64,000 bases of DNA, taken from Gonapodya prolifera JEL478. Its lineage: Eukaryota; Monoblepharomycota; Monoblepharidomycetes; Monoblepharidales; Gonapodyaceae. Below, piece after piece: positions 1 to 64,000 of this stretch. A program made the position numbers and the translations under genes. The DNA is taken from contig KQ965774.1 of assembly GCA_001574975.1 (NCBI GenBank), forward strand, positions 62,001 through 126,000, given 5' to 3'. Under the pieces are notes generated by a model. It was not told the origin of the DNA, did not search any database, and saw only the letters and a list, made by a program, of their open reading frames with translations. Numbering within the stretch: position 1 is the first letter of the stretch; the number at the start of each line of letters is the position of its first letter.

Positions 1-243
1 TTTTTCGAGCAGCAGTGTGACGATTCCGACCCGCGCGTGCAGAATCGCAAGCGCCAGCGAACTCTCGCAGTTCTCCGAATCTTCGCGCCACTCGAATCCG
101 CCGTGTCCGTCGTCCACTTTGGCCCGTAGCGTCACCCTCTTCCGCGCATCGGGGCTAGCTCCGGCTTCGACCAGGCTCTTGACTTCTTCCTCCCGCCCGG
201 CTTCGACAGCATCGATCAGTTGAGCGTTTCGCGTGGCCGTCAT
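1..243 (-). CDS. Ankyrin-cassette family protein, N-terminal part (runs off left edge)
   Basis: Reading the minus strand from the ATG at 243 gives the family leader (MTATRNAQLIDAVEAGREE), the GASPDARKRVTLRAKV block, and the second ankyrin unit (CESSLALAILHARVG...LLLEK) before the window ends. About 81 codons are visible with no stop or frameshift. The start is chosen because every family member begins with this leader. Ankyrin units normally mediate protein binding. Whether this copy carries a coiled coil, SH3 or kinase module lies outside the window, so it could be intact or broken further on. Confidence 0.75.
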   Translation of the reverse strand, partial: MTATRNAQLIDAVEAGREEEVKSLVEAGASPDARKRVTLRAKVDDGHGGFEWREDSENCESSLALAILHARVGIVTLLLEK

Positions 244-435
244 TTTCCTGTTTTCGTCGTAAAGATTAAAATAGCGCGAAGATTGAAATAGCACGTGTGG
301 GGAATAATTCGGTGGGATATTCCGGTGGTGGCGGCTGAATAATATACACAACTAATATACTTGAGCATCCATCACGAACAGTTACACCACCAAACAAGCA
401 AGCGCAGACAACGAAAGTTGGTGTAAAGTAAATAC

Positions 436-2283
436 TTATGATTTTGCTAGCAAGTCTGGCACGTCCAAATCCGTCGACACCACCCTCTTCAAGAACTTCA
501 ACGGTTGCTTGCCCAGCTTTTCCGGCACGACAATCTTACGTGCCGCCCTCGTGTTCATTTTCTGACCCACGCGTTCATTGACTCCCCGGATGTACGCGAT
601 CGACTGCACGACAATGCAGAACACGAACCAAGCAAGGATCACGAGGGCGTCGCGGTACAGCAAGTGCTGCTGGGACTCAAATACAATTGCGCGACACCCG
701 TGGACGGCGAAGAATGGGAAGAGTGCGTACCCGATCCGGTAGAAGTCATGCGTGAGGAGAATTTCAGTGAGTCCGCCGCTGCTGGTGATGAAAACGTAGA
801 GGAAAAGCATCACTATCTGTGAGACGAGATGGTAATAAAGCAGGTGCGTCATATCAAAACGGCTCGCCGGAGAATTGACCATTCCAAATACGCAGGGCGT
901 CCAAAATTTACTCACCCCTTGACCTATCTTATTCCCCAGCAACGTAAACAGCATCGAGACGAACGACAAGCTCGTGAGCCCCACATAGAACCACCAAAAC
1001 CAAACGCGCGCAAAGTTTCCCTGAGTCGATCCCAGAGCGAAGGGCGCTCCAGTGATCACGAACGAAAGGACGAGCATAAAGGGAATTGCGAAGTAGAGTC
1101 GCAGGATGCCTTGGCGGATCCGGTCCGAGGGGACTTTGATTTTGGCGATGAAGTTGGCGGAGAGGATTGAGGCGACAAGCTGCGGAAACGAGAGTCGAAA
1201 AGATTGAGAAAAAAGGTGGAAATGGAGGACGTTTTAAAAAGGCTTACTATCAAAACCATTGTTATGAGCGTCATGGTATCTTGGGCTGGCTTTGTTACTG
1301 GATGAATGTTGGTCAATTTCATTTGAACAGGGCTATTTGATCAAACNNNNNNNNNNNNNNNNNNNNNNNNNNNNNNNNNNNNNNNNNNNNNNNNNNNNNN
1401 NNNNNNNNNNNNNNNNNNNNNNNNNNNNNNNNNNNNNNNNNNNNNNNNNNTTAACCAAATTCTGCGCGAGTCCACTCCGAAACGATGTTTGGAACTGCAA
1501 CAGGGCATTGACAAACGAGGTGTCGATGTTGTACCCTCGCCCCGAGTCGTGGATGTATTCGACGGTGGAGGGAGGTGTTCCGTTGACGCCAAGGATCCCC
1601 GCCACAAGGTTTCGAGAGTAATCTGAAGGCACAAATATGGCACCCCACACCCTTGCACCATCGTCTACAGTGGCAAGGATAGTTTCGCGATCCGTTACGT
1701 CCTCCATGAATTGGAACGCGAATCGATCCTTTGTGAAGGCCTTGAACGCCTGCACGAATGTCGTGTTCACCAATTCCTGCGGCGACGGCAACTTGGCCAC
1801 CGCAGCTGCTGGAAACACCGAATAGTCCAACTGTGGCGCAACGGCGACTCCCAAGACGATGTTTTGTGTGCGCGGGGTCCACAGGGCTCCGGAATAGAGG
1901 AAGGCGAACATGCTCAGGAAGACGGCTCCTTGGAGAAGGGACGCCAGGACACGCGATGTCCAAGCGTGTGCATTTTTCTCGGATATCTTGACGGGAGCGT
2001 CAGCTTCAATGGCCTCTTCCTGGGGTCAAGGTGGGTCAGGTGAATTGCAGGGCAACGGACTACGTAAGAGGGAATAAAGACCACTCACAAGTTCGCTGAC
2101 TGATTTTCCAATGTACGCGTCACCAAGAGGTTTTGCAAGACTATCGATGACCGAGATTGCGGACTCGATCGATTTCTCCGCCTCCGCGGGGCTCGCGCCG
2201 GCCTCGATGTCCGATTCCTTGACGTCCGCCTCCCGTCCAGTATCCACGGCGTCGATCAGCTCAGCGCTGGTGGTGGCGGACAT
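436..2283 (-). CDS. SNG1/DUF3533-like membrane protein, tandem copy A (interrupted by assembly gap)
   Basis: Five exons can be placed on the minus strand: 2283-2089, 2019 into the gap (about 1451), 1332-1248, 1179-916 and 816-436. Exons 1, 3 and the junction phases match intact copy C. The protein has a cytosolic N-terminus, one membrane segment ending near SMFAFLYSGALWTPRTQN, a long soluble stretch (LDYSVFP...GTPPSTVEYIHDSGRG), and a C-terminal set of hydrophobic helices rich in Phe and Trp. This layout resembles the fungal SNG1/DUF3533 family (YhgE/Pip-like), whose yeast member is linked to nitrosoguanidine resistance; the transported substrate is unknown. The first 25 residues (MSATTSAELIDAVDTGREAD) match the ankyrin-family leader, not copy C. 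Intron 817-915 is 99 nt and stop-free. The 104-N gap hides the end of exon 2, so integrity is not proven. Confidence 0.6.
1347..1450. other. Assembly gap (104 N)
   Basis: A run of undetermined bases covers the end of exon 2 and the second intron of SNG1-like copy A. Confidence 0.99.
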
Positions 2284-3042
2284 ATTTGCAGTCTCTTTTG
2301 GGAGGGGAGACACGGACAAAACGAAAATGTTAAGGTTGCAGGATATTCCGTGGATATATATGGTAGATATTCCGTGTATAATTTTACAAACCATCTCGCG
2401 ACTCCAATCTCGATCGGCTCGTACACAGGTTAAATTCTGCAATGAGTGCCAGAATAAACCGAGCTTTCAGTGTACCTCCGTTCCGCACAAGACTCATGGA
2501 GCACAACACTGCGATTGAATTGTATGTGGAACACATTCCTCAGCATGTCATGAGTGAACTGTTTTCTAGCTTTTTCTTTTGATATGGGACCACTGCCGAA
2601 TGCGAAGACAGATCTGGCAGAGCCTGGGATGGCAATGCAGAGTATGGGCAATTGCGGAAACGCGAGCAGGGTCAGGAGGGGCTCGGGATGAGCTCCAAGA
2701 GTAATATGTGTATATTTTTGGGATCTGAGTGGAGATTGGAGTGACTGAGAAGTATGAAGGTCTGGTGTGCGAATTTGGGAATTGCTCCAAAAATACATGT
2801 GGGAAGAAAACAGTTGATTGTGCGGTCAACCAATGGATTACGTATGTTATTCACAAACAATACGGTGCGTCCTTCTTTCTCGTGCTGTCCACTCTCGGTT
2901 GTATTTTCCATTGTGTGAGACCTGTTCAAGAGTGGAGTCACCTGACGGCAAGCAGATCGTGTGGAACACAATGTCGGCAATGACATCAATAGTGTCAATT
3001 ATACATCCAGCTGCAACACATTTCTAAGACTTGATACTTTCT
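2284..3042. other. Spacer between SNG1-like copies A and B
   Basis: No supported gene. The stretch 2890-2990 (GTGTGAGACCTGTT followed by a GTGGAGT...GCAGATCG pattern and AATGTCGG) is similar to 5080-5165, the corresponding spot before copy C. Both therefore look like the edge of the tandemly duplicated unit. The upstream promoter of copy A should lie in 2284-2550. Confidence 0.5.
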
Positions 3043-4335
3043 TCACAGCGGTACATCCACATTTGTAGACACCGCCCTCTTCGAGAACCTCAACGGCCCC
3101 TTACCCGGTCTTGCCGGCACTTCAATCTTGCGTCCTGCTCTCATGTTCATTCTTGCGCCTACCCGTTCATTGACTCCCCTGATGTATGCAACCGTTTCCA
3201 CTACCATACAAAACACGAACCACGCGCGCATCACTAGCGCATCGCGATACAGTAAGTGCTGCTGGGACTCGAAGAGAATCGCGCGACATTCGTGGATGGC
3301 GTAGTTCGGAAAGAGCGCGTACCCGACCCGGTAGAAATCGGGCGTCAGGAGCATTTCGGGCATGCCGCCGCTGCTGGTAACAAAGACGTAGAGGAGACAA
3401 GCTTATCCGAAACGATGAAGACATTGAGAAACGTCGTGGCGGAATCAATCCGATAGGTGTGTAAGACTCACCATCAAAGCCATTGTTATGGCTGTCAAGG
3501 TATCTTGGGCTGGCTTGGTCACTGGATGAATATTGGTCAGTTTCATTGAAGAGGACCATCAAACGGCCCACAATATCAATGGTGATTCAATAAGTCGCTA
3601 TTCTTCATCAATAATCACAGAAAACTCACCCGTCAATCCAGAACGTCGTCACGTTGGCCGCACCCACGATCTTGACCAAGTTCTGCGCGAGACGACTCCT
3701 GAACAACGCGTGGAACTGCAACAAGGCATTGACAAACGAGTTGTCAATGTTATACCCTCGCCCCGAATCGTGGATATGTTCCACCGTGGAAGGAGGTGTT
3801 CCATTGAATCCAATGATCCCCACGACCAGATTTCGAGAGTAAGTTGCGGGGACAAATGCGGCGCTCCATACCCTTGAACCATCGTCGATGGTGGCCAGGA
3901 GAGTGTCGCGATCCGATATGTCCTCCATGAGTTGGAATGCTAATCGGTTTTTGGTGAACGCCTTGAGCGCCTGAACAAATGTCGTGTCCATCAGATCCTG
4001 AGGCGAAGGTAATCTGGCCACTGCTGTTGATGCAAACACAGAATAGTCCAGCTGCGGTTCTATGACACCCCAATGACGACGTTCTGTGTCCGGGGCGTCC
4101 ATAGCGCGTCGGAATGATGAATGGAAGGCGTACATGCTCAGGAAGACGGCTCCCTGGAGAATGGATGCTAGAACACGTGAGGTCCAAGCATGTGCATTGG
4201 TCTGGGATATTTTGATAGGAGCGTCCGCTTCAATGGTGTCTTCCTGGGGGAAATTGAATTACGGGACTTAGCGCGTCGCACTTCATGCTTTGTAGCATCG
4301 CGCAGTACTCACAAGTTCACTTATGCACCTGCCTA
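3043..4335 (-). pseudogene. SNG1/DUF3533-like membrane protein, tandem copy B, broken
   Basis: Copy B keeps the large exon 2 (about 4250-3630; LDYSVFASTAVARLPSPQDL through NVTTFWIDG), a short exon 3 (NIHPVTKPAQDTLTAITMAL) and the last exon with PEMLLTPDFYRVGYALFP and the end at 3043. The exon encoding the WFWWFYVG and LLGNK helices, present in copies A and C, is missing: the exon 3 donor is followed after about 80 nt by the last exon. A frameshift after SMYAFH scrambles about 15 residues. Exon 1 is reduced to a stub around 4310-4335 (CISEL followed by a GTGAGT donor). Loss of an exon plus a frameshift marks it as a pseudogene. Confidence 0.7.
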
Positions 4336-4633
4336 AACCTGCCTTTGCACTATTACGGGATACACTTTTCTGTGCTCGGCCTGCTTTGGTTTAGTCAGCT
4401 GAGTCCTCCTCGCTCCCTGATACTCGCGCAGAAAGGTAACCTGATACCACTGCAGTGATGTGCCGCAATACACTGACAGCTAAGTACACACACTATCTAC
4501 CGACTCCAGTCTCAAACAGCTCTCTCGAATAAAAATAACAAAAAGAGGAACCGGGCGCAGACTGGGCGCCGCCCTTTTCAGCATACTTTTGGTACACTTG
4601 TACATTTGATTCAGAAACAACAGGGTTGATGCT
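4336..4633. other. Duplicated upstream flank of SNG1-like copy B
   Basis: No gene is seen. The part 4430-4545 (AGGTAACCTGATACC...GCCGCAATACACTGA...CGACTCCAGTC) aligns with 7375-7485 upstream of copy C, so the tandem unit carries its 5' flank with it. Confidence 0.45.
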
Positions 4634-4965
4634 TCATTTTGGCGCATCTCTGATGTCAAAATGAATGGCCGCCCCTCGCCATGTGCGAGCAGAAGACGAA
4701 TTAATAATCTCCACATTGGGTTTGACCGCATCCACCGTGACACGGACATCCTCATCCTTAATCGGTTCGACCAGCGTCACTTCGCCACCTCTCCGACTAG
4801 TCGCGAGGTTTCCATTCGCTGTCGGTCTGGTCTGCGTGTGTCCACGACCCAAGCCAGTTGCCGTCGCCACCTTGAGGGGAGAACGGAAACTGCATGTCGA
4901 GATCCATCATCAGCGATGTCATTCGTCCGAGGTCCCAGTATGATTGCCGAAGTTAAGATTACCAA
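4634..4965 (-). pseudogene. Relic of ankyrin-cassette family
   Basis: A short minus-strand stretch contains the family block SRRGGEVTLVEPIKDEDVRV followed by KPNVEI, which matches the SLRGGAVTL.HPT and PNVEIVRLLLA region of intact members. The rest is scrambled by frameshifts, and neither the leader nor the coiled coil is present. It sits upstream of SNG1-like copy B, as the relic at 7761-8230 sits upstream of copy C, so it was probably copied with the unit. Confidence 0.5.
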
Positions 4966-5236
4966 ATTTCCATCGACTTGGCGTCAGATGTCACTCCTGT
5001 ACGTGCAAATCATTCAGTATACCAGTACGTGCTCTCATTCACGGATGTTTTGTTTCATGCAATGTGCTAACGAATCTACTTTTTCTACTCGTGTGAGACC
5101 TGTTAATTTGGGAGTGGAGTGAGGGACGGCAGGCAGATCGAAACAACGCGAATAATGTCGGTGATGACAAGTCTAGATTTCTGAATTTTTCATATAACGT
5201 GCATACATACCAGATTTTCACACTTCGCACCTTACT

Positions 5237-7129
5237 TCATACAGCCACATCCCCATCCTGCACCGCCACTCCCCTCTTCAAAAACCCCAACCCTGGCTTC
5301 CCCCTCCTCGCCGGTACTTCAATCTTTCTTTTCGCCACCGCGTTCATCTTATGCCCGACCCTTTCATTGACTCCCCTAACATACGCGACCATCTTCACGC
5401 TCACGCAGAACACAAACCACGCCAGCATCACAAGCGCGTCGCGGTACAGGAGATGCGTTTGGGACTCGAACATGATCGCGCGGCAGCCGTGCACGGCGTA
5501 GTATGGGAAGAGGGCATACCCGATCCGGTAGAAGTCGGGTGTTACGAGCATCTCTGCGATGCCGCCAGCGCTGGTAATGAAGAGGTAGACGGACATCATG
5601 ACAATCTGGGGGTGGGAAGGGATGTTGAAACACGTGTCAGATCAAATAGGCACCTTCAATGAGTACGCGGCCCGAGCAACCGAGAATATGTACTCACGCC
5701 TTGCCCCATTTTATTCCCGAGCAAATTAAACACCATCGACACATACGCCAAGCTTGTGCACCCGACAAAGAACCACCAGAACCACACTCTTCCGAAATCG
5801 CCCTGTGCCGATCCACCTCCGACGACAAAGGGCACTCCCGCGATGACAAACGAGATTGCGAGCTCGAACGGAATCCCCCACACGAGACGCAGGATGCCTT
5901 GGCGGATCCGGTCGGACGGGACACGGATTTTGGAGATAAAGTTGGCAGAGAGCATTGATGTGATGGTCTTCCGAGTTCCGAATTGCGATATGGAGCGGTG
6001 CAAAGCATTGATAATTGAGAAACGTAATACTGGTGCAATGAATGTGATTGCCAGTATTTTGAAAGACTCACGATCAAAATTATTGATATGGTGATTATGG
6101 TATCTTGAGATTGCTTTGTCACTGGATGGATGTTGGTCAGCGTCATCTGAACGGGGCTAGTGGAATATCAAACCAACAAGATCAAATATGGTGATTCAAC
6201 AACGTAATAGTTCCCAACCAGGGACCGAGAGAGAGCTCACCCGTCAACCCAGAACGTCGTCATGTTTGCCGGTCCCGCCGCACCCGCGATCTTTAACAAG
6301 CTCTGCGCGAGGGTACTCCTGTACGACGTTTGGAACTGGATTAAGGCATTAACAAACAAGGTGTCGATATTGTACCCTCGTCCTTGGTCATGGATGTATT
6401 CCACGGTGGAGGGAGGTGTACCGTTGACGCCGAGGATCCCCGCGACGAGCGTCCGTGAGTAATCTGAGGGAATGAAGAAGGCACTCCATACACGTGCGCC
6501 GTCGTCCACAGTGGTGAGAAGAGTGTCGCGGTCCGTTATGTCGTCCATGAGTTGGAATGTGAATCGGTCCTTGGTGAACGCCTGGAACGCCTGCACGAAC
6601 GTGGTGTCCACCAATTCCTGCGGCGAAGGTAACTTGGCTACTGCAGCTTCTGGAAACACTGAATAGTCCAGCTGCGGAGCAACAGCCACTCCAAAAATGA
6701 TATTTTGTGTGCGCTGCGTCCACACCGCTCCGGCATACAGGAAGGTGAAGATGGCCAGAAAGACCGTGACCTGAACAAGCGATGCAACGACACGCAAGGT
6801 CCAAGCGTACGCGTTTGTCTGGGATATTGTGACGGGAGCGTCCGCTGCAATGGCGTCTTCCTGGTGAGTGAATGAGGCGAGTAGGCAAATTGTACTCGAA
6901 GGAGTGTTCATCGCTGGCAAACACGTGCACTCACAAGTTCGCCGATGGACTTTCCAATATATGTATCTTCGAGAGATACCGTAAAGTCGTCGATGACGGG
7001 AACGGCGGATTCCCTCGCCTTCTCTCCGTCCGCGTGCGCGGTGCTCGCTGAGCTCGCTTGATCAATGGTGTGCGAGTTTTTGAAATCGGTCTCGGGCCCG
7101 GATTCCAGGTCGTTGAGGCGCGCGGACAT
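5237..7129 (-). CDS. SNG1/DUF3533-like membrane protein, tandem copy C (intact)
   Basis: Five exons splice in frame: 7129-6935, 6860-6241, 6156-6072, 5967-5698, 5605-5237 (1539 nt, 512 aa). Donors are GTGAG-type and acceptors CAG, TAG or AAG. The N-terminus (about 65 aa) is hydrophilic and ends IGKSIGELV. A membrane segment follows at about residues 88-110 (VVASLVQVTVFLAIFTFLYA), then a roughly 170-residue soluble part (LDYSVFPEAAVAKL...VDGP), then at least four hydrophobic helices (TIITISIILI; LAISFVIAGVPFV; FGRVWFWWFFVGCTSLAYV; IVMMSVYLFITS; ALVMLAWFVFCVSV) and a basic tail. One helix, a large loop and C-terminal helices are the layout of the fungal SNG1/DUF3533 family. Transport or drug-resistance roles are known for the family only in outline. 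Copies A and B lie just downstream. Confidence 0.72.
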
Positions 7130-7760
7130 CGGATTTCGTCTGCTGGAGAAGGAGGAGTGCGCTGTTCCGTGTGAGTGTCGGGGGTAAATCGCTCCGTATT
7201 TCTCTAGCAAATAGGGTAAAGCGTATTTAGGCGCCACCTCGCACAACCTGCTGCCTGGCAGGGAATAACCGAACCCGACCTGCGAGAATGCGAATCAGCC
7301 TATTTGGTTGACACCGCCGCGTCCTCGTTGACCCGTTCACGTCATGTCGCACGGCGCCAGTACACTCAGGCGGAGAGGTAGCTTGATTTCGCCACAGCCC
7401 CGCAATACCCACTGATACTGTATATGCAGGCGGTCTGTCGACTCCAATCCCGAGCTGCTCTCAACTTCAAGAACAAAAAACACTAGTCCCTGAATTAATG
7501 GTACCACTATCAGTCACGAACACTATGCCATGAATCCGCCCGTATCCTCATCAAAGCAGCATTGTGGCCCCAAAGTGAGGAAAGCCGCTCAGCCAGAGCG
7601 GAAGTGCGACCTTGCAAGTAGGAGGTGTTGGACGTGAACGTTGATAGTTGTCTGGAACGATCCGAGAATGAAAATGGGGTTGATGTGGCTTGAACTCGGT
7701 AAAGACGGACGAAGCGGCCTCGTCAGAAATAGCTCACAAGTGCACTTCCCGATTCGGAGC
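7130..7760. other. Upstream flank of SNG1-like copy C
   Basis: No convincing gene. The segment 7370-7485 is shared with 4430-4545. The segment around 7540-7580 (TATCCTCATCAAAGCAGCATT) recurs as CTCGTCAAAGCAGCATT near 21921-21938, upstream and downstream respectively of ankyrin relics. It probably contains the promoter of copy C. Confidence 0.4.
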
Positions 7761-8230
7761 TTATTTCCGCGTCGCTTCCTTTCCCACACGGGCAACGCGT
7801 AGGGTGAGCTCCTGAACCTGTGCCGCAAGAACAACGTTGGAAAGCTCAAGTTCCCGTTGGTGAGACTCCAGGACGGTCAATAACGCTTCATCCAGTTTTT
7901 GGCGAGCTGCGTCCAGCTCGACATCGGAGGCGCGCGCGTCGTGTGCGAGGAGGAGACGGTCCACCTCCACATTCTCATCCTTGGTCGGTTCAACGATCGT
8001 CAGTTCGCCGCCTCTCAGACTAACTCCGAGGTGTCCGCTTCCTATCGGTAAGTTGTTTGTGTGTACCCCCGCCGTCGCAAAATCTCGCCTTCCCGCCATG
8101 ACCGATGGCCAGGGCAACTGGCAAGTAGAGAAGAGAGCCTGAACGTCGCGATCCATCTTCGGTGCTGCCACTTATCGCAAGTCCAATTCCGATCGTCGTA
8201 CCCGTCCGTCTGTGACTTAAGTTTCCATCC
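7761..8230 (-). pseudogene. Relic of ankyrin-cassette family (3' part of cassette)
   Basis: On the minus strand the family signature RNWTCDKWQHRRW (near 8165-8205) is followed by a frameshift, then an open stretch with SLRGGELTIVEPTKDENVEV, a degenerate ankyrin unit (VDRLLLAHDARASDVELDAA), LESHQRELEL and a short heptad piece ending at a stop at 7761. The leader, first ankyrin unit, long coiled coil and C-terminal module are absent. Position relative to SNG1-like copy C mirrors the 4.6 kb relic. Confidence 0.6.
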
Positions 8231-9212
8231 GACCCAACTCCTCGGACAACACCAAACACGCAAAACACAATGTTCCATCATTCCCACCGAATACACCACG
8301 CGATTGAAACATCAAACACTGGAAATGCCACTTTTACATTCTTATACACCGAGGAGGACTGCGAGGAGACCTCCATCGTCTACCCGCCCCCCTCGGCCAC
8401 GTCCATGTTCCTTAACACCCAAGTGCTTCCCCCTCCTCAACCCGCCCACTGAAATTCTCACCCACACTGCGATGTATTTCCCTCCCGTCGACAATCGCCA
8501 CGGGGGCTTACGGCTGTACCGACGCCGGGGCGGGCGATTCGTGTACCACCGACTTTGCCTTCCCGCCGACGCTCAGCAAGCATCTATACGCTGTGGTATC
8601 GAGCCCAATGTGATAGCGGCGAGAGCCATTACTGCGCATGGGTGCGTGCAGGACGCTTTGGTGGAGAACTATATAGCGCGACAACGAGAGTTGCGGGAGT
8701 TCTCCCGGCCCTCATAGTTGGTTGCATCGCGTCCCCCGCTCCAGCTCACTCGTAGCACGTATCACGTGCTCCTTCCACCGCGGCTGCGATTGTCCGTCTT
8801 TTTGAGACCAAATGAACCTCTTTGTCCACCTATTCGCTTTGTCTCCACACACCGCGACTCTCACAGTCGCCACCACCCATTCAGTGGAGCCAACTCGTGG
8901 GGAAGTATTGGCTCAAGATGCATGGCTCTGAAGTAGAATTGCGTTACATCGTGAGACCGTTGGGACGTTCACGTGACGGAAACAACTCAAACTGTGTGTC
9001 ATTTTACTCTACAAAAAAATTGAGAACTCTAGATTTACGTGGTCGTCTTGCTGTGTCTATTCGTGTGGTCGTCTCGCTGTGTCTATTCGTACTAAGTTCC
9101 TGCTCCATCTCCAGAACCTCGACCCACTTCCATTACCTCGCCTAAGGTGCCACCGTCTCGACTCCAAGCTCAACTCCTTCGTTTTCCACTCTTGCGAGCA
9201 TCCCCGCAAACG
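8231..9212. other. No recognised gene
   Basis: Only scattered short frames without family similarity or codon structure were seen. The 3' untranslated region of the ankyrin-SH3 gene starting at 9213 probably occupies its right end. Confidence 0.4.
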
Positions 9213-10837
9213 CTACACGCCGTGCAGTACCCTGTCCCTGCTCCATCCACTGCAGGCAATTACCTCTCGACTTGGCGGCCCCATGACGTCCCTGACCACG
9301 GTAGACGAGGGCGGTGTGATTGGTACTTGTTGAGCAAACTGGGGGCGAGATTCGAGACGGGGTGTGGCAAGGGGTGGTGCTGTCGGTTCGCCGGATGGGG
9401 GAATGCCAGGTGTTGGTGGGACCGAAGTGACGAAGGAGAGGGGGAAGTAGCCAGATGCTTGAGTTGTGGTATGGAAACCCTGTCGTGGAATACGCTGTGC
9501 GTCAATACAAGAATTGCAGCTTCGTAGAATGACGGAAGAATAAAGCACACACCGATCCCCAACCATCGGCAAAAACAAGATTCAGGAATACCCCATCACC
9601 AGCAACAAGGGCGATCTCGTCCGCGTCTCGAGGCTCGTAATCTGCAATGGCGAACATCATTTTCCGGACCTTTTTTGGTGGCCGAACAGGGGGCTTCGGT
9701 TCTGGAGATGCTGGAACTTGGGAGCGGAGAGTGGTGATCTCCAGGCGCAAAGAGACGATTTCTTGGAGAAGAGATGTACTTTCCTGGCGCAGAGTGGGGA
9801 TTTCAAGACGCAGGCGGGCGTTATCTTGCTCCAGGGTGGAAGTGAGAGTACGAAGAGAGGACACCTCTAGGTCCAAAGCGGAGTTGCGGCCCTGGAGGGT
9901 GGAGACCTCCTGCTGTAGCTCAGCAATATATGTTTGTAACTCCGCGATTTTGTTCTCTGCGTCCGCAAGTTTCCTGGTGTCGAGTTGCGATAGAAATCAG
10001 AAACACTGCGTTTCGTAGAGCGCGGGTCAAGCAGCCCCACCTTTCTGACGCTAGCGCTTCCTCCCTCGCCGCTGACATGTGCAGTGTTAGCTCCCGAACC
10101 TGCCTGGCGTGAGAAGCATTGGCTACTTCGAGAGGGGATGGACAAGTCGATATGTTGTGCCGGGGGATTGAGCTGCGTTGGTGAGACTTCAGAGTTTCGA
10201 GGAATTCTGGATTCGGATTTCTCCGTGCAGCTTCGAGTTCGACATTGGTAACGCGAGCGCCGTATGCAAGGAGAAGGCGGAGAATCTCCAAGTTGGGTTG
10301 AACAGTCAACCAATCGCCGCACTCTTCACACTTTGTCGGGTGGTTGACGATCGCTACGCCACCCATCACACTGATCTTGAGCTTTCCGGTGCCGAATGGA
10401 ATGTCGCTCGCATTATGGTGTCCTCCCAGGTAAGCACACGTCCCCCCTCTTCCGATGGCAACAGTGATGGGAGAAGGGAAGCTGCAGGTGTACATCCATC
10501 TCTCTTTCCGCCACTCATCGGAATTCCAGCTCCGATTGCAGAACCAGTTGCTGAGTTTCCAGTTCACTTCGCCATCAACCGAAGCTCCCTTCCGAAGCAG
10601 CATTTTGACTATTCCAACATGTCCGTGCAATATTGCAAGTGCTAAAGCGCTCTCACAGTCAACAGTGTCCGTCTTCCAGTCATATCCCACGAGCCAACTT
10701 CCATTCTCCACCTTAGCCCTCAACATCACTTTCTTCCGGGCATCTGGACTCGCCCCTGAGTTGATTAACCACTCTGCTTCGGCTTCCCGTCCATTTTCCA
10801 CGGCTTCGATCAGTTCTGCGTTCAGAGAGGCGGACAT
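9213..10837 (-). CDS. Ankyrin-coiled-coil-SH3 protein (intact)
   Basis: Three exons splice in frame: 10837-10041, 9973-9553, 9479-9213 (1485 nt, 494 aa). Residues 1-30 are the family leader (MSASLNAELIEAVENGREAE). Ankyrin-like units follow at about 8-30, 58-90 (ESALALAILHGHVGIVKMLL) and 180-205 (NLEILRLLLAYGARVTNVEL), with the WRKERW block near 115-121. A coiled coil spans about 225-350 (LEQDNARLRLEIPTLRQE). An SH3 domain at about 370-424 has ALYDY-like MMFAIADYEP, the DGWG turn and a final GYFPLSFV strand split by intron 2. The tail is proline-rich. SH3 domains bind proline-rich peptides, so this looks like a scaffold or adaptor; partner and pathway are unknown. The ATG at 10837 is chosen because the leader is conserved; an upstream in-frame extension is not. 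Confidence 0.82.
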
Positions 10838-11199
10838 TTGATCAGTTCTGTGTTCAGAGACGCGGACATTTGATTGCGTCAGTGGGACGTTTGAGCGGAT
10901 ATTTGGCCAAAAACAATGTGACGTCAAAATCAAAAGCAGAAGGCAATATCGAGAGTGTAAAACCCCATCCAGGTGTTCTAATGTAACGCTCGTATTGAGC
11001 ATGCTATGAGGACGTTGTTCCGCTCCTTGACACAGGCGTTGGGCAGTGACCGCTAAACACATCGATGGACAAAATACTTGTTCAGTGGAATGAATGCTAT
11101 CCTAATCTACTTTCGAGACACCGCGCCAGCCAGCCAACTGCGTTCCCGATGCATGTAAGTTTTCTTCGACACCATCCAGCATCACCAATTGCCTCTTCA
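10838..11199. other. Upstream region of the 9.2-10.8 kb ankyrin-SH3 gene
   Basis: No gene is seen. The leader codons are partly duplicated directly upstream of the start: a second TTCAGAGA..GCGGACATTTGAT string lies at about 10851-10873, right after the ATG context. It is a short direct repeat. Confidence 0.45.
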
Positions 11200-11290
11200 C
11201 TGAGGCCATCTGTGGTTTAGATGTTCTCGAGTACGACAACGTTTTCGACCGCATCAATAAATTTCGCGTCGAGAGTTGCGGATATTTGAT
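11200..11290 (-). pseudogene. N-terminal stub of ankyrin-cassette family
   Basis: The minus strand reads SATLDAKFIDAVEN and then stops a few codons later. This matches the family leader, but the initiator ATG is ATA and nothing of the remaining cassette follows. It is a decayed 5' fragment. Confidence 0.5.
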
Positions 11291-11508
11291 GCAGTCAGTG
11301 AAGCAGGGGAAACAGGTGTTTCGAGGGTGCAAAAATTTAGCCCATCTTTCTCCAAGTCCCCTCATCGAAAGGTTCAGATGTATCTACGCAAAATCTGCAA
11401 CAAATACAAGATACAGCAGGTTTGGAACCGACGGACAATGGATCGGGTGTTACTTCAAACTTGCGGGAACCACATGCATCATCGCAACACCGACTTCCCA
11501 CTCCAGTC

Positions 11509-13071
11509 TCACCTTATGTTCCCCCGCGAGCAGTCCCCATCCCACTCGCTGCTCCATGAAGCCCCCCCGTCTCCCCTCCTCGCTCCACCGTCCCACCAAT
11601 CCATCCCGTCTGCCCTCCAGTATATGCCGGCGCTCCATGCTCCTGCCCCATCCCACCGCGACCGAAACCCTCCCCACCAACCCGTCGCGACACCACTCTC
11701 GAGGGCCCAGCGGTTTGGTACATCATTGCTAGGAACACGGGGGACAGACGAGAGTGGACTCACCGATCCCCAGCCATCCGCATATGCGAGGTTGACAAAA
11801 ATCCTGTCCCCAATAACAAGAGCAATCTCGTCAGCGACTTGGAGGGAGTAATCGGCAATAGCGAACATCATACGGTGGACACTTGCTGGGGAGCGCCGTT
11901 GGGCAGGAGCAGGCATTTGAGGGCGGAGGGTAGTTTTTTCGGCGAGGAGGGTGGCGTTGCGAGAGTTAAGGGAGGCGATTTGTTGTCGAAGGGAGGTGCT
12001 CTCCTGGCGAAATGATGAAGTTTCTTCCCTCAAGGCGGGAAGGTCGAGGCGCAGGGCAGTATTATCTTGCTCCAGAGTTGCGATGCGGGTGTGAAGAGTA
12101 GTGGCTTCTTGGTCGAGGGTGGATTTGCGGGCACAGAGTGTAGTGACCTCATTCCGGGCGGTGGAGACCTCCTGCTCCAGCGTAGTGCTATGGGCTTGCA
12201 GCGTCGCGACGCTGCTCTCCACCTCCTTTAATTTCCTGGTGACGCAAAAAAAAAAAAAAAAAAAGGTAAGAAAGCACGGGGTTTCAAGTTTTCAAGCACC
12301 CACCACGCGCCTTCGCCTCAAAAGCTATAGCGCGAGATTTAGCAGATGTGAATCGCGCGGTGAGATCCCGAACCTGAGCGGCTTGAGTAGCATTGTTGAG
12401 TTCAAGTTCAAGTTCCGACGTGCACCTGCGGAGGGCGGGCACCTCAGCACGATTGGTGGAGTTCTCCTGGTCCAGAGCGGAGTAACGGGTGCGGAGTGTC
12501 GAGACTTCCTGTTCCAGCGCGGAGTTGCAGACATGTAACGTCGCAGATTTTTGCTCCAATTCCACCCGTTTTCTGCATCAAAGGTACTCTTAGTCGAGAC
12601 TAAACTTCAACTCATTTGGCGGTTGCATTGAGTTACCCACCTCTCCGCAACACGTGCCTTCTCCTCCGCAATTTCGACAAAAAAATTCCGCAGCTGCAAT
12701 TTGCGCGGTGAGTTCCTGAACCTGCGATGCGTGAGCGGCGGTGGCAAGTTCGTAACCGTACGTTTTTAGCAATCTTGCTACTCGGTCACAGTGCAGTTGC
12801 CACTGTTTGAGTAGAAGACTTTCCATTTGACTTCGCCATTGACTCTCGCGCCGGGGGCAAGCAGCAACCCTTGCATGTACAATCGCCAACACCAGCGAAC
12901 TCTCGCACTCCGCTGTTTCTTTCTTCTATTCAAATCCACCGTGCATTTTGTCCAACTTCGCCTTGAGTGTGACTCTCTTCCGGGTATCAGGACTTGCACC
13001 CCCTTCGATCAAGCGCGTGACATCCCGGAATCGACCGCGTAGATCAGCTGAGCGTTAACCGTGATGGTCAT
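11509..13071 (-). pseudogene. Ankyrin-coil-SH3 family member, degenerate cassette with well-kept coil and SH3
   Basis: The leader starts at 13071 (MTITVNAQLIYAVDSG) and shifts frame after about 16 residues. The GASPDTRKRVTLKAKL block follows with a TAG where other members have Trp (FDWKED), near 12926. Most of the middle ankyrin region is deleted (LLLAPGARVNGEVKWK then a stop). Downstream, two coiled-coil exons survive (12565-12284 and about 12222-11880; LEQDNTALRLDLPALREE), then an SH3 start (MMFAIADYSLQVADEIALVI...YADGWG). The intron before the second coil exon carries an uninterrupted T tract (plus-strand A run at 12247-12264). The 5' half cannot be translated as it stands; the 3' half might be expressed from another start. 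Confidence 0.65.
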
Positions 13072-13234
13072 GGGATTGGGCGCGTTGGGTATCCGCGTGT
13101 GTCGTGGATGCGATGAAAAAGGGTGAAATTTGGTAATGAATTGCCCGGTAAATTACCGGCGTGAGGTGCTGTGGCCACCTCAGTCGATAATTATATAATT
13201 ATATGCGCAGTTGTTTCCGATTCTCGACGACTCC

Positions 13235-14617
13235 ATGAGCGTGCACTCCACCCCGCTCGAAATTCTTCAGAGAATCTTCCGTTCTCTGCCACCGCGGACT
13301 CTTTTCGGGTGTGCGGCGCGAGTGTGCAGGTTCTGGAACTCGGTCGCAAAGTCGACCTTCGCATCGCCAGATGGTCGCGTCACGTTGAGGCTGCACGCGG
13401 TGTGGGGTACTCCTGACGATAATCGACCATTTGTAGTAAGAGAGGCGCATCCTCTGGTGGCATTCCAGAGGCTGCGGGGTGGGCAGGATGGGAGCACAGA
13501 CCACTGGATCGCAGGATCCATCACCGTAGAGGCCACACCACTGTTTTGGGCCGAGACAAAGTGGACAGATGGAGACACAGTAGTGGGAGACCACTCTGCT
13601 GGAATGTTGGTCAACCCGAACGTCAACCTCGGCCCAATGCTCTCCAACATCGCACTCGTCCCCACCGCCACGACGTTCTGGCCACCCACGTTTGAGGATT
13701 CTTCCCGACAGTATTCCACCCACGAGTATCCTCACGGGGTGCACTGGACGCGGGATGTTAAAATGACTGCTGCCGATTTGTCGCGTTGGTCATCCTCCAC
13801 TGCCGCCTCTCACTCCAAAGGCATCAACAACACAGTGCAAGTGCGGAATCTCACTGTTCACTACGAGGGTCTTCCTCCCTACTACGTCCTGTTTGACTCA
13901 CTGGCGCTCTTTCCTCATCTCAACACGGTTAGGATCAAAATCCGACCATGGCATGCAAATCAACCTCGCAAAAAAATGCGGCAGTTTCTCCATACAGTAC
14001 CGTTCCGCACCTATTACGCTTACCCCACATGGAACATCACTTGCTTTCACACAGACTTCAACATGGAGAGCATACAAAGGCTCCCCGCGTTTTGGACTGT
14101 GACCGGGTTCCTCTCAAGCATGACTGCCACCTTTCGGAACCTCACCACGATCGGAGACTTTGCGCTGGAATCCGTACGCAAGTTTAACCTCCTCAATGAG
14201 GCCGGCCGTTCATGCCCCAAAGTCACGACCGTGCACACCACAATCTTTGGTCGCCCCGTGAATCTTTTTGACCTCTCCACCTGCACACCGAACCACATTT
14301 CCGACTCCATCAGAGCCATTGCTGTGACATTCCCCTCACTCTCCGAACTCATCGTTACCTTCGGATCACCAAAAACCATCATGCGGATCCAAGACCACGA
14401 CACCCTCGTCTCTGCATGGCGCAGTGCGCTCGACACAATGCCGTTTCTTGAAGTGCTTCGGTTTGAAGGCCCGGGTCTCCACAGCATCATGGGCGCTCCT
14501 ATCACCCGCCCGACCTGGAAGAGCTTTTTTGAGCAAGTGGGGCGGGGACGGACGGTTGTTGTGGGGCGTGAGTGGGATGTGGATATTCGAGAGCCTGTCC
14601 TAGATGAGATTTTTTGA
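13235..14617 (+). CDS. F-box protein (single exon)
   Basis: An uninterrupted frame of 460 codons starts at the ATG at 13235 (MSVHSTPLEILQRIFRSLPP). Residues 6-45 form a typical F-box: LEILQRIF..LPPRTLFGCA..CRFWNSVA. The remaining roughly 410 residues have no recognised repeat but are evenly structured, with periodic hydrophobic strands (FPHLNTVRIKIRPW, LSELIVTFGSP, LEVLRFEGPGL). That fits a divergent leucine-rich C-terminus of an F-box/LRR substrate receptor of SCF ubiquitin ligases. The frame extends upstream to TTG at 13211 without another ATG. It is encoded opposite to the neighbouring ankyrin loci. Assignment of the F-box is firm; the substrate is unknown. Confidence 0.82.
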   Translation: MSVHSTPLEILQRIFRSLPPRTLFGCAARVCRFWNSVAKSTFASPDGRVTLRLHAVWGTPDDNRPFVVREAHPLVAFQRLRGGQDGSTDHWIAGSITVEATPLFWAETKWTDGDTVVGDHSAGMLVNPNVNLGPMLSNIALVPTATTFWPPTFEDSSRQYSTHEYPHGVHWTRDVKMTAADLSRWSSSTAASHSKGINNTVQVRNLTVHYEGLPPYYVLFDSLALFPHLNTVRIKIRPWHANQPRKKMRQFLHTVPFRTYYAYPTWNITCFHTDFNMESIQRLPAFWTVTGFLSSMTATFRNLTTIGDFALESVRKFNLLNEAGRSCPKVTTVHTTIFGRPVNLFDLSTCTPNHISDSIRAIAVTFPSLSELIVTFGSPKTIMRIQDHDTLVSAWRSALDTMPFLEVLRFEGPGLHSIMGAPITRPTWKSFFEQVGRGRTVVVGREWDVDIREPVLDEIF

Positions 14618-15036
14618 GTGGTTTGGATTTGAGAAGTCGGTGATGTTGTTCGATTTGGGTATGTCCGTTTATCGACCATCGTGAGAACTCGGAACACGGG
14701 TTGAGTCGGTGCTATGTGGCGCATGAGGGTACAAATGTACAAAGTTTTTATGAAGGGCAGAGATCGTAACGAAATGCAGGAAGAATATAACGCAAAAAGC
14801 CGTTGAGGATCCCAGCACCAGCGAGGGCCGAGAGGCGAAAGAATGTGGTGAATAACAACAATGTAAATGGAATAGCAATGTACTGAATACTAAATGGAAT
14901 AATGAAGCCTAAATTATGCCTAAATTATATTCGTGACGGCGCTTCAGTCAGGGCTGCGTCCCGGAGATGATGGTATAAGCAGAAACAATCCATCATCAGC
15001 AACTCTCCCATGGTCAAATGGTTCTCGAGTCTCGCC
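14618..15036. other. Intergenic, convergent 3' ends
   Basis: This lies between the end of the F-box gene and the 3' end of the ankyrin pseudogene. It is AT-richer around 14880-14930; no gene is seen. Confidence 0.45.
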
Positions 15037-16735
15037 TCAAAAGGATTTCGACCTCCCAACACTTCTAGTCCTCCCCGCGCCCGCCTGCCCGATCGCTGAA
15101 GTCCAGCTACCATCTACAGTTCCAGTTCCTGAACGGCCCCTTCTCCAATCATCCTCGTCTGCACTCCAAGATTCACCCATCAGTCGCCACGCTGCCCTAC
15201 CCCTATCCCTGCGCATTCCCCAACGGCCCAGCACTTCCCACCACTCCACCAACCCGGCCCGACACAGTTCTTGGTGGCCCCGCAACGTCCCTAACGACAC
15301 AAGATGAGGGTGTTGTTGTTGGTGCTTGCTGTGTGAATTGGGGGAGGGAGTCGAGGCGGGAGGTAGCGGGAGGTGGCAGGGCGAAAGAACTAAGTGCAAT
15401 GGTGGGATCTGGTGCGTCAGGAGATAGGTGAGAAAGTGGGAAGTGGCCGATCGCACTTGCAGTCATATGCAAGCCCTGCGAGATACATCAACATTTAGCG
15501 GTGCCGGGCAAGTGGTAACTTTTGGGAAACTCACTTGGCCTCACCCGTCCGGGTATGAAAGGTTGACGAAAAGTTCGTCACCAATGATAAATCCGATCTC
15601 GTCAGCCTCTCGCGACTCATAATCTCCAATGGCAAACATCAGCCTTCGAACGCTCGTGGGTGGACGGGGTTGGGGTTGGGGTTGGGCGGGAAGTTGGGAG
15701 CGGAGGGATGCGTTCTCGGCGAGGAATGTGACATTGTGGGAGCGTAGTGATAGACTTTGGTAGTTAAACTTTCCTGACGCAAAAGTGATACGTCTTGACG
15801 AAGAGATAAATTATCGTTCCGGAGACTGCGCACGTCGTCATCCAGGGTAGACATTCGGGTGCGAAGGGCTGAAACCTCTTGCTCCAGCGTAAAGTTCCGA
15901 CTGGTGAGGTTGGACACCTCCTGTTCCAGTGTCGAGTTCCAGCCGCGAAGGGTCAAAACCTCCAGGCCAGTGCTGAGTTGCCCGATTGCAGCGTGGCGGT
16001 GACTTCCTCTGCTTCCGCTTGCTTCTGGTGAGGACCACAATAGTTGATCCAGTCACACCGTCTTCCGTCTTCGACTCAAAAGCAGCACAACCCACCGAAC
16101 CGCAACAAGCACATTTTCCTCCGCTGCCACCGCACAAGATTCGGCAGCTGTAACTCGCGCATTTAGTTCTTGAACCTGAGCTATGGGAGTGTGATTGTCG
16201 AGTTCGCTCAGGTTCGAAGGACCAGATGGAGCGGGGCGAGGAATGGAGCTGCGTTGGTGGGACTCCAGAGTACTGATGAAGCCTTGATTCGGATTCAGAC
16301 GCGCAGCATCGAGTTCTTTGTTGGTGACCCGTGAACCGTAACTGAGCAGCAGTCGGACAATATCCAGATTCGGCACAACAGTGATGCTGACACTGGTGTT
16401 CCCCCACTTCGTCGGGTGGTTGGGGGTGACTTCGCCACGTGCCAGATTGACCCAGATTTCTCCGTTGTTGTCTGGAATGTCGTATTTGCCTGCCCCCACG
16501 ACCAATAGCCGCAATCAGAGCGGAAGGGAAACTGCGCGTGAACCGCCATTTCTTTCTCTACCATTGGTCCGCCGTCGAATTTCCATTACCGATCCATGAG
16601 TTGGAGATTCGCCATCCGACCTCGCCGTGGACGGTGGCTCCCTTGTCCAGCAACACACTGGCAACTGCAACCCTCGCATGCAGAATCGCCAACAGCAGCG
16701 CACTCTCGCACTCCACAATATCTTGCTTCCGTCGG
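15037..16735 (-). pseudogene. Ankyrin-coil-SH3 family member, 5' truncated and frameshifted
   Basis: Family similarity starts abruptly near 16735 at DIVECESALLLAILHARVAV, so the leader and first ankyrin unit are gone. After a frameshift near the W-Q block, a good stretch runs 16514-16053 (ARGEVTPNHPTKWGNTSVSI, LDIVRLLLSYGSRVTNKELD). The coiled coil (LEQEVSNLTSRNFTLEQEV) is followed by a frameshift and an SH3 (LMFAIGDYES...IGFIIGDELFVNLSYPDG) in which the conserved Trp codon of the GWG turn is TGA at 15541-15543. The last exon (FPLSHLSP... then a Pro-rich tail) lies at about 15470-15203. Several independent lesions make it a pseudogene. Confidence 0.7.
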
Positions 16736-17285
16736 ACGTGCTTTTCGAAAAAGAGTTACGATATCAAAAGGTTCCATACACGTTCACCTTGCTCCGAATG
16801 TTCCCTTTGAAGTTTGAATACCTTTTGGTGCGAACGCAAGCGTCTGATTCGTGTATACTCCGAAGTGGGCTTCAACGTGAACGTCAAAGGGTTTCGGGGA
16901 GAGAGCAACCATCGGTGGTAATTATATCCGGAAATTTACTGAATAAAGATAAATACAAAACTTCAATGCAATTGCAGAGACGGGCTCGAGGGAAAATTTC
17001 AGCCGATTCGCTCCAACTCCCGTCGGAATGTTCAGTTGCATGTTCTCAAAATCTGCTGCACCAAAATTAAATGCAAGATACAGTATGTTTGGAGCTGAAT
17101 TGGAGGTTCCAACCATCAAGTGCCCTGCGCAGACATGGATGTTGCTTCCTGCGGAATCACACTCGCAATATGTACCAACGTCACCCCACATCCATCCGAG
17201 CTCTCACAACTGACCGTGCATTAGTACCGTCACGCTGCTCCCAGCTGCCCACCCACCCACCGGACTCTGGAGCCCACAGTCTCCC
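16736..17285. other. No recognised gene
   Basis: No family similarity or coherent exon was seen between the truncated ankyrin pseudogene and the assembly gap. Confidence 0.4.
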
Positions 17286-17833
17286 NNNNNNNNNNNNNNN
17301 NNNNNNNNNNNNNNNNNNNNNNNNNNNNNNNNNNNNNNNNNNNNNNNNNNNNNNNNNNNNNNNNNNNNNNNNNNNNNNNNNNNNNNNNNNNNNNNNNNNN
17401 NNNNNNNNNNNNNNNNNNNNNNNNNNNNNNNNNNNNNNNNNNNNNNNNNNNNNNNNNNNNNNNNNNNNNNNNNNNNNNNNNNNNNNNNNNNNNNNNNNNN
17501 NNNNNNNNNNNNNNNNNNNNNNNNNNNNNNNNNNNNNNNNNNNNNNNNNNNNNNNNNNNNNNNNNNNNNNNNNNNNNNNNNNNNNNNNNNNNNNNNNNNN
17601 NNNNNNNNNNNNNNNNNNNNNNNNNNNNNNNNNNNNNNNNNNNNNNNNNNNNNNNNNNNNNNNNNNNNNNNNNNNNNNNNNNNNNNNNNNNNNNNNNNNN
17701 NNNNNNNNNNNNNNNNNNNNNNNNNNNNNNNNNNNNNNNNNNNNNNNNNNNNNNNNNNNNNNNNNNNNNNNNNNNNNNNNNNNNNNNNNNNNNNNNNNNN
17801 NNNNNNNNNNNNNNNNNNNNNNNNNNNNNNNNN
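17286..17833. other. Assembly gap (548 N)
   Basis: Undetermined bases replace the 3' half of the ankyrin-family gene whose 5' half is at 17834-18348. The same 5' half is nearly identical to 63778-64000, so a collapsed recent repeat is a plausible cause. Confidence 0.99.
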
Positions 17834-18348
17834 GGCCACACGCGCGCGTCTTCGCCCCTAGTCGGGTGGCTGAGCGTCACTGCGCCACCGCGCAGGTTGA
17901 TTCCGAGAACGTCCTTTCTGTCTGGCACCGCGAATTTGCTTCCCTCGTTGTACGCCACTTTCCCACCACGACCGACGGCAGCTGCAAGTACCGAGGGGAA
18001 GCTGTACGTTGCACGCCATCTCCTGTGCTGCCAGCGATCCGAGGGACAGTTCCCGTTCCAGCTGTCACTGATTCTCCAGTCAACTTCGCCACCGACGCTC
18101 GCGCCATTCTCCAGCAGCACGCGAACCACCGCGACATGTGCATGCAGAATCGCCAACACCAGTGCACTCTCGCACTCCACCGTGTCCTCCTTCCAGTCGA
18201 CTCCTCCCCTTCCGTTGTTTACCTTCACTCGCAGCGTAACCATCTTGCGCGCATCCGGGCTTGCGCCTGTCTCAATCAGCCGCTTCACATCCGCCTCTCG
18301 TCCATCCTCCACGGCGTCGATAAGCTGAGCGTTCAAAGCGGAGGACAT
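17834..18348 (-). CDS. Ankyrin-cassette family protein, N-terminal part (3' end in gap)
   Basis: From the ATG at 18348 the frame is open for about 171 codons to the gap. It has the leader (MSSALNAQLIDAVEDGREAD), RLIETGASPDARKMVTLRVK, the second ankyrin unit (ESALVLAILHAHVAVVRVLL), the signature DRWQHRRWRATYSFPS, GRGGK, and INLRGGAVTLSHPT. No lesion is visible. The segment coding for residues 14-87 matches 63778-64000 at all but three positions, all synonymous. Whether a coil and an SH3 or kinase module follow is hidden by the gap. Confidence 0.75.
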
Positions 18349-19274
18349 TCGACGTGATGGCTGACATTCGATGTGTTGGTTGGTTGGTTTTTGGGTGCGG
18401 GAGTATACCAAGTTGCGGCGCGGCTCGGTTCAGGGAACCGTTCTACATGGCTCCTCTTTCTGGAATACATATCTGCCCCATTGATGCCCGAAGCGTTCTC
18501 ACAATCAGTAAACAGGTGCATAATTACATACTAGCGTGCGAGAGTGGCTTTGCGTCTGGCTCTTTCACCCAATACAACCGGGTGCAGATAAAGGCGTGAT
18601 ATTGATCAAACCACACGCATGCGTCGAAAGCAACAAGCCATGATTTAAATGAGTACGGAGGGATACTCTTTTTAGGATTTCTTCGACTCGCCCTGTGCCA
18701 GGTGATCGAAATGACGTTGAATGTTTGCATAAAACATTCACGTCAAACACATCAATCCCAGGTAGCTACCAGCTACCCGGGCACAAAATGCGACCTGATA
18801 CCTTGGAATGCGGAAACAAATGTAAGCCTCGAACCGGGCGAGGAGGATGTGTAAGCAGGTGGTATGGAGAACTGTTCTTGCCACACAGCGTTGACTATGT
18901 CTGCACTCCATTTTGTCCCACTGCGGATTCGTAGTCATTCACAGTGTCAGTGTGTGACTATACTATTGCGTGAAGGGGAGTAGTGATCAATTTGTTGGAC
19001 GCGTGTCGGATCTAAGGTGGAGTAAGGATCTTGCCAGTGCAGGTGACTCTATGTGTCGGAGATGACTCTGGTCGCTGCCCAGCCACAGGGGACAGCAATT
19101 ATAGAACAGGAATGTGGCGAGGAAGCAAGGAGGGTGACCGAGAGTCGGGATCATAGCTACGAACTGGAAAATGATATTAAAATATTTGAATACAACAACT
19201 CCCGACTGTCCAAGTTCGTGCAAGCTACATCGCCCCAGTCCTAAACCTCCTCGAACCCGCGCCTGAAGTTCAGA
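18349..19274. other. No recognised gene
   Basis: This contains the 5' flank of the partial ankyrin gene at 18348 and otherwise only short, unsupported frames. Confidence 0.4.
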
Positions 19275-20130
19275 CTAGGGTGGTGTGGGCTGAAGTTGTG
19301 ATCGGAGGGAAGCGACCTCGCTCATAAGTGCAGTGTTTTGCGAGTGAAGCGAGGTGTTTTCTTGGCGGAGATTGAATCCATCCTGTCGCAGAGAAGAGTT
19401 TTCGTATTGAAGAGTGCGCGCGTCATCATTCAGAGGGGAGGTGCGGGTGCGAAGACTTGAGACTTCGAGTTCCAGTGTGTAGGCTAGGTTGAGCAGTGCA
19501 TAGTTCTCCTGCTCCAGCATGGAATTGTGGCGGCAAAGAGAAGTAAGCTGCTGATCCAACGCAGAGTTGCTGATCTGCACCGCCACAGTGTTTGTCTCTG
19601 CCTCTGCAAGTTTCCTGGTGGGTGTCTTCCCTCCTTGTCGGGTGGTTCATCGTCACTGCGCCACCACTCAGACTGACTTTGAGTCCTCCGTCCACGCCTG
19701 GCGAGGCAAATGTGCTTCCGGCGGCGATTGTGTACACGTCCCCCCCCCCCCCGGACCAATGGCTGCAGCAAGAATGGAGGGGAAATGCCACGTCGCCAGC
19801 CATCTGCTCTGCTGCCGCCTGTCCAAGTCCAATTTCGATGGTCGAACCAATAGCCGATCTTCCCCTGGACTTCTCGGTCCACGCTCGATCCCTTCTCGAG
19901 CAGTATCCCGTGCAACCCTTGCATGGGGAACAGCCAGTAACAACATGCTCTCGCTCTCCACGGTGTCCTCCCTCTACTCGAATCCACACTGTCCGTCGTC
20001 CACCTTCGCCCGGAGCGTCACCTTTTTCCAGGCAACGGGGTTCCCCCAAGCCTCGGTCAGCCGCTTGACATCGGCCTCGCGTCCATCCTCCACCGCGTCA
20101 ATAAGCTGAGCGTTGAGAGATGCCGCAATT
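19275..20130 (-). pseudogene. Ankyrin-coil family member, decayed
   Basis: The leader is readable (ASLNAQLIDAVEDGREADVK) but its ATG has become ATT near 20130. A TAG replaces the Trp codon of the FDWKED motif (19974-19976). Frameshifts and deletions scramble the second ankyrin unit, the W-Q block (QSRWLATWHFPSILAAAIG) and the middle. The last ankyrin unit is missing: the frame jumps from LSGGAVTMNHPTR straight to the coil intron. The coiled coil at 19586-19275 is intact in sequence (LEQENYALLNLAYTLELEV) and ends QPTPP-stop without an SH3. Confidence 0.65.
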
Positions 20131-20273
20131 CGATTGCGAACGTGATTTCGGTGGGATGTGGGTTTGATGCTTTATTGAAACGTCGGGCTCACATCTGCTT
20201 GATACACGTCTCGATATACATAGCACTCCATCACCCCAACCAGTCCACCCAAGTTCAGCAGAAGCGAAAATTA

Positions 20274-21270
20274 TCAGAAAAACTGCCGCGGCGTGTTTGC
20301 GTTTCTAGTCAGGTGGTCTTGCAACCATCTGAGGTTCGTGAGATTTCTCCCGATGGACTTGAGAAGAGGCCGAATAGAGGTGGAGTACGGAATTTCACAC
20401 GGGAACTGGATCCGGACACCAGTGACTGTGGGTGGAAGGAATTGAAGGGTGTGCAGTTTCTTCTCGGTAATTTCAAGGCTGTAGTCCTGGTCCCGGATGG
20501 CGAGGTATTGCAGGCTTTGAATACGAGTGACGGTTGTGTACACAGAGGAGGAAAAGCCTCTGCCATTTGCAGACTCCTTGTGTGCAGTTAAAGACAACGC
20601 AAGTGTTCCAGGCGCGGAAGATTGAACAATTCCGCGACATCTCGTGCTTGCGTAGAAAAGATGTAAAGATCAGACAGGTTGTATGCCTGTCCCAGGACTC
20701 CGTCTAGCGCACGAACTTCAGCTTCATTGGTCAACTTGACGTGAAGTCTGCGGAGCTGTCCAGGTTGACACATGGGGACAACACGGAGCAGCATTTTGTC
20801 GTCTTCAATCTGTGTGCACTTGCGAGGGAAGACCAAGACACGGGCAGTCTGGCACACGACACGGAGGAATTGCATGACGGAGAAGTACTCGGGAGAGTAT
20901 TTGGGGCTAAAAAAATCGCGTATGACGACCTTGACTGGCTTGATGAAAGATTTTGTTCCTGGACTCAGAGATTCGAACCGCGGCACGACTGCAGGGACAT
21001 GAGTGTCGGTGCGAGCAGACTTGGACACTCTTCCAGCGGACGCGTGTCGCTGGGGCTACCTAGGCCTTGCTGTCCGCCACGGTGGGAAAGAAAAACGAAT
21101 GATGTTGGTTCGGCGCGAAAAAGGCGAGAATCATCTCGAATCACACACCAGCCGAGCTCGTACAGATCCAGGTGTGTGGGGTTCATCCCCAGGAAGTCGA
21201 GAATCCGCTCCGTAATCTCGGGGACACTGGTGCATTCTTCAGCAACAGAGTGACTGCGCATCGTCGCCAT
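20274..21270 (-). CDS. F-box-like protein with LRR-like C-terminus (one intron; possible frameshift near end)
   Basis: From ATG 21270 (MATMRSHSV) a divergent F-box (VPEITERILDFLGMNPTHLD...WCVIRDDSRLFRAEP...FVFLSHRG) occupies about residues 10-65. A 71-nt GT-CAG intron at 21059-20989 joins in frame to a second exon (VVPRFESLSPGTKSF...VKLTNEAEVRALDGVLGQ...LPRLEHLRCL), stopping at 20588 after 203 aa. Directly after the stop, another frame continues the pattern for about 105 codons (SLTAHKESANGRG... LQYLAIRDQDYSLEI... LTNLRW), as expected for further leucine-rich units. So either the protein ends at 20588 or a 1-nt shift truncated a longer F-box/LRR protein. SCF substrate receptor is the family role; the target is unknown. 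Confidence 0.55.
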
Positions 21271-22082
21271 TTCGTGCCCGCGTCGCCTCGTTCGTGGATG
21301 GCCAAATGTTCTGCTGCGGACTTCTCGTGCACGGTGACTCACAATATTGCCGACACACTTCATTTCTCCACACACCAACTTTTTCAACGATTAACCATCG
21401 ATAACGTAAGTCTGCCAATTCTCACCTCCCGCCACTCCCAGTCTCCCTCGTTCCCGCTCGGGGCGCCACAGTACAACTCTGACCGTCTCATCTCTGCCTC
21501 CCAAGTCGCAAGTCCCATTCTCCTAACTCGTGTCACTCACCGCCTCGTGTCACCCACCGCCTCGTGTCACCCACAACTAACACCACTGAATCTGCTGTCA
21601 GCGCCTGCCTTTGAACCGTCACACCCGTCCACGCAATCTGCACACGTCACATCCATCCCGATAGCCCGATGACCGACCCGCACCCCTCAGGAGGCCGGTC
21701 CGCGATGTCACCTCAAAGTTGCAGTGCGACATTGCAGGTACCTGCTGGATGGAGAGTTCGGGGACGTACCGCGGTCAAGGCGTGAACTGATGCCGGTGGT
21801 GGCAGATGACACTCACCCTCGACGGGACAAGGGAAAAAAGGGTACACGAAAAGTTCTCAGAACACCCTCGCACCACGCTCAGCGCAGGGCAAGGTAGCTA
21901 CGGGGACGATCCCGCCAGAATCCTCGTCAAAGCAGCATTCCGGTTCCAAAGAGAGACGTGACGCTCGGTCAAAACAGTGCTGCGGACCGTGAAGATAAGA
22001 ATAGCTGGCAGCGAAAGTAGAAAGTTACTTGGTAGGATGGTCGTGAGCAATCACACAAAAGTGATCGCGCGCCCTTGAGTTG
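21271..22082. other. Intergenic with small shared repeat
   Basis: No gene is seen. The string CCTCGTCAAAGCAGCATT at about 21921-21938 has a relative at 7545-7570 near another ankyrin relic. A triplicated TCACCCACCGCCTCGTG-type motif sits at 21535-21575. Confidence 0.45.
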
Positions 22083-22919
22083 AGCACTCACGATTGCTGA
22101 GGTACGCACCGAGCTTCCTTCTTCTTCACCGTCATTTCTAAAGCTTCAGAAAGCTTAGTAAGCTCCTGAATCTGAGCGGCGAGTGCTGCGCTGGCGAGTT
22201 CGATTTCGAGTCGCAATGACCCAGCAGGAGGTGGGAGGAGTGGGGCGAAGGATGAAACTGCGATGGTGTGGCTCGAGGATCGGAGGAAGTCTTCGTTTGG
22301 TTCTTTCGTGCTGCTTCGAGTTCGACGTTTGTGACTTGTGCGTCATGCGTGAGCAGGAGTTGGACAATCTCCACGTTCTGATGAACAATGAAAAGGATAC
22401 GGCCATGACCCCACGTCTTCGGGTGGTTAACGAGGACTACGCCACCTCGCGGATTCATCCAGAGTCTTCCGTCGCTGCAAGGAATGTACATTTTGCTCCC
22501 GTCGCAGCATGTCCGTGTCCCCCCACGACCAACGGCGGCAACGAGAACGGAAGGAGAACTGTTCGTAGACTCCCATCTCTGTCGCTGCCATTGCCGACTC
22601 GTGCATTTCTCACCGCCGTAGAAGGAGTTGCTGAGTTTCCAATTCACCTGTCCACAAACGCTCGTGCCGTTGTCCAGCAGTGCCCTCACGACTGCGGCCC
22701 TTGCACGCAGAATCGCAAGCAGCAGCGCGCTCTCGCACTCGGCGGTGTCTTCTTTCCAGTCGAATCCACCTCCAAACAGCCCCTGTTCCATTGCCGACCT
22801 TTGCCCGTCACTCTCTTCCGCGCATCGGGACTCGCCCCTTCGTCAATCAGTCGCTGCACCTCGTGCTCGCGTCCATCCTCCACGGCATCGACAAGCTGAG
22901 CGTCGAGTGTGGAGGACAT
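22083..22919 (-). pseudogene. Ankyrin-cassette family member with two frameshifts, no SH3
   Basis: The leader from ATG 22919 (MSSTLDAQLVDAVEDGREHE) is intact through SPDARKRVT. A small deletion and frameshift near 22795 follow, and the frame resumes at FGGGFDWKEDTAECESALLL. It then keeps the signature RQWQRQRWESTNSSPSVLV, GRGG, NPRGGVVLVNHPK and the last ankyrin unit (VEIVQLLLTHDAQVTNVELE). A second frameshift comes after AARKN. The restored frame would run into a short heptad piece and stop at the former coil junction. No SH3 or kinase follows. It lies head to head with the intact gene starting at 23333. Confidence 0.65.
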
Positions 22920-23332
22920 TTTGGTTTCGGTGTTGGCGAAAAGGACACGGTGGCGGGTAATTACCAAGGACAGTTCCGCCGCGATTGCTTCCACTCCCCC
23001 ACACATTTATACTCTGTAACTGTCGATTGGGTGCTACCGTAGCCTCTCCGGCTCGCCCAGGAACATTGCCCACTCTTCCTTTCTTTCTATATCCCTCCGA
23101 TCGATGTGTTTGCTGGTGCACGCCATAAACCAGATGATTACACCCAATTGGATTCATTGCTTCCAGAGCACTCCGGGAGAAAAGCATTCTTTCTTTTTTT
23201 TTCTTTTTCCCTGCTTTTCCATTCTTGCATTAGGTGGATGGCGGTGCATGTTCCTTAGCCGCCTCATAAAACGTGCCTCATTCCGCGCCTCGACTCCAAC
23301 ATTATGGGAAACGCAAACAACCACCCCATTGC
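22920..23332. other. Shared upstream region of two divergent ankyrin-family loci
   Basis: 413 bp separate the start codons of the minus-strand pseudogene (22919) and the plus-strand intact gene (23333). It includes a T/C-rich tract at 23189-23220 (TTCTTTCTTTTTTTTTCTTT), typical of fungal promoters. Confidence 0.45.
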
Positions 23333-24754
23333 ATGTCCTCCACGCTGAACGCTCAACTTATTGACGCAGTGGAGGCCGGGGGTGAGGTCGATATCAAGCG
23401 GTTGATTGAGGCCGGGGCGAGTCCCAATGCACGGAAGAACGTCACTCTAAAGGCCAAGGTGAACGATGGACGCGGTGGATTTAAGTGGAAGGAGGACACG
23501 GTGGAGTGTGAGAGTGCGCTGGCGCTTGCTGTGCTGCATGCAAATGTTGGTGTTGTCAGGATTCTGCTTGAGAAGGGCGCGAGAGTCGATGGAGAAGTGC
23601 AATGGAGAATCAGCAACTGGTGGAGTCGGGTTTGGACAGCCGAGCAATGGCAACGAGCGAGATGGCTGATGACGTGCAGTTTCCCATCCGTTATTGCTCT
23701 CGCCATTGGTCGTGGGGGGAAGTTGACACGATGGGACAGCGGCAATTTCAACCTTCCACACAGCAACGGAAAAGTCGCACTCAGTCCGAGAGGGGGCGCA
23801 GTCGCCATCGCCCACCCAACGAAGGATGACCGCTTGGTGATGACCACAGTTCAGTCGAACGTCGAGATATTTCGTATCCTGCTCGTGCATTCCGCACGTG
23901 TGACCGATGTTGAACTTGAAGCTGCCAGGGGGAGCCCAATTCAAGAGTTCCTCCTCTCACTGGAGTCGCATCGGCGTGGTCCAATCGTCCGTCCCGCACC
24001 CTCCCCACTCGAACTCGCCAACAACACCCACGCTCAGCAGATTCGAGGACTTAAGGCGCAACTTTTAGCTGCAGAGGAGAGGGTGCGTGTTGCAGAGAGG
24101 TGGGTGGTAGCTATGGCACAATTGTTGAGTCCGTTGACGCTTAGATTTTGACGCTTTGCTACTCCCCGCCAGGAAACAAGCAGAAGTGGAGCAGAACACG
24201 GCAGCGCTGCAAGCCCGAAACGCCGCCCTGGAGCGCGACAACGCAACGCTTCGCCATGCCACCACATCACTGGGACGGGAAAGCACCGCGCTTCGCCAAG
24301 AAATATCATCACTGCGCTCTCATAACACCGCCCTCCTTGCCGAGAACTCATCCCTCCGATCACGACTTCCGGGCCCATCCCAACCACGTCCTCCAACACA
24401 CGTGAACCGAATGATGTTCGCCATCGCCGATTATAAACCCAATGGTGCTGGCGAGATTGGGTTTTCTGCTGGTGACGGAATTTTTGTGATTTTGGCGAAC
24501 GCGGATGGCTGGGGATGGGTGAGTCTACCCTAATTGAGTTGCCAAAGGGACTCCCTTTCATACGCCAACCCCATCCCCAACAGGGTTTCCACACCACAGC
24601 GCATATCTCAGGCTTCTTCCCCCTCTCGCACGTCACACCCGACCCACCGACCTCCAGCTCCGTTCCACCAGTGCCTTCTGCCCCTCCTCCAACCGCTCCC
24701 CTCGACTCTCAACCCCAAGTCACTCAGGAAGCATGGACAACATCACCATTTTGA
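23333..24754 (+). CDS. Ankyrin-coiled-coil-SH3 protein (intact, plus strand)
   Basis: Exons 23333-24099, 24173-24518 and 24584-24754 splice in frame (1284 nt, 427 aa). Intron 1 (73 nt, GTGGGT...CAG) and intron 2 (65 nt, GTGAGT...CAG) sit at the same protein positions as in the other SH3 members. Domains: leader and first ankyrin unit 1-30; second unit about 55-85 (ESALALAVLHANVGVVRILL); signature EQWQRARWLMTCSFPS about 100-115; last ankyrin unit about 170-195 (NVEIFRILLVHSARVTDVEL); coiled coil about 225-320 (LERDNATLRHATTSLGRES); SH3 about 336-388 (MMFAIADYKP..DGWGW..GFFPLSHV) with a short Pro-rich tail. It is the only intact member on the plus strand. A scaffold or adaptor role is inferred from the modules. 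Confidence 0.85.
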
Positions 24755-25354
24755 CGTGGTTTGTGGGAAGTCGGGGGACCTGGTTGAAGTTGGAGTGGAG
24801 ACGGGGGGAGTTTGATCTGGGAGCGGGCGCCGCGAGGGAGACTGGCGGCGTGAGTTAAGACTGGCGGAGATGCAGGAGGATATTGGTGTTCACTGTACAT
24901 GGCCAGCAAGTATAAGCAATTACGTCTGTACCGAGCACTCGGTTCCCGCAATGTTGTTCCCAAATTGTTGCAAAAGTTACGAGGGGATCCGATGGCTTGG
25001 GTAATTTGCAGTTCTACCACCGACAGGACAAGGTCTGCATGCAAATCCAAATAGAAGCACGCATATCTATCTCTAAATCACTTTCGGTCACGTTATGAAT
25101 CCTTCGTTTTTGCGTCAGGAGAAGTTACGGCCCGTGGTGGCGGTGATACCATCTGTGTTCATGTGGGCAAAACTTTCGTTGGGATGATCTGGATATGTAT
25201 CAGGTCGCATGAGACGAGTCCACAGTCGGCAAATGACACCATCAAATGACTGCTCCGTTCTTTTGTGTCTGGTGCTCGTGGTAGTTTTGATGACGTCACA
25301 GGAAGCTCCTGCAAATATTTGCATGCGCTAATTTTCGTTGTGCGTACAGATAAG
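24755..25354. other. Intergenic; contains one copy of the TGACGTCA repeat
   Basis: No gene is supported. The part 25115-25320 belongs to a dispersed repeat described separately. Confidence 0.4.
25115..25320 (+). repeat. Dispersed TGACGTCA-containing repeat, copy 1
   Basis: It shares the string TTGATGACGTCACAGGAAGC (followed by TCCTGCAA) with copies near 26660, 28400 and 37590. The 5' part (GAAGTTAC.GCC..TGGTG) also resembles 28225-28250. Confidence 0.6.
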
Positions 25355-25880
25355 TCAAGGTGCATTTAGAATTGGGGGAGAGAGTCGAGGCGGTAGGTTT
25401 GAGGTGTTGCGGTGGGCATAAGGCGCATTGTGCCAGGAGAGGGTCGGTTTGGTGTCACGAGGGAGAGATGAAAGTCGCCGGTTGCATTTGTGGTGGTATG
25501 GAAACCCTGGAAGGTTGCACGCACACTGTTCATGCACAGAAAACGCGACTGTGCGCATCAAATGAACTCAAGGTACTCACTTGGCCCCATCCATCCGCGT
25601 ACTGCAAATTGACAAAATATTCCGTCGCCAGTTATGAAGCTAATCTCGTCCTCATCTTGGGGCTCGTAGTCTCCGATGACAAACATTATACGGCGGACCC
25701 TTGTGGGTGATCGCGGTTGCACGAGAAGTTGGGCACGGAGGGAAGCGACCTCGGCAACAAAAGTGGTGTTGTGGTTACGGAGAGAAGCAATTTCCTGCCG
25801 AAGTGACGAATTCTCCTCTCGAAGGGTGGTGGTTTGTTGACGCAAGTTTGCGAGTTGCCACCTTTTGTCCGACAAGTGTT
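25355..25880 (-). pseudogene. 3' half of an ankyrin-coil-SH3 member (orphan coil and SH3)
   Basis: The minus strand reads a heptad region (LRQQTTTLREENSSLRQEIA), then an SH3 start (MFVIGDYEPQDEDEISFITG) with the DGW turn altered, an intron, and GFHTTTNATGDFHLSLV continuing to PRLDSLPQF-type residues before a stop. No ankyrin cassette precedes it: similarity ends near 25880. It is a 5'-truncated copy with a damaged SH3. Confidence 0.6.
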
Positions 25881-26199
25881 GGCATCTCCTGCAGCGTGTC
25901 ACATCGCTTGTTGAAAACTGTATGACGAAAGTCTTTCCCAACATTCTTCCAACAAGAAGCCCATTAGTACCACAAGTGCCGTTGTGGGACCGTGGCTGTT
26001 CTGCGAGTTTCTGTAAACCAATATCAAGCATACAGCAAATTTTTACGTCCAGGTGCGTCCCGGCTGCAGGCGCCAGACCGTCTGGACGAAGGAATGACAT
26101 TGAGGCTAGTGCTCGCGGTGCGCAATACCAAACCGTTGGTGGACCATCCCAGATGTGCCACTTCGCACACAAGATATGTTCCTCCGCCGGAGGCACAGT

Positions 26200-26280
26200 T
26201 TCACAGCCCAGTTTTGTTTTTATGTTGGTTGCTTGTGGTAGTTTTGGGAGATCTACAGGCAGTTCCTAAAACGGAATGGC
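26200..26280 (+). repeat. Dispersed repeat, degenerate copy 2
   Basis: GCTTGTGGTAGTTTTG then AGGCAGTTCCTAAAA parallels GCTCGTGGTAGTTTTG...GGAAGCTCCTGCAAA of copy 1; the TGACGTCA core is lost. Confidence 0.4.
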
Positions 26281-26629
26281 ATATTTTGGTGACTGGCGTG
26301 TGGAGGTGCAGAAAAGATTTTCAATCAAAAATACTAATCAATTGTATGAGAAGACACTTTTCGCAACAACTTTTGCCGTTTGCACCATGAAGGTTTCCCA
26401 TTACGTTATTTCAGCGAGAGCTCTCGTTCCACACGCATGACTCTTTGCAGACCACGTTCACCCACGTCATGGATTTCAGTAGAGGCCAGCCCTCTGTGCC
26501 GGGAGACCACCTGGACAAACAAATCAATCCACATGTCAGAAGTGTCGTGGACGAGCCTTTTTATCGCAACGCTCTGGAGATACTTAAAAGCCCATTAGAT
26601 AACTGTAGTGCTTGCAAGGGACACGTTCA

Positions 26630-26700
26630 CCAGATTGCTCTTATCTTCTATATTGGTGTGCGTGGTCATGATGACGTCACATGAAGCTCCTGCAAGCCAA
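26630..26700 (+). repeat. Dispersed TGACGTCA-containing repeat, copy 3
   Basis: GATGACGTCACATGAAGCTC followed by CTGCAA, preceded by a TGTGCGTGGTC-type stretch as in the other copies. Confidence 0.6.
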
Positions 26701-27589
26701 CGGCGTATCCACATACATGAAAATATATCTCGTTCAGAGTATCTTGAGGCGCTTGGAGATTTTCTGATTGTGTGGGGTTGAGTATACGAAGGGTGGGACG
26801 TGGATAACAGAGTACGCAGGGTGGGTGTGACGTCAGCAAGAAGCTGGCAGTTGGAACAAGTCTCGGTGACTACTAAGGCTCTTTTGTCTTTGGTCATTCG
26901 TCTACCGTGGGCCGTTTGCGCCAGAGGGCGGCCTGACGCGTCACCCTTGATCCTTGTTAGCGCCACGAGTAAGACTTTGTTGTGGCATATAATTGTACCG
27001 GTGGTTCACTTTGGGGTAGGAAATTACGGAGGAGTAAAGATGATGGCAGTCTACTTGCGGGTGCAAATGAGAACGTCATGTTTTGCTGAGTGCCTGTGCG
27101 GTTTATGTTCTTATCGCGAGGGTGGCCCTGCCATCGTGGACGTCATTGCGCACTTTTGCGTGCACCCATCTGATCATAGTGTCACTGAAGAAGATAACTT
27201 TTGCTTTTGTCGCTTGGCGTTGTATAAAAACTTTCCACCAAGTCACGTTTCAGTTTCTAAATCTGAGAGTCTTCTTTTCTGTCAGGTGCCTGCAGCGACG
27301 AATTTGAAAGTGTTACTTGCAGTCCTGACAATCCTACGCAGGTATGAAATATGCCTTTGTCGCGCAAAGTGGAACGAATGCAAGATGACGTCGGATGTGG
27401 AGCAACAAGTCACAGGTATTCGGCTAATGTTGCAATGTATTTGATGAGGCAATTATACTCGGGATGGAAGAACTTTTGTGCTGCGCGTGCAAGAACATGC
27501 TTGCTTTCACGTTCCCAAACAAACATCCATTAGAACTCTCCGAGAGCGCGTCATGAAAAGGAAAGGAAAGTGGGAAAGAGATGCAAAAG

Positions 27590-28200
27590 CACGGGACATA
27601 TTCGAGACCGACCTTGACAAAGGCGTGGGATCGAGTGGAACCAATCTTTCGCCGAGGCGTGGTTGTGGCGGTCTCCAATTGGTCTTGCAAAACGTTTTTG
27701 GACGAGGGAAATGTATCCATGTTTTCTTTCGTCGTGCTGAACTACATTATAAATCTTGTCACTGCGTCACTGAGCTGAGCTGACGTGTCCATCCATTCAA
27801 AGTTTTCAACCAAAGTTACCTCGTCAACAGAGCTTCTCTTTTTACGTTGTCCGTAGAGTCTTGCGGGAATTTTATTTGCAGTGCTCGAACGTCAGCAGCG
27901 ATGTTTGGTTCGATGAGGGTGAACCCAATAGAGCTGGAGCGTCGGCCAGAGTGCATTTTGGGCAAAAGTACAAGCAACCGACTAACTGCCACAACACGAT
28001 TTCGCACTTTCTTTTTCTCCGATAATGCCGCGCGGTGGCACATGTCCGGTACTGCTCATTTAAATTGTTGTTATCGAACCTGTTGCAGGGCGGGAGTTGG
28101 GAGTTGCGACATTCCTGCACCGTGAAAGTTGCTGCACGTGCGTTTTGTGGGTCCTGACATTCTGCACCCATGCTTTCTTCACAGCACTGTCAGTTAGGCC
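27590..28200 (+). repeat. Longer dispersed repeat, copy A
   Basis: Shared blocks with 36690-37300 in the same order: GGGATCGAGT; GGCGGTCTCCAATTGGTCTT followed by GCAAAAC; TTACCTCGTCA...TTTTTACGTTG; CTTTCTTTTTCTCCGA...CATGTCC..TACTGCTCATT. Spacing is similar, so this is a true diverged repeat several hundred bases long; no coding capacity was recognised. Confidence 0.6.
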
Positions 28201-28229
28201 ATGTATTCTTTTTCTGTGCGACAGGAGAT

Positions 28230-28430
28230 GTTACTGCCAATGGTGACTGTGACACATATGGACAATGAATAGTCGTGGCGGAAAAATTATTATGGACCAG
28301 ATTGTTTGTTAGGTCATTCCAGAAATACCGTAGCGAACACGAAATTATCGAGCCGTCTGCAAGTGATACTGTCTGACCGCTTTGTTCTTTTGTATCGGGT
28401 GGCTGACGTCACGGGAAGCTCCTACAATTG
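28230..28430 (+). repeat. Dispersed TGACGTCA-containing repeat, copy 4
   Basis: TTTGTTCTTTTGTATCGGGT, then GGCTGACGTCACGGGAAGCT and CCTACAA, matches the 3' end of copy 1 (TCCGTTCTTTTGTGTCTGGT). GAGATGTTACTGCCAATGGT near 28225 matches its 5' end. Confidence 0.55.
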
Positions 28431-29107
28431 CACTCAATACTTGACTTGTCATGTACCGATACGGGAAAGCATTTTTTATTTGATGCATCTGGAAGGCGTA
28501 CTTTTTGTTTGGGGGCGTTGGGTCGGGGAAGATTATAAGAGGGAATGCCGGGAAATCAATGGAAGGTGCAGGCAGAACGCTAGATGACACACTTGACCCA
28601 TGTGCACGCAGGTCCGAGCAGATTACGCGTGGGTGGCATGAAATAAATGACCGAGGGCTAAGCCTGTGCGTGGAGAGGCAGCAAGAGAGACGTGGTGAGG
28701 ACCACAATCGATGTGACAAGAATTGTCTGACGCAGAATGTGGTGGAGCAGATGAGGGAGAGAGAAACAGAGCTTCTCTTAAGACGATGGCAGTTTAGTTG
28801 CCAAAGACAACCTGCCGAGAGGCATTGTTGCGTAATTTTGAATTATCAAGGGCGGTTCAGCCAGATATTAGCCGTTGCTCTGATGTTGCCGCTCCGCCTG
28901 AACATGTTACCCTCACAGGAAACTTAGTTTAATAAAACAAGAAAGATAGACTATGCCACTACACCCTAATTGTACGCCCAGGGACTAATTTTGCAACTTT
29001 CTCGAGTTTCATCTTAGTATTGGGACCAATCGAATTCCCTGCAAGAAATAAGGCGAAGCGAGGTGCAGGCACAGTGACATGGAGTGGCAAGGGGTACAGT
29101 TGGTGCA

Positions 29108-32100
29108 TCAGCAATGATGTGACGTAAAAAACAAGTTTATGTTCTCACATTCCAGATTCAGGTCAACGAGTGTGGTGTTGATTTTGAGGGCATCACGGAT
29201 TTCGCGACCACCATCGCTATCGATGTTATTACCTGTGAATAGCACGGAGGCACACAAAAACCGTGAGTCTTTCTATGTGCAGCACACACAACTCCAAGCT
29301 CCACAAGTAGGAGGACTGTGGTACTCCACTCACCTGTCAGGTCCAGTTCCGTAAGCGTCACGTTGACTTCAAGGGCGGCGGCGAATGCTCCAGCCCCACC
29401 TCCAACAGAGTTCCCTGTGATCAATCGAATGTAAATAAATCACCCAGCGCACCAAACCAACCAACCAGTTCCAAGCTCTCTGCCTTCTTTTCACACTCAC
29501 TTCTCAAAATAAGGCTCGTGAGCCCCCTGTTGACTTTGAGGGCATCTGCAAGCGCAATAGCACCATCACCGCTGATCCAGTTGGCTGTGAAAGGTTCCCG
29601 CCCAACGCCCGTAGTGAGTAAACTGCGCAATCTTTGCACCACATACATCATACACTGCATCCCCCTACCACACGAACCTGTTAGATTCAATGTGGTGAGT
29701 GTCGCATTGAATTTGAGTGCATCGGCAAGAGCAATACAAGTCCTGTCATCACATCCGACTTGGTTTCCTTTGAACAACATATGAACATAATTTTTCAGTT
29801 CGCGGCGGATTGCCCAACAACCAGGATCAACATGAACACTCCCGTGAAACTCACCTCCCAGATCCAGTTCCTTGAGCGTCGTGTTGATTTTGAGGGCGTC
29901 CGAAAACAACATGGTATCCTTACCCAGATGATTGTCTTTATCAAATCCCACACGCAAGTAGTCAACCGATACTGCTTGCGTAACGCACCCAGCTCCAAGT
30001 GGCACACTCCGCCAGCTGCACTCACCCGACAGGTCCAATTCCGTGAGCGACGCATTGACTTTGAGTGCGTCTGCGATGGACTTGGCACCATCAGCACCCA
30101 TATCGCTACCTGTGGGTAGAGCACCCACACTCTGTGAGCCAACCAACCAGCCGGAATCATCCGACTTCAAGCGTCACGTTACCCCACACTCACTCGCCAA
30201 ATCCAGATTGGTAAGCGTCGTGTTGACTTTGAGGGCCTCGGCAAGCGCCCTTGCACCTTGGACGCCGATACTGTTCCCTGCATGAAGCACCCGCAAGCAG
30301 TCAAATCAGTCATGCAGCTGCAATGATTCTGACCGACTCCAACCCCCACTCACCCTCGAAACAAAGGACCATGAGTGTCCCGTTGAGTTTGAGTGCGTCA
30401 GCAATTGCACAAGCACCGTCAACTCCGATCGCATTCTCTGGGTACAGCGTCCATACCACGGAGTCATGTAGAGGAAACTTATACAACGCACCAAACTCCA
30501 AACTGCACACTACTGCCGCACTCACTCCCCAAATCCAGGTCCGTAAGTGTCGTATTAACTCTGAGGGCGTCAGCAAGCGACCCAGCACCATCGTCGCCGA
30601 TCCCGTTGACTGGGAATAGCAACCCCAACACAGTGAGTAAACGGACGCAACCCGTGCAACGTTCCAAAATGGACGCTCCTGGAAAACTCACTTGCCAGAT
30701 TCAGTTTTTTGAGTGTCATGTTGACCTTGAGGGCGGCAGCAATCGCCCGAGTTCCATTATGACCATCTCCGACGACTTTTTTCTCTGTGGATGGCACCCC
30801 GATCTAATGAGTCAACCAGCGCAGCCAAATGACTGCAAAATTAGACACGTCTGTGAGTACACGCACCCCTTGAATTGATTTCCTTGAGAGGTGCATTCCC
30901 TCTGACCGCTATAGCAGAATCAATGTCTTTCAACACCAGCACACCGCGAGTCAACTTACGCACCCAAATAATTCCACGATAAGCAGTCACACTCACCTGC
31001 CAGAGATAGCATACCGTTTTGGCGAGCATTAAAGTTCATGACCGCGTGAGCAACATTCGCTCCTATTCTGTTCGCTGTAGCCATTGGAATGAGTCAACCG
31101 ACGCAGAAATTTCGTAATTTCGAACTTTACACTCCTGCCATACTCACACCCCAAATTCAGGTCAGTGAGTGTCTCATTTACTTGTAAGGCACTAGCAAGC
31201 GCCCTAGCACCTTCAGCTCCAATCCCATTATCTGTCAGCCGCACAGGCGCGCAGGGAGTAGGAAGTTCCACAACGTAAACACTTATATTACATGCCCATC
31301 TCTGAACAGCATGTTCCTGCAACACTCACCTGCCAGATTCAGGTTGGTAAGTGACACATTGACTTTGAGGGCATCAGAAACCGCCCGAACTCCATTATCG
31401 TCATGCCCAATTTTGTTCCCTGTTCATAGCATGGACCGCATGTGCATAAAATGAGTTTGCAAAAACCTTGCACTCCCCCTTTACTCACTCTCCAAACTCA
31501 GCACATTGAGCGACTTGTTGATTTTGAGGGCGTCGGCAAGAGCTCTTGCTTCCTTGGCACCCAACGCGCACTCTTGTGGTGTGAGGTTGTACGAGGTTGG
31601 ACCGAGAAGTTGTGAATATTGTGCAGAATCAATGCCAGCGACATCAAAAGACGCTTACGGATCAACGTGACCCTTTTCACGTCGCTCTCCGCACTGATCA
31701 GTCCCCAAATTGCGTCGGAAGGCAAAAATACATCCCGTATCACCACCTCTTCTGCGTCTTTTTTACTCCAAATTCTCTCAAATTTGGCTCGGAGACGGGC
31801 AGGAACGTGGGCCAAATTAGCATTGCCCTGGATTCCCAAGGCTTCTTGGTCTTTGAGCCTCTCTGGAACATTCCACGGATCCTTGCCTGCGCTAGAAGAC
31901 AGTTCTCTTCCACGATCCTGATCTTCTGCAACGCAGATGCCATTGTAATAGCAGTAACCAAGATGCTCGCGCCCTCCTGGATGCCCTTGGTCGCTTGCCC
32001 TCGTGTACCACTCCAAGGCCTTCCTTTTGCCTTCATCTCCAGAGATCTCTGCCCCCACAACGCCGTGAAAGTAAAGGTCGCCAAGGTTCGTCATTGCTCC

Positions 32101-34141
32101 TGTGTGCCCTTGTGCCGATGCCGCTTCATACCACCGTTTTGCACCGTCAAAATCCTTTTGTGACTCACACACCATCCCCATATTGAGCTGGGCATCCACG
32201 TTGCCTCCTTGGGCGACATCTGAGAGGTAGCGAATTGCTCGCTCACGGTCCTCGCCCACACCCAGCCCGAGCAAGTAACATTCAGCCAAGAGGACTTTGG
32301 CAAGCGGGAAGTTTCGCGCTGCCGCCTTTTCAAGCCACGACACTGCCTCTCTGTAGTCCCATCTGGCCCCATACCGATGCACGAGTGTGAAACCAAGCCT
32401 CGTTTGAGCGACGAGGTGGTCTTGTGCTGCNGCCTGTCGGTAGAATTCCAAGGCACGTTCAAAATCCCTGCTACAGGATCCAGCTCCGTGGGANTGGAAA
32501 TCACCCAAAGCGCACAAGGACCCCGGGTGGTTGCTCCTTTGCACAGCTTTCTTGTACCAGTCGACCGCCAAGTCTACGTCGCGGTGGTGGAGACCTATCC
32601 CAATGCGACACCACTCAGCACACTCGTACATTGCCTCAACATGTCCAAGGTCCGCCGCACGCTTGTACCACTGTAGAGCCTTGGTAAGGTTTCCTTCGTC
32701 NCGAGATGACTGAGCCAGGTTGAATGCTGCCAGGGGTTCATTCAAGGTGTTCGTCTCGCCACCNNNNNNNNNNNNNNNNNNNNNNNNNNNNNNNNNNNNN
32801 NNNNNNNNNNNTGGCCTACGACGGAGGGGATTCAATATGCCGGACTCAAACTTCAACCCTGTATTTTGNCACCGTACCAAATTCGTTCAAGTTCAGCAAC
32901 AATGTCTTTGAATGTTGGGCGGGCGGCAGGATCGGCAGACCAGCATTGCGTCATCAGTTGTGCAAGAGCGACCGGCATGCCCACGGGAATGGCTGGCCTC
33001 CGACCATCATAGATTTCATATATTGTGTCGTTGTCCATCTCCCCGTATGGTGAAACATCCGGTGACCATAGCTTTTAAATTTGAGTGCCCCGTGATGATT
33101 CTTGAGAGAAGTAAGTCGGGAATGTCGCACCCGGCACCCACCTCGCACATCATAATTCCAAACGCATACACGTCGCCAGCCTTAGTCACCAAGCTCTCTG
33201 CGCCTTGGATATTGAGAGAATAACCAAGTCGCTCTGGTGGGAGGTACAGAATTGTACCAGGAACGGGGATCGTACCGTCGCCTGTGGTGAGAGCCGCGAA
33301 GCCAAAGTCCGCGACCAAACCACGACCAGTCCCAGAGACGAGTATGTTCCCCGTCTTCAGATCAGTGTGAATAATACCGATCACGTCGTGTAAGTACACC
33401 ATACCCCGAGCAATGTCATAGAGCTGGAAGCGAGAATCTCAAGCATCAACAACCATCGACTCTCAACGCATTCATGAAGTTCATGAACGCACCAGGCCGG
33501 AGTATTCCAGGTAGTACTCATCCAGATTGTCACACAAACGTTCCATCCTTTGTTCGAGATATTGCCCAATGTTGCCATTCGTCATAACTGGGCAAATGAA
33601 GAACGGTTGTCTGTTTGCGTCAAAACCGACTCCGAAGAGCGATAGCACCAAAGGGGACGCTGCTGTTGACCAGACAAAGGCCTCTCTGTCGAAATCCTGC
33701 CGGAACATTGATAAGTCGTCACTGTTCAGTATTCAGGGGATTATTTGATTTTGAGAACAAGAGACTCACCATCTTTGTGTAACCATTTTCGTCTCCCTGA
33801 CCGTTGTCCGCCTTCAAAAACGTCCGGGTAGTGTGCTGCAGTCGTTTCCCCATTCTCGCTGTAACATACAGTGTTTGATCCTGGAGGCGCTCGGAGAAGG
33901 TGGGAGACTCGGCAGATGCGGCAGCACCACGAGCGGGAGCGATCTGGAGAGCATGTTGAGGGAGATGCAGGCGCGATTCGTCCAGCGTCACTCTTTTCAG
34001 GGCGACTTCCAATCCGCGCCATGTTCCGCGGTAGACAGCACCGAATCCACCCCCGCCCAGCTTTTCATTTGTCCACCGCACGTCCTGCGCATCCACTTCC
34101 CAGAATTCCGGTACCGATACCCCGTGCAGTGCCGCCATCAT
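29108..34141 (-). CDS. Protein kinase - Sel1 repeat - leucine-rich repeat fusion protein
   Basis: Kinase exons on the minus strand: 34141-33770, 33696-33493, 33423-33142, 33038 to about 32869. The kinase has a Gly loop (LGGGGFGAVYRG), VALK lysine, a roughly 55-residue insert before helix C, a catalytic loop IIHTDLKTGNILV (Thr replaces Arg of HRD), DFG, a PPE motif and AGDVYAFG, as in TKL kinases. After an ambiguous base (32869) and a 48-N gap, one exon (to 31659) encodes eight Sel1-like repeats (ALQWYKRAADLGH, GAKRWYEAASAQGH). An 86-nt intron (31658-31573) joins in frame to an NLR/ribonuclease-inhibitor-type LRR array of about fifteen units (NGIGDDGAGSLADALRVN), each on its own phase-1 exon down to the stop at 29108; units near 31050 and 30900 are degenerate. 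The frame change at 32869 coincides with an ambiguous base, so I take it as sequence error. Receptor-like signalling is inferred; no NACHT domain or signal peptide is seen. Confidence 0.75.
32764..32811. other. Assembly gap (48 N)
   Basis: It lies inside the kinase-Sel1-LRR gene between the kinase end and the first Sel1 repeat. 48 is a multiple of three, and the frame is open on both sides. Confidence 0.99.
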
Positions 34142-34223
34142 CGTCAACAACCAAACTATCGTGGCCTCACTGCGGCCGCCCAACTCGGTGCTTCACAATG
34201 CCGACAACTCAACGCGGACTGCA

Positions 34224-34987
34224 ATGGATTTCTTTGCCCGCGAACTCGTCGATCTTGCCACCTACGCAGCGCTTGGCGTAGATTTGCGCAGAACAGCGCC
34301 ACAGTGGGTCGAGAGAAGCCAGGATTTCCTTTCGCGCGTCGATCATGCGGAGCTTGCTGCACAGAATCTGGCCGTGAAACGCTGTGGAAGATGAACATCG
34401 CCGCCTTTGAGGCTATCCGCTCCCAGTCTTCCGCTCGGGTCCACGCATCTTGGCTTTCTGCCGCGAAGATCCATCCCTCTTCTACCGACAGCAACACACA
34501 CCCGGGAGACGACGCGCCCAGTTTGGGACGGAGCTCCTCGATCCCTTGTTTTCGGTCGACCTGTCCCGTGTCTCACACGTGCTCGACCTTTTGCTTTACG
34601 CCCCTCTCGGCATCGACTTTGACAACACTCTTCCACTCATGCCCTGTGAAGGTCAATTCAACCACGACTCGCTCACCCATGAGCAGTTCTGGTACATTGC
34701 CGGCATGAAGGGCGGATCCCGCCTTCTCTGGCAGCTATAGCTCACGCGTTTTGAAGTTGCCCAGGGGGACCTGTACTCCCGTCCCCATTGATTGGCTTGA
34801 CGTACGTGTGCCGCGACATTCAGTTAAGATGCTTGAGGAGCTTTCGCAGAAGGAGGACTTTGGGGCGTTCGTTGTCTACTGGTATCTGGCGTTTTATGGA
34901 AGGTGGTACAATTTCCCTGTGGGAAAGGGTACGCGATCACTCGTAAGGGGAGTGTTGATGGCGTTTGGGCTGCTCTGGCTGACATAA
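34224..34987 (+). CDS. Hypothetical protein, three exons (tentative)
   Basis: I do not recognise this protein. Exons 34224-34383, 34469-34691 and 34765-34987 join in frame through GT-AG introns of 85 and 73 nt, the size usual here, giving 201 aa (MDFFARELVDLATYAALGVD at the start). Two segments resemble each other: FARELVDLATYAALGVDL..TAP and LSRVSHVLDLLLYAPLGIDF. The first donor (GTGGAA) and second donor (GTACAT) are not the strong GTGAGT seen elsewhere, so the model is uncertain. The start lies 82 bp from the start of the divergent kinase-Sel1-LRR gene, so the two could share a promoter. The 3' end meets the tail of the minus-strand ankyrin pseudogene. Confidence 0.4.
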
Positions 34988-36585
34988 GACGAAGTGCCAA
35001 AGAAGCCTAGCGTCGCGGGAAAGACGAAGGTCGAGGTGAAAGAAATGATTTCTTGAATAGTGAAAACAATACGCAAATACGCATCGATAAAACCATTATA
35101 TCTAAATGCCATGATTGCAATGTAGTATTTTACACACAAAAACAATTTAAGGAGCACTTTCGACATCGACGTCAAATGTGCGACAAGTGCCACAAACGGC
35201 CACAACCCACGCCAGATACACACAGAGGTCGGCCCAGCATGGAACCCTCGAGATACCAACGGCACATCCCAGTTCTCACCTTCGGCCGCTTCCAGTTTCC
35301 ACATTCCCGCCGAGGACTCCCATTGTATCAAACCTTGCTCAACCATCCCAGCACCCACCTCCGTTTGTGCTCCAGGATTCGCCCACCACTGACCCTGCTG
35401 TCCCAACCCCCCACTCGCGGTCGGCACTGCCCCAACCCGTCCCGATACCGCCCTCGGCGGCCCCGCGACATCCCTCACAGTCCACGAAGATGATGGTGGT
35501 GTTTGGAATGGCTGGGCGGAAAATTGGGGGCAGTGAGTCCAGGCGGGATGCGGTGGGTCGTTGGGCGGAAGGTGCAGGTGGGATGGAGCCGGGTTGGGGG
35601 CCGTCAGGGGATAAATGGGACAGGGGAAAGTGGCCCGGCCCGATGCTTGGGTTGTGGTGTGAAAGCCCTGCGAGGATCGTGTCAACCCATGGAACGGGAT
35701 GAAAGTACGGTAGATAGAGCAGGTGTACTTACTGTTCCCCAACCGTCTGCCTACTCAAGGTTGATGAAAATTGCGTCCCCATTGACAACCCCAATCTCAT
35801 CGTCGTCATTGGGTTGGTGGTCGGCGATAGCGAACATCATCCGGCGGACGCCCGTGGGTGGACGCGGTTGGGGTTGTGGATCTCAGTGAAGCTACCTCGC
35901 TCATGAGTGCCGTGTTGTGGTTGCGGAGCGAGGACGCTTCCTGGCGCAGAGAGATGGCTTCTTGACGCAGTAACGTTATTTCTTGCCGGAGGTGGGGAAG
36001 GTCGATGCGAGGGAAGCATTGTCTTGCTCCAAAGTAGAGTTGCGGGTACGAAGGGTGCTGTTCTTTTGATCCAGCACCGAGTTACGGGCTTGCAACGTCA
36101 CACTGTTTTGCTCCGCTTCCACTTGTTTCCTGGTGGGGCACGTCGAAGTCAAACTTCAAACCAAGACCCAACGCAAATGGCGTGCAGTAGAACTCACCTC
36201 TCTGCAACCCGTACTTTCTCTTCCGCAGCTACGACGCGCGCGGTGGGTTCTTCGATCTGTGCATTGGCAAGTTCGAGTGGGGAAGGTCCTGGAGGAGAAG
36301 GGCGGGGAATCGGGCTGCGTTGGTGGGACGAGGGCACGAAGGAATTCCTGGTTCGGATTCGTCCGTGCGCCTTTGAATTCCACGTCGGTGACGCGTGCGC
36401 CGTGTGCGAGAAGGAGTCGGACGATCACCACGTTCGGCTGAAGAGTGATCTCGACACAGGCATCGTCCCACTTTGTTGGGTGGTTGAATATGACAGTGCA
36501 TCCTCGCGGACTGATGTTGAGCTGTCCGTTGACATCTGGAGTGTCGGATTTGCTTCCATAATACCGCTGTTACCCGGTCAAAATA
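34988..36585 (-). pseudogene. Ankyrin-coil-SH3 family member, 5' truncated
   Basis: Similarity starts abruptly at about 36585 within the middle of the cassette (SKSDTPDVNGQLNISPRG), just where the longer dispersed repeat region begins. The last ankyrin unit (VVIVRLLLAHGARVTDVEF) and NPNQEFLRAL follow, then a coiled coil (LRQEAISLRQEASSLRNHN) with two frameshifts, and an SH3 start (MMFAIADHQPNDDDEIGVVN) with a TAG just before ADGWG. The last exon begins GFHTTTQASGRATFPCPIYP and remains open for over 200 codons to about 34894, overlapping the tentative plus-strand gene. The leader and first two ankyrin units are gone. Confidence 0.65.
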
Positions 36586-36689
36586 CGAAGGGTCATTTGG
36601 GGTACCCGAAGGCGTGAGGCTGCTGACAAGTTTCTGAATACTGACTCAATGACAACAGGCGGACTCTATGTTCGAAGGGGAACTTTTAT

Positions 36690-37300
36690 TTTGGTTGAGA
36701 CAAGACGCAGGACCCAGGCAAATCGAGGCAGTCCTGCCGTGACGTACTTGGGATCAAGTCGAGCAACTGTTTTGCCGACGATTTTGCGACGGCCTCCAAT
36801 CGGTCTTGCAAAACATCATCGGAGGAATTCACTTTGGCATTTCTTTCTTGGTTGGGTTGGATCGTGATGCTCATCACCGCGTTACTGACACTGTACTATC
36901 CCTCCATTCAGAATTGTCCACTAATACTTCCTCGTCACTCTACCTATTTTTTTTTTTTACGTTGCCTGGAGTGTCTGGCGGGAATGGCACCTGTAGTGCC
37001 GGACTGTCAACGAAAACTCATCCGCAGGCAATACGTCGGAGGAACCTCACGGAGCTGATTCAATACAAGGTCCCCTTTTGCGGAAGTCCCAGGACAGCAT
37101 GCTTTCATGCAACAAACCAACCAACTCTCCGACTCACCGCCACACCGCGTTCTTGCTTTTTCTGTTTTTCTCCGACGGTGCTGTGCCGCGGCGACATGTG
37201 TCCCGCACTGCTCATTCGAGCCAATTTCACTCGCTACGTGGTAGTTTGGATTGGAGGAACATTGCAGTACCAATATGAATGAGGTCCCAGCCTAAGTTCC
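36690..37300 (+). repeat. Longer dispersed repeat, copy B
   Basis: It has the same ordered blocks as 27590-28200: GGGATCAAGTCGAGCAACTG, CGGCCTCCAATCGGTCTTGC, CTTCCTCGTCACTCTACC then TTTTTTACGTTGCC, TTTCTGTTTTTCTCCGACGG and CGACATGTGTCCCGCACTGC. Its left end lies next to the truncation point of the ankyrin pseudogene. Confidence 0.6.
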
Positions 37301-37549
37301 GCGACTGCCGACGTTCCTCTCAGATCTTTTGAACGCCACCACCCCCACCCCCATCGTGTCTTCCATTTTTTGCGTCTGGAGTATTGATGGCCCTTCATGG
37401 CTATGACACCATGATCTGGACAACCGGTACGAAAGCGTTTTGGTGTTGACGGAAAGCGTTATGAACCAGCCATTTTGTTGGGACATGGTGGTCGCGCCTC
37501 GGCCCGCAAAAATAATTGTTGTCTGCGAGTGGCACCGTAAGCAGCCTGC

Positions 37550-37620
37550 TCTGTTTTTTGCTTGTGCCGAGTGTTCACGTGGTGGTGTTGATGACGTCAC
37601 TTGAAGCTCCAGCAAGAACA
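37550..37620 (+). repeat. Dispersed TGACGTCA-containing repeat, copy 5
   Basis: GTTGATGACGTCACTTGAAG followed by CTCCAGCAA, preceded by a TGCTCTG..TTTTGCTTGTGCC stretch like the other copies. Confidence 0.6.
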
Positions 37621-38484
37621 CCCAGGAATGGAAGACGGACGTCCTTGCGCCCCACCCCCCACCCCCCTGTTCCGATCAACCGAGCGCAAAATGATACTCT
37701 TGGCCCGTCTTCGTCCCGCCCTAACACGCAATTAGAACGCGAGTCATAAATATTTGCCAAGGCGTGTTTACGGCGATACATAGTTGGTATTGCAAATGTG
37801 TTTTTGGACGTCGCGCCTGACATTTGCTTGATTGCATTGTGTTCGATTGCTCTTGTGTCTCCACTTCACCATTCATATCGACGATGGTCATGATTGATAC
37901 CGCGTTGGGTGATGCGACAATATCGTTGCTTGTCATAAGATCTTCTGGCCAAATGTGGGTCCTCGTTTTTGGAGCAAAACGATTTTCTTTTTGCGTTTTG
38001 GGGAGTACGTTGCAGGCGTCTCAGATGCAACGCTGAAGTCTCAGCAACGACGGTAAGGTTGGTGTTGTGACAACGGAAGGAGCAGTTTTGGGAGGGTTAC
38101 GGTCTCAGGTTTTTGGAGTGGGAGTAAAACATATGGAGCAGTCACTGGATGGTTGATTACGCACCACCATTTTAAGGTTGCCCTCCTCCCATCGAAGCTC
38201 TTACAAAATGATATGGATCATGCTGACCCGCGCGTGACTTGGAACCACAAATATGTTCTGACTTCAGAATCGACGATCAGATCACCGTCACGAATCGCGA
38301 GCGATGATACACAGAGTACGTTGCATTGTGTATTACCCAGCCCTTGAAGACCATAAAAATATGCGATACGTAGAATTACACGTTTTTGTATCAAACAGAG
38401 TGAACGTCCAATGTGTAGTCGACATCTTGATTACACCCCCTGTCGGCTTTCCGCCTTGCCCCTTCTCCCCCTCTTTGTGCACAC

Positions 38485-40943
38485 TCACACTCCCCTGACA
38501 TCTTTCAACCTCGCCACAATCATCTCAAACGTTGGTCTCTCCGCCGGATCCGTCGCCCAGCACTCCCGCACGAGCTTTTCCAAGGATTTCGGGATCCTAT
38601 CTGACTTGAAGATTGCCGGAACGGCACCATCAATAATCAATGTTACAAGGGCGTTGGTGTTGTGCGCTTTCAGTTCCGAAAAAGCCTTGCGTTCCGCCCA
38701 CACCTGATGACGTGACGGTACACAATTGGCAAGGTCAGCAACGAAATCGCAAGAAAAAGTATCAGCTCGCGTTACACATACCCTAAGCACCGTAACACCA
38801 AACGCATACACATCGCCCGCCTTCGTCGCCTGAGTCGCGCCGCTAAGTCTCTCCGGGGGTTGATACACGGCCGTCCCACCCCTGTCCGAAATCTCATCCG
38901 CGTCGCCAACGAGCGCCTTGGAGAACCCAAAGTCCGTCACGCGCGTGGTCCCATCGGCGTCCACGAGGGCGTTCTCGGGCTTGAGGTCGGCGTGCACGAT
39001 ATTGCGGATGTCGTGTAGGTAGTGCATTCCGGCGGCGATGTCCCGGACCTGTCGAAGCAGCAATAGCAATTAAGCGATCTCGTGTGACGAGATAGCGTTG
39101 CACGCGAAGAGGGGACTCACAATCTTGAGTTTATCAACATACTGCCCCGTGTTCCTGCAGTGCGTGATGTACTCCATCACGTTACCGTAAATCATGTATG
39201 TCGAGATCATGAACGGTTCTGGCGCATCCCACGAGGCGCCAATAAGTGACACGATGTTATTGTGCACGCCGGCCCCGTACCAAGCCGTCACTTCCCGATG
39301 AAACGCCTGGTGAGTGGTGATGAAGACCGCGTTCAAAAACGTAATTCTTCTCAGCATTGCACGAGTAGATCCCCACCTCCTGATACCTCTCCTTCTGTTT
39401 CGCGTTTCCCATTTTGATATACTTGACGGCGGCCTTCATCGAAGCCCAGTCACAGAGGTAAACAGTGCCGTACGCGCCCTCCCCGAGTTTGACGCCTCGA
39501 ACCAGGCCAGCGTGGTCGACTTCCCATAGCGCTTTTGCTTTTGGTTGAAGGGGTACAGATACGGGGATTTCCATGTGGGAACCTGTCCAGTTTGTTCATT
39601 GGGTCCACGACACACGGTTTTTTCATCAAGTCTGAGTAGTGATAAAACTCAAGGTGCTTACCTGAACTGGAGGACCGAACAAAATTATCCAACTTCACAG
39701 GCTGCTCATTTTCAGTGGACGTCTTGTGCTCCAGATGTGCACTTTCGGCCGCGACTGCAGTTGCTGCACTACTAGGCTGCTCCACGTTTACTTGAACGCC
39801 AACATTGGTGGATTTCGAATGTGACGTCGAGTTCGACAAAGAACTGGTAAGAAGCGCAACTTGGTCGCGGAGGGCGGAACGTTCCCGTTCACGATCAGTA
39901 TCGCGACTGCGAAGAGACGCGTTCTCGTTTTGCTGAGTGAAGACTTCTTGCTCCAGTTCCGAGTTGCGAGTGCGGAGCGCAGAGTTCTCGTTTTTCAGGC
40001 CCGCGGCCTCCTCCTCCAATGAATAGATACGAGCCTGCAGTGCTGCAACATTCCTCTTCTCATCCTCCAGTTTCCTGGTTGAAAGGTGAAAGGTGAAAGT
40101 TGAAATCAAGGTATCTCAAATAACAACCAATGACACGCACCTCTGTGCAACTCCCGCCTTTTCCTCTGCAGCTACGACACGCGCAGCAAGCTCTTCATTA
40201 CGCGTGGCGTTATTAGCTGCGGTGAGCGTGAGCGAGGAGGGACCAAGTAGAGCAGGGTTCGGGATGGGGTTGCGTTGATGGGCCTCCAGAGTGCGAAGAA
40301 AGTCTTGATTCGGGTTCACGCTAGCAGCGGCAAGCTCATCGTTGGTGACATATGCACCATACGCAAGAAGGAGACGGACAATCTCCACGTGTGGTTCAAG
40401 GGTGAAAACGACACGGGAGTCGTCACGTTCCACCGGGTGGTTGAGCGTGACTGAGCCGCCACTCAAACTCATGTCTAGTTGGCCTTCAGCATCAGGTCTG
40501 TCGTATATGTGACCATTCCACAGTGTCGCTGTCCCGCCACGTCCAATGGCGAGCGTCAACACATTTCGGAAAGTCACAGTGACCTGCCATCGCTTTCGCT
40601 GCCAATCTTCCAGTGTCCAATTCTGACTGCCTAGCAACCAGTTGCCGACTTTCCAGCTGACCTCGCCTTCGATTACCGCTCCTTTGTCCAGGAGAGCTTT
40701 CACAACAGCGATCCTCGCATGTAAAATCGCAAGCACCAATGCACTCTCGCAATCAATGGTGTCCTCCTTCCACTCGAATCCAGGTCCTCCTCCAAAGAGT
40801 CCTTTTGCCTTCACAACCTTCGCCCTGAGTGTGACCCGCTTGCGAGCATCGGGACTCGCCCCCGACTCGATTAATCGCTTCACGTCGTCCTCGCTCCCGG
40901 TTTCCACGGCTTCAATGAGCTGAGCATTGAGAGTCGCGGACAT
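38485..40943 (-). CDS. Ankyrin-coiled-coil-protein kinase (intact)
   Basis: Six exons splice in frame: 40943-40141, 40074-39662, 39582-39377, 39306-39121, 39048-38782, 38703-38485 (2094 nt, 697 aa). Residues 1-268 are the ankyrin cassette (leader MSATLNAQLIEAVETGSEDD; LAILHARIAVVKALLDKGA; EDWQRKRWQVTVTF; HVEIVRLLLAYGAYVTNDEL). The coiled coil spans about 270-360 (LEEEAAGLKNENSALRTRN), then a Ser/Glu-rich linker. The kinase spans about 434-690: LGEGAYGTVYL, Lys459 in AAVKYI, Glu479 in helix C, VHADLKPEN (Asp557, Ala instead of Arg), DFG at 575, PPE at 600, AGDVYAFG, and RECWATDPAERPTFE near the end. It matches TKL-type kinases and resembles the kinase at 33-34 kb. Intron 1 has the same position and phase as in the SH3 members. 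The catalytic residues are present, so activity is likely. Partner and pathway are unknown. Confidence 0.85.
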
Positions 40944-41320
40944 TTTCAATGGTTCTGCGGGAACTGTTCGGGGGGATGTTTGTGAACAAGAGGAGAGAAG
41001 TGGCGGTCCGCAGCTGGACCACATATTCGTTACGATTAATTTTCTCCAGGTCTCACATTCAAATCATATCATTCTGCCTAAGACCGACTCCATACCTCAC
41101 CTCAGAAAGCCTCTCACTCCATTTTCCGTCCGCTGAAACATCACTCCAACTTCCTTCCACTCCCTCTGTCCCCGCATCTTACCAGCGCGATTGAGATGCA
41201 AGGTCCGATGAATATATCCGTTCTTAATCAACTACTTGCCACTTGAAGTTCCGGCAGTGCCACCATGGGCCACAAGTCCCATGACTTTATCCACACTATA
41301 CTCCAACCAGCTCCGCCTGT
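40944..41320. other. Intergenic between two same-strand ankyrin-family genes
   Basis: 377 bp serve as 3' flank of the SH3 gene and 5' flank of the kinase gene. No further gene is seen. Confidence 0.5.
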
Positions 41321-42998
41321 TCACAACCACTCCAGTCGGGGCACCGGTAAGTGCACCGTCGCCAAGCTCTCTGACTCTCCACCATCCGTGCTCACAATAG
41401 ATCTCGGCGGCCCCGATACGCCTCGTATTGTGTGCGAAGAGGATGCTGATGGCGGGCGTATTGTTGGTCCTTGCTGAGCAGAGAACTGGGAGAGTGATTC
41501 AACACGCAGTGTGGTCGCAGGTGGAGCAGCCGAGGTTGGGTCTAGGGTGGCACTGGGCAGCCGCGGGTCGGGTGTGACGGGTGTGACGGGTGTGACGTGG
41601 GAGAGGGGAAAGTAACCAGTTACATTTGTGGTTGTGTGGAAGCCCTGGAAACATGCACGGTTGGCCATGGACAAAAAGTGCCACTTCGATACGCCCTTCG
41701 GCAACTCACTTCTCCCCACCCATCGGCAAATTGTATAGTGACAAAGATCCTGTCCCCAGCCACAAACCTAATCTCATCAGTGTCATTTGGTTCATAGTCG
41801 GCGATGGCAAACATAATTTGCCGGACGCTTGTTGACGGACGGACCGGTTGAGACTGGGCCGGGCCAGATGAGACTTGTGCGCGGAGCGAAGCGACTTCAC
41901 TCATAAGCGCAGTGTTGTGGGAGCGAAGGTATGTGACTTCTTGCCGTAAATTCGAACCGTCTTGTCGCAAGGAAGAGTTGTCGTGTCGGAGAGTTCCGTT
42001 GTCTTGCTCCAGGATTGCGTTGCGGTTGCGAAGGGAACTGTTGTCCTGTTCCAGGTTGGAGTTACGCCCACGGAGGGTGGAGACCTCCTGGTCTAGCACT
42101 AAGTTCCGGTTTTCTAACGCAGAAATGCGACCTTGTAGCGCCGCGGTGTCTGCCACTGCCTCCGCCCGTTTCCTACGATTTGAACTTTCCATTAGAACTT
42201 TTTCAACGCATTATCCAGCACCACCCACCTCTCTGCAACCCGCGCCTTCTCTTTCGCGGCTACAATACGTGCGTGGAGCTCTAAAACCTTCGCTCCGTGT
42301 ACAGCATTGGCGAATCCGAGCGGGGAAGGTCCAGGAGCGGGGTTACGTTGGTGAGACTCAAGAGTGCGGAGAAATTCTTGGTTTATATTCATCCTAGCAG
42401 CATCGAGTTCAGCACTGGTAACTCGGGCACCGTACGCGAGTAGGAGCCGGACGATATCCAAGGTTGGTCGAACAGTGAATGCGACAATGCACTCGCGCCA
42501 CGTCGTCGGATGGGTGAGCACGACCGCTCCGCCTCTCAGACTGATGCGGAGTTTTCCATCACCGTCCGGAATGTCGCGAGTGTCTCCATCCCAGCGAGTC
42601 CACTTCCCGCCACGACTGTGAATGGCAGCAGCAAGCGGAGAAGGGAAACTGTGCGTCGCGTACCATCGCTGTCGCTGCCATTCAGTGGATGTCCAGTTCC
42701 GGCTTCTCCCGTAGCTGCTGAGGTTCCATTGGACTTGGCCATCAATTCTTGCTCCTTTCTCGAGCAACGCCTTCACCACTGCAACCCTTTCATGCAGAAT
42801 CGCCAGCAGCAGTGCACTCTCGCACTCCATCGCGTCCTCCTTCCACTCGAATCCTCCCCGTCTATTGTCCACCTTCAGCCTTAATGTGACTCTCTTCCGG
42901 GCATCCGCACTCGCCCCGGCCTCAATCAGCCGTTTCACGTCCTCGTCTCGTCCATCCTCCACCGCCTCAATGAGCTGGGTGTCCAGATTGGCGGACAT
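41321..42998 (-). CDS. Ankyrin-coiled-coil-SH3 protein (intact)
   Basis: Exons 42998-42229, 42172-41710 and 41644-41321 splice in frame (1557 nt, 518 aa); the introns are 56 and 65 nt. Residues 1-257 form the ankyrin cassette (MSANLDTQLIEAVEDGRDED; ESALLLAILHERVAVVKALL; TEWQRQRWYATHSFPS; TLDIVRLLLAYGARVTSAEL). The coiled coil, about 258-365, has clear heptads and several repeated LEQDN / LRHDN / LRQDG steps. SH3 is at about 376-428 (IMFAIADYEPNDTDEIRFVA, FADGWGE, GYFPLSHV). The tail is 90 residues, Pro/Ser-rich, with a TPVTPVTP repeat. Its position directly upstream of the ankyrin-kinase gene on the same strand suggests a tandem duplication in which only the C-terminal module differs. Confidence 0.86.
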
Positions 42999-43560
42999 TC
43001 AATTGCTTGTGTCGGAAGTCTGTGTGGGTTCCGGTGTGGCGACTAAGGGATGCTAAGGTGAGGCCAGGCACACTTGCCGGCCGTATTGTGCAGCCAGTTC
43101 GCTGTCGCATTTTCGCAGGTTCGGCAGAAATTGAGCGGGGAACAAGATGTGGGAATGTCGGGTGTTGTCGGGTGGTTGAATGAAGCTTCCTTGGTGGTTG
43201 GTTCGACCCTTCCCTTGTGGTCTGGATTGCTTACTCTGACTCTGAGACAGAGTCTATACGTCCCACCACGTCTTCAGAGGTCTTCTGTCTTCAAGCAGAA
43301 TGAATTACGAATTCTATGAGTACGTTATTGTCTTTACAAGAGAGGATTGTAACAAAATACAACACTCCGGTAGCTCCTTTGAAACGGTTGAGCGGTCCCG
43401 TTAACGGAGTCCTGAACAATCTATACACCGTCAAACAACATCGTTGGCACGTCCAAAATCCTGCACATCTCCAAACGCGCACATGTCGGGCAGGTTGGCT
43501 CCTCATAAGTTCCTTCACAACCTTGCATACGTCATTCGCGTCCGTAGCCCACCGTGCAAA
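42999..43560. other. No recognised gene
   Basis: Upstream region of the ankyrin-SH3 gene; the remaining short frames on both strands show no known domain. Confidence 0.4.
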
Positions 43561-43760
43561 CAATCTCCGGACTAGCGCCAGGTAACGACACGAGCACCAG
43601 TCAAACACAATACTGTAGGACTGGGTTCACCGCTACCTCCAGGACCCACCCCGGTGCGCGCATCAGGAGCTCGTAGGGATCTTTGCGGCACTCCAGGAGG
43701 ATCTTGGCTTACACAGTTGATGTGTCGTGTCCACCACGATGAGTGCGGGGAGCGTCGACA
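43561..43760 (-). pseudogene. Relic of the C-terminal end of a Fic-like gene
   Basis: The minus strand reads ECRKDPYELLMRAPGWVLEV, close to EFRKDPDEYVMHATGRIMEA at the end of the Fic-like pseudogene at 45043-45940. At DNA level the blocks GTGCGCGCATCAGGAGCTCG and GGATCTTTGCGGCACTCCAG have clear counterparts near 45144-45188. Only the last 30-40 codons are recognisable. The DNA from 43761 to 44048 holds nothing I can identify. Confidence 0.5.
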
Positions 43761-44048
43761 CGAAGTCCAGAAGAACCATCGCCATATCCACACCAGACTC
43801 CGATCTTTTCACCACCCCACTCCACCTGCACGACACCAATCACCACCAGGAACTCCCCGGTTCGTGCACCATCGACAAGTTCCCCGACTCTCCAACGGCA
43901 ACGTCGGTCACAACAGGTGTCTGCGGTCCGCTGAGGCGCGCGAAGAGGAGGCGGACAAGACCGTTATTTATAGGTGCTGAGCGCGTTGCGTGAGGAGGAA
44001 GATCAGGCCCATGACAGGAAAAGCTCTTGGGAGAGCGCTGCCTCTATG

Positions 44049-44719
44049 TCAAGGAATTATGGTGTTGCGATTGCGGTGCTGAAGAATGCGGCGGAACTCT
44101 TGATTCGGGTTCTTGATGGCAGCGTTAAGTTCCAAGTCGGTGACGGGCGCCCCGTGAGCAAGGAGAAGCCGAACGATATCCACGTTTGGCTGAACTTGGA
44201 AGAAGACTCGCACATCTTCCTCATTCTGCGGGTGATTGAGAGTGACGACGCCACCTCGCGGGCTAATTGAGATGAATCCCCTGCTGTCCGGTCTGTCGTC
44301 TCTATGCCCACTCGTAGTTGAAGGGTTTCCTTTCCCCGACGTCCAATTGCCAAGCATAGGGCACTTGGGAATCTGCAAGTTTTCCACCATGGATAAAGCC
44401 GCCACTCGTTCATCGTCCAATTTCGGTCCCAAAAGAATGCCAGCTTCCAGTCGACAGCACCTTCCACTCCCGCTCCCTTCTCGAGCAACACCTTCACGGT
44501 CTGCACCTTTCCGAATAAAATCGCCAGCGCCAGTGCGCTTTCGCACTCCACTGTGTCCTCCTTCCAGTCGAATCCTCCCCTTCCATTGTCGACCTTTGCC
44601 CGCAGTGTCACTCTCTTCCACGCATCGGGACTCGCCCCCTCGTCAATCAGCCGCGCCACGTACTCTTCGCTGCCGGCTTCCACTGCGTCGATAAGTTGCG
44701 CATCGATGGATGCGGACAT
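44049..44719 (-). pseudogene. Ankyrin-cassette family member, one frameshift, no coil or SH3
   Basis: The leader from ATG 44719 (MSASIDAQLIDAVEAGSEEY), second ankyrin unit (ESALALAILFGKVQTVKVLL) and GRRGKETLQ are in one frame. After a frameshift near 44320 the family sequence continues in another frame (SISPRGGVVTLNHPQNEEDV, VDIVRLLLAHGAPVTDLELN, NPNQEFRRIL) to a stop at 44049. The W-Q block is altered (NEWRLYPWW). Similarity ends at the point where other members go on to the coil, so it is both frameshifted and 3' truncated. Confidence 0.65.
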
Positions 44720-45042
44720 CTGCGATCGCGTGCTTTGCGTTGCTGGGATCTGAGAAGAACGAGGTGGGAGATTCCGATTTAGCCGAAAGCAAACCTCATT
44801 TGTACCTGAGAATGCAAAATGAAAATGCAACGCAAATGCTGAGCGAATCCTCCGTGAAGCGTTCTAATAGGTGGTGCGAACTGCGCATTTTGTCGTCTGT
44901 GTCATCAGCGGGCGAGCGATCTGCACTCCAACGTCATCGACATCGATCAGTGTAACGTCTTTGGATATGAACAATGCACGAGCCATCAGCAGACTCAACC
45001 TCGTCAAGTCAGTACAAGCGAATATCCTCCACGCTCACCCCC
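44720..45042. other. No recognised gene
   Basis: Upstream flank of the ankyrin pseudogene and 3' flank of the Fic-like pseudogene. Confidence 0.45.
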
Positions 45043-45940
45043 TCACACAATCTCCTGTCGGTCAGTGGGGGCAGGCAACGCTTCGAGCGCGCATGTGTTA
45101 TACCGCGGGATTGCGTCCAGCATTGCCTCCATGATCCGCCCCGTTGCGTGCATCACGTACTCGTCGGGGTCTTTGCGGAACTCATGGAGCACTCCTACGA
45201 ACTCTGTCGTGTCCTCCAAGTTAGGTGGGTACGGGAATGGGCCACGCAAATTCCAGAAGGTACCTGACGACGAACCGCGCGAGTCGCCTTGTGCAAATAT
45301 CAAAGGGGTGGATGTCGAGGAGGTGGAAGCGCACAAACGCAGCAGTGGCGAATGTTGCTCGGATGGTGTGCGGAACGTTGGAGTGAGGCGATGAGGCGGG
45401 AGGCAATTGTGCAAAGCTGCGGAAATTGGGTGCTTAATGAGTTCGTGCCGCGGGAATGAGTGCACGGAAAGTCCTTCCGTTGAGCACTCTTGGTCGAGCA
45501 TTGTTGTCTGCGCACCCGACTTTCGGTACAGCCCCGCCCTGGGGTCGAGTGCCGTGAGCAAGCCGAGATGCCACGCTTTAAGCGTAATCTCGTCGAATGC
45601 GAGATACCCGACGGGGTCCTTGTTCTCGTTCCGGCTCGGGTCGTACATTGCAGCGAGGAGGCCAAATGTCTGGGACAACATCACGCTGTTGGGTCTGGTG
45701 CAGGGACGGGGGCGTGGTACTCCGAGAAATGTGTCGGATGAGCTCGGCGGTTTCTTGCTCCGTAGGGAGACCGGCAAAGTCTGCTTGGTTTGAGGTAAAG
45801 ACCCAAATGGCGACAAACGCTGCGGCTGCGGGCCTACGGTCCACTGGGCTCGTCTCTGCGGCAGTGATGAAGCGTTGGGTGAGCGAGTCGAGTTGGTGGC
45901 ATTTTGCGTGTAATGCTTCGTTTGATAAGGGAATATAAGA
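45043..45940 (-). pseudogene. Fic/DOC-domain-like gene, frameshifted
   Basis: Segments in different minus-strand frames appear in the order expected for a Fic protein. First is a helix with TSNQADFAGLPTEQETAELI (compare the SNAIEG...L..E inhibitory-helix region). Next come TLKAWHLGLLTALDPRAGLYRKSG and FVRFHLLDIHPF followed five residues later by RLARFVVRYLL. Then AWPIPVP and a C-terminal helix (HEFRKDPDEYVMHATGR). Fic enzymes transfer AMP or similar groups using an HPFxDGNGR motif; here the HPF and the final R-L-A-R are kept but the Asp-Gly-Asn-Gly part is altered. At least two frameshifts separate the parts, so I call it a pseudogene. Confidence 0.55.
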
Positions 45941-45959
45941 ACTTTTGAATCTGCATAAT

Positions 45960-46413
45960 CTAGTTCTCAACGCTCACCTGTCCGTAACAGAGCACACTCC
46001 CATTAAACCCATCGAGAAACAGATCGCATACATCCCTTCCCACGGAGAGCCAGACATCCTCCTGCGACGTACTTTCGTTGGCGATGTTGTCGAACGTGAA
46101 TTTTGGCGGATCGGGAGCTTTTCGACCCGCGGACCCCTCCACTGGGAAAATGATTGTGTTTCCGATGACTCTGAAGGATTGCGATCTCGTTTCGGAGGGG
46201 AGAAGTGGGCGTGGGCGGATGAATACGCGAACGGATTCGTCGCTGGTCGAGGGTGGGTGAGGGGTGGGAGAGGATGAGTGGAAGCGACTCAAATCTAGAA
46301 GTTGCTGTCGCCAGTACGATTTCAATGGTGCATATCCCCGTTTCCCCGATTCCCATCGCACTCACTTCATGGTTGGTTAACCGAACCAATCTTCCCAACT
46401 CAATTACTGACAC
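45960..46413 (-). pseudogene. Kinesin motor domain fragment (N-terminal part only)
   Basis: The minus strand reads ESVRVFIRPRPLLPSETR, then FTFDNIANESTSQEDVWLSV and DGFNGSVLCYGQ. These are beta-1 and the region up to the P-loop of a kinesin motor. The frame meets a GTGAGC donor exactly after YGQ, where the ATP-binding TGxGKT should follow, but the next 5 kb contains no P-loop or other motor motif; instead the Fic-like fragments follow within about 50 bp. So this is either the 5' end of a broken kinesin gene or a fragment moved here. No plausible ATG is fixed. Confidence 0.6.
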
Positions 46414-46503
46414 ACGACGTCGAGCTCATCAAGCAAGGAGAAATATTGGTCGTTTAGTGTAGAGAAGTGGGCTAGATTAGTGAGAAAAATGCGGTACAGT
46501 GAC

Positions 46504-47110
46504 TCAACCCAGTGTTGTATTTGCCATTGAAATATTAACACCACGAAATTCCAATTCAGAGTCGTCGATCACATCTCCACAGGCAGGGTATCCATTGCCA
46601 AGTTCTCCGTCCTTTCCCTCGCAATGGTCACACAGCGCGTAGTATCCACACTCAGGCATGACACTGAACCAGTTGTCTATGGACCGCGCGTACTGCAAAA
46701 GTACAAATGTGTTAACGCCGAAGTTATGCATTGCAGCCCAAGACGCCGTGTGTCTTCTCCGCACACGTCGCATGGGCGGAATGTCCGCTCCCCAAAGTAG
46801 TCCCGATACCATAGAACTTCGCACAAGTCACACTCGAACCAAGAGTTGTACACGTCAAAAGAGTCGTCAAAATGTATTAACAGACTTACACACAACAGAG
46901 CTGCGGCAGAACTCTGATCCGGGCCACGATTCAAGCACTTGGTCTCGCTGAAACGTCACCGCTGCCATGGGTGAAAAGCCGTGCCCCACATTGATTGTCA
47001 TCCAAAGAAACTTATCCCGTCGACTAGTAAAACCCAAAAACACCTCCGTGAAAGAAAAACTCCGGTCCTGCAGTTGATGATCGTTGAAGCGAGCGAAACT
47101 TAAAACCTCC
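46504..47110 (-). CDS. Uncharacterised protein with Cys pairs (exon structure uncertain)
   Basis: I do not recognise it. Candidate pieces on the minus strand are FNDHQLQDRSFSFTEVFLGF...WLTINVGH-like sequence (about 47100-46890) ending at a strong GTAAGT donor, and a final piece after a TTTTGCAG acceptor (ARSIDNWFSVMPECGYYALC..CEGKDGELGNGYPACGDVID) with a stop at 46504. Between them lies a Cys-rich stretch (FECDLCEVLWYR...FRPCDVCGEDT) that may be another exon, suggestive of a zinc-binding fold. No ATG start is evident. It could be a pseudogene. Confidence 0.3.
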
Positions 47111-47305
47111 AACACGACGATGTCGTGAACAATCCTAACACCATATCGACGCCTTCGACTACGCTCTTAACGTCCACTGCATGTGCTCTTCAATGCACGA
47201 TCATGTCCACACACTCCACACCTCCACACTCTTCAAATTCTTCCAAACTCGTTTTTTTTTTTGCGTATTCTTCCACAATGGTCAGTCCTTCCTATTCCAG
47301 CCACA

Positions 47306-50071
47306 TCAGGCCTCAACATTGGCCCCCTTGGCGACACCGTTGACGTGGTGGTGCTCCTGACTGCCGACTTTATTCCCAGCCCCTGGTGCTGCTGCTTCTT
47401 CAACCTCGTCAATCTTCCTCTTGACACCAGCCCCGGCAGTGGCACCTGCATCGGCGCTGCCCTCACCAGTATTGGCATCAGCGCCTTCCATCCCATCGAA
47501 GCCTTCGTCGCTCGGGCCGCCCGTAAAGGTCCCGCCCAAAATCTCCGCAATCGACCCATATGAGTAATCCACGTCCGCGATCTGGGCCTCCGTCACGACA
47601 GGCGCGTCGCTGCTCGCCTCGACGCTCCCATTTTCGTTCGCATTCACGTTGGGAGCGAGTGGGGTGGGGTAATGCGGTTCCGCCACGTCCGAGGTCGGCA
47701 CAGCACCCTCTTTCGCGCCCCACGCATCAGGTCGTGCGCCCTGCCCGGCATAATACGCCTCCAGCGCGGCGCGCTCTTCCTCCGTCATGTGATCCTCTGG
47801 GTTCTGCTCCTGCTGAGCCTGCTCGGGTTTATACTCCCCTGGGGTGTGCTCCTGCCCCTCATGCCCAGGCACTCCCTCCTCCTCTTCCTCTTCTTCCCTC
47901 TTTTCTTCCAGCGCCTTCCACGGATCGACTACCATTCCTTTACGAAAAAAAACCTCGCCTCGAAATGGCTCCTCCATATCCTCCTTCCCTCCTCTGTACC
48001 CTCCACCACCTCCTGGTCCTCCCTGCCCATACCCGCCCCTTCTTCCGCCGCCCCTCCTATTGTACCGGTCATACCCCCCCGGCCCTCCACCACGACCATA
48101 GCTCCTGCGATCCTCCCACTCGCGCCCAGGCGGGCCTCTGTTGAACCGCCGATCGTACCCGCCCGAGCGACGGTCGTATGGAGGGTATCCGTAAGGCGCC
48201 GGTGCGTACCCGTCGCGTCGGTCGTAGCGGTAGTCCCTCCCGTCCGGACCAGGGCGTCGCCCGGGGGAGCGTGGACGACCGCCTGGGGGTGGAGGTCCGT
48301 CGTAGCGTGGGCGCTGGAGGGGCGGTTGTCAGGTGGGAAGTGTAGTGAGTAGTCGGAAAGGCGTATAGGCGCGGAACAGGGGCAGGAGAAAGTAGAGTGC
48401 TGACCAACCTTGGCTCCTCCATCATCCACCATCCTCCAATCCCTCCCCCGTACATTCGCATCATCTCTCGGTGGCCTTCTGTCCTTATTGCTCCTATCAT
48501 CATGTCTCCTGTCGCCATCGTACTCCTGCGCGGAAGGCGGTGGCGCAACACCAGGCGGAGTCGGAGCGGCGCGGTCGCGTCCGGGAAGAGGCATTCCGGG
48601 TGGCGGAGGGAGTGCTTGCGGGCCGAACTGAGGCTGTCCCTGTTCATGCGCCTGCCCGTACCCGCGCCCGCCGCGAGATGAGGGAGGGCTGTGTGAAGGT
48701 ACTGGTGGGTAGGAGCCACGTGGCGGCGGCGCTCCAGCAGAGGGGTACGACGCCGGCTGTTGGTATGTCGCAGGGTATTGCCCCGTTTGGGCGGCTGCCG
48801 GGTATCCTGTCTGGGCGGTCTGGGCAGTGGGATACGCTGTCGGTGGAGCTTGGGGGTACGCCGCCTGGCCAGCTGCCGCTGTTGGGTACGGAGAAGCGCC
48901 GTAAGCTGCTTGGGTGTAGGGCTGTTGTGGGTAAGCTTGCTGGTAAGGCGCCGCTGGATTGGAGGGGGGTGGGTTGCGACCTTGTGGTCCCCCTCCGCCG
49001 CCGCCACCACGCCGGTTCCGGTTGTTGTTGCGTGGAGGCGGGGGCTGAGATACTGCACCGGGACCGTACGCTTGGGGTGCTTGCGCAGGTTGGGCGTAAG
49101 GCGTTTGTTGTTGCTGGGGAGGGTAAGGGTACGCTTGTGCTGCGGTTTGGTTCGGGTACGCTGCAGGTTGGGCCGCGGGAGTGGGGTAAGCTGCAGGTTG
49201 GGGTTGCGCGGCAGGGTACGTCGGTTGAGCTTGGTATCCTTGAGCGGGGTATGTGGCCACAGACTGGGCGGGATACTGGGTCGCGGGTGCGCCATAAGGA
49301 TAGGCTGCTGTTGCGGGTGCGGCGGGTGTGGGAGCTGGAGTTGCTGCTGGATAGGGGACGGTGGGGTAGGCAGTTGGCTGGAAGGCAGAAGTGATTTAGT
49401 TTGGACGGTAAAGGCGTGGAAGGGAAATGTAGATTGTAGCTTACAGCTCTGTTGCCGGTGTTGTACGCCTGACCTTGGGCCGCGGCTGCTGCTTGTTGAG
49501 CTAATATAGAGTTGAGCATGGTTACGTGGTGTTGCATGGAGAGTGTAGATAGACTTACCGTATGCAGCTGTGGTGAAGAAAGGAACAAAATGAGAAAAGA
49601 CGAGAGGAGAGGAGAGAGAAGAGTTGAGTGGAACAGAGAGAGTCGAGAAGATGAGAAATGAGTGTTGAACCAAGTGTCGATTCCACACACCTGCACCTCC
49701 GCTCTGCGGCTGCGGCTGCTGCTGAGACGCATAGTACGCCTACAATATCAGACATAAATTAAGTCACATTATCAGTATTTGATCTATCTTCCGCATCCAA
49801 CGCGCAGCCACCCCCTCCCCGCCTCCCCGAATCCAACACCCACATTCCACGCCGCCCAGTCGTACTGCTGCTGTTGCTGTCCGCCCGCGTTTGGCGCTGC
49901 GTACGGTGTCTGCATCGTTCCTGTCGATGGCTGGCAGGGTAGGGAAAGAGTTGGGACCCGGGTCAGCACGGTGGGAGGGGCCATGCCAAGTAAGTAAATG
50001 GAGAGGGTGAGGGAATGGGAAGACTCACCGCTGATTGGATGTGATGTCTTGCGTGTTCCAGTCAAAAACAT
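47306..50071 (-). CDS. RGG- and Tyr/Pro/Ala/Gln-rich low-complexity protein, probably RNA-associated
   Basis: Seven exons splice in frame: 50071-50029, 49920-49844, 49739-49691, 49567-49559 (9 nt), 49500-49445, 49377-48409, 48313-47306 (2211 nt, 736 aa). The start contains QYDWAAWNAYYASQQQ, reminiscent of the DW..W..YY motif in the C-terminus of FUBP-type RNA-binding proteins. A YP-A-Q repeat domain (AYPYPPQQQQTPYAQPAQ) follows, then NRNRRGGGGGGG, an acidic/basic RD-rich part, a second RGG region (RRGGGRGGYGQGG), a conserved-looking patch FRGEVFFRKGMVVDPWKALE, a Glu-rich stretch and an acidic tail with a KRKIDEVEE basic spot. RGG tracts usually bind RNA or drive condensates. The first exon and the 9-nt exon are the least certain. 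It could be the 3' part of a longer gene. Confidence 0.68.
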
Positions 50072-50429
50072 ACACCACAAATGTGGCACTCAAATCTCCT
50101 GTGCACGGTTTCCACTCAAACTGCCAACATACTTATTTCAAAGGCAAACGCGTATGCAACTACATACGCATCAGTTCATTTGTTGATCGTTCCTTTGAAC
50201 AAAGAAATACAAATATCCTTGAATCTGAAATCCTCGTTTTCGACTTTCTCCAAATCTATTGACGCCACTCTGACTACCACCGCTCCGGCTCATTGGGCGT
50301 CAGGTGACAAGCTTTTATGTCGCAAGGTGGTCTCGTTCTGCCGCAGTTCCCACCCTTTCTGCTTGTGTATATTCGCCTGAGGGGTGGAGAGTCATTGTGT
50401 CCCAGTGAAGAGATCCCAGCGTTCAAGGT
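50072..50429. other. No recognised gene
   Basis: 5' flank of the RGG-protein gene and 3' flank of the ankyrin pseudogene. Confidence 0.4.
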
Positions 50430-51140
50430 GCAGACTTACGCCAAGAGCAGAGTTGCTTCCGTGCAGTGCAGAGACCACGTGACCTCCAGATCCAGTGTGA
50501 GCGATGGGACTTCATTGATGCGACTCGAGAATTCGTAAGAACTCCGGATTAGAGTTACTTTGAGTACTCTAAACTTGACGTCGGTGACGCGTGCGCCATA
50601 CGCGAGCAGAAGGCGAACAATCTCGACGTTTGGTTGAACTGTGACCAACACACTGCGGTCTTCCGCCTCTGTCGGGTGATTGAGCGTGTCAATCCCCCCT
50701 CGCAGGTTGATGTCGAGTTTGCCCTTGCGTGTTGGTCTCGGGAACGTTTTTCCATCCCAACTGGTCAACATCCCGCCACGTCCGATGGCCATGGTGAGAA
50801 CACTCGGGAAACTGTACGTTGCCATTCACCTCGCGTCCTGCCACGAATCCACACTCCAAATTTGACTGCCACTTGGGCTGATTTTCCAGTCCACTTGGCC
50901 GTCGACGGTCGCGCCCTTCTCGAACAACACCCTCACCACTCCAACCTTTACGTGCACAACCGCAAGCGCCAGCGCACTTTCGCATTCCTTTGTGTCTTCC
51001 TTCCATTCGAAGTCTCCTCTTCCATCGTCCACTTTTGCTCTGAGATCCGGACTGGCCCTGGCCTCAATCAACCGCCTGACATCGGTCTCGCTACCGGCTT
51101 CCACAGCGTCGATCAATTGTGCGTTGAGTACCGCAGACAT
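50430..51140 (-). pseudogene. Ankyrin-cassette family member with TGA at a conserved Trp
   Basis: From ATG 51140 (MSAVLNAQLIDAVEAGSETD) the frame is collinear with intact members through the second ankyrin unit (ESALALAVVHVKVGVVRVLF) to SVDSWQDAR. There TGA (50826-50828) replaces the final Trp of the W-Q-R-x-R-W block. The same frame then continues with MATYSFPSVLTMAIGRGG, INLRGGIDTLNHPTEAEDRS and VEIVRLLLAYGARVTDVKFR. After that, similarity fades and no coil or SH3 follows. About six residues (ARKRVT) are missing early. One nonsense mutation plus 3' truncation. Confidence 0.68.
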
Positions 51141-53477
51141 TGGATTTCGGTGGCAGGAGCAGTGAGAGTGGAATCGAAAGAGGTTGAGGGCGGAAACATT
51201 TTCACATCCACCAACAAGTGGCCGGCACTTCTTTTGTCCAAAATCCGTTCATACGGAGAGGTTGGAGATTTTTGGAAGCAATGTATGTGGTGAACAACTT
51301 TTGACCATGAAATACATTAAGTCTTCACATACTTTTGAAACACCACGCCTGCGCTGGACCTGCTCAAACTCAATACACACGACACGTACCAATACCGTAG
51401 CCAGGTAACCGGCATTGGCAGCCTCGCTCCGTCGTCCGTCACTACCACACAACCGACTATTCAAGATTTACCGAGTCCAAAAGACCTAGTCAACCGGGCT
51501 TCCAACTGGACCCTCTGCCAGCTGTCTCCCATGAAGAGCGCCCCATAAGCTTCTATAACTGTAGATTGCAAGGTGGTGGGTGCTGATGGGCCGGAGAGGA
51601 GGAGCGGACGGCGAGTGCAAGCCCGAGTGAGGGAGCAGTGAAGCACCAATCGTACCCGCACAGCCCCGCCGTCCGTCCACACACCTCGCAGCCCGGCTCT
51701 GAGTGGCGCGGACGAACGGGACGATGAGGGACGGGTGGGGAGTGATATCGAGATGGGCGGTGGCGTGCACGTGCAAGGAGCACGGTCACCGTCACAGGTG
51801 CAGTCGAGTGGAGAGTTGGAAAGCTTGACGCTGATATATTCAGTTGCGCGGTAGCTGGCTCGTGCGCACGCATGCGCAGCGCTTCTAGGAAGGAAATGTA
51901 CGGACTAGTTGATAACCTTTTAGAACGCCGATTTGATTGCAGGTATGCTGTAGATACATATGCTCCTGTATCGTTGTTCTGCAGTTTAAATTATAGATGA
52001 GTAGTTTCCATTTGGTGCAACAAAAAACCCATGTGGCCCGCAGTTCCTGCAACAAATATATATTTTTGTTTTTCTTGGAGTCCGAGTAAATGAAGTGGAA
52101 GCCCTTGGAGGAATTCGGGACTTTGAAGTGTCTTTTCCGATGGATGTTGTCATGTTTGCCGAAGAGACTCAAAAGACATCAGACATCAACTCGTGTCTGA
52201 ACGCGATCAACTCTGGGCTCGCACGCCACGCACTTCAGGCCACCTTCTTCGCGAACTTGGCGGTGAAGCAGGAAGCTCGGTCCGTCCTCTCTTTTGATTT
52301 GGATCCAGATGTCGATTTTGTTTTCGTCATCACATTACAATCACGAAAGACATGGAAGACTTTGTGCTCTCCGCACCAGACTCACTTTGTTGTTCCTCCT
52401 TTTTTCCCCTCGATTATTGATTGCTGCGATATGGCTTGTACTCGCACTGCTACGAATGCAAAACCAGTGACGTCACCTTCGCCTTTCCTACCTCTTTTTC
52501 TCATCCACAGTTTTCTGATACTCTTATTGGGTTTTTATGCCGTTCATCTCATATTTTAACTGCATGCCGAGAGTCGGATACACTGTCACAGTTTCCCCGG
52601 AAGTTGGTAGCTGGGATCAGCCGCGCTCCACCTGCAACCTTCCAAACCGTTTTCGCGGTAGTGGCATCTCCGGAACATATGGTTGGTTTCGGGACACCTT
52701 TCGTTCGGAAATAATCGCAAAGTAATTGCGACCGGCTTCGTGATCAGGCGACAGACACTTCAAACGGCATTCCTTTCTTTGGAAAAGATGCAAGCGGGGT
52801 TTCTTGATCTCGTAAACATTGCTTCCAGAACCCAGACACACTTGATTTGATAGAGTCTGATTAGCTATAATTGTCTTCTGTATACAGATGATCTTGTTCC
52901 ACATATTTTGAGGCAGCTCGCACCAATATCCGGAATGCATTTCTTTCAAACTGCGTGATCACGCAGTGACATTAGTGACGTCACCTTGTTGGGGCAGTAC
53001 CAATAACGCGTCACGAAGAGAACCTTGGATGGGGGTTGTGATGGAAAGACGGAAATTTGAGACTATGCCATTTTTTTGGATGATGTTTCAAGTGCACCAG
53101 AATGCTGGAATTCACCACATCGCCATTCGTCGCTGTGGATGGAAGCAATGCCGTGATGCTTTTGAAGAGGAAGACGCAATTTAGAGATGACTTTAGGAGC
53201 GCATTAGGTTCTTCTACTCATAAAAATCAGTGCTCCTACTGTAGCGTTACAGAAGACGCTGAATACTAATCGATTTCTAGTCGCCCAGGACGACCGACCC
53301 GCGACCGCCCTTTCGAAAGAGCACCCCCCGACGTGTACGCACCGTCCCGGCGTGAGTTCAAGGGCACGAGTCCAGCCTCCACCACCGCTTCACGTCATCG
53401 GCTCACTTGCTCCTCCGCTGGGTGCTGTCCTCCTTCCGCCCCTTGCTTCTGAAATTACTCCTGTTCCCATCACCACT
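51141..53477. other. Gene-poor region
   Basis: Frames at 52141-52556 (plus) and 51553-51873 (minus) are open but show no domain or exon support. GTGACGTCACCTT occurs at 52468 and 52976, possibly another relation to the TGACGTCA repeat. Nothing else was recognised. Confidence 0.4.
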
Positions 53478-54551
53478 TCACGCCATCTGTTGTCGCAGCA
53501 AAAAATTCTCCTGACGAAGGGTCGCGGTCGCCTGCATTAGAGCGGTAATGTCGTGTTTGAGTGATGCAAGGTCGCGTTCCAGGGTGGAGGTGAGGCTGCG
53601 AAGTGCAGAGACCTCCTGCTCCAGAGCGGAATTGCAGGTTTGTAGCGCGGCGGCATTTGTCTCCGCTTCCACGCGTTTCCTGGTGAGTATCACCGCAGGT
53701 GAAATCAAAAGCAAGTCTCGACGCAAATGCAGTTCCACCCACCTCTCTGCAATCCGTGCCCTCTCTTCCGCCGCTGCCGCACGAAACTCCGCCACTGCAA
53801 CACGTGCGGCGAGTTCCCGCACCTGCTTGGCGTGCTCAGCATTTGCGAGTTCGAGAGGTGGAGGCTTTGAACTAGCCGGTGCAGGGCGAGGTATCGGGCA
53901 ACGTAGGTGAGTCTCCAGAGTGTGCAAAAACTCTTGGTTGGGATTTTTTCTCGCTGCGTCCAGTTCCGCGCCAGTGACACGTGCGCCGTACGCGAGCAAG
54001 AGACGGACGATCTCCAAGTTGGGGCGAACGGCGAACAAGACACTGCACTCTTCCCACGATGTCGGGTGGTCGAGTGTGACTATGCCGCCTCTCAGACTCA
54101 TTTCAAGCTGACCGTCGCTATCTGGACATTCGACCGTGTCTCCGTCCAACACTGCTTCCTTCCCGCCATATCCAATGGCAACAGCAAGAGCAGAGGGGAA
54201 ACTGTACGACCCAGCCCATCTGTACTGCTGCCACTCGGATGCAGTCCAGTTGCGACCGCCGCAGTCGTTGCTGAGTCGCCATCCCACTTCGCCGTCGACG
54301 CTCGCGCCCTTCTCCAGCAGCACCCGGACAAGCCCCACCTGTCCATGTAGCACGGCAAGCACCAGCGCGCTCTCGCACTCCACTGTGTCTTCCTTCCAGT
54401 CGTACCCGCCACGCCCGTCCTCCACCTTTGCCCTCAGTGTGACCACCTTCCTTGCGACAGGGCTCGCCCCGGCCTCAATCAGCCACTTGACATCCGCCTC
54501 CCGTCCATCCTCCACCGCGTCGATCAGCTGAGCGTTTAAAGTAGCCGACAT
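53478..54551 (-). CDS. Ankyrin-coiled-coil protein without C-terminal module (intact frame)
   Basis: Exons 54551-53743 and 53679-53478 give 1011 nt, 336 aa. The 63-nt intron (53742-53680) is at the conserved cassette/coil junction; it is also stop-free and a multiple of three, so retention would add 21 residues. The ankyrin cassette is complete: MSATLNAQLIDAVEDGREAD, ESALVLAVLHGQVGLVRVLL, SEWQQYRWAGSYSFPS, NLEIVRLLLAYGARVTGAEL. The coil (LEQEVSALRSLTSTLERDLA, LRQENFLLRQQ) ends in Met-Ala-stop before the usual Pro-rich linker, and no SH3 or kinase is found downstream. It could act as a module-less partner for coil heterodimers, or be a 3'-truncated gene that happens to end cleanly. Confidence 0.75.
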   Translation of the reverse strand: MSATLNAQLIDAVEDGREADVKWLIEAGASPVARKVVTLRAKVEDGRGGYDWKEDTVECESALVLAVLHGQVGLVRVLLEKGASVDGEVGWRLSNDCGGRNWTASEWQQYRWAGSYSFPSALAVAIGYGGKEAVLDGDTVECPDSDGQLEMSLRGGIVTLDHPTSWEECSVLFAVRPNLEIVRLLLAYGARVTGAELDAARKNPNQEFLHTLETHLRCPIPRPAPASSKPPPLELANAEHAKQVRELAARVAVAEFRAAAAEERARIAERWVELHLRRDLLLISPAVILTRKRVEAETNAAALQTCNSALEQEVSALRSLTSTLERDLASLKHDITALMQATATLRQENFLLRQQMA

Positions 54552-55419
54552 GTTCCTTGGTCTCTGATTCGTGATTTGTATATTGACACCGGGCCGGGTT
54601 TTAGCCGTGTTCAAATTGTGCCGGGTGTTTTGGTCACCCCCAAAACCATTTTGTTTTATTAAAGCATTTAACACATTTTGGCAATTGACCCCCGCCATGA
54701 AACACGACGAGCAGAGCATCACGGAACACAAGCGATGCGCCCATCGGCTTCCCAGGCAATAGAAGAGCCGTTGCTCGTAATCGAGGTCTTCAGCACCATT
54801 CACATCGAATGTACCGCATTCGAGTACATGTAACAGTACCAGCCAACTCAATATAGTGCGGCTACGATTCATCCAGAAACCTTCGCCGGGACCGTCCTCG
54901 TCTCGAGATTTTGGTTTACGGGTGGGTCAACCTTCAATAGGAAGGGCCGGGGTCCCGCGGCTAGTTACCGTCGAGGTCCTTCTCGCGGGAGCAATCAGAT
55001 GCTCTCACTGCCTCACAGTCGTTTGGATGTCCCGCCAGCCCGGAATCGCGGGGTGTTCTGCTGGACTTCGCGATATCAGAACAAACTCACCTCCGCGACC
55101 GTATTTCCACCGTCACGTCTGATACATTGGAGCACAGCCGAGAGAGCTTGTCTCAATGAATTGCATGATGTGATGGCAGTAAGCCCTCGGGAAGAACGCC
55201 ATCCAGTCGTCGCCGCCGCAGGTGCGGTCTGGCCATCCATCACGATCCTTTTGAGATGCTCCGCGGAAAAGATGGCTCTCGATTTCCATCGGCGACGGGA
55301 TTTTCCGGTGGTGTCGCGAAAATGTGTCAAATGTTCAAATATTCAAATGGAGACCATAAATACGGTATATTCCACTACATTCAAGCCGACATTACCGACC
55401 AGTTTTCCGCCAGTCCCAT
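54552..55419. other. No recognised gene
   Basis: Upstream flank of the ankyrin-coil gene, then unremarkable sequence with short unsupported frames. Confidence 0.4.
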
Positions 55420-55520
55420 CGCTGATTTCCGCGGTGAGATTATCCTCCGAATTGGGCGATTCCTTTCCGGTCGTTTGGGCCTCCCTCTCAATTCCTTGTT
55501 CACCTTCTATTGCAACACAC
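55420..55520 (+). pseudogene. F-box-like N-terminal fragment related to the 60.5-61.8 kb gene
   Basis: The plus strand reads GEIILRIGRFLSGRLGLPLN, against LEVLLRVGQFLPGRLGLPLN at the start of the F-box/ankyrin protein at 60538-61764. Similarity stops within about 10 residues after that and no ankyrin repeats follow. Confidence 0.5.
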
Positions 55521-56500
55521 ATTCTCGAAAAGACGGTTGCACGAGCTCCAGTATATCTATCGTAGCGGGAAATGTTTGGCTCAATACAAGAAGACCTCAG
55601 TATTCTTTGACAGGCCATGATACTAATTATAACAATACGGTGGCTCGCAACATTCACTGACGGTACTCGTCGTCCACCCGGGTGGCAAACACTTGTAAAC
55701 GTCCGCCGGCACAGCCAGCTCCCATAAGTATGTCGTAAACTCGCCCTTGACGCATCCAGCACAATTCTGCCACTTATCGGTCTTGACCTAACCCCACGTC
55801 CCGTCCGCCGCCATCTCGTGCACGTAGACTTGATACTTCATCACCATGTCGGAGGACCTGAGTGACCCGGGTACTTTAACCGACCATTACGGGTTCGTGT
55901 TTGCAGGAAGCAGGTCCATGACTGCCAGGGCACCGAGGCAGTTGGGACCCATCTCCCGGGAAGTAATCCCAAGTGACCCAGACGGGTTCATCCCTCTTCC
56001 CAAGTTGCGATGATATTGGGAGGGTGCTGACTGGATTGTTTAAGGGGGACTGAGAGATGTGGTTGCGGATAAATTCTCAGCGAACATTTCCTTGTGACTG
56101 GAGGGTCCAATAGTATGACGCAACACGACCTTCTGTCTCTGCAGTATTTTGTGCTGTCACGATGGGAGGACGCCAGGGACTTCCCCCCGGTCGTCTTAGA
56201 ACCGATCGACGTCATAACCACTGCCAGAACGCACACATCACTTGTTCAAAACACTCTATAGCACACTCTACAAGCATTTTCACATGTCATATAGCAGTCA
56301 CGTTGCGTTTTCATCCTATAAATACCAATTTTCGTATACGTACTCGCCCAACAACAGCGCAGCCGACCCGCGGCCGCCGACCGCCCTCCGAAAAAGCACA
56401 TCCGTTCCCGACGTACCGCACGCACGCGTAGGTACACTATCATCTGGGTGTCCATGTCGCTCACCCGGTCTCCCACAGGCGTGTACCAGTACCCACAGGT
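55521..56500. other. Mostly unassigned; holds a possible decayed secreted-protein gene
   Basis: Apart from the Cys-rich fragment at 55670-56010 listed separately, no gene was recognised. The right end is the 3' flank of the membrane protein gene. Confidence 0.4.
55670..56010 (-). pseudogene. Cys/Trp-rich protein fragment (unidentified)
   Basis: The minus strand contains KYQVYVHEMAADGTWG, a TAG, then VKTDKWQNCAGCVKGEFTTY and a tail with paired Cys (VYKCLPPGWTTSTVSECCEP). An upstream piece in another frame has WVTWDYFPGDGSQLPRCPG. The Trp/Cys content resembles fungal secreted proteins, but I cannot name a family. A frameshift and an internal stop suggest decay. Confidence 0.3.
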
Positions 56501-58426
56501 TCATTCTGCACCAACAGCCGACCGCCGTTTCGGCACTTTCCGACTCCTTCCACTGGGTTCCCTTTTCCTACTCGCGCCCCTTACTGCTCCTGTTCCTGCT
56601 CCTGCACCTCCTCCAACCCCTGCTCCCCCACCTTCCTCACCACCGCCCAGCTGATCGCCACCCTCCAACTCCGGCACGTCCGGCCCGTCCCAGGTTTGGC
56701 CCCCGATTCCCGGACTATCCGGAAAGATAAACGCCGATCCCGTATCCGACGCGTCGGAGGAGATGGAGGCGGCGGAGATGTGCCGAGTCTCGGAGGTGGA
56801 AGCGGGGTAAGCGACCGACACCGGGATTGAGCGGCGGGATGGGTTGGAGGGGTGGGATGGGTACGCGTAAGGTTGTTGGGCGAGAGCAGGAGCGGGAGGG
56901 TGAAGTGAGGGGGAGGGTGGGTACGGCCCCGCGCCGGTGATGGGGGAAGGGTTGGTGGGCGAGCGGACTAAGGTGGGTGAGGATGGGGGTGGGAATGTGG
57001 GTGAAGGGTGCAGAGGGAATGAGGTTGGGGATGTGGGAGAGGCGGATACGGCGCGGTACGAGCCTGTGGTGTGGGTACGCAAGACAGGGAGTGGGAGGTG
57101 TACAAGTATACGTACAAGGAGAAATGTCGACGTCAGGGAGGGGTGAGGATCCGGACCGAAAATGGACGGTGGAGGATGACTCACCCGATCCGTCACCAAA
57201 CGCCCCCTTGTTCCTCACTCCCCTCACTCCCCTCACCCCCTTCACTCCCCTCACTGCCCCGCCCACCCCGCCCACCCCGCCCTTCCTTCCCCTCCTCCTC
57301 CTCACCACCACCACCACAGCCCCTACAACAACCAAAGCCACAACCCCAACAACAACAACCACCGAAATCGCAGGTACGGGCACCGACGGCCCCCCGCCGA
57401 CTGCAAGTGATGCGGTGGGCGCGGCGTTTGCGCTTTCGGGTACGAGGGCGGTGGCGGTGGTGGACGTTCCCGTGGTGGACGAGGGGAAGCGGGCAGAGGC
57501 GGGAGTTTGGGAAGAGGGACCGGCGGTGCGCGATTGTGCGATGTAAGCGGTGCCGGATCCCGCGCCCCCGGCCGTGTTTGCGAATGCGGATGCGGATGCG
57601 GATGCGGATGGAAGGGGGAGCGTGGAGTCTCCAGGTGCCCCAGGGTCAGCAACGGGTATAGGTGCTGCTCCATCGGTAGGTACGGCCGGTGGATTGTCAG
57701 TCTGGGCCGGCGGTGGAGGTGGGGATAAGGGTGTTGGAGAAGGGTCGGTAGGAGGTGGCAATGGTGGCGATGGTGGCGATGGTGGCGATGGTGGTGGCGG
57801 TGCTGACGGTGGTGGTGGGGCGGGTGGTGGAGTTGGAGGTGCCGGTGGTGGTGGAGGTGGGGGGCTGTAAGCACAGGGTGAAGTGTGGTGAGAATACTTT
57901 GATAAACATTGATTTCGGGGGAAGCAGCACTCTGTGATTGTCGGCACAGTCCTCCGCCAAGAATCCTGTCCGCCAATAACACCCGTCCGCCCACCCCCGA
58001 CCTCTCCCCCTCTCCGCGTGTGTGGATAAACGCGAGTAGAAGTGCACTCGAATGAATGTCCGATGCTATGGTGGGGGTCACTTCACCATTGTCGGCACAG
58101 CACTCCGACACCCAACCATCCGCACCATCAACCCCGCTTGCCTACTCTACTCACGGTGGCGGAGGTGGTGGAGGTGGAGGAGGTCTCGGAGGCGGAGGCG
58201 GAGGTGAGGGCGGCGGTGGCTCGCTGCACCACGGCGACGGTGGCCAGCACCACTGCCTTGCGCCCAATCTGGCGGCATCTCTCGCTGCGACTGCGTTTCC
58301 AGTTCTTTGTACGCGTGCATCCGTTGCGATTGCGGGAGTGGCGAGGATGGCGACCAAGAAGAGTGCAATCCACATCCACGCGAACGTCCACGTCCACGTC
58401 ATCGCCGCAGCCCGTCGCCGCGCCAT
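56501..58426 (-). CDS. Single-pass membrane protein with proline-rich ectodomain
   Basis: Exons 58426-58155, 57864-57185 and 57063-56501 splice in frame (1515 nt, 504 aa; introns 290 and 121 nt). The N-terminus has a signal-type segment (about residues 10-34; MWIALFLVAILATPAIA). A very proline-rich ectodomain (about 65-140, runs of P with S, A, T) and a Ser/Thr/Ala-rich stalk follow. One transmembrane helix at about 256-278 is made almost only of Val, Ala and Gly (VVVVVGVVALVVVGAVVVVV) with an RRRRGRK stop-transfer. The cytosolic tail is rich in Ser/Pro, then Gly, and ends with basic clusters. Such a layout is typical of fungal cell-wall or sensor-type surface proteins (Pro/Ser-rich ectodomain), but no WSC or other named domain is seen. 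Function unknown. Confidence 0.72.
57590..57612 (+). repeat. Short tandem repeat (GCGGAT units) inside the membrane protein gene
   Basis: GCGGATGCGGATGCGGATGC on the plus strand encodes alternating Ser-Ala on the minus strand. A second short array of GATGGTGGC units lies at 57763-57800 and encodes the P-P-S steps of the ectodomain. Confidence 0.7.
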
Positions 58427-59059
58427 CTCCCACACTGCGACTGGTCCAATCGCAGCCGCGAAGCCGACGATGCAGTGACTCGGGCGATTCCTCGAAAGGC
58501 AGAACTGTTATTGTGGCGGGTGAGGACACGGGCCGCAGGACGTGGCTGCGCACCGTGCAGCGTCAAGGTCAGGGACGAGATTCTTCGGCGGGCAGTGAGA
58601 GAGGCGAGGTTGCGCCCTCGCCCATGGTGCCAGGGCTTCTAGTGCGGAAACACAGACCTGCGTGGAGGTGTGCGCAACGCGCGTTGCTGGTGTCTGATGG
58701 CCTCTTTCGCAAGCACCACACCAAGTACACTCAAAACATCCATGTACCACTTCCCGATTCAGCGAGTCACACGTCTGTGTCTGGCAATTGTTTTTTTTGG
58801 GTGGCCGAGCTGTGGCTCTTGACAGTCACGTATCTGCTCTCCCGTCCCCGTTCGTGCGCAACGTATATTTAGACGTGCTCCGATCTCGGCGAGCGACCCT
58901 TTATCGCCGGGCCGCCGGTTGTGTGCTGACATCACATCTCTGCTTCCTTGTGCAGTCTGCCAAGTGACAGGAAAACAGGAGCACACCTCAGCGGTCAGCA
59001 CGGTAGACACATCATGCATTCAAAAAAGGAACTATTTACTTGCGTGGCTGTTGGCGCTC
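58427..59059. other. No recognised gene
   Basis: 5' flank of the membrane protein gene; nothing else was identified. Confidence 0.4.
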
Positions 59060-59645
59060 ACGTTTTCTTTGCGCGATGACGGCTGAGGCGTTTCCAAACA
59101 CTCCATTTTTCCATGCATTGCCAGATGCGCTGCACCCGACTGTCTCACTGGGGGGTTGGAACTGCAGACGGATGGCAGCGATACAGATGGGCGTGGACGT
59201 ACAGTTTCCCTTCCGCTCTTGCTGCAGCCATTGGTCGGGCGGGGGAGGGCGACGCGGTGGAACGGAAGCGAGCACGACATCCCACTCGGCAATGGTGCGC
59301 TCGCAATCAATCTGAGAGGTGGCACAGTGGCGATCAATCACCCCACGAAGGACGACGACTTCCGTGGCTGGTTGACGGTTCAACCCAAGGTCAACATCGT
59401 CCGACTCCTGCTGGCACAAGGCGCATGTGTCACCAACGTTGAGCGCAAATGCTGCTCGAGAGACCGGTGACCGAGAGTTCATACGTACTCTGGAGTCACA
59501 CAAGCACAGTTCCATTCCTCACCCTTGTCCTTCGCTCGAACTCACAAATACCACAACTAGGATTCAGAAGCTCACCGATCTTTTGGCTGCTTCAGAAATG
59601 TGTGTACAGGCGAAAGAAGGAAGGAACCGGTCTTTGTTATCGTGA
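59060..59645 (+). pseudogene. Ankyrin-cassette family fragment
   Basis: The plus strand begins inside the W-Q block (GTADGWQRYRWAWTYSFPSA) and changes frame after GRAG. It continues through GNGALAINLRGGTVAINHPT and KVNIVRLLLAQGACVTNVER, changes frame again, and ends with EFIRTLESHKHSSIPHPCPS, LELTNTTTRIQKLTDLLAAS and a stop at 59645. Leader, first two ankyrin units, coil and SH3 are missing. Confidence 0.65.
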
Positions 59646-60537
59646 GTTCCCATTGAGTGCCATAATCGCAAATGTTTGGTATTGACTAAAGTTTGGACCC
59701 GTTTCAGGCAATTATCAACTTTGACAGCAGCTCTTCCTACCTTCACGGTCGTAGTGCTGCTTTGGCCGAGCGACATGTAACACTTCAGAACCGGAACGCT
59801 GCTTTGACGCGTATTTCCCGGGGATCCTCTTTGCAGCTACCTTGCCCCGCGCCGAGCGTGGTGTGATGGCACTTTGAACTCCCTCTGGACCTTTTTTCCC
59901 GTTTTCCCCTTCGAATGTGAGTATCGCGTACCTCGATCCTGCATCAGTTCGTGCGTTGACCCCCTTCCCGAACTCTCCGTCCAGTAGATACCTTCCAGCG
60001 CCGTCCTCACGCGTCGGGACTGTGATGAGACGTCGCGCACCGGGCTATCGAGTGTAGGATTAGGTATCGGGACGGATGTGACGTGTGGTTGTAGGGAGTG
60101 GTGTAATGGTGCAAAGTCTGGCACAGGCGAGGTGCAGGAGAGCTGGAGGCCTCCAGACTTTGAAGCTGTTCCACCACCCTGCCACCCTGCAACAAGTCCT
60201 TCCATCACTATTCACTCAAACACAACATTGACACGCTCCTGCAGAAGACCACATCCCCTCGCCAGGATTTTCTGCGACAACCGATAGGGTGAAGCCGAGA
60301 TGGGATGGGAACAGGACTGAGTTCAGGAGGAACGGTCGGAAGGGGAAGAGAACCTAGCTGACAGAACCACAAGGGCCGAAGCAGAGGTCGGTTGTTGAAG
60401 CTGATTGAGCCGGTGACGTCAAGCGCCTGTGGTGGCTAGACTCCCGACGTTGGACATGAGCGGGGATGGTGCGCAGAAATCGAATGGTATTGGGCGTCTT
60501 TTGAAACATTAATAGTCAAGACATTGATAAAAATACA
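59646..60537. other. No recognised gene
   Basis: A 123-codon minus-strand frame at 59837-60208 is open but has no recognisable domain. The right end is the 3' flank of the F-box/ankyrin gene. Confidence 0.4.
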
Positions 60538-61764
60538 CTAGAGTATGGGAGAAGGTTTCGAGAATATGTATTGCAATAGTAGGGGGATAAGCGTTGCGTT
60601 CGCAAAATCCAATGGCGTGCGACCGAGCGAATCTGTCACGGAGGGGTTGACGCCTCGCTGCAACAGCAGCTCAACAATTTTGAAGCTGTCTGGTAATATT
60701 GGAAGGTCTCTGCAGGTACCAACGTGCCGTGCGTTGTGATGTACACGCGCTCCCGCCTCCACCGCACACAGGAGGGCGAGACCGCCCTGGGCGTGCACGT
60801 CTGCTCCACGGTTCAGGAGCAGGGTCATCACGTCCAAGTAGCTCCTTTCTGCTGAGTGAATGAGCGCCTGATCGCCTTGGGCGTGCACATCTGCTCCACG
60901 GTCCAAAAGATTCTCCACGATATCGACATGTCGTCCTTTCACGGCCTCGAGGAGGGGAAGTCCATTGTTCGCATTCGGATTGGCGCCAGCGTTGAGCAGA
61001 ATATCCACAAGATACCAATCACCCAACTTTGCAGCATGCGTCAGCGGTTCGACACTATCACCGACAGGTACCTCCACCCCGGACTGGATCAACAATTCCA
61101 CCATTTCAATATGACCTAATACCACCATACGTTGATATGCATTCATATCAACAGTAGCTCCCCAATCCAAAAGCAGTTTCGCAATATGTGGGATATTTTC
61201 CTGCATTGCAGAGGACAATGCGTCATCCAGTTTCTCCCTCGAAAGTCGCCCCTTCTTTATCATGATATCAACGACGTCAATATGACCGCGTCGTACAGCG
61301 TAATATATCGCAGGTCGTGGTGGGGAGAAAATGATATGCGACGGCGGGGTAAAGAAGGGGTAATGGTGGGGCCAGTGATTTGTAAACTGGCACGGATCGG
61401 CTTCGATGGCAGCATTTGCCCCAGCATCAAGCAGGGCTTCACAAACAAGGGCGTTTCCCACTCGAGCGGCTGCTATGAGCGCGGTTTCGCGAGGTGGATG
61501 CTGACTTATAATGTCGATGGTCGCCCGAACACAGGCATACTTCCTCAGAAGCGCACGAATCACATCGGGGTCTGCCCCTCGCCTTCGCACTTCTGCAATA
61601 AGGACATCCTCCGCTCCGTAGTGGGAGAAAGCCCTGCGAGCGATTTCCATGGGACTTCCTAGGAGTGCACGGAATTTGTGGTTGAGAGGGAGGCCCAATC
61701 GTCCGGGAAGGAATTGTCCAACTCGGAGGAGAACTTCGAGCGGGAAGTTGTCGATGGGTATCAT
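60538..61764 (-). CDS. F-box-like/ankyrin repeat protein (single exon)
   Basis: A clean 408-residue frame runs from ATG 61764 to TAG at 60538. Residues 5-45 (FPLEVLLRVGQFLPGRLGLP...FRALLGSP) look like an F-box. About nine classical ankyrin repeats follow: ETALIAAARVGNALVCEALL, AIYYAVRRGHIDVVDIMI, DALSSAMQENIPHIAKLLLD, MVVLGHIEMVELLIQSGVEV, LTHAAKLGDWYLVDILLNAG, LLEAVKGRHVDIVENLLDRG, LIHSAERSYLDVMTLLLNRG, and a final LGRTPLDFANATLIPLLL. These repeats are regular 33-mers, unlike the divergent cassette of the cluster family, so this is a separate ankyrin lineage. F-box/ankyrin proteins can act as SCF substrate receptors. A related F-box fragment lies at 55.4 kb. Confidence 0.85.
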   Translation of the reverse strand: MIPIDNFPLEVLLRVGQFLPGRLGLPLNHKFRALLGSPMEIARRAFSHYGAEDVLIAEVRRRGADPDVIRALLRKYACVRATIDIISQHPPRETALIAAARVGNALVCEALLDAGANAAIEADPCQFTNHWPHHYPFFTPPSHIIFSPPRPAIYYAVRRGHIDVVDIMIKKGRLSREKLDDALSSAMQENIPHIAKLLLDWGATVDMNAYQRMVVLGHIEMVELLIQSGVEVPVGDSVEPLTHAAKLGDWYLVDILLNAGANPNANNGLPLLEAVKGRHVDIVENLLDRGADVHAQGDQALIHSAERSYLDVMTLLLNRGADVHAQGGLALLCAVEAGARVHHNARHVGTCRDLPILPDSFKIVELLLQRGVNPSVTDSLGRTPLDFANATLIPLLLQYIFSKPSPIL

Positions 61765-63117
61765 CCTCGTGGAACAAACGGCCTGCGGATTGGCAATGGC
61801 TGGCCAGACAAGGAGGTCCCGATGTGCAACAGCGGAGCCTCACTCAGCGATTTTTGTGCGTAAGTACATAAGCATAGTGTGGTCTTTTGGGCCGTTTCAG
61901 GTAGCTACTTAATTCATAGTGTGTCTCATTCCATTTCGATCAAGATTTACATGGTTATGAGGGGGCTATATACAAAAAACCTCAGAGACCTCACACACCT
62001 CAAGACCGGAGGTTCGTGAGGGGGACCCCTATTCCGCGCCACTCGTCTAAAAAACGCTATATAGTCTTTAGTACTCTGTAAAGTTTTGGTCCGGATGAGT
62101 GGATGAGATGCCAATGATGTTTGCGACCGGCTGTGAGCGGTGTGATATTGGGAGTGGCTGGCTCTGACACCACGAGCTTCTGCTTGCACGATGAACGATA
62201 AGAGCGCGATGTATTGTTAAAACAGAAGTAACCCATGGCGTCCGAAATTCCCTTCATGAGGAACTGGCGCCGGAACCGGTGATTTTCATCTCGCCCCTCA
62301 CGGTTGAGGATGGATTCAAAGTGTCCAAAATTACTAAATTTAGTGTATTGATACTCTAGCGCCTAAATCGTAGCCCAGTGGCTTTCAAATCAACTGGGAA
62401 GTGTCCACGAGGGGTCCAAAAATGGGTTGGTTTCGACCACCTCCCCCAAGGGTCACCGCCCATCACCAAAAGTCGTTCGACGTCGCCACAAAATGCGTTT
62501 GGGGTGAGGTGGCGTGGAATTTTGGACAAACGTCCTGTACCTCCAGTCTTGAGGCAGTTGCTTTGGTCTTACCTCAATTCTCCGATCACTTTCGCAACCC
62601 ACTTGCACCACGGGCACAGCTGGGCCAAATCGAGAAGAAAAGCTTGAACTAGGTATAGAGCTTTTATTGACCGCTGTATCAGATTCGGTCGGTTTTGTAA
62701 CGATAATTCGCACTCGTCTCAACCCCCAGGTCACACGCTCGTGATCTCTTTCGCTATTCGTCTCGCTCTCAAGCCACACCCTCGTGGTATCTGTCGTCGC
62801 TAACGATCTCTCTCACCTGGTCTCCAGGTCACTCGTCTCAGCTCTCGTCCATCGCTGACCCTAGTCTTTCACGCACTCTGATTCCGTGTCCTCGTCCCCC
62901 AACTCTTGAAACCCTCGCCCGCTCCACCTGACACCGGTTAAGTCCGGCAGCACCGACCGTCACCATCCACCACAACGGCACCAAAGACAGATATTAGATA
63001 AGCAGACTAGCGATGATATTGTTATCGATAGTAAATCGCTGCCAAAAGGGGGGGCCGGAGTCCATCCGCTAATAATATTTCCCCCTTCCACACGAAAAAC
63101 TTCAAGACCAAGTTCGA
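61765..63117. other. Unassigned region
   Basis: A roughly 88-codon plus-strand frame at 62378-62647 (VQKWVGFDHLPQGSPPITK) shows no known domain. The C/T-rich stretch 62690-62960 has repeated TCGTCTC, GGTCACACGCTCGTG and AGGTCACTCGTCTC units and might be a retroelement terminal remnant, but no paired copy is visible. Confidence 0.35.
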
Positions 63118-63590
63118 TGTCCGCCACTCTCGACGCTTAGTTGATTGATGCTGTGGAAGCGGGCAGCGAGGCTGACGTAAAACGGTAGATCGAGGCTGGG
63201 GCGAGTCTGGATGCGAGCAAGGAGTCACACTGCGTGTCAGGGTGGACAATGGACGGTGTGTATTTGAGTGGAAGGAGGACGCGGTGTAGTGCGAGAGTGC
63301 CCTTACGCTGGCAATTCTGCATGGAAGGGTTGCAGTTGGAGGGTTCTGCTGGAGAAGGGCCGGAGTGTCGACGGCGGAGTACAGTGGAGAGTAAGCAACT
63401 TCTACGGCAGTCGGAACTGGACTTCCAACGAATGGTATCAAGAGAGGTGGCTGCTGACAAACAGTTTCCCTTCCGCGTTCGCTGCGGCACTGGGTTGCGG
63501 TGGTTCGTTGACACACTGCGACGGAATTCGACTGTTTCCAGTACATTTTGGAGTAATTGCCATCCTCATCTCCCACCCAGGCTGCGGCCC
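63118..63590 (+). pseudogene. Ankyrin-cassette family member with multiple stops
   Basis: The plus strand starts MSATLDA and then TAG in place of Gln. LIDAVEAGSEADVKR follows, then a second TAG, IEAGASLDAS, a deletion, and the FEWKED block with a third TAG in place of a Glu codon. Frameshifts follow. The W-Q block is readable (SNEWYQERWLLTNSFPSAFA) and similarity ends near 63590 at ISHPG. Confidence 0.65.
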
Positions 63591-63777
63591 ACTAAGGTCA
63601 CCTCTACTCCCCTACCCCCCGACCCGTACAAGTCATGAATACGAGTCCATACACATGCGTTATGGGAGCTATTGCGGAGACCTGTATGAAAGGTATTGAC
63701 CCGAAGTCTGAGAGCGATATACGTTTCGCACATTTGAATCATGTGAAAGCGAAATGGGGAGTCACTCTCGCAACAAC

Positions 63778-64000
63778 CGTGGAGGATGGACGGGAGGCGG
63801 ATGTGAAGCGGCTGATTGAGACAGGCGCAAGCCCGGACGCGCGCAAGATGGTAACGCTGCGAGTGAAGGTAAACAACGGAAGGGGAGGAGTCGACTGGAA
63901 GGAGGACACGGTGGAGTGCGAGAGTGCACTGGTGTTGGCGATTCTGCATGCACATGTCGCGGTGGTTCGCGTGCTGCTGGAGAATGGCGCGAGCGTCGGT
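63778..64000 (+). pseudogene. 5'-truncated, near-identical copy of the 17.8-18.3 kb ankyrin gene (runs off right edge)
   Basis: From about 63778 the plus strand equals the reverse complement of 18319-18098 except for three third-position changes (Arg, Asp and Val codons unchanged). The match begins abruptly at VEDGREADVKRLIETGASPD. The upstream bases are unrelated and no in-frame ATG replaces the missing leader, so this copy lacks a start. The open frame reaches the window edge (VLLENGASVG). Confidence 0.75.

Follow-up and report, generated by a model that had tools for sequence, protein, structure and literature searches.

Does one stretch of the minus strand in the genome of Gonapodya prolifera JEL478 encode a single protein that joins a kinase, Sel1 repeats and leucine-rich repeats (LRRs), and if so, what might such a protein do? 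The window, by which we mean the whole stretch of DNA analysed, comprises 64,000 nucleotides of contig KQ965774.1. Here the original prediction had placed, at 29108-34141, a TKL-like kinase, eight Sel1 repeats and about fifteen LRRs of the ribonuclease-inhibitor (RI) or NLR type, in order on one strand. We find that 34141-28959 on the minus strand, once spliced, forms one open frame of 21 exons, 1,177 codons and 3,534 bases. There is about an even chance, in our estimation, that this one gene encodes a cytosolic three-part sensor kinase belonging to an expanded family in the genome.

Structure of the gene

The spliced model has its sole stop at the end, whereas 36 and 58 stops interrupt the other two frames. 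Along the gene lie the TKL-like kinase, then the Sel1 repeats, then the RI-type LRR array. The predicted order on one strand is thus borne out, both by Pfam and by the 21-exon frame, and the end of the gene moves from 29108 to 28959.

The kinase occupies four exons of the spliced model, which like all exons and introns below lie on the minus strand. Exon 1 (33770..34141) carries the start codon, the glycine loop GGGGFG and the VALK lysine, and its beginning is resembled by that of paralog L005 (MAGMHTARLPEFWEV...RWTNEKLG). Exon 2 (33493..33696) is followed by exon 3 (33142..33423), with the HTDLKTGN catalytic loop, DFG and PPE, and by exon 4 (32878..33071), which ends the C-lobe (...ELERIW) and is placed by paralog comparison as well. 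A 62-base intron, GTACGG...CGTAG (32816..32877), parts kinase from Sel1; in all eight paralogs compared the sequence breaks at this same place, the kinase end being separated there from a P(E/D)L motif that follows the AG. Both the apparent stop and the lone N at 32869 fall within this intron, which is conserved in paralogs.

The Sel1 exon (31659..32815), delimited by Pfam, the repeat model and the spliced model, holds seven detected repeats and a C-terminal linker. Near its start is an assembly gap of 48 N (32764..32811) whose size matches paralog L002 (16 codons). The Sel1-LRR intron, GTAAGC...CAAG (31573..31658), is supported by paralog donors and the spliced model and is retained in the near-identical copy C102, described below. 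This agrees with the in-frame GTAAGC...AG intron foreseen between these parts: of 10 regions compared, 8 have a GTA(A/G)G donor at the corresponding position and the other two are ambiguous. A frameshift at the junction, with the sequence after GTAAGC read as coding in another frame, was rejected in favour of the intron because paralog L005 has the donor there but a different sequence after it. The read-through across this junction also served as a search query.

The LRR array consists of 16 exons, and this replaces the earlier count of about fifteen; the repeat model accepts 13 of them and rejects exons 4, 5 and 16. The spliced and repeat models together place exons 1 (31489..31572, 84 bases), 2 (31330..31419, 90 bases), 3 (31148..31231, 84 bases), 6 (30692..30784, 93 bases), 7 (30526..30609, 84 bases), 8 (30354..30437, 84 bases), 9 (30194..30277, 84 bases), 10 (30026..30109, 84 bases), 11 (29855..29935, 81 bases), 12 (29678..29767, 90 bases, donor GTTCGT), 13 (29501..29584, 84 bases), 14 (29334..29414, 81 bases) and 15 (29149..29232, 84 bases). 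Exons 4 (30997..31074, 78 bases) and 5 (30867..30926, 60 bases) are degenerate; they were skipped by the automatic exon chain and read manually, and their frame and splice sites are retained in C102. The terminal exon (28959..29038), a C-terminal cap ending ..GRTIRV before the stop, was also read manually and is retained in C102; the automatic chain put its end elsewhere. Apart from the terminal one, every LRR exon of this manual model (15 in all) has a length divisible by three, and eight are 84 bases long. A search for tandem repeats returned no entry in the array.

Domain assignment

The spliced kinase part matches PK_Tyr_Ser-Thr (PF07714, 8e-37) and PF00069 (1e-25), and the residues expected of the kinase fold are present: the lysine of VALK, the HxDxKxxN pattern in HTDLKTGN, and DFG. 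The catalytic loop reads HTD and is thus non-RD. Among 29 kinase rows picked by likeness to the window kinase, the catalytic loop was found in 25, and in none of the 25 does Arg precede Asp. The best 60 PDB matches are tyrosine kinases such as ABL, EGFR, Src and Eph, and these matches, taken with a Ser/Thr-type loop, lead us to read the domain as probably of TKL type.

The Sel1 frame matches Pfam Sel1 at 2e-40 in six passing stretches, and our own model finds seven repeats; the predicted eighth was not found. The spliced LRR part matches LRR_6 at 2e-46, with repeats of about 28 residues and of RI type, and also LRR_1 (PF00560) at 54 bits against a cut-off of 20.6. When the 35 sequences sampled here were base-shuffled once, neither the LRR model nor the Sel1 model matched anywhere.

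In the scanned pieces of the window gene there was no Pfam match to NACHT, NB-ARC or a ROC-COR GTPase, and between LRR and kinase no membrane span was found (highest 19-residue hydropathy 1.56, judged by hydropathy alone, with 16 codons falling within the gap). The proposed receptor-like design without NACHT is consistent with these pieces; the receptor-like function is one that we infer. In the genome search, where weak matches can escape, the lone match to the NACHT model was at C152. A Pfam scan of 19 of the 35 long frames of the window, with E up to 1e-5, gave 12 frames with no match, five ankyrin, one F-box-like and one coiled-coil-like.

A gene family and a recent duplicate

Our family sample comprises the window gene and 34 other fetched loci, or 35 sequences. 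Kinase, Sel1 and LRR occur in the window order on the same strand in 14 of the 34, some of them decayed, and one further locus, C102, is a 96.7% copy whose kinase falls in a gap. Of the 20 inner branches of a within-genome kinase tree (23 rows, 95 columns), 2 have good support. In this tree L009, with an LRR, and L020, in which none was detected, are well-supported sisters, and LRR loss or swap therefore happens; on one versus several LRR gains the tree is silent. A radial-spoke protein was also found in the genome, and the organism is therefore flagellate.

C102 is a dispersed recent duplicate of the window gene. That it is a haplotype of the same locus was rejected, as the match stops at window position 28610 and the farther flank diverges (on the one side compared, the other being an N run). 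All eight indels between the two genes are intronic, with none in the 2,427 exon bases compared, and the GT and AG ends are kept in 16 of 16 introns compared. The dN/dS is 0.18 for Sel1 and 0.35 for LRR, values that cover these two parts only, the C102 kinase lying in the gap, and that come from a small sample of changes (21:19 versus 7:11). From the intronic indels and these ratios, it follows that the Sel1 and LRR parts are constrained.

Modularity of the LRR exons

The automatic models cover 21 loci and contain 163 internal LRR exons, of which 105 measure exactly 84 bases and 134 are multiples of three; 166 of 184 introns are in phase 1. The nearest relative of a repeat lies in its own locus for 54 of 83 repeats, where shuffling gave 6.4 on average and 16 at most. 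No repeat is nearest to its own locus in three of the 12 loci (L004 0/7, L008 0/4, L018 0/7).

The youngest array, C201, arose by joint copying of exon and intron. Its pairwise difference is 0.6% in the helix, 7.3% in the intron and 22.1% in the strand/loop, the variable half of the exon, where pN (0.20) is below pS (0.27); across loci, pN is below pS at the concave codons in 10 of 12 and above it in L015 (0.641 vs 0.635) and L011 (0.674 vs 0.461), both the concave set and the division into helix and strand/loop having been applied after the per-column profile was known. Positive selection on the LRR protein is unsupported, and the C201 count ran counter to a simple protein-level reading.

Possible function and alternatives

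How might such a sensor kinase work? The LRR horseshoe would bind an intracellular ligand, either protein or peptide, and the Sel1 solenoid would hold LRR and kinase together, or gather several copies. A non-RD kinase so gathered would switch on by proximity and then phosphorylate a downstream target. Because the window LRR exons keep frame, exons could be gained, lost or skipped so as to alter the ligand surface while the protein stays intact. Going further, the family may be an intracellular LRR sensor-kinase repertoire for non-self recognition, in which the non-RD kinase replaces the NACHT switch, Sel1 serves as the platform for assembly, and LRR exons that keep frame form a surface quickly changeable by duplication, conversion and possibly alternative splicing. 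This last proposal is tentative. The three-part gene is supported by the absence of internal stops in 1,177 codons and by the recurrence of order and junction introns in paralogs. Counter to the sensor reading, the LRR dN/dS between the window copy and C102 is below 1, and RI-type LRRs serve many other proteins, several of the PDB matches being flagellar.

A less probable alternative is that these kinases do scaffolding or housekeeping work, perhaps in signalling of the zoospore, flagellum or cell cycle, and sense nothing foreign, with LRR and Sel1 as mere surfaces for protein docking. The organism is flagellate, dN/dS is below 1, and the LRR array matches the flagellar LRR proteins DRC5, LRRC34 and radial spoke protein 15 in the PDB, and RanGAP1, alongside RNase inhibitor and NLRPs. 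For a housekeeping family, however, within-locus repeat likeness in several loci would be unusual, as would many copies with decayed members and a dispersed recent duplicate. The decayed members could suggest instead a non-functional repeat family maintained by duplication alone: the C86 copy and both C72 copies carry stops within their Sel1 matches, L008 has two Sel1 matches only, L024 has Asn in place of the catalytic Asp, L020 has Tyr in place of the loop His, and window LRR exons 4 and 5 are degenerate. Yet every exon compared between the window copy and C102 retains its frame and splice sites, and their dN/dS is well under 1, so that we consider general decay improbable. Least probable is that the fusion is only apparent and a kinase-Sel1 gene lies next to a separate LRR gene. 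In nine of the fetched loci kinase and Sel1 occur with no LRR detected, so that the LRR is not part of every relative, and five (L003, L010, L011, L013 and L014) have LRR matches without kinase or Sel1. Against separate genes stand the same order in the 14 other loci, junction breaks and donors at matching places, and one frame across all exons.

Relation to known systems

No kinase-Sel1-LRR architecture was found in the open-access literature (titles and abstract starts, among the matches listed), in keeping with the original statement that no described case was known. Fungal proteins with both LRR and kinase are listed in PMC2939053, from four genes of the chytrid Batrachochytrium dendrobatidis and five of filamentous ascomycetes. 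Like the window gene these join LRR and kinase in one predicted protein with no membrane region; unlike it, in a comparison by description only, they have no Sel1 in the portion of that source drawn on here, and the ascomycete genes are intronless and bacterial-like (PMC2939053). In Rhizophagus irregularis, high-copy kinase and Sel1-like families are named side by side, with no LRR in the part of the account used (PMC8647823). Fungi have been reported to be without LRR pattern-recognition receptors (PMC2939053), fungal NLRs to be without LRR motifs, and chytrids to be without NLR matches (PMC4986451; likewise the review PMC12881547), as far as the sections cited go. As a guess, the family was perhaps overlooked through gene prediction, which easily loses repeats on separate 84-base exons; the choice of LRR model alone fails to explain this, because the array matches LRR_1, the model used by the 2010 survey (PMC2939053). 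If the sensor-kinase repertoire is real, a kingdom from which both LRR pattern receptors and LRR-type NLRs are reported to be absent would have an LRR sensor system. In this fungal genome about fifteen loci make up the candidate repertoire of LRR sensors, and a near-identical pair is available to compare.

Non-RD immune receptor kinases of plants have HxD without Arg, as does the window kinase. Human NLRP3 carries NACHT and PYD, whereas the window gene has neither and bears an N-terminal kinase instead. LRR receptor-like kinases of oomycetes and plants (oomycetes: PMC3019232) likewise combine LRR and kinase. The window gene differs from them in that no membrane span was found, the kinase is N-terminal, the LRRs are of RI type, and Sel1 lies between.

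The LRR domains of human NLRs such as NLRP3 share with the window family RI-type repeats, exon modularity and frame-preserving exons (PMC6642158). Brown algal ROCO genes, also candidate immune receptors, have shuffled LRR exons, with one LRR per fixed-length exon and the exons in tandem, and positive selection and splice variants have been reported for them (PMC11378527). They differ in being LRR-ROC-COR genes with a GTPase and, in the part of the source cited, no other domain combination (PMC11378527). Beside human NLRs and brown algal ROCOs, the window family is another case of an LRR array with one repeat to one exon, its exons being mostly of 84 bases in phase 1 and the brown algal ones of 72 bases in phase 2 (PMC11378527).

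Structure of the gene

The kinase, Sel1 and LRR parts join in a single minus-strand frame of 21 exons, which agrees with the original prediction of these parts in order on one strand: four kinase exons (window 34141-32878), one Sel1 exon (32815-31659) and 16 LRR exons (31572-28959). The spliced model of 3,534 bases has a single, terminal stop, and the remaining two frames have 36 and 58 stops. All 20 introns are GT...AG and 62 to 110 bases long. The motifs GGGGFG, VALK, HTDLKTGN and DFG are present in the kinase part. Pfam matches are PF07714 for the kinase (8e-37), Sel1 for the Sel1 frame (2e-40) and LRR_6 for the LRR part (2e-46). About fifteen LRRs had been expected; 16 LRR exons are modelled and 13 pass the LRR repeat model, and those that fail it (exons 4, 5 and 16) are placed by manual reading and by the C102 copy, the automatic chain having taken other pieces there.

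In all eight paralogs printed, the kinase end and a following PEL (seven paralogs) or PDL (one) motif are separated by a short stretch ending in AG. The window has a matching acceptor, then GCCA, directly ahead of the assembly gap. Because of this break in the paralogs and the matching acceptor, we read the N at 32869 and the subsequent stop as intronic, and not as the true stop that had been named as grounds for rejecting the architecture. The gap of 48 N equals 16 codons, and its spacing to the next conserved residues agrees with the C201 locus (L002). The predicted GTAAGC...AG intron joining Sel1 to LRR is borne out by a GTA(A/G)G donor in eight of the ten regions printed (window, L001, L002, L004, L005, L006, L007, L009), L008 and L015 being the two without a resolved donor.

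Window 28610-32763 is 96.7% identical to the C102 copy (L001), a comparison that covers the Sel1 and LRR parts, with the kinase outside. Inside the gene, all eight single-base indels fall in introns, over 1,370 compared bases, against zero in 2,427 compared bases of exon; were indels even, the chance of this would be about 0.0003 by an arithmetic estimate. There are 13 more gap columns over 336 compared bases 3' of the stop. The raw divergence between the two copies is lowest in the Sel1 exon (1.6%) and reaches 3.0% across LRR exons and 3.4% across introns. The dN/dS values, 0.18 for Sel1 and 0.35 for LRR, derive from 18 versus 40 changes, and their contrast is not firm. At L001 5873, 5936, 6143 and 6206 the C102 copy has three isolated Ns and the beginning of an N run, at relative positions identical to those in the window copy; the assembler may have masked sites indistinguishable between copies.

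Kinase type and protein class

The catalytic loop is visible in 25 of 29 kinase rows, which were selected for likeness to the window kinase, and in none of the 25 does Arg precede Asp (HTD 19, YTD 1, HTN 1, HAD 4). Across the genome searched (47.56 Mb, 207 contigs), HTDLK occurs 46 times versus 13 for the reversed pattern, with 24 of the 46 in or just beside listed kinase matches by hand count. HRDLK occurs 101 times versus 39 for its reversed pattern; among 100 places listed, two are inside and one is beside listed kinase matches.

The proposed receptor-like design without NACHT stands in its second half: NACHT and NB-ARC were sought in pieces of the window gene without a match. A membrane span was sought in the window protein and none was found. 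By membership, the protein therefore falls outside both the NLRs and the receptor-like kinases. Its architecture is built like that of a cytosolic sensor kinase, and any sensing by it is putative. The LRR array of the window gene shares its exon modularity with those of brown algal ROCOs (PMC11378527) and of human NLRs (PMC6642158). A radial-spoke protein was found in the genome, and the organism is therefore flagellate; its short introns and compact genes would suit an early-diverging fungus.

Distribution of the architecture

Together with the window, 34 other loci were scanned for kinase, Sel1 and LRR; they were taken from the best matches listed, and the counts are not whole-genome rates. 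The same-strand order kinase-Sel1-LRR recurs in 14 of the 34 (L002, L004, L005, L006, L007, L008, L009, L015, L018, L023, L025, L028, L029, L034). Weaker members are L023, with two LRRs; L025; L028; L029, with extra Sel1 past the LRR and perhaps two genes; and L034, whose kinase is long-branched with a HAD loop. In L001, Sel1 and LRR were detected and the kinase region falls in an N run. Nine loci have kinase and Sel1 with no LRR found (L016, L017, L019-L022, L024, L026, L027), three pair a kinase with LRR but show no Sel1 (L031-L033), one has kinase alone (L030), five have LRR alone (L003, L010, L011, L013, L014) and one has LRR with a kinase fragment on the opposite strand (L012). Sel1 matches are interrupted by stops in L006 (the C86 copy) and in L008 and L025 (the two C72 copies).

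Evolution of LRR exon arrays

Automatic modelling of 21 loci gave 163 internal LRR exons, of which 105 have a length of exactly 84 bases and 134 a length divisible by three. Of 184 introns, 166 are in phase 1. More than half of the internal exons have 84 bases in 12 of these loci, and exactly half in the window and L001. Likeness was assessed among 83 exons from 12 loci, all 84 bases long and in phase 1, a set that excludes other lengths, other phases and nine loci. The nearest relative lies within the same locus for 54 of the 83, versus a mean of 6.4 and a maximum of 16 with shuffled labels. Own-locus values are high in L002 (10/10), L009 (7/7), L033 (8/8), L003 (8/8), L007 (7/8) and the window (5/7), and zero in L004, L008 and L018. 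L002 is the one locus whose introns, too, resemble each other strongly (mean identity 0.89 versus 0.59 shuffled), so joint duplication of exon and intron is demonstrated there only.

This young array (L002, G000:C201, 7668-10000) continues into L003. Ten C201 exons differ by 0.6% in helix codons, 7.3% in introns and 22.1% in strand and loop codons, the strand/loop difference exceeding the intron difference in 2,000 of 2,000 bootstraps. Synonymous sites split likewise (helix 0.000, strand/loop 0.27) and strand/loop pN is 0.20; the pattern is therefore a DNA-level mosaic and not proof of protein-level selection. It perhaps arose by conversion of the helix half or by exchange of the other half. 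In 13 loci, GCC CTC ... GTC AAC at LRR-exon codons 14, 15, 17 and 18 is commoner than background codon use (five Sel1 stretches) predicts. Within these codons, CTC makes up 52 of 81 Leu (background 0.21) and GTC 26 of 39 Val (0.20), which would fit conservation at the level of the DNA.

Neighbouring and related genes

Directly upstream of the gene, window 34207-35299 has 82% identity to C32:68200-69304, perhaps a repeat or duplicated gene. Further upstream, a kinase match (38785-39045, minus) has 53% identity to the C-lobe query of the window kinase. Pfam also identifies five minus-strand ankyrin-repeat reading frames (9923-11101, 40119-41063, 42195-42998, 53481-54926, 60541-61839) and a plus-strand F-box-like frame (13199-14614). 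The single NACHT-model match listed in the genome search belongs to a separate locus, L035 (G000:C152:22501-29500), where 597-4747 on the plus strand looks like a predicted kinase-NB-ARC-TPR gene. The match is an 873-aa frame that has NB-ARC and many TPR repeats (Pfam) and a hydrophobic C-terminus and is downstream of a same-strand kinase match; a second, similar NB-ARC-like frame begins at 6355.
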